DNA of 37,343 bases. It comes from Ferrimicrobium sp. (GTDB lineage: Bacteria > Actinomycetota > Acidimicrobiia > Acidimicrobiales > Acidimicrobiaceae). This document shows positions 1 through 37,343 of this stretch, one piece after another. A program made the position numbers and the translations under genes. Position 1 is the stretch's first letter. The number at the start of each line of letters is the position of its first letter. The notes under the pieces were generated by a model that saw nothing but the letters and a program-made list of their open reading frames with translations, was not told the origin of the DNA and did no database searches. The stretch is taken from contig NZ_DAHVNP010000081.1 of the NCBI RefSeq assembly GCF_027319265.1, positions 1 to 37,343 on the forward strand, written 5' to 3'.

Positions 1-106
1 CGGCCATCGCTCGCACCACTGCGAGCTCGACATCACGCCAAAGCTCCATACGATTTCGATCGGAGAAGATGGCGGTCAACTCCGCTGATTCATACCGAGG
101 AATCAC
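1..106 (-). CDS. purB: Adenylosuccinate lyase, N-terminal fragment (cut by window edge)
   Basis: Reading the minus strand from a GTG at 106 gives 35 codons beginning (M)IPRYESAELTAIFSDRNR, which continue out of the window. PurB proteins characteristically open with M-I-P-R-Y followed by an (A/I)W/F-S-D-x-N/R segment, so the assignment rests on this signature alone. PurB cleaves SAICAR and adenylosuccinate, two steps of purine synthesis. A clear AAGGAG ribosome binding site at about 113-119 supports the GTG start. It lies 71 bp downstream of the purD stop on the same strand, so purA-purD-purB looks like one purine operon. Function is fairly sure; the fragment is short and nothing can be said about the active site. 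Confidence 0.85.
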   Translation of the reverse strand, partial: MIPRYESAELTAIFSDRNRMELWRDVELAVVRAMA

Positions 107-177
107 GACAATCTCCTTCGTTTTGAGCGAGCCACCGAATCATGTCTGACTCTGCGATGACACTCTCCTATGTCACC

Positions 178-1443
178 TTATGACCCTATATCCCGACGGT
201 ACTGGAGCCCATCAAAGTCGATCAGTTCCACCCCCCGATAGGCCCGACTCCGAGCTTGGGCAGGGGTGTCACCCAACCCGGTGACTGCAAGTACGCGTCC
301 GCTCGCGGTGACGAGTTCCCCGTCGCGAACGGAACCCGGTCGGCTAGGAGTCTCGCCGTCTCGACTCTGACCACCTCGACTCGCCACACCAGCCCCAAAG
401 ACCAAGACCCCCTCGAGGGATCGGGCTGCCTCGATGCCGGAGATGGGCGCACCTCGCTTAGGATCCTCCGGGTAGCCAGCGGCGGCCACGACGACGGTGA
501 TTGCGCTCTGGCTCGACACGCGCACGCTGGGGATCGTCTCCCCGCGTGCCGCGGCCAACAACGCCTCCGCCAGACCGCCGGTAATGCGAGGGAGGACGAC
601 CTCGGCCTCAGGGTCACCAAATCGTACGTTATACTCAATGAGCTTGGGGCCAGAGGCGGTGAGCATGACTCCGGCATAGAGAATGCCGCGGTACTCGATA
701 CCTAGTTTGGCCAGGCGCGCGAGCGTCGGTGCGATCATCGAGGAGCCGACCGCATCCAACACCGCAGTGTCCCCATCATCCACAGGAGAGATCGAACCCA
801 TGCCGCCGGTGTTCGGTCCTCGGTCACCGTCACCGAGCCGTTTGTAGTCGCGAGCCGCAGGCAGAAGAAGAAAGTCGTGTCCGTTGCAGAGGGCAAAGAC
901 CGAGAGCTCTCGCCCCTGCATACCCTCCTCGATCACGACCCTGGTGCCTGCAGTACCAAAGGAGATCCCGGCCAGTTTGGCGGCCAGATCCTCCTCGGCC
1001 TCGGCACGGTCGTTTGTGACCAAGACACCCTTGCCAGCGGCGAGCCCGTCGGTTTTGATCACATAGGGCGGTCCAAATCGGTCAAAGAGTTCGCGACCCT
1101 CCTGTAACGATGTCGCGACGCCGAAGGCGGCGGTTGGCACCTCGGCCTCGGCACAGAGTTGCTTCAAGAAGGCCTTTGAACCCTCAAGCTGTGCCCCCAA
1201 GGCACTGGGGCCAAGGACGTCGATGCCACTCGCACGCAGTCGATCAGCAAGTCCCTCCACCAACGGAACCTCTGGCCCAATCACCACGAGATCTGGATCG
1301 AGGTCAGCAGCATCGAGGCTGCTCACCTCCACATCCGCGGCCATCCCCGCGTTACCTGGCGTCACAATGACCTCGTGCTGGCTGGAGAGGTTTTTGGCAA
1401 ACGCGTGTTCCCTCGCGCCCTGGCCAACGACGACAATTCTCAT
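178..1443 (-). CDS. purD: Phosphoribosylamine--glycine ligase (GARS)
   Basis: This 421-residue protein is a full-length ATP-grasp GAR synthetase, which joins glycine to phosphoribosylamine in purine synthesis. The N-terminal [14 protein letters not shown] start is diagnostic. [11 protein letters not shown] (residues 130-140) and [13 protein letters not shown] (205-217) are the ATP-grasp nucleotide loops. An [12 protein letters not shown] metal/ATP segment follows near 270, and the C-terminus YRRDIG matches the family. The ATG start overlaps the purA stop as ATGA, so translation is probably coupled. One oddity is a Gly/Arg/Ser-rich insertion of roughly 15-20 residues in the C-terminal domain, between [11 protein letters not shown] and [10 protein letters not shown], where most family members have a short turn. 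The core is intact, so it should be active. Confidence 0.96.
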
Positions 1444-2720
1444 CCTCGCAGGTCCACCACCTGATCGCGCCCAGGGCCAACTCCCAGCCAGGAGATCGGC
1501 ACTCCACCTCGCTCCTCAAGGAAACTCAGGTAGCTCATGAGCTCTTTGGGTAGGTCGGCTCGCACGCGGCAGGCCCCGATCTCACGCCGCCAACCCGGAA
1601 ACTCCTGATAGACCGCCTTTGCTTTATGAAGGTCCGACTGATGATACGGCCAATCCTCGGTGTAGTCGCCTCCCACCGTGTAGCCAATACAGACCTTCAC
1701 CGTGTCGAGCGTGTCAAGCACATCAGCCTTCGTGATCGCGAGGTCCGAAAGTGAGTTGAGGGCTGCAGCATGGCGCAACATCGGCAGGTCAAACCAACCG
1801 ACACGGCGGCGGCGTTTGGTGTTGGTACCATATTCATGACCACGATCGACCAGAAGATCACCGATCTCATCGGTGAGTTCTGAGGGGAAAGGACCCGCGC
1901 CAACGCGGGTGATATAAGCCTTTGCCACCCCCATGACCCGATCAATCTGGCGAGGGCCAAGCCCTGTCCCTGTGCAGGCACCACCGGCCGTCGGATTCGA
2001 TGAGGTCACATAGGGGTAGGTACCATGATCGAGATCGAGGAAGGTCGCCTGTGCCCCTTCGAGCAAAATCCCTTGCCCCTGATCGTAAAGATCATGCAGC
2101 AGCTTGACGGTATCGACGATGCGGGGCGCCATGCGCGGGGCATACTCCCCGAGATAGTCAGCCAGAATTTGTTCAGCATCCACCGGTAGACGGTTGTAGA
2201 TCTTTGCAAGAATCTGATTCTTCTCTTTGAGGACGACGTCCAACTTCTCGGCAAAGATCTTCTCGTCGAGTAAGTCTTGGACCCGCAAACCAATACGGGT
2301 TGACTTATCTGCATAGGCTGGGCCGATTCCACGACGCGTGGTACCTAATTGGTTCTTACCCAGGAAACGCTCGGTGAGTCGATCGATCTCGTGGTGATAG
2401 GGCATGACGAGGTGGGCACTACCGGAGACGACAAGTTTTGAGGTATCAATCCCACGGCTCTCGAGGAGATCGAGCTCCTCGAAGAGCACCTTAGGATCGA
2501 CCACTAAACCGTTCGCGATGACCGCCGTCACATGGGGATAGAGGATACCACTCGGTACCAGTTGAAGAGCAAAAGTCTCGTCTCCAACCACAATCGTGTG
2601 GCCTGCATTGTGTCCGCCTTGATAGCGGACCACTGCCGCCATCTCTGCGGCAAAAAGATCGGTAAATTTGCCTTTACCCTCGTCGCCCCACTGGGTCCCT
2701 AAAACAACGGTGGTACTCAT
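1440..2720 (-). CDS. purA: Adenylosuccinate synthetase
   Basis: This 426-residue protein catalyses GTP-dependent joining of IMP and aspartate, the first step from IMP to AMP. GDEGKGK (residues 12-18) is the P-loop-like motif with the catalytic Asp13, and QGGHNAGH (34-41) carries the catalytic His41. The [10 protein letters not shown] and GVGPGRDQ segments near the C-terminus are typical. I chose the ATG at 2720, giving [18 protein letters not shown], because family members start here and a GGGAG ribosome binding site lies about 10 bases upstream. The open frame runs 23 codons further up to 2789, but that extension looks non-coding. The stop overlaps the purD start (ATGA). The long upstream region holds a terminator-like hairpin (3028-3048) that could attenuate this operon. 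Confidence 0.96.
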
Positions 2721-3027
2721 CGATACGTGCTCCCTTGTGTCATCATCGCGACGGCGGCCATGGCCGCCCAACAGCTTACTCGCCAACACAACCTCTGCCT
2801 AGCCTTGGCATCCCAATCGCTGCCTATCGGCACGAACAGGTTAGCTACGAGAATCATGGGTACCAGGGGCTCTGCAGGTTCCTAGCGGTCATGATTGACA
2901 AGGTGGTTATGGTGGACAGGGCCATTACGGCCGGCCGGGAAGGGAGTCTCCCTCGCTCATACCTCGCCACACTACGATCAATGCGAAGTTTGTTCATTCA
3001 ATCCAACCGGGTCGTGCCAAATCTTAC

Positions 3028-3048
3028 AAAAAGGATAGCGTCATCCTT
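3028..3048 (-). terminator. Intrinsic-terminator-like hairpin in the purA leader
   Basis: On the minus strand AAGGAT, a six-base loop (GACGCT) and ATCCTT form a perfect stem, and the transcript then carries a run of five U (A-run at 3028-3032). It sits about 310 bases upstream of the purA start in the direction of purA transcription, just below a GC-rich self-complementary block (3049-3082). It could end a short upstream transcript or act as an attenuator of purA-purD-purB. The stem has only 6 bp with 2 G-C pairs, so strength is uncertain. Confidence 0.45.
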
Positions 3049-3114
3049 CCCGATGCTTGGACCCCGGCCGGGACCCATCGGCTGACGCAGCTCGACAGAC
3101 GCTGACTCTCCCTA

Positions 3115-3128
3115 TCGAAACATTTCGA
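3115..3128. promoter_or_regulatory. 14-bp palindrome in the purA upstream region
   Basis: TCGAAA-CA-TTTCGA has perfect 6-bp inverted arms separated by two bases. Such a compact dyad is the usual shape of a dimeric repressor site. It lies between the 9-bp inverted repeat at 3147-3204 and the terminator-like hairpin at 3028-3048. No regulator is assigned. Confidence 0.3.
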
Positions 3129-3146
3129 ATCGCCCTCACCCGCACC

Positions 3147-3204
3147 ATTGCATCACCAGAAGTAGGTAACCCACGACGTGTGAAGCCAACTCATATGATG
3201 CAAT
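3147..3204. repeat. 9-bp inverted repeat, 40-base spacer
   Basis: ATTGCATCA at 3147-3155 is repeated in inverted orientation as TGATGCAAT at 3196-3204. The arms match perfectly. The spacing of about five helical turns between arm centres would suit two operator halves on one DNA face, or a long RNA hairpin. Function is unknown. Confidence 0.4.
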
Positions 3205-3866
3205 AACCCCCGGGAGATCTCCATCGCGCCGCTCAGCTCGCTAGCATTTTGTCCCCAAAGACTGGCGAGGGACAAGGCCGCAGCCAAGGGAAATTGCCAT
3301 TGTGCTCGCAACACAGAACGCAGCGCGCACAACCACGTCGCCACGGTATCGCACGCGCGCCGTGTCAGCAATCAGCCAGACGATAGTGTCGTGTGCGTCC
3401 AGCACACATCCAATCCTCATTCAACAAAATCTCAGCAAACTCACGACAACAATTCAGCCACAGCAGCGACACTATTAGTCACTCCGGTGACGCAATAGTA
3501 TCTGCTTCAATACGGTATACTCAGAAGAAGTGATAGTGAAATCGGAGCAATCGGTTGTGAAGGAACTTGAAGGAGCTGCTCATTGGTGACGAAGGTTCCT
3601 ATAACAACCCAGAGGCGTGGGGCGACCGTCAACATTGATGGTTCGAAGACTGGGGTTGGATGGAACACTTCCGTTACATTGTTGGTTACTACAAGCAAGG
3701 AACGAGCTTCCGGCGGTTCAGCTACACCATTAATGTATAAGATAAATAGATGTCGAGAACCTGAATTGGCGAAGAATGCCTTTTCATTGGCACAAGAAAC
3801 CAGTCATTACCTACGGATGCCGTTGCATCCATACGGTAATCATTGCATAGTTAAGGAGCACAGAAG

Positions 3867-4247
3867 ATGGCTGACAAAGGAACAACGAGTTCATTGCGGA
3901 TGGAGAACAAGGCGATCAATGATTATCTTGCTCACCTTGAAACCTCGAAGCCACGCAGAGGTCGCAAGCGTGACGTGGGCAAGGTGCGCATGCAGCTGGA
4001 GGAGATTGAGAAGCGACTCAATGAGGTGAGTGGAATCCGACGGGTTGATCTTCTCCAAAAACGAGCCGACCTCAACCAAGAGCTCGAGCGCCTTGGTTCT
4101 GCCAACGACGGTACACAACTTGAAAAGTTATTCATTGAATACGCCTCCTCCTACTCCGAGAGGAAGGGAATCCGTTACGAGACCTGGTTGGAGGCCGGTG
4201 TACCGGCAACCGTACTCGCCAAGGCTGGTATTCGACCGCACGCCTGA
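3867..4247 (+). CDS. Small conserved hypothetical protein with coiled coil
   Basis: A 126-residue basic/acidic, soluble protein without signal peptide or membrane segment. A well-placed AGGAG (3852-3856) precedes the ATG. Residues about 20-75 (RGRKRDVGKVRMQLEEIEKR..., QKRADLNQELERL) are strongly predicted to form an antiparallel helical coiled coil. The C-terminal segment YSERKGIRYETWLEAGVPATVLAKAGI (about residues 94-122) reads like a conserved motif that I believe recurs in short actinobacterial proteins of unknown function, but I cannot name the family. It is alone, divergent from purA, and followed by a 12-bp inverted repeat that may be its terminator. That it is a real gene is likely from the ribosome binding site and protein character; I do not know the function. 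Confidence 0.75.
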   Translation: MADKGTTSSLRMENKAINDYLAHLETSKPRRGRKRDVGKVRMQLEEIEKRLNEVSGIRRVDLLQKRADLNQELERLGSANDGTQLEKLFIEYASSYSERKGIRYETWLEAGVPATVLAKAGIRPHA

Positions 4248-4273
4248 TCCCCAGGATCTCTTCTCAGCTGATC

Positions 4274-4327
4274 ACCACTCCTCATCGCCCGTAGGGTACA
4301 AACCCAACACGGAGAATGAGGAGTGGT
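4274..4327 (+). terminator. 12-bp inverted repeat downstream of the small hypothetical gene
   Basis: ACCACTCCTCAT (4274-4285) pairs perfectly with ATGAGGAGTGGT (4316-4327) around a 30-base loop, which itself contains a small GGGT-ACAA-ACCC hairpin. It starts 27 bases after the stop at 4247. There is no U-tract, so it would be a non-canonical, Actinomycetota-style terminator or a structured 3' end. Confidence 0.4.
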
Positions 4328-4355
4328 TGCTCGTTCTTGCTGAAGTGGTGCTCGT

Positions 4356-4385
4356 GTGGCAGCTGTTGTAGTGGCAGCTGTTGTG
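4356..4385. repeat. Tandem 15-bp repeat (2 copies plus a degenerate third)
   Basis: GTGGCAGCTGTTGTA at 4356-4370 is followed directly by GTGGCAGCTGTTGTG (4371-4385), then a diverged ACGGCAACTGG copy. Each unit contains the palindrome CAGCTG. It lies about 330 bases upstream of purL. Confidence 0.6.
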
Positions 4386-4710
4386 ACGGCAACTGGCTTG
4401 GTGGCCCGGTTTGGCTAGCCCTATTTTCCATAGCAGTCGCGCGTCATCACGATGGTGTCAGTTTGATGGTAGGCATGGCCTACTCTCCTCGGCGTGCGTG
4501 GCACGCTCTTGGCGGTAGTAACGCTGAGTTCCCGAGGCACCCCAACCAGATTATCCCTCCGGACCGACAGGCGATCAACGACCATCACCGTACTCAGACC
4601 CGAATCAGGGTCATTGTGTAGTGCCACGCCTCGATGGCGATTGGATCGGGACGAATACATTGCTCCAGACGCTATAGCTTGGGACGATGGCCAAGGTAAG
4701 CTCCTAGAGC

Positions 4711-6897
4711 GTGGAGAGCGAAATCTATCGGCCCCTTGGCCTCACCGACGACGAATTCAGTTTGATTGTTCACCAACTCGGTCGAGAACCGAACCTCGTC
4801 GAGCTCGCGATGTTCTCCATCATGTGGTCAGAGCACTGTTCGTATAAGTCATCACGCATCCATCTCCGGCGCCTCCCCTCCGAAGGCCCGAGGGTGATCA
4901 TGGGGCCAGGAGAGAACGCGGGTGTCGTCGCAGCGACCGAGACGATCTCGGTGGCCCTCCGCATGGAGAGCCACAACCATCCAAGTGCAATCGAACCAAC
5001 CCAAGGAGCCGCAACGGGGGTGGGAGGCATCCTCCGCGACATCTTTACCGTCGGTGCCCGGCCAACCGCACTCCTTGACTCGCTGTGGATGGGCAATCAA
5101 GACAACCCCAGATCCCGCTGGATCTTCGATGGTGTCGTCGGCGGCATCTCCTCCTACGGCAATGCCGTCGGCGTACCAACAGTCGGAGGAGAGATCCACT
5201 TTGCAGCACCCTATGGAGAGAACCCGCTGGTCAATGTTGTTGCTGTTGGCATCGCCGAGACAAGTCAACTGGTGCGAGCACTTGCCACCGGCGCCGGCAA
5301 CCAGGTCGTCCTCCTCGGTGCCGCGACCGGGCGAGATGGGATTGGCGGCGTCTCGGTGCTCGCGTCCAGCGGTTTTGACGAGACGTCAGCTGATAAACGA
5401 CCCTCCGTGCAGGTTGGTGATCCATTCGAGGAGAAGAAGTTGATCGAGGCGTGCCTGCGCCTCCTTGACGCCAAGCTCGTGGTGGGCATCCAGGATCTCG
5501 GTGGAGCCGGGCTCACCTGTGCCACCTCCGAGACCGCTGCCAATGCCGGCAACGGCATGAAGGTCTGGGTTGACAGGGTGCCCGTCCGAGAGACCGAGAT
5601 GACCCCGATGGAGATCCTCTGCTCGGAGTCCCAGGAGCGCATGCTCGCCATCGTGACACCGGAGAACCTACCGGAAGTTCTCGCCATCTGTGCGGATCAA
5701 GAGGTGCTGGCGACCGTCATCGGCGAGGTAACCCCGCCTGACGAGGAAGGGACCTACGCAGGCCGTGGTGTGCTGCGAGCCTACTTCGATGGCGAACTCG
5801 TCGCCGAGATTCCAGCCGCTGCTCTCGCTGATGAGGCGCCGCTCTATGATCGGCCTCAGCAAGAGCCAGCCGACCTTCATCTCCGAACGAGTCAGAGCGT
5901 CGTGGCGCCCTCGGAGTGGCATGGTATCGCACTCGCCGTCCTTACATCACTCGATTTCGATCCGAGCTCCATCTATCGTCGCTATGACCACATGCTCTTT
6001 CGCAACACGTTGGTTACCCCGGGGGCCAATGCGACCCTCCTCGCGATTCGAGCTCCGGGCATCGGCAATACCGATCTCGCCATGGCGCTCTCAGTCGATG
6101 GCAACCAACTCTGGTCACGTGCGGACCCCAAATGGGGTACCGTAGCCGTCGTGGCCGCCTCGCTCGCGAACCTCGCCTGTGTCGGTGCTACCCCGGTAGC
6201 GCTTGTCGACTGCCTCAACTTTGGCAACCCCGAGCACCCTGAGGTGATGTGGCAGTTGTCACAGGCCATCGATGGGATCGCCGAGATCGGACGCGTCTTG
6301 GGAGTTCCAGTGATCGGCGGCAATGTCAGTCTCTACAATGAGGCCAACGGTCACGATATCGATCCAACCCCGGTCGTATCTACCATCGGTTTTCGCCCAC
6401 TTCCCACCCACCCGATCCCGGATCCCCGTCGAGCCCATGGGACCGTCGTCTTGGTCACCACCGGTGAGGCGCCAACCCTCACTGGATCGGTCGCTGCATC
6501 CCTCATCGATGATCGTCGGGGAGCCTTCCCCTCTATCGACCTTGCACGCTTCGATCATCTGCTCCACGTGGTTGCCGAGCTGGTCGTCGATGACGAGCTC
6601 GTCAACGCCGCCCACAACCTCGGCGCTGGCGGCCTCCTGGCGGGAGCCGTCCGGCTCGCGCGTCTTGCCGCAACGGGATTAGCGATCCATCCACCAGTCC
6701 AGAGCCCAGAGGCGCTCCTCGGGGAACACCCTGGCCGTTTCCTCCTAACCACCACGGAACCAGCTGCCCTGCTCGATCGTCTCAATCAGGAGGGTCTCGA
6801 AGCCGTCGTGATCGGCGAACTGGGTGGTGATGCCATCACCTGCGAGGATTGGCTCAAAATCCCCGTCGACGAATCAGCCAAGATTGGAGTGCGATGA
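4711..6897 (+). CDS. purL: Phosphoribosylformylglycinamidine synthase, PurL subunit
   Basis: A 728-residue protein of the small PurL type, which works with separate PurS and PurQ subunits to convert FGAR to FGAM using glutamine-derived ammonia. SEHCSYKSS (residues 40-48), GPGENAG (65-71) and ESHNHPS (86-92) are the characteristic active-site and ATP-binding segments, and the GGNVSLYNE motif of the second half is present. Length fits the family (about 740). The GTG at 4711 is the first start after an in-frame stop (4705-4707); no strong ribosome binding site lies close to it. No purQ or purS is in the window. The stop overlaps the start of a glycosyltransferase gene as ATGA, an unusual partner for purL. 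Confidence 0.95.
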   Translation: MESEIYRPLGLTDDEFSLIVHQLGREPNLVELAMFSIMWSEHCSYKSSRIHLRRLPSEGPRVIMGPGENAGVVAATETISVALRMESHNHPSAIEPTQGAATGVGGILRDIFTVGARPTALLDSLWMGNQDNPRSRWIFDGVVGGISSYGNAVGVPTVGGEIHFAAPYGENPLVNVVAVGIAETSQLVRALATGAGNQVVLLGAATGRDGIGGVSVLASSGFDETSADKRPSVQVGDPFEEKKLIEACLRLLDAKLVVGIQDLGGAGLTCATSETAANAGNGMKVWVDRVPVRETEMTPMEILCSESQERMLAIVTPENLPEVLAICADQEVLATVIGEVTPPDEEGTYAGRGVLRAYFDGELVAEIPAAALADEAPLYDRPQQEPADLHLRTSQSVVAPSEWHGIALAVLTSLDFDPSSIYRRYDHMLFRNTLVTPGANATLLAIRAPGIGNTDLAMALSVDGNQLWSRADPKWGTVAVVAASLANLACVGATPVALVDCLNFGNPEHPEVMWQLSQAIDGIAEIGRVLGVPVIGGNVSLYNEANGHDIDPTPVVSTIGFRPLPTHPIPDPRRAHGTVVLVTTGEAPTLTGSVAASLIDDRRGAFPSIDLARFDHLLHVVAELVVDDELVNAAHNLGAGGLLAGAVRLARLAATGLAIHPPVQSPEALLGEHPGRFLLTTTEPAALLDRLNQEGLEAVVIGELGGDAITCEDWLKIPVDESAKIGVR

Positions 6898-9416
6898 CAC
6901 CGGCCAAACGCAGAACCCCTACGACCTCAGCGATGGTCACCCGCACCGTCGATGCCCAGCCGATCAGCGAGGTTGACTACCTCCATCTCGTTCTCGATAA
7001 TCGCACCATCGAGCGTGATGATCTCGCTCGCCAAATCGCCGAGCGTAACGCGCAGCTCGCTGAGATGCTGGGTTCGACGAGTTGGCGGTTGACCAAGGGA
7101 TTTCGACAGCTTTCAACCGGGCTTCGCAGCGAGGTCATCCCGCGCCTCTCCGAGGAGCTTGGACGATCCCAGCGACTCATAGCGCTCGCCGAAAAGTACA
7201 TGCCCTCGGTGGGCACACGGCTGAACCTCTCCAGCACGAGTCGGCCAGCGGCATCGACTGACCGCGCCCCGGTCATCGAAGGAGATGAAGACGAGGATGA
7301 GGAGCTCGATATCGAGCCTTATCTACGCTGGGTTCGCGAGTTCGATGATGCCATCGACGAGGATGCTATTCGCTCTTATACCGCCCAGCTTGGCTATCAG
7401 CCCACCATCTCCATCGTCATGCCGACTTATAACTCCCCCATCGTCTACCTACGCGAAGCCATCGAGTCCGTCCGCGCCCAGCTCTATCCCAATTGGCAGC
7501 TCTGCATCGTCGACGATGGTTCACTGACCGCTGAGGTGCGCGAGGTCATCACCGAGTACGTCGAGGCCGATGCGCGCATCATCGCCCATTTTCGTCCCCA
7601 TACCGGCAACATCGCTGCCGCAACCAATGACGGCATCCAGATGGCGACCGGGGAGTACGTTGGATTCCTCGATCACGACGACCTCCTCCGACCCCACGCA
7701 TTGAATTGGGTCGTCGCCACCCTCAACCAGTATCCTGACTCGGTCGTTCTCTACTCAGATGAGGACAAGCTCACCGATACCGGTCAACGCTATAGCCCCT
7801 ACTTCAAGCCAGATTTTGACCCCATCTTGCTCCTTGCCCAGAACTACATGACCCACTTCTTCGTCGTTCGCCGGGAAGAGCTCAACCAGGTCGGAGGGCA
7901 GCGAACTGGCCTGGATGGCTCCCAGGACTGGGATCTCGCGCTTCGCATCACCGAGACCGTTCGCGAAGATCAGATCCGTCATATCCCGGTCATTCTCTAT
8001 CACTGGCGAATGATCGCCGGATCAACCGCGATTCGCGTCCAACTCAAACCCGAGGCGATGCGCGCCGGCACCCAAGCCGTCGAGGATGCACTCAAGCGCC
8101 GCAGCATCGCTGCCCACCTTGAACCGGTGCTCGACGATGCCTACCATCTCGTTCACTTCGAACCAACCGGGACGCCACACGTGGCCATTGTGATCCCCAC
8201 ACGCAACCATGGGGACCTGCTCGAGCAGTGTCTCAAGAGCCTCGAGATCACTGACTACCCCGACTATGAGGTGGTGATCATCAACAACGAGAGTGATGAG
8301 CCTGCGACGCTTGAGCTCCTCGCAACTATCAGCACACTTCCTCGCCATCGCGTCCTTGACTACCCGCACCCCTTCAACTACGCCGCTATGCACAACTGGG
8401 CGATCGCCCAGATCGACGCCGACTACATCTGTATGCTCAACAACGACACTGAGGCGGTCAACGCCTCCTGGCTCACCGACATGGTGGGCATGTGCTTCCA
8501 CGACAAGATCGCCGCCGTGGGGGCCAAGCTCTGGTATCCCGATCACACCATCCAACACGCAGGGGTGATTCTTGGCATCAACGGTGAGGCCGGACACCGC
8601 TACAAGATGGCCAAAGACCACGAAATTGGGCATGGCGGACGTATCATGCTCGCCCAGCGCCTCTCGGCAGTCACGGGAGCCGCGATGCTCGTCTCCAAAG
8701 CCGCCTATGACGAAGTCGGTGGCTTTGACGAGGAGTTCACCGTCTCGCTCAATGACATCGACCTCTGTCTCAAGCTCGGCGAAGCTGGCTACCATATCGG
8801 CTATTGCCCGGCCGCACAGCTGATCCACCATGAATCAAAGTCACGGGGGATGGACACCGAACCAACCAAGAAAGGGCGCTACGGCACCGAGGTCATCCGC
8901 TACTGGAAGAAGTGGGCACTCAAGGTCTTGAACGACCCCTACCACAATCCGAACGCCTCGATCGAGGACATCGGCTGCGGGGCAGCCTGGCCACCACGGG
9001 TCCAACTCCCATGGTCAGAGCGTCTGCTCGGGATCGAGCTCCCCTGTCCACGTCCTGCCCGCTACTTCCCGTCAAACCCCATCGTCGTGGAACCAGGGGG
9101 CGAGATCGAATGCAATCTGGTCCTCCCTGATCAACTGGATCCTCGGATCGACCAGGTGACCTTCTGGGCGATGGAGATCGAGCCCTACGCAATCGAGGAC
9201 CACGCCTTTGTGATCGACGAGACGACCGTAAAGGCCGTGCCCTCGTGGCTGCATTTTGATCCCGTCACCATCAGACTCGAAGACCCCCGACATACCCCCT
9301 CGACCCTCCGGCTGCGCCATGAGGGCAACACCCCCATCCTCCTCGAAGCGGTCACCATCGACGGGGCCCTCACCCTCCGCGTGAAGGTTGAACAGAAGTC
9401 CAGCTCGAACAGCTGA
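6894..9416 (+). CDS. Tandem GT2-family glycosyltransferase with N-terminal coiled coil
   Basis: An 840-residue cytoplasmic protein with two GT-A glycosyltransferase domains of family 2. Residues about 20-70 form a helical segment ending in MLGSTSWRLT (58-67), then an acidic linker. The first GT2 domain starts at PTISIVMPTYN (170) and keeps VDDGS (206-210), LDHDD (259-263, the metal-binding DxD) and YSDED (287-291). The second starts at PHVAIVIPTRN (428) and keeps LNNDTE (515-520) and NDIDLCL (620-626). A C-terminal beta-rich region (about 715-840) may bind glycan. This architecture belongs to glycosyltransferases that build cell-surface polysaccharides. The ATG at 6894 overlaps the purL stop and has GGAG upstream, so the frame's upstream extension was not used. 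Sugar and acceptor cannot be told. Confidence 0.9.
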   Translation: MTPAKRRTPTTSAMVTRTVDAQPISEVDYLHLVLDNRTIERDDLARQIAERNAQLAEMLGSTSWRLTKGFRQLSTGLRSEVIPRLSEELGRSQRLIALAEKYMPSVGTRLNLSSTSRPAASTDRAPVIEGDEDEDEELDIEPYLRWVREFDDAIDEDAIRSYTAQLGYQPTISIVMPTYNSPIVYLREAIESVRAQLYPNWQLCIVDDGSLTAEVREVITEYVEADARIIAHFRPHTGNIAAATNDGIQMATGEYVGFLDHDDLLRPHALNWVVATLNQYPDSVVLYSDEDKLTDTGQRYSPYFKPDFDPILLLAQNYMTHFFVVRREELNQVGGQRTGLDGSQDWDLALRITETVREDQIRHIPVILYHWRMIAGSTAIRVQLKPEAMRAGTQAVEDALKRRSIAAHLEPVLDDAYHLVHFEPTGTPHVAIVIPTRNHGDLLEQCLKSLEITDYPDYEVVIINNESDEPATLELLATISTLPRHRVLDYPHPFNYAAMHNWAIAQIDADYICMLNNDTEAVNASWLTDMVGMCFHDKIAAVGAKLWYPDHTIQHAGVILGINGEAGHRYKMAKDHEIGHGGRIMLAQRLSAVTGAAMLVSKAAYDEVGGFDEEFTVSLNDIDLCLKLGEAGYHIGYCPAAQLIHHESKSRGMDTEPTKKGRYGTEVIRYWKKWALKVLNDPYHNPNASIEDIGCGAAWPPRVQLPWSERLLGIELPCPRPARYFPSNPIVVEPGGEIECNLVLPDQLDPRIDQVTFWAMEIEPYAIEDHAFVIDETTVKAVPSWLHFDPVTIRLEDPRHTPSTLRLRHEGNTPILLEAVTIDGALTLRVKVEQKSSSNS

Positions 9417-9465
9417 TCAAGGGCCAGTGTGCCCCCGTGACCACCAACTGGGCCAATCATGTTGC

Positions 9466-12400
9466 TTATCCGTTGAACGTTTCAGGTGGGGATCCAGCTG
9501 AAGTCGCATCACTCGGAGCAGCGGACGTGCCAGCCGTTGTAGTATCCGATTGAGTGAACCCAAAGGCACCAGGCAGACCATCGCTTGGATATCCCGTCGG
9601 TGTGAAAAGCCCATCGCCGTTCGCCAGCAAGTCGTAGTTGTTGGATGCGTATGAGTCCTGGTAAGAGGCGTACTCTGACTCCATCCCGGTCGAGTTGACA
9701 GACGCGCTTGTGAACTGACCTCCAGCCGAAACCTGCGGGAGGATCGAAAGTGCGTTACAAGGCGCTGACGTGTAGCCAGGGTACGGATTGAGCGCGCAGA
9801 TATTGTCGGCTGAAATATTAGAAAACATCGGACTTTCCATGATCCACTCGGCGGATTCGGTTCCGGGAGAACCGCCGAAGATCGAGCCGTAGATGGATGC
9901 CTCGAACGTCTCGGTAATCGAGTAGCTCGCGTTCTGTGTTACGTCGGTCAGGGTCATGGTCCAGTTCTGCGAAGCGTTCTTCACGATAGCGACCGACATG
10001 GTATCGCCAGGCTCGACAGTGATGGGGGTTCCGCTTGATGTCTCAAGCGAGACGTAGGTAGCTGGCGCTGCATCAGACGGAGTGATCGTCTCGACCCACG
10101 GTTGCACCTGGAAGTTCGGGGAAACATCAACCCCCGCTTGGATAAGTTGCTGGCTGCTCTCGCCGTCAATACCAACCCACTCGGCGAGGGTACAAAGCCC
10201 ACCCGGCTCGGTATTGGTGCAGATCGTGTTTTGGGTCGTGCTCAGGGTCGGGACGACGAACGTACCGCTGACTGAGGTGATCGCATCCGATGCGGACGAG
10301 GCATTATCGATCATTCCGGCCCAGTTGTAAGCCTCTGTTATGGAGATGGGAACAGTAGAAGAGCTCGTGTTGGTTATCGAGATTGGGACCGTAGCAAAAA
10401 CGACTCCTGTTGAGGACTCGATCGACACGTCGAGGTTGTTCAGATCGCTCGATAGCGTGCCAGCGATCGCGCCAGATGCGCTAAAAGTCAATGAGGACGG
10501 CCATATTGTGCCAGCGTTGGACTCTGCGAACGTATATCCGTTGCCCTCTGATGTTGGCACGGCCAACTGAATGTCAGGCGATGAGCCAGAACTAAACGAA
10601 CTCGATGAGAGAGTCGGGGCCAAGAGTGTAACGCCAATATCTTCGCTGGTGGACTTTCCTCCCGAGGTGACCGTAATCGGCTGCGCATAGGTTTGGCCCA
10701 TACTGCTCGCACTTACGTTTGCTGTGTTGAGCACGAGCGTGCTCCCGCTCGCCATCACCGGGTCCGATCCCGTGCTGGCATCTGACCAACTGTAGATGCC
10801 ATCGCCGCCGGTTGCCTGGAGTTGCACTGCATTGAGTGGATACATCGATACAGACGTTGGGTTCGTGATCGTCGGAGCGAGCTCTACGACGTTGATAGCG
10901 ACTGTACCGTAGCCAATGGTCGTCCCGTCGTAACGGATTCCAACCCCAAGGCCAGACACACTCGAAGATATCGTACCGGTGATCGTTCCAGATGACGAGA
11001 GGTAGAGACCGCTCGGCCAACTACCTGTCAACGTGTAGGAATACCCTGCCCCGCTAGGATTTTGAGCAACTTCCAACTGTTCATTGACGGAGTACTCCGG
11101 GGTGGTGCTGGTGGTCGCCGGTGTGCTCGTGGTGAACGTGGATGTCTCAAGGGTTGCTTGAGGGTACGTGATCCCAACCGTGGCGCTCGCCGATGTCCCG
11201 TCGCCGGAGACGGTGAGGCTGAGAGCTGTAGGGATGGTCCCGGTAAAGGCGCTCAGGGTCGAGGGGTCGAGGGTTAACTGACCGGACGATGAGAGGGTGA
11301 GCCAGCTCGGTAGTGAACTCGCACTCCACATGTAGCTGCCGTTACCACCACTTGCTTGGAGCTGCACCGGCGCTCCTGCGATGAGACTGATCGATGTCGT
11401 GCTGATCGATACAGGGGTTGGCGAAGGCTGTGGCTGAGGCTGTGGATTGGGTTGAGGCTGTGGTTGAGGCTGTGGATTGGGTTGAGGCTGTGGTTGTTGT
11501 GCTTGAATAACAAATCGCTGGGGTGCCTTGGGTGGAATAACAATGGCCAACTTCCCGTGATCCATAGGAACGTTTGGAAGTGCTGGTGCGCCACCAATCG
11601 CCAAGACTTGCCCGTTGCCAAGAATGACGTAATAACCCGATCCATTGGGGTTCTGCATCAAACTCGATGCTTTGGCCGGTAGCGGATGAGCACCCGATAG
11701 GCCCGTATAACCAAGGCCATAGGTCGAACCAGAGAACTTAGCATCGCCGAAGTCAAAGACCCCTCCGTCAGCTCCCACCATGTAGTAGCCGTTGCCCGAT
11801 GGAGTGGCAATCGCACCGATGATTGGGGCGTTCAGGGGCTTGGAACCAGACAGACCCGTGAGGCCATAGGTATAGGTTGAGCCGAGGAATGGAGCGTTGC
11901 CAAAGTCAAAGACACCTCCATCTTTGGCGATCAACCAATAGCCCTCCCCCGAGGAGGTTGAGACAATAGCAGTGATCGGCGCATTGAGCGGTTTTGCACC
12001 CAAGAGTCCGGTGACTCCATAGGTGTAGGTGGAGCCGAGGAATGGAGCGTTGCCAAAGTTGAACACCCCTCCATCTGATGCCACGAGCCAGTAGCCACCG
12101 CCAGACGGGTCGGCTGCGATTCCGACGATTGGGGCGTTCAGGGGCTTGGAACCAGACAGACCTGTTAACCCATCGGTATAGGTATCGCCATAATACTTTG
12201 CGTCACCATAGGCATAGACGTGACCGGACTTGGTGACGATCCAATAGCCGCCTCCATCAGGTGTTGGAGCTGCGCCAACAATCGTGTGAGATCCACTCAC
12301 CGAACCATAGGCCTGCGCCCCATTTTCGCCGGTCACCGTGCCAGTCTGGGAGATCGCAATAAAGCCGGATCCTTGCTGAGAAGTACTTGCATAAGCAGTT

Positions 12401-12477
12401 GGTGTCGCCAAGACAACTGATGCAGCGAGCAACGCACCACTTGATGCCAGCGCTAGTAGTGACTTCCTGATTCGCAT
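9466..12477 (-). CDS. Secreted G1-family (eqolisin) glutamic peptidase with N-terminal repeats and Ig-like region
   Basis: A 1003-residue exported protein. MRIRKSLLAL followed by a hydrophobic core and AYA (28-30) is a Sec signal peptide. Residues about 35-305 hold five to six repeats of roughly 51 residues of the GGYW(L/I)V..DGGVF.FG.A.F.GSTY type, probably propeller-like. A Gln/Pro/Asn linker (328-355) follows, then an Ig-like Ser/Thr-rich region (about 356-705). The C-terminal domain matches peptidase family G1: NWAG (718-721), TFVVP, EWVGIDG, LIQAGVD with candidate catalytic Gln780, and SAEWIMESP with Glu877/Glu881, one of which should be the catalytic Glu. These enzymes work at acid pH. 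The ATG at 12477 has AGAAGG upstream; the frame extends 44 codons further without protein-like sequence. Confidence 0.85.
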   Translation of the reverse strand: MRIRKSLLALASSGALLAASVVLATPTAYASTSQQGSGFIAISQTGTVTGENGAQAYGSVSGSHTIVGAAPTPDGGGYWIVTKSGHVYAYGDAKYYGDTYTDGLTGLSGSKPLNAPIVGIAADPSGGGYWLVASDGGVFNFGNAPFLGSTYTYGVTGLLGAKPLNAPITAIVSTSSGEGYWLIAKDGGVFDFGNAPFLGSTYTYGLTGLSGSKPLNAPIIGAIATPSGNGYYMVGADGGVFDFGDAKFSGSTYGLGYTGLSGAHPLPAKASSLMQNPNGSGYYVILGNGQVLAIGGAPALPNVPMDHGKLAIVIPPKAPQRFVIQAQQPQPQPNPQPQPQPQPNPQPQPQPSPTPVSISTTSISLIAGAPVQLQASGGNGSYMWSASSLPSWLTLSSSGQLTLDPSTLSAFTGTIPTALSLTVSGDGTSASATVGITYPQATLETSTFTTSTPATTSTTPEYSVNEQLEVAQNPSGAGYSYTLTGSWPSGLYLSSSGTITGTISSSVSGLGVGIRYDGTTIGYGTVAINVVELAPTITNPTSVSMYPLNAVQLQATGGDGIYSWSDASTGSDPVMASGSTLVLNTANVSASSMGQTYAQPITVTSGGKSTSEDIGVTLLAPTLSSSSFSSGSSPDIQLAVPTSEGNGYTFAESNAGTIWPSSLTFSASGAIAGTLSSDLNNLDVSIESSTGVVFATVPISITNTSSSTVPISITEAYNWAGMIDNASSASDAITSVSGTFVVPTLSTTQNTICTNTEPGGLCTLAEWVGIDGESSQQLIQAGVDVSPNFQVQPWVETITPSDAAPATYVSLETSSGTPITVEPGDTMSVAIVKNASQNWTMTLTDVTQNASYSITETFEASIYGSIFGGSPGTESAEWIMESPMFSNISADNICALNPYPGYTSAPCNALSILPQVSAGGQFTSASVNSTGMESEYASYQDSYASNNYDLLANGDGLFTPTGYPSDGLPGAFGFTQSDTTTAGTSAAPSDATSAGSPPETFNG
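11430..11495. repeat. DNA repeat encoding the Gln/Pro/Asn linker
   Basis: A short GGTTGAGGCTGTGGTTGAGG-like unit is repeated in direct orientation within the peptidase gene. It encodes the alternating Gln-Pro/Asn-Pro linker (residues 328-350) between the N-terminal repeats and the Ig-like region. Its length may vary between strains by slippage in multiples of six bases. Confidence 0.6.
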
Positions 12478-12813
12478 ACTGATACCTTCTGTTCTGCCAA
12501 CATGGATGTATCGGCATGCAGATATTGGTTCTGAACGCGCAGTGGCATCATGCTCGCAACGATAAACAGAAGACAAGGTTTGAATAACCCGGGTTGTGCG
12601 TCCTGGCAAAGCCGCCAGAGAACGCAGTAGTGCGGGCGATGCACAGCCGTAGGTAGCTCCAGATCACTTGGTGTGATAAGGCCTTCACGCGCAACAAGAC
12701 CCAACCTTCAATCGAGCGCGCGTGAGATCCGCCACGTCTTTGCGAACAATCTGTACCAAAGAATCACTATGTGACAAGAGATCACCAGTGACTGAGGTTC
12801 ACCATTGTGTAGA
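12478..12813. other. Intergenic region upstream of the G1 peptidase
   Basis: No gene is supported. It should hold the peptidase promoter and the 3' end of the preceding glycosyltransferase transcript. A perfect 10-bp palindrome AACCCGGGTT lies at 12586-12595. A weak minus-strand TTGTCT - 18 bases - CATGAT pair downstream of it (about 12546-12575) is the best promoter candidate I can see, but it is not compelling. Confidence 0.4.
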
Positions 12814-15174
12814 TCAGGGTGCGTCTTGCATCTTCGTTCCCAATCGTTCCCAAAGAAAGGAGGCGAGCCGATCAAAGGTCAGGTCGCCAAGCACACTGGC
12901 ACGCCCGGCAAGACCGAGCCGTTGCGCCTCATCGGGGTGTTCAACCACCCAGCGCATCGCGGTGGCCGCAGCGTCGAGATCGGGGTCTGCCCAGACCGAG
13001 GAGCCAGGATAGGCAGGGATACCTGGACCGATTGGCACGAGCTCGTAGTCGACAAGGAGGCTGTTGGCAGGGTTCATAAACTCAAGATTCCCCGAATACC
13101 CGGTCCCGATCACGGGTCGCCCACGGGCCATCGCCTCGGCCAGTGTGAGACCAAATCCCTCGGCCCGATGCAACGACACATAGGCGGTCGTCTCGCCCAT
13201 CAGGCTACTCATCACCTCCGTGGGGAGATACTCCTCGATCAGATAGACATCGCTTCGCTCGCCACAGAGCGCGCGTAGGTGTTCACGATCAGCGCGACAA
13301 TGGCCCCCATTGATGCTCTTGATCACGAGTGTTGGTCCTTCCCCTTCCTCGAAGGCTCGCGAAAAGGCATGAACAAGTCCAAGCGGGTTTTTGCGCTCGA
13401 AAACACTTAGGTAGTCAAAGACAAACAGGAAATAAGTCCCCTCTGGGAGGGAAAGCATCCGTCGGTCGAGTGGTTGATGTGGGCCAGGGTCACGAATGGG
13501 AACCGGCATCACGCTGACCGGCTTGACGGTCTTAGCGGCGATGGCTTCACGGGAGAACTCCGACAACGCCCAGATCTCGTCGACGAGCTCCAGTGACTCA
13601 GCGTACGCAGGAAAGTCTGCTACCTCCCATGCCCAGAGACCAACCAGATAGCAATCACGCAAAAGACTACGCCCGACCTCACGTGCCACCACCGGCAGCT
13701 GCTCAGCGGTGATCGTGGCGATGGTAACGGAATAACGATCAACAGAGGCGTGATCGACAAACTCCGTTCGCAACCGGCCAACGGTCTTCTCGCTCGTGTG
13801 GATCGCATAGGGAAGACCGGCGAGACGCACGCCGTCCACGAGGAGACGTGCGACTTCGCCAACTCCAAGCCCAGAGGAGAAGTAGCCGACAAGGTTTACA
13901 CCAGGGCTCCGTTGAACCACCGGATCAACCTCTGGCGCCGGAGTGGATTTGGATGGCAAAAAATTCGCCGCTTTACCGAGATCTGCATCATGAGGGGTGG
14001 TCCATGCCCACTGGAGAAAGTTACCCTCATCAGCTCCCACTGGGTTTGCAAATACCGCTTGGAGATCAGGACGGACCCTCCAGAGCGCATAGAGAAAACG
14101 ATTGACCCGTGTCTCGGCAAAGGCGGGTTCTCGCCACCAGGCAAGAAAGGCTGCATCGTTGCCCATCCCCGGAGGTGATGGCGGTTCCTCACCGGATACC
14201 TTAGCTCTGGTCAGCTCACGGTGGAAAAGGTGGCGAAGCCGTGGCGTCAACACCGTTCCGTCGGAGAGTCGATCAAAGAGGTAGATCGGTACGGCAACTG
14301 CCTCGATAACCCCCGAAAGCGCCTCCTGGTATCGCCCGCACAGCTCGCAAAGTTCTGGCGACTCGCTGAGGAGTACTCTCGGATTGGCCGTTGTCTCCTC
14401 ACTGAGCAGCCAAGGGGTTGTAGCACAATAGCCCCGGAAACGCAGCGTGCGTAGCGGGAGACCATTGACGAGGTAACGTTCCCCACTGCGAGTGATTCGA
14501 CGCTCATGGAGGTTCCAATGGGCTAGCGCATAGCCAACGTCAGAGAGTACGTGGGCATCCGAGGTGTGGACAAGGACATCAAGCCATCGACGCCCCCCAA
14601 GGGGCCATTCTGGGGCTCCACTGAGGAAATCAGCCAAGCTTCGTGTCTGCCATGACCCGAGCATCGCCGCTCGCCGGCGACTGATGGCAAGAAACCCCTC
14701 CTCAAGGAAGCCATCTACAAGGATCTGCTCCTCGGTTGGCAAGAGACCGTCACGCTGGGGCAAAGAATGAAAGCGCGGCGTCACCACCATGCCGTGTCTG
14801 TCCGCCAGGGCAAAGAGATCATCCAGGCGACCACCCACATAGGAGTCAGGGGATAGATACAACGCAGTCCTGGCCCCACCAGCGAGCACCAGTGCTAAGG
14901 CCCATGGCCGGAGCACGACTCCGAGTTCCTCGATGCTCAAGACCGTCGTCAGCTCGAAGAGCAAGACGTCGTCGATCGGTAACGTATCGAGCCCTACGAC
15001 ATGGAGAAGCTGGTGGGATCCATCGTCGGCCAAGGGCTCCTCCTGATGGAGGAGGTCAACCCTGACGATGGTCATCTCCACCTCTGGATTGCTCTCGGCG
15101 AGTGACTTCGCTAGCGCCATGGCACCCGGTAGCGTGGCACCCGTCGCAACGGTCACCACCTGATGGGGTCTCAA
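12814..15174 (-). CDS. GT-A-like / GT4 fusion glycosyltransferase
   Basis: About 786 residues with two glycosyltransferase folds. Residues 1-400 resemble a nucleotide-sugar GT-A domain: an ATGATLPGAMALAKSL start, then ALYLSPDSYVGGRLDDLF (104-121), where relatives carry YLDPD; here the first Asp of the DxD-like motif is Ser. Residues about 425-780 are a GT-B domain of family GT4: VGYFSSGLGVGEVARLL (429-445), LFVFDYLSVFERKNP (583-597) and EGFGLTLAE (672-680), the E-x7-E donor-site motif. No signal or membrane segment, so cytoplasmic. The first standard start is the TTG at 15174, which lacks a ribosome binding site; a strong GAGGAGG about 30 bases upstream lies in the same open frame, so initiation may be at an ATC (15198). 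Confidence 0.88.
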   Translation of the reverse strand: MRPHQVVTVATGATLPGAMALAKSLAESNPEVEMTIVRVDLLHQEEPLADDGSHQLLHVVGLDTLPIDDVLLFELTTVLSIEELGVVLRPWALALVLAGGARTALYLSPDSYVGGRLDDLFALADRHGMVVTPRFHSLPQRDGLLPTEEQILVDGFLEEGFLAISRRRAAMLGSWQTRSLADFLSGAPEWPLGGRRWLDVLVHTSDAHVLSDVGYALAHWNLHERRITRSGERYLVNGLPLRTLRFRGYCATTPWLLSEETTANPRVLLSESPELCELCGRYQEALSGVIEAVAVPIYLFDRLSDGTVLTPRLRHLFHRELTRAKVSGEEPPSPPGMGNDAAFLAWWREPAFAETRVNRFLYALWRVRPDLQAVFANPVGADEGNFLQWAWTTPHDADLGKAANFLPSKSTPAPEVDPVVQRSPGVNLVGYFSSGLGVGEVARLLVDGVRLAGLPYAIHTSEKTVGRLRTEFVDHASVDRYSVTIATITAEQLPVVAREVGRSLLRDCYLVGLWAWEVADFPAYAESLELVDEIWALSEFSREAIAAKTVKPVSVMPVPIRDPGPHQPLDRRMLSLPEGTYFLFVFDYLSVFERKNPLGLVHAFSRAFEEGEGPTLVIKSINGGHCRADREHLRALCGERSDVYLIEEYLPTEVMSSLMGETTAYVSLHRAEGFGLTLAEAMARGRPVIGTGYSGNLEFMNPANSLLVDYELVPIGPGIPAYPGSSVWADPDLDAAATAMRWVVEHPDEAQRLGLAGRASVLGDLTFDRLASFLWERLGTKMQDAP

Positions 15175-15238
15175 AGGATGGAGTACTGTTCGATCGATGA
15201 CAACCTCCTCAAGTCAAGAACGACCCCGACTAGGAGAC

Positions 15239-15283
15239 TCAGCCTATCCCGAGTCCGACGGGCACAGGAACTCCTCCTGCCAT
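15239..15283 (-). CDS. Possible 14-residue leader peptide upstream of the GT fusion gene
   Basis: The minus strand has AAGGAGA (15291-15297), a 7-base gap, and ATG (15281-15283), then 14 codons encoding a Gly/Val/Pro-rich peptide (MAGGVPVPVGLGIG) and TGA. It ends about 40 bases before the GAGGAGG that should serve the GT gene. The ribosome binding site is better than that of most genes here, but so short an ORF can arise by chance. Confidence 0.25.
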   Translation of the reverse strand: MAGGVPVPVGLGIG

Positions 15284-15402
15284 CGCCTAATCTCCTTGCA
15301 TCGAAGCGCACAGGGGACCACAATGCACAGAGCGGTATTGCTGATCGAGTTCAGTACGGGCCAATGGAAGGCTCCGCCCAATATGGTCTAAACAGACACC
15401 GA

Positions 15403-15474
15403 GTTGCCAGGGTTGCCAGGGTTGTCAGGGTTGCCAGGGTTGTCAGGGTTGTCAGGGTTGTCAGGGTTGCCAGT
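15403..15474. repeat. Eight tandem copies of a 9-bp repeat
   Basis: The unit GTTGYCAGG runs without interruption from 15403: copies 1, 2, 4 and 8 have C at position 5 and copies 3, 5, 6 and 7 have T; the last copy ends in T instead of G. It lies 8 bases beyond the stop codon of the PilZ gene (minus strand). Read on the minus strand in a frame offset from the gene, it would encode Asn-Pro-Asp/Gly repeats, so it may be the remnant of a repetitive C-terminal tail. Confidence 0.9.
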
Positions 15475-15481
15475 TGCGTGG

Positions 15482-16774
15482 CTAGTGTTGTCTGTTGCGT
15501 GGCTGGGCCGATCCGGAAGCCGCGAGACTCACAAAAGCCTCAAGGACCTCCTTGCCGTCACCTCCAGCCGTCAATGTCGGCCAGGCTGGGCGTACATCAA
15601 CGGAGACAAGCTGCTGGACGAGGAGTACTAATGCAATGGGATCCATCCAAAGCGCTGTGCGCAGAGCCTCTGGCGGGCTCGTTGCCGGCACGAATTCCTC
15701 ATTGTGGACGCCCCGATAGACAGCGATGCCGCACGAATATCCCACTAGTTCGGGCGTGGGCGCAGCAGGAGACGATGGATCAGCAACGGCGGAATTGGTC
15801 GTCAGTGAAGCAAATTGCGTCGAAGCTGTCGTGACAGAAAGGTCCTCACGACCTTGTGCATAGGACAGCAACAACTCCACAACACTGATGCCTTTGTATC
15901 GTGCGCTGAGCACAAGATAGGCGACCATTACACTATCAATCACCCTAATATCCATGGTTACAAGTCCCAAGAGATGGGCGAAGTCTCTGGGGTCTCCGAC
16001 ACGCGCAGTGCCAACCAGCGAGACAATACGGTCTCGGTCGGTCTGTGGAGACGGTGGCACCATCACCGTCGCTGAGCTTGATCCCGTTCGCAACGTACAC
16101 GCCTCATGAGACCAGCTAATGGACTCGATCAGAGGAAACTCCAACCTCGTTTCGAGATCGAGTGAGGAGGAGGTGCGGATCTCTAAGTCCGACAGCGACT
16201 TACGTCGGTCCACCTGGCGACTCATCACGAACATGGCAATCGCATCCTCATCGGAGAGTGCAAGTTTGAGAAATCTCGCTCGCCAGAGACTCACCTCGAC
16301 TGCCACAAACTCGATGACCGTCTTGATCTCGCGATCACCGAGATGAAAGGAGATCATCTGGCGCTGGCTGAGCAATGGGTGCTGCTTGGGGATCGGTTCG
16401 ATCGCGACACCGGTAACGGAGAGATCGAGCACTTGCATCGGTATCCCAACGCTCGGCGGTCGGGTGTAATAGGTTCCAGCGAGCACGACGTTCACCCGCG
16501 GCGCAGACCGGGCATTCATCGGCACAAAGCCCGATTCGATCACCACCTCCGAACCAACGATCGCCGGTATCACTACACCTGTGGCCAAGAACCGTTCGCC
16601 GAAGAAGACCACCATCACCTGACAAGGGCCAACTGAGAGGACGCGTTCACCAACGCCGAGGCGCTGCCCATCGACCCGGATTACCGCCGTCACAACGATT
16701 TGCCCGTCAAAATGTAGCTCGATCCTCTTTCCCGGATAGCAAAGCTGGCCGGGCGTACGAGGCTCATCATTCAC
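15482..16774 (-). CDS. PilZ-domain protein (predicted c-di-GMP receptor)
   Basis: A 430-residue cytoplasmic protein. Residues about 1-85 form a beta-rich N-terminal domain like those preceding PilZ in YcgR-type proteins. Residues about 86-200 are a PilZ domain with both c-di-GMP contacts intact: RxxxR as Arg89...Arg93 (RSAPR) and DxSxxG as Asp117-Ser119-Gly122. The remaining 230 residues match nothing I recognise and include a hydrophobic helical segment near 290-320. PilZ proteins switch motility, exopolysaccharide synthesis or secretion on binding c-di-GMP. The GTG start at 16774 lies 18 bp after the malic-enzyme stop, so both are probably cotranscribed; the ribosome binding site is weak. 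The last codons and the bases just beyond the stop carry an 11-bp direct repeat (15473-15483/15494-15504). Confidence 0.85.
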   Translation of the reverse strand: MNDEPRTPGQLCYPGKRIELHFDGQIVVTAVIRVDGQRLGVGERVLSVGPCQVMVVFFGERFLATGVVIPAIVGSEVVIESGFVPMNARSAPRVNVVLAGTYYTRPPSVGIPMQVLDLSVTGVAIEPIPKQHPLLSQRQMISFHLGDREIKTVIEFVAVEVSLWRARFLKLALSDEDAIAMFVMSRQVDRRKSLSDLEIRTSSSLDLETRLEFPLIESISWSHEACTLRTGSSSATVMVPPSPQTDRDRIVSLVGTARVGDPRDFAHLLGLVTMDIRVIDSVMVAYLVLSARYKGISVVELLLSYAQGREDLSVTTASTQFASLTTNSAVADPSSPAAPTPELVGYSCGIAVYRGVHNEEFVPATSPPEALRTALWMDPIALVLLVQQLVSVDVRPAWPTLTAGGDGKEVLEAFVSLAASGSAQPRNRQH

Positions 16775-16792
16775 GAGCTGATCCGATCAATC

Positions 16793-18199
16793 TCAGATCG
16801 TATGTCGAACGATCCCCTCACGTTGCGCCTCTCGAGCGACCGCCTCAGCCACCGCAAGGGCAACGCCCTTGTTAAAGACCGATGGGATAATGTAGTTCGG
16901 CGAGAGCTCGTCATCGAGCACCGCAGAGGAGATCGCATCCGCTGCCGCCAGCTTCATTCCTTCAGTGATCGCCATCGCTCGGGCATCAAGGGCCCCACGA
17001 AAGATACCGGGGAAACAGAGGACGTTGTTGATCTGATTCGGAAAGTCCGACCTTCCCGTGGCGATCACCGCGGCGATATCTTGGATCTCCTCCGGCATCA
17101 CCTCAGGTGTCGGGTTCGCGAGCGCAAAGACGATGGGGTGGGTGTTCATCGTCGCTATCTCGCTCGCCGTGACGATACCGGGTCCAGAGACACCGAGAAA
17201 AACATCGGCGCCGACCAACGCTGAGCCGAGATCACCCATGCGTCGGTCCTGATTTGTATTTTCGGCAAGCCATAGCTTGGCACCGTCAAAGTCCTCACGT
17301 CCAGAGAAGATAATCCCCTTCCGATCAGCGACGAGGATCCGGCCAACCCCCGCGTTCGCGAGGATCTTTGCACAGGCGACACCAGCGGCACCGGCCCCCG
17401 CAACCACCACGGTCATATCCCCAAGTTTGCGATCGACGACCTTGGCCGCGTTGCGTAGTGCGGCGAGAACCACCACCGCTGTGCCATGCTGATCGTCATG
17501 GAACACCGGGATGTCGAGCTTGGACTTCAACGCCTCCTCGATCTCAAAACAGGCTGGAGCGGCGATGTCCTCAAGGTTGATGCCCCCAAAGACCGGCTCC
17601 ATCGCCTCGACGGCAGCAATAACCTCCTCGGGCTTGGAGACGTTCAAACAGATCGGAAAGGCATCGATATTGGCGAACTCCTTGAACAGCTGTGCCTTGC
17701 CCTCCATCACCGGGATTGCAGCATAGGGGCCGATATTGCCGAGTCCGAGGACGGCTGTTCCGTCGCTGACGATAGCGACGGAGTTCGCCTTGATGGTATA
17801 GGTGTGCACCGAGGCGGGGCGTTCTGCGATCTCCATCGAAACGCGAGCGACACCGGGGGTGTAGGCCATTGAGAGATCATCACGATCCTTCAATGGAGAC
17901 TTGCCTCGCACCTCGATCTTGCCACCGAGGTGTAGCCGTAGCGTTCTATCGAGGACGCTACGAACATGGACGCCAGCTACCTCCTCGGCCTTGCCGCGAA
18001 TCAGTTGGGCATGGTCAGGATCAGCCGCAAGCACCGTGATGTCGCGTACGATACGGTCGGATTCAACCTCGATGAGGTCGATACCCAAGATATTGCCGCC
18101 CGCCTCACCGATTGCGGTGGTCAAGCGTCCGAGGGAACCAGGGCTGTTGTTGAGCTCGACACGAATCGTGACCGAGTGCGAGACGTTAGGTTGTGCCAT
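16793..18199 (-). CDS. Malic enzyme with N-terminal ACT domain
   Basis: A 468-residue oxidative decarboxylase converting malate to pyruvate and CO2 with reduction of NAD(P). Residues about 8-80 are an ACT domain (VELNNSPGSLGRLTTAIGEAGGNI), a ligand-binding regulatory module. The catalytic part has YTPGVA (113-118), TIKANSVA with Lys137, NLEDI metal ligands (208-212), FHDDQHGTA (233-241) and a dinucleotide-binding VVAGAGAAG (265-273). It is like the short bacterial malic enzymes without a phosphotransacetylase domain. Cofactor preference cannot be read safely. The ATG at 18199 has no Shine-Dalgarno; a TAACCT -10-like element ends 6 bases upstream, suggesting a leaderless mRNA. It is followed after 18 bp by the PilZ gene and is divergent from the methyltransferase gene. 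Confidence 0.94.
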   Translation of the reverse strand: MAQPNVSHSVTIRVELNNSPGSLGRLTTAIGEAGGNILGIDLIEVESDRIVRDITVLAADPDHAQLIRGKAEEVAGVHVRSVLDRTLRLHLGGKIEVRGKSPLKDRDDLSMAYTPGVARVSMEIAERPASVHTYTIKANSVAIVSDGTAVLGLGNIGPYAAIPVMEGKAQLFKEFANIDAFPICLNVSKPEEVIAAVEAMEPVFGGINLEDIAAPACFEIEEALKSKLDIPVFHDDQHGTAVVVLAALRNAAKVVDRKLGDMTVVVAGAGAAGVACAKILANAGVGRILVADRKGIIFSGREDFDGAKLWLAENTNQDRRMGDLGSALVGADVFLGVSGPGIVTASEIATMNTHPIVFALANPTPEVMPEEIQDIAAVIATGRSDFPNQINNVLCFPGIFRGALDARAMAITEGMKLAAADAISSAVLDDELSPNYIIPSVFNKGVALAVAEAVAREAQREGIVRHTI

Positions 18200-18205
18200 A
18201 GTGCA

Positions 18206-18211
18206 AGGTTA
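18206..18211 (-). promoter_or_regulatory. -10-like element for a leaderless malic-enzyme mRNA
   Basis: On the minus strand TAACCT ends 6 bases before the ATG (18199-18197). With a TANNNT -10 in this position the transcript would begin at or next to the start codon, which fits the missing ribosome binding site. No good -35 is visible. Confidence 0.45.
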
Positions 18212-18330
18212 GTGGCCCACACCAGAGGACTTGACCATCCCATTCGAAGGGAACGGATCGAGCGATCGTGGCGAAATCGGTTGCTCTTGGAATCACTAAA
18301 CGGTCAGGTGAGGGGAGATCAGCGCGGGAA

Positions 18331-18360
18331 TTGACTCCAGGTTTGCGCGGCTAGTCTAGA
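18331..18360 (+). promoter_or_regulatory. Candidate promoter of the methyltransferase/GT operon
   Basis: TTGACT (18331-18336), an 18-base spacer and TCTAGA (18355-18360) form a plausible vegetative promoter 30 bases upstream of the GTG start at 18391. The -35 matches five of six consensus positions; the -10 is poor. Confidence 0.4.
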
Positions 18361-18390
18361 TCACAACCCAAACAAACGAAAGGGTGCCGA

Positions 18391-20010
18391 GTGAGTTCCG
18401 ATCAATCTAAGGTCCAAATCGACGGGTCGGCATCTAGCGCTCTCTCCGCCACTGGCTGGGGTGACATGATCATCAAGCACATCCCTCCTGACTCAACCGT
18501 CTTGACGCTCGGATCCGCGGCAAAGGAACTCGGAAGGCTACTCGTCACCGAACATGCATGCACCGTTGACGCCATTCGACCAAGCACCCCTGCACCTAAC
18601 ACAGCTTCACTCAAGGCAGGCAGACCCAATGCATCTGCACCCAACGCCACTGAACCTCACGCCTCCCAGATAGATGCAGCTCAACAACTCTACCGCGACG
18701 TCTTTGTGCTCGACCCAGAGACATCTGAGCTCAACGATGCCATCACAGATCGTCGCTATGACGTCATCGTCTGTGCTGGGATCCTCGAACGCCTGCGGGA
18801 TCCCGGGCAGCTGTTGTCTCAACTCAAGACCCACCTCACAGCCGAAGGACAGCTCCTCATCGTCGTTCCTAACGTCGCCCACATCGGCGTAATCAGCGAA
18901 CTGCTTGGCGGCGATTTTTACTACCGTGGCCATGGGATCCTTGACCCGGCTCATCTCCGCTTCTTCACCCGACAAAGTCTCTTACGGATGCTCGATGAGG
19001 GCGGTTTCGTCGCCGAGATTCTCGACATCACCACTCTCGCGCTTGGGGACTCTGAGTTTGCCCAATCTGAGGCCCTCGCCGATACCCTCTTAGCACACGT
19101 ACCGATCACCGCTGATCACGACGTCTATGAGTTCATCGTCGGCGCAAAGCCACGCAAGAAGGGCCAGCGACGCATCAAAGAACAGATCCACCCAAACATG
19201 GCCCCACATGGCCCAAGGGGCGTCACCAAGGTGTTCTGGCGTATGATCGACGAGGAGTACGCCGAGGACCGATCGGTGGCAGGGACCCCGGATAATGCGT
19301 CAGGTCTGATGAAGGTTCGCCTCGAGATTCCGCGATCCCCCTCCGAGCGCTTCCTCGGGCTGCGACTCCTTGACAGAGTTGGGGTGCTCGAGGTCAGCGA
19401 CTTGACCCTCACCCAAAACGGGACGCAGATCTGGCATTGGGAACCCGAGAGTCCCGAGGAACTCTTTATCAGCGAAGGTCGACAACAGCTCATCGAACTC
19501 CATAACACTGTCACACTGAGGGGTAGCGCCACCCACTACTTTCTCCTCGATCCCGACAGCCAGGCGGAGCTCAATCTTCGCGTCCCAGGGGGTCCGCATG
19601 AAACACACTTAGACCTGGCCTTTCGCCCCCTCACCATCGCACAGGCAACGGAGGTGATCGGGGAGTACCTTGCAACCGTGGATCAATACGCTGGCGCCCA
19701 AGTCGCCAAGGTGCGTGGGCTCCTGAACGCGGATCGTGTGACTCGTGAACTCATTCTCAAAGGGCGAATCAAGTTCGTCGAGGATGAGAAGCTCCATCTT
19801 CGAGAGGAGCTGGTGCTCCGAGAGGAGCAGCTCGGTGCGGAGAAAGCGGCCCTACAACGGCGCATCGATGAGCTCCTCGGCTCGACCTCCTGGAGGCTCA
19901 CCGCGCCGGTCCGTGCCAGGAAGGAACAGCTCATTCCCAAGATGAAGAGTCTCCTTTCCCAACGGCATCCCTCATCAGCCTCGACTGCCCCAGCGGATCA
20001 TCAACAATGA
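18391..20010 (+). CDS. Methyltransferase-like protein with coiled-coil C-terminus
   Basis: A 539-residue protein. Its first 240 residues follow the class I SAM-methyltransferase order: a strand and loop (DSTVLTLGSAAKELGRL, 34-50), YDVIVCAGILERLRDP (123-138), LLIVVPN, then a long LGGDFYYRGHGILDPAHLRFFT segment typical of surface-glycan methyltransferases. The glycine-rich SAM loop is not canonical, since GSAAKEL (41-47) replaces D-x-G-x-G-x-G, and a Pro/Ala/Asn/Thr-rich insert (64-95) follows the next strand, so activity is uncertain. Residues 260-420 are beta-rich. Residues 425-500 are helical and end in ELLGSTSWRLT (494-504), almost the same motif as in the 6894 glycosyltransferase. The GTG start has GAAAGGG upstream, and the stop overlaps the next gene (ATGA). 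Confidence 0.75.
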   Translation: MSSDQSKVQIDGSASSALSATGWGDMIIKHIPPDSTVLTLGSAAKELGRLLVTEHACTVDAIRPSTPAPNTASLKAGRPNASAPNATEPHASQIDAAQQLYRDVFVLDPETSELNDAITDRRYDVIVCAGILERLRDPGQLLSQLKTHLTAEGQLLIVVPNVAHIGVISELLGGDFYYRGHGILDPAHLRFFTRQSLLRMLDEGGFVAEILDITTLALGDSEFAQSEALADTLLAHVPITADHDVYEFIVGAKPRKKGQRRIKEQIHPNMAPHGPRGVTKVFWRMIDEEYAEDRSVAGTPDNASGLMKVRLEIPRSPSERFLGLRLLDRVGVLEVSDLTLTQNGTQIWHWEPESPEELFISEGRQQLIELHNTVTLRGSATHYFLLDPDSQAELNLRVPGGPHETHLDLAFRPLTIAQATEVIGEYLATVDQYAGAQVAKVRGLLNADRVTRELILKGRIKFVEDEKLHLREELVLREEQLGAEKAALQRRIDELLGSTSWRLTAPVRARKEQLIPKMKSLLSQRHPSSASTAPADHQQ

Positions 20011-22295
20011 CAAGAGTACGTGTTACCAAGGCCTACACCGAGTGGGTCGACCGATTCGACACCCTGACCACTCAAGAACGCCCAACCACGAGGGACTACG
20101 CACGGACGCTCCACGACGATCCTGATGACGAGATCGATCGGCTCGCCCATGACTATCAATGGTGGGTCCAGCAGTGTGATACCCTCAAGCAACCCGAAAT
20201 CGACCTGATCCGGGACTACGTCGCCACACTGGAGTACACCCCTACCTTCAGTTACCTGATGGTGATCGAGGACCACCACGATCCTCGACAGTTACGACGA
20301 TCGATCGGAACTGTGCTTACCCAGGCCTACCCCCACTGGCAACTTATCATGGTCGACAACCATGTGCAGGATCCCGAACTACGAAGAACGATAGACGACT
20401 ATCGCACACGCCACCCAGGGATCACACAGATCCGGCTAAATAATCGCCGCGCCTATTCAGAGGCACTCAACCAAGCCCTTGATGCCGTCACAGGAGAGTT
20501 CCTCGCAACCCTACGCCCGGGCGATCTCCTACGACCCCACACCCTGGCCTGGTTTGTCGCCGAGGTAGCCATCCATCGCGATGCTGCGATCATCTACAGC
20601 GACCACGACCAAATCGATGATCAGGAACATCGTCACAGCCACAACTTCAAACCAGACTGGAACCCCGAACTCGCCCTCTGCCAGCACTACATCGGTCCTG
20701 CCGTTGCCTTTAACACCACACTCGTGCATCAGGCTGGCGGCTTCGCCCCTCTGTTGGAACTCTATCCCGAATGGGAGCTGATCCTACGGCTCACCGAGGA
20801 TATCGATGCCACCCGTATCCGCCATTGTCCCACCATCCTCTACCACGAACGCGACTCACAAACCGCGAGAACAGCAACTGCAACAGACCAGCAACGCAAC
20901 GAAGCCTATGAGATCGTCAGTACCACCCTGGTACGACGGGGTGCCCCCTACACTCTCGGCTGGGCCCAAAACCAAGTCGACCTCATCCCACGTTACTCTA
21001 TCCTCGGCAGCCCTAAAGTCTCAATCATCATCCCCACCCACAACGGATTAGCTGACCTCCAAGCCTGTGTCGACAGCCTGGGGACCACCACCTATCCAAA
21101 CTATGAAGTCATCATCGTCAACAACAGAAGTGACGACCCAGCTACACTCTCGTATCTGGAAAACCTTACCCAACTGCCGCGACATCGGGTAATCGACTAC
21201 CCGTATGCCTTTAACTACTCCGATCTTCATAACACCGTGGTGAACCAGCTCGCAACCGACTACCTCTGCCTCCTCAACAACGATACCGAGGTCCAACGGG
21301 CCGACTGGCTCGAGGCCCTCCTCGGTTACGCGCAACGACCGGGAACTGGTGCAGTCGGAGCCAAACTCCTCTATCCCGATGGAACTGTCCAACACGCCGG
21401 CGTCATCACCGGGGTACGCGGACTAGCTGGCCACGCTTTTCGCTACCTGCCTGGAGATCAAGACGGATACCAAGGGAGGGCAAACGTCCCCCACGCCCTC
21501 AGCGTGGTGACCGCAGCGTGTCTTATGATCAGCGCAGATCTCTGGCATGAAGTGGGTGGGATGGCGGAAGAACTTCCAATCGCCTTCAACGATGTGGACC
21601 TCTGCCTGCGCCTTCGTGAGAAGGGTTACCGCAATATCTACCAACCCCGAGCACAACTCGTGCATCATGAGTCCAAATCTCGAGGCAAGGACATCAAGCT
21701 CTCTCAACAACACCGTGCGATCAGAGAACACGGTTACATGCAATGGCGATGGAGCCCGCAACTCTACTCAGACCCCATGTATAACCCCAACCTGACGTTG
21801 GACTCAGAGGACTTTGTCCTCGCGATACCAAGGATACAGCGGCCCTGGGCCCGCAGCATCCAGTGGGTCGACATTCCAGACGGACAGAACCTCGACCACT
21901 CGCATCGCCTACCTTTGCACGCAAACCAGACTATAACCGCAACCTGCCTGATCCCAGCGACCCTCTCGGGGATGATCGAAGCATTGCAGATCTACATCGG
22001 TGACAGCATTGGGGAGCTCGCTGGAGAACTCATCGTGACCGGGCAATGTAACGACAATATCTTCACCGTTGTCGAATCACTCTCAGGCCATCGCGGTGAG
22101 TTTCCTTTCACCCTGCATCTGACCAATCAGGCATTCCTGGCCCTACCAGGCCAACCCCTGCAACTCACTATCACCCCACGCGGAAACCTATGGCCAGTTC
22201 ATCTCTTGGCCTTCCAAACCGTTTCTCCGTGGACCCACCTTCTTCAGGGGCTACCAAATCTCGCCCTAAAGATTACCGCAGGCTATCGCATCTAG
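20007..22295 (+). CDS. Tandem GT2-family glycosyltransferase, first domain degenerate
   Basis: A 762-residue paralogue of the 6894 protein, lacking its N-terminal coiled coil but sharing the Y(T/L)xWVxxFD segment (10-18). The first GT-A domain (about 75-330) has lost key motifs: VDNHVQ (116-121) stands where VDDGS is expected and LRPGDLL (169-175) where LDHDDLL is expected, though YSDHD (197-201) remains. The second domain (336-600) is intact: PKVSIIIPTHNG, VNNRSDD, LNNDTE (423-428), YPDGTVQHAGV and NDVDLCLRL (528-536). A beta-rich C-terminal region follows. So probably one working transferase site, the other structural or binding a different donor. It starts with ATG overlapping the methyltransferase stop and is followed by a two-way terminator. 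Donor and acceptor unknown. Confidence 0.9.
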   Translation: MTRVRVTKAYTEWVDRFDTLTTQERPTTRDYARTLHDDPDDEIDRLAHDYQWWVQQCDTLKQPEIDLIRDYVATLEYTPTFSYLMVIEDHHDPRQLRRSIGTVLTQAYPHWQLIMVDNHVQDPELRRTIDDYRTRHPGITQIRLNNRRAYSEALNQALDAVTGEFLATLRPGDLLRPHTLAWFVAEVAIHRDAAIIYSDHDQIDDQEHRHSHNFKPDWNPELALCQHYIGPAVAFNTTLVHQAGGFAPLLELYPEWELILRLTEDIDATRIRHCPTILYHERDSQTARTATATDQQRNEAYEIVSTTLVRRGAPYTLGWAQNQVDLIPRYSILGSPKVSIIIPTHNGLADLQACVDSLGTTTYPNYEVIIVNNRSDDPATLSYLENLTQLPRHRVIDYPYAFNYSDLHNTVVNQLATDYLCLLNNDTEVQRADWLEALLGYAQRPGTGAVGAKLLYPDGTVQHAGVITGVRGLAGHAFRYLPGDQDGYQGRANVPHALSVVTAACLMISADLWHEVGGMAEELPIAFNDVDLCLRLREKGYRNIYQPRAQLVHHESKSRGKDIKLSQQHRAIREHGYMQWRWSPQLYSDPMYNPNLTLDSEDFVLAIPRIQRPWARSIQWVDIPDGQNLDHSHRLPLHANQTITATCLIPATLSGMIEALQIYIGDSIGELAGELIVTGQCNDNIFTVVESLSGHRGEFPFTLHLTNQAFLALPGQPLQLTITPRGNLWPVHLLAFQTVSPWTHLLQGLPNLALKITAGYRI

Positions 22296-22513
22296 CACCA
22301 GCGCCGCCTCTCAACACACAGACACGAATCGAGAACAAAACCCCCACCGCCTAACCCTTCAGCTCAACGACCTGTCCCCTTGTCGCCACTGAGCACCTAA
22401 GGCTTTCTGCTCGACCATGAACACATGACAAGTCGATATACAGAACAAACACCGTCTCCTTCAGACCACGTGCAACCGTCTCCGGACAAACCAAAATCAC
22501 CCATCAAAACAGC

Positions 22514-22547
22514 AATCAGGGCAGGTACCGAAGCACCTACCCTGATT
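22514..22547. terminator. Bidirectional hairpin terminator between convergent genes
   Basis: AATCAGGG-C-AGGT (22514-22526), an 8-base loop and ACCT-A-CCCTGATT (22535-22547) form a 13-position stem with one C-A mismatch. It lies between the plus-strand glycosyltransferase (stop 22295) and the minus-strand surface-protein gene (stop 22565). On the minus strand it is followed by GCTGTTTTGATGG, moderately U-rich, so it mainly fits termination of the surface-protein mRNA 18 bases after its stop. Confidence 0.75.
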
Positions 22548-22564
22548 GAACCGTAAAGGTTTGA

Positions 22565-25111
22565 CTAGATAGAGGAAAGCGTATAGCTACCCGTCATAGC
22601 AACCGGAAGGACATACTGGAATGAGTACCCATCAGTCATGAACTGTGAAGCAGTCATGAACTGATACAGCGTACCGTCATTGCTTACCCAGACACCGGCT
22701 TTTCCAAGCGGCTGCACCAAGGTACCGTTCGCACTGGTCGATGCATTGGTCGGTGTTGAACCGAAGCCCATGACCACCATCGCACCAGTCATCTTCTGGA
22801 TTGAAGCAAGTTCCGCCGGAGTTGCAATCCCGGTAGCGACGCCACCAGCATACTCATAGATGGTCGAGCCGAACTGGACGAGCGCACCATTAGCCATGGT
22901 CGCAGCCGCCGTCGGAGGAGCACCAGCACCAGCGGTGAGGCCACCTGCATTCGGGACTGGGATCACCTGACTGACGACATAACCATCCTTCATGAACTGT
23001 GACATAGAGGAGAACTGGTAGATCTCACCATTGGTACCAACAACCCAGTAGCCAGAGGTTCCAACAGGGTTGATCAACGTTCCAGGAGCAGGCATAGTGG
23101 CTGTTGGGAAGGTACCCGACACCACACTGCTGTGATCCATCTTCATGATGTCACTGAGCACCGTCGGGGTCGAAATGCCAAAGGCATAGCCGCCCGCGAT
23201 CACGTCAATCTGACCACCAGACTGAATGAGTGCACCGTTGGGGTACGTAGTCGCGGCTTTTGGAACGCTGGTTACCGAAACCGGCGCAGCCTCAACACTA
23301 CCGTTGATACCAATCGAATACTGATTGGAAGCAGTACTCGGGTTGATGGCGCCATCGACAGAAACCGAGAATACATCTCCACTAGAGACTGTATTAGCCA
23401 AGGTTACATACACATCTGGTCCTGATACATCCACGCCTATGGGTTGCCCCGATGCGGAAGAAGTGGTCGTATCCGTAATGGAGTAGTCAGAAGCACTAGT
23501 AGGCAAAATCGTGTTTGAAGGGAAGATTAGCTCCAACTGTGACTCACCACCAGAGTTACCAAGTGTTGTCGACCCGGCACTAGTCTGACCCGTCATATTA
23601 GCAGTAGCCTCTAGACCACTAACCGTGTAATTAGACGTAGCCTGCAGACCCGCATTGCTCAAGCTCACAGGGACACTCCCGGGAATCGTCGTAAAGTCTT
23701 CAGAGGCACTCGCGGTTGCTGCCAACGAATCTTTGTTAGTAGCCACCGAAACCGAGTAACTATTCTGTCCCGAAACACCGGTCACCGTCGCTCCAAAGAT
23801 GGTGATTGATACATCTTGACCAGAATTCACCGTTGGCATCGCCACACTTGTGACACCACTAGCGGTGGCGTAGCTCTCAGCAACAGTTGTCGCAGACGAT
23901 CCACTACCCACTGTCACAGCCGCTGTCCCTGATGTCGGTAGAGCCAGACCACTTCCAGGAGTAATGATCACGCCAGAAGAACCAGCAGTCACCCCATCCG
24001 TAGCGACAAAGCTAGCAACAAAGTTAGCCGTGGCACCTGTAGTCGGATTAGCAGACGACGTACTGGGCATAAGCGACGTACTCAATGAGCCAATCTGAGT
24101 TCCGTAGGAAATTGTAGCGGAATCGTTTGAATTACCAGAGTCACTCACCGTGACTGGTGAAGAACCTGCCTGAGAGGGATTAATCGCACCCGTAATGGTG
24201 ACGTTAACCGTATCGCCACTTACCAGCGGCGTGGTAAGAACCAAACTAGCTGACGATGCTCCTGTCGACGGATCTGAGGCTGTCACCCCAGTGACCGTAT
24301 CAGTCGACTTAGCCCCAGACGAATTGGTCACAGTAACTGTGTACTGACTAGATGCTCCGGGGAGATCCACCGACGCATCTCCAGTTGCACTAGGAGTAAA
24401 AGTCAACACAAACGGCGCGGCAGACGTTCCAAGACCAGTGGCACCGCTGCTGACTGCAATGGGGCCAACATTATAGGTAACGTCACTTTGACCAAGACCG
24501 ACGTTACTCGCAGTAGCACCGAAGCTCACCGAGTTAGCAGGGATCGTATAGTTGGTCTGAACCACGAGAGTATCGGTACTCGTATACATGCTACCGGTCT
24601 CAGTTACAGCGGAAGTTTCAGACGGATTCGAAACACCAATGAACTCAATCTGCACTGAGGCACCGGAGGTGACAACCGTAGGCAGTGTCAAAGTTACCTG
24701 ATCAGCTGCACTCGTTGACTTATAAGCCGCAAAACCAACCTGAGTGCCGTTAACAGTGACGAGCGCACTAACACCGCTCGCGAAAGCCGAACCATTAGTA
24801 ATGGTCGTCCCAGGCAGAGTAATGCTAACCGTGCCCGGGGTAGAACTAGATCCGACGCCGTCAGTAGCCACGAACGATGCCACATAGTTGGACCCCGGTG
24901 TGACTGTAAAGCCCGTAACCGATCCAGTGCCGACGGTGTAATAACCCGAAGTCACATTCGGCGTTGTCGCATAGGCAGTACCTGAAGCAATCAAAATTCC
25001 ACCAACACCACCAACCGTCAGAGCCGCAGCCCCTGCCAAACGAACCAAACCATTCGACGAGAGCTTTGAACTCCCACTAATTCCGGCAGTCTTCTTCTTG
25101 AATCTGCTCAT
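22565..25111 (-). CDS. Large secreted Ser/Thr-rich surface protein with duplicated C-terminal module
   Basis: An 848-residue exported protein. A basic N-terminus (MSRFKKKTAG) and a hydrophobic stretch ending GTAYA (44-48) form a long signal peptide. Residues about 50-610 are Ser/Thr/Val/Gly-rich beta sandwich-like sequence with loosely repeated units (NFVASFVATDGV, ITGAINPSQ, VSDSGNS), typical of S-layer or adhesin proteins. The last 230 residues contain two copies of a module of about 116 residues: (P)NGALIQ..G..., AGG.A.GI.TP..L..I.KM, GTL..P.G..G.WV...G..YQF....QFM.DGY. I know no name for this module. It has no LPXTG motif or C-terminal membrane helix, so it is not an obvious sortase substrate. 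The ATG at 25111 has AGGAGG upstream. By eye the gene is less GC-rich than its neighbours, which could reflect high expression or transfer. Confidence 0.8.
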   Translation of the reverse strand: MSRFKKKTAGISGSSKLSSNGLVRLAGAAALTVGGVGGILIASGTAYATTPNVTSGYYTVGTGSVTGFTVTPGSNYVASFVATDGVGSSSTPGTVSITLPGTTITNGSAFASGVSALVTVNGTQVGFAAYKSTSAADQVTLTLPTVVTSGASVQIEFIGVSNPSETSAVTETGSMYTSTDTLVVQTNYTIPANSVSFGATASNVGLGQSDVTYNVGPIAVSSGATGLGTSAAPFVLTFTPSATGDASVDLPGASSQYTVTVTNSSGAKSTDTVTGVTASDPSTGASSASLVLTTPLVSGDTVNVTITGAINPSQAGSSPVTVSDSGNSNDSATISYGTQIGSLSTSLMPSTSSANPTTGATANFVASFVATDGVTAGSSGVIITPGSGLALPTSGTAAVTVGSGSSATTVAESYATASGVTSVAMPTVNSGQDVSITIFGATVTGVSGQNSYSVSVATNKDSLAATASASEDFTTIPGSVPVSLSNAGLQATSNYTVSGLEATANMTGQTSAGSTTLGNSGGESQLELIFPSNTILPTSASDYSITDTTTSSASGQPIGVDVSGPDVYVTLANTVSSGDVFSVSVDGAINPSTASNQYSIGINGSVEAAPVSVTSVPKAATTYPNGALIQSGGQIDVIAGGYAFGISTPTVLSDIMKMDHSSVVSGTFPTATMPAPGTLINPVGTSGYWVVGTNGEIYQFSSMSQFMKDGYVVSQVIPVPNAGGLTAGAGAPPTAAATMANGALVQFGSTIYEYAGGVATGIATPAELASIQKMTGAMVVMGFGSTPTNASTSANGTLVQPLGKAGVWVSNDGTLYQFMTASQFMTDGYSFQYVLPVAMTGSYTLSSI

Positions 25112-25759
25112 TACCTGGATATACCTCCTGAAATACAAGACCAACAGCCACTAGACTATCATGCTTCTTCGCTACTACCGTCCATGGACCCCGTAAGTGT
25201 ACCACATCAACCATCGAGCCGGTGTAGTTTCTACGAAACCAAGTACACCTAAGCAACTGTACCAGCAAAACAGGCAAGAACAGGCTTTTACATAAAAATT
25301 CATCGATAAACTTCTAACCTCACGTTGAACCTCAGTATCGTTAGCTCTGCCAGGCTCTACGTAGCTGTCCACAGCCAGATAGAACTCCCGTGGTGATCTC
25401 TCCTGGAACATTGTCGCGGATGACCTGCACTGTGTGCGGCGCAGCTCTCTCGCATTATGTCCATCGACCGAATCTCGCACGCAAACATCAGTCATGTCTT
25501 GCACCCAGGCTCAACACGATCTTCACCCAACTCTCGCCCATGCCCAAATCGAGCAATACAAATATTGATAAAGCGACTCAACGACAGAGCAGGAGGCATC
25601 TGTATTCTGATTAACCGAGTAAGTGACGATGTCGCCGTTGAAACGAAGTTGGTCCTGCGTTCTCAGGCATACCTCATTTTCCGCCATGTGGCCCTTGATA
25701 GAGTGCCAAAACATACTGCCCAAGATACCCACCAACGAGGCCCTTGCTCTCTGATGATC
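25112..25759. other. Intergenic region upstream of the surface-protein gene, downstream of clpB
   Basis: No gene is supported in 648 bases; the small open frames here lack ribosome binding sites and protein character. It is more AT-rich than the coding regions, notably 25281-25320, and carries a hairpin (25221-25249) in what is probably the surface-protein mRNA leader. A long leader of this kind is often found in front of abundant surface-layer genes. No clear terminator for clpB is seen. Confidence 0.5.
25221..25249 (-). promoter_or_regulatory. Hairpin in the leader of the surface-protein gene
   Basis: GGTGTA-GTTTC, loop TAC, GAAAC-(CAAG bulge)-TACACC form an 11-bp stem with a 4-base bulge, about 110 bases upstream of the start codon at 25111. 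A stem in a long leader can stabilise mRNA or regulate translation. The function is inference; only the pairing is seen. Confidence 0.4.
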
Positions 25760-28240
25760 TCACGCGATGACCAACTCATCCCCCACCCCATCAACGGTGA
25801 TCGTCGACCCCTCCGGGTACTTCCCCGATAGGATCGCGACCGCCACCGGGTCGCCCACCATCTTCTGAATCACTCGCTTCAAGGGTCGAGCCCCGAACGC
25901 TGGATCATACCCTTGGGTCGCAAGGATCCGCTTGGCGTCATCGGTCACCACGAGTTCGAGCCGACGATCGGACAGGCGTCGGCGCAGTGCATCGAGCTGG
26001 ATGTCGACGATCTTCGTGAGGTCTGCCTCGGTGAGTGATGCAAAACGGATGATCTCATCGATCCGGTTGACAAACTCCGGCTTAAAGAAGAATCTTGGAT
26101 CCTCCGCCAGGTTCGATGTCATGATCAAAATAGTGTTGGTGAAGTTGACCACCCGACCCTGACCGTCGGTTAGACGACCATCATCCAAGATGGCAAGGAA
26201 GATATTGAAGACATCCGAGTGCGCCTTCTCGATCTCATCAAAGAGAATCACGCTGTAAGGACGTCGCCGTACCGCCTCGGTGAGTTGTCCACCTTCGTCG
26301 TAGCCGACGTATCCAGGAGGCGCACCGACAAGGCGTGCCACCGCATGGCGTTCCTGGTATTCAGACATGTCGATTCGAATGACAGCGCGTTCATCGTCGA
26401 AGAGGTACTCCGCCAATGCCTTGGCCATCTCGGTCTTACCGACACCAGTCGGTCCCAGGAAGAGGAAACTCCCGATCGGCCGGTGTGGATCGGAGAGTCC
26501 CGCACGCGAGCGCCGGATAGCGTTGGCCACCGCCGAGACCGCCTCGTCTTGTCCAATGACGCGCTGATGGAGCGCCTCCTCGATATGGAGAAGCTTCTCC
26601 ATCTCGCTCTCTAAGAGCTTGGAGACCGGGATCCCGGTCGCCTTGGCCACCACCTCAGCGATGTCCTCGGGGTCGACCTCCTCCTTTAACATCCGCACCC
26701 CACCCTGGAACTCGGCAAGCTCTCGGGTTGCCTCATCGATCTGGCGGGAGAGCTCAGGAACCTGACCATAGCGGATCTCAGCCGCCCGATCGAGATTGCC
26801 GATGCGTTCCTGATTATCGGCCTCGGCCTTCAACTGTTCCAGTCGCTCCTTCATCTCACGAATCTTGCCGATCGCATCACGCTCGAGTTGCCACTGAGCA
26901 TTGAGAGCGGCAAGCTCTTCCCGATCATCGGCCAACTCACGCTCGATCCGATTGAGTCGCTCCATGGAGGCGGGATCACTCTCCTTGGCGAGTGAGATCC
27001 GCTCGATCTCAAGCTGGCGGATACGCCGCTCGACCGAGTCGACCTCACTGGGTCGAGAGTCGATCTCCATCCGGAGCTTGGCGGCGGCCTCATCGATGAG
27101 ATCGATCGCCTTGTCGGGAAGGAAACGGTTCGTTACATACCGATCCGAAAGGACCGCGGCCGCCACCAGAGCTGAATCCTGGATACGCACCCCATGGTGG
27201 ACCTCGTAGCGCTCCTTTAGGCCACGCAGAATCCCGATCGTGTCCTCGACCGAGGGTGGTGGAATGATGAGCTGCTGGAACCGGCGCTCGAGGGCGGGAT
27301 CCTTCTCGATGTATTTGCGATACTCGTCAAGCGTCGTCGCTCCAATCATCCGCAACTCACCACGGGCGAGCATCGGCTTTAACATGTTGGAGGCATCCAT
27401 AGAACCCTCAGCGGCCCCAGCGCCTACCACCGTGTGCATCTCGTCGATGAAGGTGATGACCTCGCCGTTGGAGTCCTTGATCGCCTTGAGGACCGCCTTT
27501 AGCCGCTCCTCGAACTCACCACGGTACTTCGCACCTGCCACCATGGAACCAAGGTCCAGAGCGATGAGTCGTTTGTTCTTCAACCCCTCGGGAACATCAC
27601 CCTCGACGATTCGCTTGGCCAACCCCTCGACGATGGCAGTCTTACCAACTCCTGGCTCGCCGATCAGTACGGGGTTGTTCTTGCTCCGACGAGAGAGGAT
27701 CTGGATGATCCGCCGAATCTCCTCGTCTCGCCCGATCACCGGGTCGATCTTGCCCGCTCGTGCGTCAGCAGTCAGGTCACGTCCATACTTCTCTAACGCC
27801 TGGAGTGTCTCCTCCGGGTTCTCGCTCGTGACTCGGTTGTCCCCACGGATCTCACGCAACGCGGTCTTGATCTGTTCAGCGGTCACCCCGAACACGGTGG
27901 GCAACTGGATCAGCAGATGCTCGACGGAGAGATAGGAGTCACCCAACTCCTGACGAGTCTTATCGGCGGCCTCAAGGGTTGCGATCAGCGCGCTTGAGAA
28001 CTGTGCCTGACTCCCGTAGGCCTTGGGTAGCTTCCCGATCGCCTCTAAGAGTTTGGTCCTCGACGCTCCGATCTGAACGCCCAAGCGCTCAAGAATGGGC
28101 AAGGCGATGCCATCGGGTTGTCCAAGGAGTGCAACCGCGAGGTGCTCCTTCGTGACCTCTGGGTTCGAACTCCGCCTGGCAAGCTCAACCGCCGCCTCGA
28201 TCGCCTCGCGGGTCTTGACTGTCCACGTACTCTGATCCAT
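25760..28240 (-). CDS. clpB: ClpB-type disaggregase (Hsp104 family AAA+ ATPase)
   Basis: An 826-residue chaperone that extracts polypeptides from aggregates together with DnaK. The N-domain (1-145) is followed by the first AAA+ module with GEPGVGKT (194-201) and FIDEMH (264-269), a long coiled-coil middle domain (about 400-525) that is the DnaK contact, and the second AAA+ module with GPTGVGKT (596-603), the GYVGYDEGG pore loop and VILFDEIEK. Both ATPase sites look intact. It is shorter than the usual 850-870 residues: after MTSNL (707-711) only AEDPR precedes [14 protein letters not shown], where relatives have some 10-25 more residues. The ATG at 28240 has AGGTGA upstream. It is downstream of the dnaK operon but about 1 kb away, and I find no HAIR site before it. 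Confidence 0.96.
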
Positions 28241-28257
28241 CGTTCACCTCATCTTCG

Positions 28258-28554
28258 TTACGATTCCATCTGTTCATCGTCATCTGGTTGACGCTCTTCA
28301 CAAACCCCAATCACCTGTTCTAACGCCAACAACTGCCACCCCGCTAGGGCCAGGTGACTCTTTTCTCTCACCCCCAAGGTCGCCGGTGACCGCCAAAGGA
28401 TCCGGCGATCATGCCAGCCGCCTAACGGCCGTCGTCCTAGGCGACTGGATTCCATCGAGTCATCGGTGCCAGTAGGTGGTTCTGGGTCCAACTCGCCCTC
28501 GTCCAGCGCATATCTCCTGGCATTCCGGGAATGGAGACTCATCGTTCGTATCAC
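28258..28554 (-). CDS. Doubtful small ORF ending 17 bp before clpB
   Basis: Up to 98 residues from a GTG at 28554; an ATG four codons in (28542) is an alternative. The C-terminal third (LALAGWQLLALEQVIGVCEERQPDDDEQ) looks protein-like, with an amphipathic helix and acidic tail, and the stop lies 17 bp before the clpB start with the clpB ribosome binding site between. The N-terminal part is Arg/Pro-rich and unconvincing, and no ribosome binding site supports the start. I do not recognise a family. Confidence 0.3.
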   Translation of the reverse strand: MIRTMSLHSRNARRYALDEGELDPEPPTGTDDSMESSRLGRRPLGGWHDRRILWRSPATLGVREKSHLALAGWQLLALEQVIGVCEERQPDDDEQMES

Positions 28555-28586
28555 GTTCGCGCCCTCTCGCTCGCCTGCTGGGTCCT

Positions 28587-28770
28587 ACTGGTTCAGTTGC
28601 ATTGGTCTCGCCCCACTGGTCCAGTTGCATTGGCTCCACCGCCGGTTTCAACTGGTTCACCACGTCGGTTGGTCTCTCCAGAGTTGTACCCCATTGTCTG
28701 ACTGGCTCTGCCGCGTTGGCCGTACTGCATGGGCACTGTTGCAGTGGTCCCGTTTGCATTGGCCATGTTA
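28587..28770. repeat. Degenerate direct repeats with ACTGGTYCAGTTGCATTGG core
   Basis: ACTGGTTCAGTTGCATTGG (28587-28605) recurs as ACTGGTCCAGTTGCATTGG (28615-28633), a 28-base period. Weaker relatives follow (AACTGGTTCAC near 28650, GCAGTGGTCCCGTTTGCATTGG near 28740-28763). The region belongs to no recognised gene. Confidence 0.55.
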
Positions 28771-28880
28771 GATCGAGCCTGTTTGCTACCACCTGTACAT
28801 CACTAGCCATTGTCTCGCATCTGCGCCATGAGCTGTATTGACCAAAGGAACCTGTTGGGAGTAAAAGGTGCGGGTCACTG

Positions 28881-28912
28881 TCTCGTTGTGGTGTTGTCTC
28901 GTTGTGGTGTTG
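28881..28912. repeat. Tandem 16-bp duplication
   Basis: TCTCGTTGTGGTGTTG occurs twice head to tail (28881-28896, 28897-28912) and the next bases begin a third copy (TCT). It lies in the hspR-clpB gap. Confidence 0.85.
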
Positions 28913-29040
28913 TCTCTTCGCATCGCCAACCCTTGTATTATGCTCTTGCCAGTCCAAGAAGCAGCTCCTTCTCTCGGTTGCTACGTTCTCCAGTCCGATC
29001 GGCACTGATGACGCCCTGACTCGAGGTGTGATGGCGAAGA

Positions 29041-29068
29041 GATCGACGACGGTTACGTGCCGTCGATC
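29041..29068. terminator. Hairpin about 140 bp downstream of hspR
   Basis: GATCGACG (29041-29048), a 12-base loop and CGTCGATC (29061-29068) pair perfectly; an alternative 6-bp register CGACGG/CCGTCG exists inside it. There is no U-tract on either strand, so termination is only one possibility. It is the strongest stem between hspR and clpB. Confidence 0.35.
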
Positions 29069-29204
29069 GTCGACCACCGGCGCGTTCTCCAACCGTCACG
29101 ACTCGGACCCCCGTTCTCGCCCTCACGTCCTAGTCCCCATGGGCTAGGTTGTCGCACCTCAGTTGCTCGGTAAGCCGACCCACAATGACGACGAACCAGA
29201 GTCC

Positions 29205-29630
29205 TTAGCGTCGAATCTGGGTGGTCTTGACGTGTACCACCGCCTGGGAAAGCGGAACGAGATCACGCCGGTAATGGCGATGGATCTCCTTCTCCCGCAA
29301 CCGTGCCAGCTCTCGCTCACGTTCGAGCTCAGCTCTGAGTTCGGCGACTTCAGCCTCTAACTCGATCACTCGGCGCACACCTTCGATATTGAGCCCTGCA
29401 TCGGTCAGCTCGGCAATTCGCCGTAGCCGCTCGAGATCGTGTTCGCTATAGCGCCTTGAGCCGCCCCCGGTGCGGTTCGGTTCAAGCAGACCCCGTCGTT
29501 CATAGACCCGTAAGGTCTGAGGGTGCATGCCAGCGAGCTCGGCAGCCACCGAGATCACATACACCCCCCTTCCGATGGCGGCACCCTCGAAGGCGCCGCG
29601 CCTGGCCTGGCCTCCGATATCACTTGCCAT
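29205..29630 (-). CDS. hspR: HspR, MerR-family heat-shock repressor
   Basis: A 141-residue MerR-type regulator. After a short Gly/Arg-rich leader, VYVISVAAELAGMHPQTLRVYERRGLLEPNRTGGGSRRYSEHDLERLRRI (about 23-72) is the winged-helix DNA-binding domain characteristic of HspR. A coiled coil (about 88-115, RVIELEAEVAELRAELERERE) should mediate dimerisation. HspR represses the dnaK operon by binding HAIR sites, with DnaK as co-repressor; one such site lies at 33430-33450. The ATG at 29630 lies 7 bp after the dnaJ stop, and the GGAGG serving it is inside the last dnaJ codons, so translation is coupled. It is the last gene of dnaK-grpE-dnaJ-hspR. Confidence 0.95.
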   Translation of the reverse strand: MASDIGGQARRGAFEGAAIGRGVYVISVAAELAGMHPQTLRVYERRGLLEPNRTGGGSRRYSEHDLERLRRIAELTDAGLNIEGVRRVIELEAEVAELRAELERERELARLREKEIHRHYRRDLVPLSQAVVHVKTTQIRR

Positions 29631-29637
29631 CTAGCCT

Positions 29638-30741
29638 CTAGCCTCCTACCTTCTCTTCCCCTTTGTCCCCAAAGACCTTGTGATAGTCCTGGAGATACTT
29701 CTTCTGTCGTGCATCGAGTGCCGCCGGAACGACGATCTCTACCGTTACCAGCAGATCACCGACGGTATTCTTCTTCCTTGGGTTTGGCAATCCCCGCCCT
29801 CGGACCCTAAAGGTCTGTCCCGAATGGGTACCTGCCGGAATCTTGAGCGTCACTGGGCCAGTCAACGAGGGTGCGCTCACCGTACCCCCAAGGGCAGCAT
29901 CAGCGAAGCTGATCGCAACCTTGGTGGTCAGATCAGCTCCCTTGCGACCAAAGCGAGGATCCGGATCGACGTGAACCTTCACCAGGAGGTCACCCGAGGG
30001 TCCTCCGCTCTTGCCGGGAGCACCCTTGCCACGAACCCGGATCGTCTGTTCTGGCTCCACCCCAGCCGGGATACGAACCTTCACGGTGCGAGCGCGGTGT
30101 TCGGTTCCTGTTCCCCTACAGGCGGGACAGGGATTTTCGATAATCAGTCCTCGACCATGACAGGCTGGACAGGGCTGGGAGAAGGAGAAGAATCCCTGGT
30201 TATCAGAGACCGATCCCGATCCGTTACACCGGGCACAGACCTTTGGTACCGTTCCTGGGGCGGCACCGGTACCGTTACATACAGAACATGAGGTCTCCCC
30301 GATCACCAACACCGAAGCCGTTGCCCCTGCGGCAGCGTCGGCAAAGCTGAGACGAACCTCGGCGCTCTGGTCCTCGCCACGCTTTGGGCCACTCGTCCGT
30401 TTCCCTCGATTAAAGAGGTTCCCGATCAGATCGCCAAGATCCTCCGAGTGTACATTAAAGTTTCCGTTGCCTGAAGCGTTGGAACCCATACCACCGAGGC
30501 CCGAGGCCATCGGGCCCATTCGGCGAACCTCGTCGTACTCCTTGCGCTTGGTAGCGTCACCGAGCACGTCGTAGGCGGCCGAGACCTCCTTGAACTGTTC
30601 CTCATGGCCAGCGTTCGAGTCAGGATGGTATTTTCGAGCAAGCGCTCGGTAGGCCTTGGTTATCTCCTTGTCCGTCGCCGTCGATGGAACTCCGAGGACC
30701 TTATAGTAATCCTTTTCGAACCACTCGCGCTGTGGTGGCAT
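29638..30741 (-). CDS. dnaJ: DnaJ (Hsp40) co-chaperone
   Basis: A 367-residue type I J-protein that delivers substrates to DnaK and stimulates its ATPase. The J domain (about 10-75) contains the YHPDSN motif. The Gly/Phe region is short and rich in Gly/Ser/Asn (GLGGMGSNASGNGN). The zinc domain has all four repeats: CSVCNGTG, CARCNGSG, CPACHGRG and CPACRGTG. Two beta-sandwich substrate domains follow. The start MPPQREWFEKDYYKVLGV is that of the DnaJ1 encoded with dnaK in Actinomycetota. The ATG at 30741 has GGAGG upstream and lies 16 bp after the grpE stop. Its last codons supply the ribosome binding site for hspR. Confidence 0.97.
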   Translation of the reverse strand: MPPQREWFEKDYYKVLGVPSTATDKEITKAYRALARKYHPDSNAGHEEQFKEVSAAYDVLGDATKRKEYDEVRRMGPMASGLGGMGSNASGNGNFNVHSEDLGDLIGNLFNRGKRTSGPKRGEDQSAEVRLSFADAAAGATASVLVIGETSCSVCNGTGAAPGTVPKVCARCNGSGSVSDNQGFFSFSQPCPACHGRGLIIENPCPACRGTGTEHRARTVKVRIPAGVEPEQTIRVRGKGAPGKSGGPSGDLLVKVHVDPDPRFGRKGADLTTKVAISFADAALGGTVSAPSLTGPVTLKIPAGTHSGQTFRVRGRGLPNPRKKNTVGDLLVTVEIVVPAALDARQKKYLQDYHKVFGDKGEEKVGG

Positions 30742-30757
30742 TCGTTACCTCCATCTC

Positions 30758-31534
30758 TCACGAACCGGTGACCTTCACCATCGCGGGTCGCAGAGTCTGT
30801 CCGTTCCAGCGGTAGCCAACACGAAAGACCTCGCTCACCGTCGGTTCACCGTCTCCTTCATCGTGGGCAACCGCCTCCGCCTCTTCGGGATTGAAGCGCT
30901 TGCCGAGGGGCTCGATCACCTCTAAGCCCTCCTTGGCTAGCACCTCCAAGAAGGAGGCACTGATCTGGGAGAGCACCGAGGCGACCTCGTCCGATCCTGA
31001 CTCCGAGGTCGCATGAGCGAGTGCAAGTGTCAAGGTGTCAAGCGCTGGAAGCAACTTGGTCACCAACGCCCGAGATCCTGCGGCCCCAAGCTCACTCTGC
31101 TGTCTGGCGACTCGCTTTTTGTAGTTCTCAAAGTCAGCCTGGAGACGCTGCAGTGCCTCGAGATAGGAGTCCCGTTCGCGCTCAGCATCTGCGAGGGGAT
31201 CGTTGATCTCAGGTTCAAAATCGAGCGCATCGAGATCGAACTCCTCCCCGGCCTCCTCTCCACGGATGGAGGGATCCTCATCAGCTTTGGCATCTAGCCC
31301 CTCATCAGACGGGTTGACCTCCGGTTCTTGATCATCTGGGGTGTTTTCACCCGTCCTGCTGGTCGCGTCCGAGCGCCCACTCCCAGAGGAGGACGCCTCT
31401 CCGTCGAAAGGCGTCTCCTCCTTAGCTCTGTCGTGCCCTTGGGCACCCTGGTGCTCGTTGGCACCCTGGGAACCCTGAGTACGGTGGGAATCGTGAGCGC
31501 TCTGGTGCTCTTCGTCGAATCTCTCATCGGCCAC
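30758..31534 (-). CDS. grpE: GrpE nucleotide-exchange factor
   Basis: About 258 residues. The C-terminal half is the conserved GrpE: a long dimerising helix (DAERERDSYLEALQRLQADFENYKKRV), then the beta domain ending EVFRVGYRWNGQTLRPAMVKV. It releases ADP from DnaK. The first 110 residues are an unusually long disordered region, His/Gln/Gly-rich at first (NEHQGAQGHD) and then acidic, longer than in most relatives. I chose the GTG at 31534 because AAGGAG at the end of dnaK (31543-31548) is 8 bases away. The ATG at 31540 (overlapping the dnaK stop as TGATG) and a GTG at 31543 are alternatives in the same frame but sit too close to that site. Confidence 0.93.
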   Translation of the reverse strand: MADERFDEEHQSAHDSHRTQGSQGANEHQGAQGHDRAKEETPFDGEASSSGSGRSDATSRTGENTPDDQEPEVNPSDEGLDAKADEDPSIRGEEAGEEFDLDALDFEPEINDPLADAERERDSYLEALQRLQADFENYKKRVARQQSELGAAGSRALVTKLLPALDTLTLALAHATSESGSDEVASVLSQISASFLEVLAKEGLEVIEPLGKRFNPEEAEAVAHDEGDGEPTVSEVFRVGYRWNGQTLRPAMVKVTGS

Positions 31535-31539
31535 GCGCA

Positions 31540-33399
31540 TCACTCCTTGGGTTCGTCGACGATCTCAGCATCGACGACATCGTCGTCACTGCCACCGGCA
31601 TCGCCATCGGACCCGCTGGGCCCGGCAGTGCCATCCCCGGCTCCACTGGCAGAGGCCTGACGTGAGGCCTCCTCATAGAGCCGCTGGGTGAATCCCTGGG
31701 AAGCCGACATCAACGCATCCGTTGCGGTTTTGATGGCTGCGATATCGGTACCGTCAAGTGAGTGCTTGACTTCGTTGAGAGCCTCTGTCACCTTGTCCCG
31801 CTCCGGACCCTCAAGCTTGTCGCCCTGTTCGGCGAGGAGCTTCTCGGTCTGGTAGACGAGCGTGTCGGCGTTGTTGCGAACCTCCGCCTCCTCTTTGCGC
31901 TGCTTGTCCTCGGCGACATGGGCCTCTGCGTCGCGCATCATCTGGTCGATCTCCTCCTTGGAGAGTGCGGTCGTGCCGGTGATGGTGATGGATTGTTCCT
32001 TATTGGTTGCGCGATCCTTGGCGGAGACGTGCACGATACCGTTCGCATCGATGTCAAAGGTCACCTCAATTTGGGGAATACCACGAGGCGCTGGCGGAAT
32101 TCCAACGAGTTGGAAACGGCCGAGCGTCTTGTTATAGGAGGCCATCTCGCGCTCACCCTGAAGGACATGGATCTCAACGGAGGGCTGATTATCATCAGCG
32201 GTCGTGAAGACCTCGGTCCGCTTGGTCGGGATGGTGGTGTTGCGTTCGATGAGCTTAGTCATGACGCCACCCTTGGTCTCGATACCGAGCGACAACGGTG
32301 TCACGTCGAGGAGCAGTACGTCCTTGACCTCACCTTTCAACACACCAGCCTGGATAGCCGCACCAACCGCAACCACCTCATCGGGGTTCACACCACGGTG
32401 TGGCTCCTTGCCCGTCATCTGCTGGACAAGATCCTGGATCGCTGGCATACGGGTAGATCCGCCAACGAGCACCACGTGATCGACCTTACCAACGGTGAGG
32501 CCGGCATCCTTGATCGCCTGCTCGAAGGGACCCTTGCAAGCCTGCACGAGGTCGGCGGTGAGCTCCTGGAAGCGTGAACGAGTCAGCTTCATCTCAAGGT
32601 GCTTTGGACCCTCTGACGTTGCAGAGATAAAGGGGATGTTGATCGTGGTCTCGAGCGAGGCCGAGAGCTCGATCTTGGCCTTCTCAGCCGACTCCTTGAG
32701 TCGCTGCATCGCCATCTTGTCGGCGCCGAGATCGACCCCTTCGTTATCCTTAAAGGACTTGATCATCCAGTCGATGATCCGCTGATCCCAGTCGTCACCA
32801 CCGAGTTGGGTGTTACCGGCGGTGGACTTGACCTCGAAGACGCCGTCACCGATCTCAAGGACCGAGACGTCAAAGGTACCACCACCGAGGTCGAAGACGA
32901 GGACCGTCTGATCCTCGGTCTCCTTATCGAGACCGTAGGCGAGTGCGGCAGCCGTCGGCTCATTGATGATGCGAAGTACCTCAAGGCCAGCGATTTGACC
33001 TGCCTCTTTGGTGGCGGTGCGCTGCGCGTCGTCAAAGTAGGCCGGGACCGTGATAACCGCCTGGTTGACCGTGTCACCAAGGTAGGCCTCTGCGTCTCTC
33101 TTGAGTTTGGAGAGGATACGTGAACTGATCTCCTGTGGGGTGTACTTCTTGCCATCGATGTCGATGGTCCAGTCCGTGCCCATGTGACGCTTGACTGATC
33201 GGATCGTCCGATCAGGGTTGGTGATCGCCTGCCGCTTGGCGACCTCACCGACGAGTACCTCACCGGTCTTTGAGAATGCGACAATCGAAGGTGTGGTTCG
33301 CCCACCCTCCGAGTTCGGGATGACGGTAGGGTCACCCCCTTCGAGAACCGAGACGACGGAGTTCGTCGTTCCAAGATCGATGCCTACTGCTTTGGCCAC
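31540..33399 (-). CDS. dnaK: DnaK (Hsp70) chaperone
   Basis: A 619-residue Hsp70. The ATPase domain begins [17 protein letters not shown], with the second signature [16 protein letters not shown] and the third [15 protein letters not shown]. The substrate-binding domain starts after [17 protein letters not shown], and the lid ends in an acidic Gly/Ser/Asp-rich tail typical of Actinomycetota ([13 protein letters not shown]). I use the GTG at 33399, with AAGGAGG 6 bases upstream, rather than the frame's upper limit at 33426, because the family starts M-A-K-A-V-G-I-D. It is the first gene of dnaK-grpE-dnaJ-hspR and is preceded by a HAIR operator within the promoter region. It folds nascent and stress-denatured proteins and acts as HspR co-repressor. 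Confidence 0.98.
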
Positions 33400-33429
33400 T
33401 CGAGCCTCCTTATTAGCTGTTACCAAATA

Positions 33430-33450
33430 CTTGAGTGTAAGTATATCAAG
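33430..33450 (-). promoter_or_regulatory. HAIR operator (HspR-binding inverted repeat) before dnaK
   Basis: CTTGAGT-N7-TATCAAG (plus-strand reading) matches the HspR-associated inverted repeat CTTGAGT-N7-ACTCAAG except for two positions in one arm. It ends 31 bases upstream of the dnaK GTG. On the minus strand the spacer overlaps a TATACT -10-like hexamer, so HspR bound here would block transcription. HspR is encoded as the last gene of the same operon, giving a negative feedback loop. Confidence 0.88.
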
Positions 33451-33590
33451 TTTTACTACATCCTACCTATCAGCTTTATTCCAAAACCTCGAAGAAAGGT
33501 CTTTGGTCCTCTCGCGACCCGCAAAGAACTGGGACTAGCTCCGCTCAGAACCCAGCCGCTTGGGCTGATCGGCCCTCGAAGACCCCCCTC

Positions 33591-33659
33591 GGCGGAGCCT
33601 CTCTGGAGAGCATGGCGGAGCCTCTCTGAAAAGTACGGCGGAGCCTCTTTCGAACGCAT
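33591..33659. repeat. Three tandem copies of a 23-bp repeat upstream of dnaK
   Basis: Copies start at 33591, 33614 and 33637 and share GGCGGAGCCTCT; the first two continue CTG(G/A)(A/G)(A)AG, the third is diverged. The end of each copy (RYAT/TAC) is less conserved. The array lies about 140-210 bases upstream of the HAIR operator. No gene covers it. Confidence 0.85.
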
Positions 33660-33746
33660 GATGGTGCGCCCTGGCAAGGCGCAGATCCACCCCCACGCTC
33701 TTGGATAGCGCATTCGCATGGAGGAAAGATAACATGAGGACAGCTG

Positions 33747-33771
33747 ACGAGCCAGTTCGTACCTGGCTCGT
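33747..33771. promoter_or_regulatory. 9-bp perfect inverted repeat, 7-base loop
   Basis: ACGAGCCAG (33747-33755), loop TTCGTAC, CTGGCTCGT (33763-33771). It could be an operator or an RNA hairpin. It falls just inside a possible small plus-strand ORF (ATG 33734) that I do not accept as a gene. Confidence 0.45.
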
Positions 33772-34095
33772 GATGGCCATCACCGAGGCCCGATCCACTG
33801 AACCCCCGACGAAAACAGGCGGGTCCCTCCTGTCCTCCAACAATGGCCGGTGTCAACGGCGTTACCTATTGTCCGGGTTCCGGTATTTGCAGGGTCAAGA
33901 GACGCGCGATGCCTCCACAGCCCTCGCAAGAGAGGCATGCGCCTCCCACAAGCATCGTGTTGATCAGCGAAGTTGTGCCAAGATTCGGCGGTAGTCTCAC
34001 CTGGGCCGGCAAGTGATGACCTCTCATGGTGGAGCCTTCCCGAAGAGAAGCTTCGTGACCGCGGGCCTTTATTAGACAACGATATCGCCACGCCG

Positions 34096-34323
34096 CTACC
34101 GTCCACACGCTAACGATACTGCCAACACCTGAGCAGAGCTCATGCCCGGGACACGCCAAAGCCCGAATGTCCCAAGTAACAGGGTGCGACCGACGATGCC
34201 CAGTCGCGACCACAGACCCAATCCACATCCCAGGCCAGTGGTTACGAACATCACCCCATAAATGCACATCACCCCATAAAATAGCAAGATCTTCGTCTCG
34301 ACTTTCTGTATTTCGGCTAACAT
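34096..34323 (-). CDS. Possible small membrane protein divergent from the lipoprotein gene
   Basis: 75 codons from an ATG at 34323 (or 81 from a GTG at 34341). The sequence has a charged start (MLAEIQKVETK), a hydrophobic stretch (ILLFYGVMCIYGVMFVTTGL) and a second moderately hydrophobic stretch, which would suit a two-helix membrane protein. Against it: no ribosome binding site, the start overlaps the promoter of the divergent lipoprotein gene, and part of the first helix is encoded by a DNA duplication of 18-base period (34248-34280). I do not recognise a family. Confidence 0.25.
   Translation of the reverse strand: MLAEIQKVETKILLFYGVMCIYGVMFVTTGLGCGLGLWSRLGIVGRTLLLGTFGLWRVPGMSSAQVLAVSLACGR
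34248..34280. repeat. Direct repeat ACATCACCCCATAAA, 18-base period
   Basis: The 15-base unit occurs at 34248-34262 and 34266-34280, separated by three bases. It lies 50-80 bases upstream of the lipoprotein start, a usual place for activator sites. Confidence 0.8.
34318..34323 (+). promoter_or_regulatory. -10 element for a leaderless lipoprotein mRNA
   Basis: TAACAT ends 7 bases before the ATG at 34331, the spacing expected if transcription starts at the A of the start codon. No ribosome binding site precedes that ATG. A matching -35 is not evident. Confidence 0.5.
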
Positions 34324-34330
34324 ACGACCG

Positions 34331-36220
34331 ATGAGAGCCACAGATCAGCGGGGACACAAGCGGACGCCAGCAGGCACCGCGCGTTCGCTGAGCATCCGAA
34401 TCTGGCTCGTCACGATTGTGGTTCTCTCGCTCATCCTCGCAGCCTGTGACACCAACTCCACGGCACAAGTCAACTCGGCACGGGCCAAGGAGTTGCTCAC
34501 CAAAGCCTATCGTGACACAATCGCAACGGGTGGCTATGCGGTTAGCGCTACTATTCACGAGACGCTGGGGCGAGAGACGTTGAAGGACACTCGACTATCA
34601 GGTCTCGTAACCACCGACCCACCTGCCGCACAACTCGAGCTGCCAACGTCGCACGGTAGAACGCAAGAACAACTCACTATCGGTGACACCCAGTACATGC
34701 CGGACCCGTCCACACCGCACTCCGACCGTGTGACCCAGTGGCTCGCCTTCGCAATACCACCACAAGCATCGCTCGCCAACCCCAGCACCATGAACTCCAC
34801 GAGGACGCTCGCCCCCTTGCCGTTCCTCATCAACCCCGCCATCGGTCAGATCCGCGAGGTTGGCCAAGCACAGGTGAATGGCACCCCCACCATTGAGTTC
34901 CAAACTCAGGTGCAAGAACGACTCGAGGAACCACCCCCAGTACCGAGCAGTGGAAACTCCATCGGGCCTCCCATCACGAAGGCACTCACCCATGTCATCC
35001 TCTCGATCTGGGTCACCCAAGGTGCAAAGCCACTTATCAAGCAGCTCGAGATCGCCCAACAGGCAACACCGTACCACGAAAAGCTCACAACAACCACCAT
35101 CACGACACTCTCTGGCTATGGGGCAAGGCCCTCAATCACCCCACCACCGATCGCATCGGTGACCACTATGTCCCAAATTGTCGGATTACTAACTACTCCA
35201 GGACAAACTCCACTAATGCTCCTAGCAGGACCCCCGCTTACTCCGAACCCAATCCTCACCCCGATGAAGACCTATACCAATGCCGTCCCGGTGGAAGAGA
35301 TCACTACGGTCAATAATCAGGCGCTCGTCCTTGATGAAAGGACCGACCAAGGGAGTGAGTTGGTTCGGTTTGATCCGGTAAACGGTGCCGTCGAAGCCCA
35401 GGCACGGCTCCCCGTTATCGAGGCGACAACCTACGCAGACGGGGAGCTTTGGGTATTGGCCTCTCCACCCAGTCAAAAGAACGCCTCCATCGTCGAGGTA
35501 CTCAATCCTGACACGCTTACGATGCTCTATCGACGCACCCTCTCTGTAACGCCCAACCTCGCGGCGGACGCCGCCTCTATCGCGGTGGTAGACAAGAGAG
35601 TCTGGATCTCCACCACGAGGGGTATCGTTGGGCTAGACGCTGATCTGCGCCACCGGACTTCCATCACCATCGCGCGCCCTGCGACGCTGTCGATTGAGGT
35701 CGCAGGCTCTGTCAATGGCAGCGCTTTGTTGACGTCGCTCTGTGGAGATGGAGGTTCCGCCGTCACGGTCCAGGTGCGAAACCCAACCACTGGCGACCTC
35801 GTCTCCTCATTGACAACCGGGTTGGGAGGAATCGGCGGTGCTGCGATGACCCCTATCACTAACCGTGTCTGGCTCCGTGTTGCCACCGGGATGGGGGGAA
35901 CCCTTGGCTTTGTCAACCTCACACCAGGTAACCCTCCAACCCTGTCACCAGGCAGACCGCTCAAAAATGAGACCGGAATCCATGATCCACCGTTCCCAAA
36001 CACGCTTCGAGTCAGCGTCGCCGGTTCCACGGTGTTCGCCTACGACCCCGATAACAACGTCCTCGAGTGCCGCAATGGGGAGACCGGGTCGCTGCTCGCC
36101 GTGACTCGCAGCCTCGAAGGCGTCACCACGCTCACGAGTCTCACCCACGATGAGATTGCGGCAACTCTCGGCACTGGTGAAGTCATTATCGCCAAGATCA
36201 GCTCAGTCTGCCTCGGCTAG
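34331..36220 (+). CDS. Lipoprotein with C-terminal beta-propeller-like region
   Basis: A 629-residue exported lipoprotein. The N-terminus is basic, then IRIWLVTIVVLSLILAAC ends in a lipobox with Cys39, so it should be anchored to the outer face of the membrane. Residues about 50-280 (ARAKELLTKAYRDTIATGGYAVSATIHETLG...) resemble LppX/LprG-type or sugar-binding lipoprotein folds only loosely. Residues about 300-629 alternate short strands with Gly/Asn turns (VDERTDQGSELVRFDPVNGAVEAQARLP, GELWVLASPP, RVWISTTRGIVGLD), typical of a quinoprotein- or WD-like propeller. I do not recognise a specific family. The ATG lacks a ribosome binding site and is probably translated from a leaderless mRNA. It is followed by gpmA after 63 bp. 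Confidence 0.75.
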   Translation: MRATDQRGHKRTPAGTARSLSIRIWLVTIVVLSLILAACDTNSTAQVNSARAKELLTKAYRDTIATGGYAVSATIHETLGRETLKDTRLSGLVTTDPPAAQLELPTSHGRTQEQLTIGDTQYMPDPSTPHSDRVTQWLAFAIPPQASLANPSTMNSTRTLAPLPFLINPAIGQIREVGQAQVNGTPTIEFQTQVQERLEEPPPVPSSGNSIGPPITKALTHVILSIWVTQGAKPLIKQLEIAQQATPYHEKLTTTTITTLSGYGARPSITPPPIASVTTMSQIVGLLTTPGQTPLMLLAGPPLTPNPILTPMKTYTNAVPVEEITTVNNQALVLDERTDQGSELVRFDPVNGAVEAQARLPVIEATTYADGELWVLASPPSQKNASIVEVLNPDTLTMLYRRTLSVTPNLAADAASIAVVDKRVWISTTRGIVGLDADLRHRTSITIARPATLSIEVAGSVNGSALLTSLCGDGGSAVTVQVRNPTTGDLVSSLTTGLGGIGGAAMTPITNRVWLRVATGMGGTLGFVNLTPGNPPTLSPGRPLKNETGIHDPPFPNTLRVSVAGSTVFAYDPDNNVLECRNGETGSLLAVTRSLEGVTTLTSLTHDEIAATLGTGEVIIAKISSVCLG

Positions 36221-36245
36221 CTGACACTCCACTCAGGTGCTCAGG

Positions 36246-36274
36246 TTGCCTCGGGGCCACATTGTTCGTTAGGC
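36246..36274 (+). promoter_or_regulatory. Candidate gpmA promoter
   Basis: TTGCCT (36246-36251), a 17-base spacer and TAGGCT (36269-36274) lie 9 bases before the ATG at 36284. The transcript leader would be only a few bases long. A GAGGG immediately before the ATG could still help ribosomes bind if transcription starts earlier. Confidence 0.4.
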
Positions 36275-36283
36275 TTGAGGGCT

Positions 36284-36970
36284 ATGGCTACCCTGATCCT
36301 CCTCCGTCACGGACAGAGCACGTATAACCAAGAGAACCGCTTCACTGGTTGGGTTGATGTTGACCTCACGGCAACGGGCTACCAAGAGGCTAAGAGGGCC
36401 GGAGAACTTCTGCGCGATGCTGGACTCCTACCCGACATCGTCTTGACCTCGGTACTGAAGCGTTCGATCTACACCACCGACGAGGTCCTCAAGGTGCTTG
36501 ATCGCTCATGGGTGCCCGTCGAGAAGACCTGGCGGCTCAACGAGCGTCACTATGGAGGACTCTCGGGACTCAACAAGGCAGAGACGGCCGAACGCTTTGG
36601 GGCGGAGCAGGTGAAGATCTGGCGAAGGAGTTACGATGTCCGGCCACCGGAGACCTCTGAAGAGGAGCACCGGCACTTCGTGAGCGATCCGCGCTACCGA
36701 GGCCTCAAAGCGACCGACGTTCCCTACACCGAGGCCCTCGCCGACGTGTTGGTCCGCGTCATGCCCTACTGGGAGGAACGAATGATACCTCTTCTTAAAG
36801 AAGATCAGGCGATCCTCGTCAGCGCCCATGGAAACTCCCTGCGCGCCATGGTCAAGTTCTTAGAGTCGATCCCTGACGATGAGATCGTCGAGTATGAAAT
36901 CGCCAACGGCGAACCCATCGTCTATGAACTCGACACCCAGCTCAAGGTATCGTCAAAGACCGTCCTGTAG
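36284..36970 (+). CDS. gpmA: 2,3-bisphosphoglycerate-dependent phosphoglycerate mutase
   Basis: A 228-residue histidine-phosphatase-superfamily enzyme interconverting 3- and 2-phosphoglycerate in glycolysis. LILLRHGQSTYNQENRFTGW contains the phosphorylated His9 in the RHG motif, ERHYGGLSGLNKAE is the substrate segment and SAHGNSLRAMVKFL holds the second catalytic His. Length and motif order match dPGM. The ATG at 36284 gives MATLILLRHG; the frame's TTG at 36275 adds three residues and is less likely. It is convergent with the sortase at the right edge. Confidence 0.96.
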   Translation: MATLILLRHGQSTYNQENRFTGWVDVDLTATGYQEAKRAGELLRDAGLLPDIVLTSVLKRSIYTTDEVLKVLDRSWVPVEKTWRLNERHYGGLSGLNKAETAERFGAEQVKIWRRSYDVRPPETSEEEHRHFVSDPRYRGLKATDVPYTEALADVLVRVMPYWEERMIPLLKEDQAILVSAHGNSLRAMVKFLESIPDDEIVEYEIANGEPIVYELDTQLKVSSKTVL

Positions 36971-37200
36971 CTCCACAGACTCATCAACTCTGGGCGTTCG
37001 AGCCAGGCACCCGATCCGGAGTCAGCCCTGGTCCAATCATGAGCAACTCCAGAGGATACGGTCACCTTATTCATGGCGACTGAGACTTTGTCGTCCTATT
37101 CTCGACGAATTGTTATTTGTGCTTAGGCCCCACCTTTGTATGTCACCACCGCTCAGAAGTTCACATTCGAGTTGTCGATTGGGAGTGAGGCGTGCTTGTC
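36971..37200. other. Intergenic region between convergent gpmA and sortase
   Basis: No gene and no clear hairpin terminator is seen in these 230 bases, although two convergent transcripts end here. Confidence 0.5.
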
Positions 37201-37343
37201 CTACGCCGTAACCGGTGACGCCTCCACGATGACGTTGTCGGCATAGGAGCCTCCCACGCCGGGGACCTCCGTGAAGGGGCCACCACAGGTCACAAGAGCA
37301 AGGGTTGGGGGACCCTGGTTGGTGAAGAGCTGGGGGTGAGCCA
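37201..37343 (-). CDS. Sortase (class E/F-like), C-terminal fragment cut by window edge
   Basis: The minus strand from the right edge encodes 46 residues ending at a TAG (37203-37201). They include QLFTNQGPPTLALVTCGGPF followed by GVGGSYADNVIVEASPV. A beta strand, then T-C-G-G with the catalytic Cys, then a Y-x-D-N-V-(I/V)-V strand is the end of actinobacterial sortases of the small class F/E type. Sortases are membrane-anchored transpeptidases that attach proteins to the cell envelope. The catalytic His lies outside the window. The usual Arg before D-N is replaced by Ala here, so the position of the catalytic Arg cannot be confirmed from this fragment. Confidence 0.8.
   Translation of the reverse strand, partial: AHPQLFTNQGPPTLALVTCGGPFTEVPGVGGSYADNVIVEASPVTA

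Follow-up and report, generated by a model that had tools for sequence, protein, structure and literature searches.

A glutamic (G1) peptidase fused to a predicted beta-propeller and an Ig-like stalk in Ferrimicrobium, and the recurrence of such fusion across its order

The protein encoded on the minus strand at 9466..12477 of the window, by which is meant the whole 37,343-nucleotide stretch of Ferrimicrobium DNA that was analysed, has as its C-terminal domain a family G1, or glutamic, peptidase, an assignment supported by profile, catalytic dyad and predicted fold, and the fusion of such peptidases to a module of GYW/DGGVF repeats recurs across the order. Our preferred reading, to which we give a probability of about 0.7, is that it would be a secreted, modular G1 endopeptidase, gated by acid and raised on a stalk, and that the propeller would serve to retain or target it. 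Of the possible roles that of a tethered acid protease is the likeliest, binding presumably being by the propeller.

Layout of the gene and its product

The frame runs from an ATG at 12477 to a TAA stop at 9466-9468, 1003 codons and the stop, as the earlier note had it, and the Ser/Thr-rich region (35% Ser plus Thr in residues 358-708) and Gln/Pro linker that it described are likewise present. From the N-terminus the order is a signal-peptide-like start, the repeat module, the Q/P linker, the Ig-like stretch, the G1 peptidase and a tail of low confidence.

9466..12477, minus strand: the whole gene, 1003 amino acids and stop (open reading frame read from the sequence)
12485..12490, minus strand: AGAAGG, Shine-Dalgarno-like, 7 bases from the ATG (read from the sequence; putative function)
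12388..12477, minus strand: residues 1-30, putative Sec-type signal peptide with basic start, hydrophobic core and AYA end (reading by eye)
11524..12372, minus strand: residues 36-318, GYW/DGGVF repeats that are predicted to fold as a beta-propeller, with six blades counted from the strands (AlphaFold2, VIA-align, DNA repeat)
11407..11505, minus strand: residues 325-357, linker rich in Gln and Pro and free of charged residues (sequence composition; DNA repeat family D2)
10354..11406, minus strand: residues 358-708, Ser/Thr-rich, an estimated four or so Ig/cadherin-like domains (composition, AlphaFold2 blocks, VIA-align)
9547..10335, minus strand: residues 715-977, G1 peptidase domain (PF01828 match and VIA-align to 2ifw_A)
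10138..10140, minus strand: codon of Gln780, equivalent of Q53 of scytalidoglutamic peptidase, SGP (profile alignment)
9835..9837, minus strand: codon of Glu881, equivalent of SGP E136 (profile alignment)
9757..9798, minus strand: residues 894-907, loop with a Cys at either end, possibly the substrate-side beta-loop in enlarged form (Cys positions)

No wall anchor or transmembrane segment was seen by eye in the protein sequence, and so the enzyme may simply be free.

The peptidase domain and its catalytic pair

Membership of family G1, which the earlier note had proposed, is borne out. Pfam PF01828 (Peptidase_A4, the G1/eqolisin family) matches residues 718-884, profile positions 2-146 of 206, with E 6.6e-20 and 71.9 bits, the curated cut-off being 22.3 bits; the genome itself has four places above that cut-off, and in a control set of 14 well-known genomes there were zero matches. 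When a profile of 98 relatives was compared with solved structures, aspergilloglutamic peptidase came at 1.5e-32 and SGP at 9e-29. In the profile alignment of relatives Q780 aligns to Q53 of SGP 1s2b, and E881, the last Glu of AEWIxE, falls on its E136; Q53 and E136 are the published catalytic dyad of SGP (PMC6154417). Gln780 had been put forward as the catalytic Gln, and is confirmed in that role by this alignment, and of the two positions offered for the Glu, 877 and 881, it is the second that stands: of the 130 rows with a letter at 881, all but one (129) have Glu, whereas 877 is Glu in 118 of 130 and Asp in the other 12.

How constant is the pair across the family? The alignment has 140 domain rows from 134 reading frames, and its profile leans to motif-bearing domains because it was seeded with them; with that leaning, Q and E are both present in 117 of the 118 rows that have letters at both positions. 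The sole exception, L174, has K and Q there and so lacks both catalytic residues. Such a relative is what might be cited for the window protein being mainly a structural or adhesive surface protein whose G1 domain is a dead remnant, a very improbable reading given that the positions of WVGIDG, W794 and E796, together with both dyad residues, are invariant in all five rows of alignment A1. The dyad is also kept throughout the subclade of four genes to which the window gene belongs, the products of the other three being 41-58% identical to the window protein.

The AlphaFold2 model of residues 352-1003, made from 98 aligned sequences and no templates, has a mean pLDDT of 75.5 and a pTM of 0.53; in model residues 361-530 (712-881 of the protein) the pLDDT blocks are at 84-96 except for two (72 and 55), and beyond residue 891 the model is uneven, with blocks from 27 to 89. 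VIA-align fits the G1 model to 2ifw_A, a solved G1 peptidase (SGP), with Z 21.4 and 2.7 Å over 195 of 206 residues, the non-peptidase rows in the same list being at Z of about 10 and below. As that alignment spans 195 of 206, the C-terminal part, which past residue 884 is outside the Pfam match, can still be placed in the G1 fold. The match of predicted fold to 2ifw would imply, indirectly, that the side chains of Q780 and E881 face each other in one cleft.

In the unevenly modelled region there is a loop after E881 bounded by Cys894 and Cys907, a pair that among the five A1 rows is common to the window protein and its nearest ortholog, L041, only. It is perhaps the counterpart of the shorter beta-loop (substrate loop) of SGP, Cys141-Cys148 (PMC6154417).

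The repeats as a predicted propeller

In the predicted fold the repeats clearly form one beta-propeller. The AlphaFold2 model of residues 32-330 has a mean pLDDT of 91.2 and pTM of 0.89, and its strands comprise five triplets, with a last strand (280-283) and two first strands that would complete a sixth blade. The repeat is evident at the DNA level with a spacing of 153 bases, its conserved unit being 51 amino acids; four GYW units were identified by profile and two degenerate ones by eye, a count which, like the six blades in the model, agrees with the 'five to six repeats' previously noted. Six blades is the best reading, by strand count, six- and seven-bladed structures being tied in Z. 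Nidogen 1npe and LRP6 4dg6 are at the top with VIA-align (Z 16.3, 3.4-3.6 Å, 222-231 residues) and the seven-bladed designed propeller 7bid is tied with the top rows at Z 15.6; 904 of the 965 aligned chains were at Z of 8 or more, the candidates being limited to folds that Foldseek picked up. The top VIA-align rows include nidogen, LRP6, NHL, TolB and G-beta structures, which are propellers, those of nidogen 1npe, LRP6 4dg6 and TRIM2 7b2r being six-bladed. The best 50 rows of Foldseek were mostly WD40-type and designed seven-bladed propellers, with TMq 0.38-0.56 and rmsd 6-13 Å.

The overall fold of the module is thus like that of YWTD/NHL propellers (1npe, 4dg6 and TRIM2 7b2r, Z 15.2-16.3), but the identity is 9-13% and the 51-amino acid unit is its own sequence family. 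With the whole protein as query and E up to 1, Pfam gave no match in residues 32-318, and the NCBIfam matches only graze the end of the module (from 299 and 316) on their way into the Pro-rich linker. At 0.01 the module alone had no NCBIfam or PHROG match, a stand-alone repeat protein (L103) had no Pfam match, and the propeller profile, A2, had no match among the sequences of solved structures.

The stalk, and how the parts may work together

The stalk is estimated to be of about four domains, Ig- or cadherin-like in their predicted fold, with pLDDT blocks of 55-87. Model residues 181-270 (532-621 of the protein) align by VIA-align to the cadherin-type 5kj4 with Z 8.8 and 2.6 Å over 88 residues, which is modest evidence because a best Z of 7 to 8 is common in models without a clear match. 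No Pfam Ig model, He_PIG (PF05345) included, matched the window protein at E up to 1; its paralog L048 has He_PIG, as do 15 of 98 relatives, most of which were given with 130 or fewer upstream residues.

In the preferred reading the protein would be exported by the Sec route and then fold outside the cell, the beta-propeller being followed by a flexible hinge (the Q/P linker), a rod made up of some four Ig-like domains and a G1 beta-sandwich. Gln780 and Glu881 would activate a water molecule for cleavage of the peptide bond, and would do so only in acid, the pH outside an acidophile being the on-switch, in which case no basic prosegment would be needed. The most likely task of the propeller would be to hold the enzyme at the cell's surface or matrix, or to direct it to its substrate, and the rod would give it reach.

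Recurrence of the fusion

Is the fusion a peculiarity of this gene? The earlier note took eqolisins to be usually single-domain, and while the peptidase is indeed fused here, fusion is common to many relatives: at least two GYW units occur in 30 of the 134 distinct G1 reading frames collected, before the peptidase in 25 and after it in 5 (with complete frames only, 21 of 112, 17 before and 4 after). G1 genes themselves were found in 27 of the 60 nearest relatives, in 64 of 298 genomes of the order and in 10 of 296 of the phylum, these being overlapping samples; the median length of the complete frames, measured between stops, is 390 amino acids, with 5 of the 112 longer than 900. On a tree of 118 G1 domains the fused-before state needs 8 changes, which may be too many because 9 of the 89 'unfused' rows are incomplete frames that may hide a propeller, and the starred branches force at least 4. 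Four fused-after rows are separated from all 25 fused-before rows by a 97/96 branch, so fused-before and fused-after are probably separate events. The window gene groups with L033, L039 and L040 (100/98), and the genomes of this subclade, G000, G001 (with two genes) and G005, are three of the seven of the genus group G000 to G006, in a placement that left out short fragments in G003 and G004. A search for similar sequences gave six loci, namely three in MAGs of Actinomycetes, one in an Acidimicrobiaceae MAG, one in an isolate of Acidiferrimicrobium and a weak match in Pseudomonas, at 30% over residues 196-290.

Does the neighbourhood travel with the gene? Nine window proteins, the G1 protein and its eight neighbours, were compared with seven stretches (L033, L039, L040, L041, L047, L048 and L049), covering three orthologous places since L033 and L041, on contigs of equal length, are one place, and only the G1 protein matched at 1e-8. 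As no neighbour matched around the three orthologous places, the context gives no hint of the substrate. The glycosyltransferase and purine neighbours, which had no match at those places, are for this reason left out of the system; on one side of the gene, however, the stretches L039 and L040 extend for just 0.2-1 kb or so, and the case against linkage is less than firm.

Prosegment and control of activity

What could hold such a peptidase in check? Preprosegments of eqolisins are about 55 amino acids long and the prosegment is positively charged, according to the part of PMC6154417 drawn on here, so that the 'usual large N-terminal propeptide' supposed in the earlier note was misjudged as to size. 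Its statement that the usual propeptide is missing is right insofar as a charged prosegment is absent: the 60 residues before the G1 match have 0 Lys/Arg and the only basic residues between 322 and 1003 are R515, K608 and K833, from which it follows that there is no basic prosegment beside G1. The absence is, however, not special to the fusion. Fused G1 rows overall have fewer Lys/Arg than unfused ones in the 60 residues before G1 (25 vs 81 rows, p 1e-8; 110 of the 118 tree-grade rows were compared, 8 having fewer than 60 upstream residues), but within family f1 there is no such difference (23 vs 9 rows, p 0.67; with omission of L001, whose frame is cut by a contig end and may be fused, 23 vs 8, medians 0 vs 1, p 0.47), all of these p-values being descriptive only because the rows are related. 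The 8 complete unfused f1 G1 frames have 0-5 Lys/Arg per 60 upstream residues, a thin control because 6 of the 8 belong to one orthologous group. Fusion as the reason for loss of the basic prosegment is unsupported, unfused f1 frames being about equally poor in Lys/Arg, and the absence looks like something that goes with the lineage and not with the fusion.

Might the fusion instead be a precursor, which in acid would cut itself, either within the stalk or immediately ahead of residue 715, and so free the G1 enzyme, the propeller and Ig-like part being a folding aid or disposable carrier? Self-processing in acid is a property of AGP and SGP, and the N-terminus of mature pepG1 is a few residues ahead of its SNW motif (PMC3009609); the Ser/Thr- and Gln/Pro-rich stretches here also look exposed. 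However, the stalk has hardly any Lys or Arg (2 in its 351 residues) and a preference for small, basic residues is described for SGP (PMC6154417), so self-cleavage in the stalk may be poor, and in the five frames where the propeller comes after the peptidase it cannot be a classical prosegment. On balance we consider this precursor rather unlikely. Markedly less probable is an arrangement like that of neprosin, with the Ig-like domain beside G1 as an inhibitory, all-beta pro-domain that low pH would release; in the neprosin zymogen an all-beta pro-domain precedes the beta-sandwich (PMC9343461). The G1 model does match mature neprosin, 7zvb (Z 12.6, 4.0 Å, 196 residues), and an all-beta domain comes first in both. 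Yet neprosin has a basic pro-domain, of pI 9.5, that carries a lysine plug, and its catalytic residues are paired glutamates (PMC9343461), whereas the window protein has Gln and Glu and an acidic neighbour, residues 622-714 having a computed pI of 4.05, the floor value of the pI routine. With so few basic residues, Lys and Arg being absent just ahead of G1, neither the mechanism of a basic prosegment nor the lysine plug is available here.

For the secreted, stalked enzyme that we prefer, external pH can be the switch, since activity of the characterised bacterial G1 peptidase, pepG1, was observed from pH 2 to 5 (PMC3009609), and it would be the simplest account.

Likenesses to known systems

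In profile, Gln/Glu dyad and predicted beta-sandwich the window protein is like the known members of family G1 (SGP 2ifw/1s2b and aspergilloglutamic peptidase 1y43), but the solved SGP chain is of 206 residues, and eqolisins have a basic prosegment (PMC6154417), in contrast to a multidomain protein of 1003 amino acids without one. PepG1, from Alicyclobacillus sp. DSM 15716, is presented in PMC3009609 as the first bacterial G1 peptidase characterised, and is acid-active and pepstatin-insensitive. The window protein resembles it as a putatively secreted bacterial G1 peptidase of an acidophile, if the habitat of the window's host is acidic, as we suppose. However, pepG1 is a band of 28 kDa (PMC3009609), to which the window protein adds a propeller of about 300 residues and an Ig-like stalk of about 350. 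The paralog L048, on contig C29 of the same genome, shares the propeller units and G1 and has an Ig domain of the He_PIG type, but in a frame of 628 amino acids with a single He_PIG and no Q/P linker, and it is on another branch of the G1 tree (as L002 there). The type of enzyme is, then, a known one; of its modular form, the propeller-G1 fusion, and of the propeller itself we found no description in the open-licence literature, though the fusion may be noted elsewhere, and the open-licence papers mentioning PF01828 were, judged by title, all on fungi.

The propeller as a possible targeting module

The propeller is the least explained and the most interesting part of the protein. Of 198 genomes sampled from the order 78 have matches to the module, up to 50 in a single genome, as have 13 of 198 sampled from the phylum, the window's own genome being counted; with its varied partner proteins, this unclassified propeller is a good target for learning what these bacteria bind. 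Its occurrence in some 11 frames of one genome, and before G1 in some lineages but after it in others, is as expected of a targeting module. A bolder proposal, which we put forward tentatively and at somewhat below even odds, is that the GYW/DGGVF propeller is a targeting module for surface or matrix, undescribed as yet and widespread in the order, that has been shuffled onto either side of peptidases and onto other secreted proteins (there being tens of matches in some genomes), much like carbohydrate-binding modules, and that the G1 enzymes that it carries in this acidophile family have dropped the charged prosegment and would rely on outside pH alone. A genome with four G1 genes, at least two of them on propeller modules, shows how such bacteria may build surface proteases, and offers modules that are possibly acid-stable. 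The 22 module matches in that genome fall in about 11 reading frames. Two of these are G1 peptidases, and the others include a SpoIID protein, a frame with a weak NHL match, the stand-alone repeat protein, one frame of 2463 amino acids and another of 1434.

Other reading frames with G1 matches

In five of the collected loci of the glutamic peptidase family G1 (L010, L116, L119, L146 and L203) the domain order is reversed, with the GYW propeller units lying C-terminal to the peptidase domain. Two further frames are these.

G290:C34, frame 1428-2984: L174, G1 homolog
G208:C270: L195, open frame of 2431 aa, two weak PF01828 matches

Since the alignment of G1 domains places Lys and Gln at its catalytic positions, L174 is probably a non-peptidase homolog of G1. 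The matches of L195 score 22.2 and 21.7 bits.

Other genes of the window

4711-6897 (+): AIR-synthase-like (purL type) frame
6849-9416 (+): glycosyltransferase frame, as listed
22565-25144 (-): Ser/Thr-rich protein, 859 aa, apparently secreted
25760-33426 (-): consecutive dnaK, grpE, dnaJ and clpB-like genes
34331-36220 (+): 629-aa protein, start lipoprotein-like (LILAAC)

The 859-aa protein, for which a Pfam search gave no match at 0.001, is a candidate surface-layer protein, and its C-terminal part contains two similar stretches with beginnings of the NGALIQ/NGTLVQ type (GYWVVGTNGEIYQF and GVWVSNDGTLYQF). The 629-aa protein had no Pfam match at 0.01, and the dnaK to clpB-like genes are an ordinary heat-shock cluster. 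The end of the AIR-synthase-like frame overlaps the listed glycosyltransferase frame by 49 bases; the true glycosyltransferase start may lie further inside that frame.
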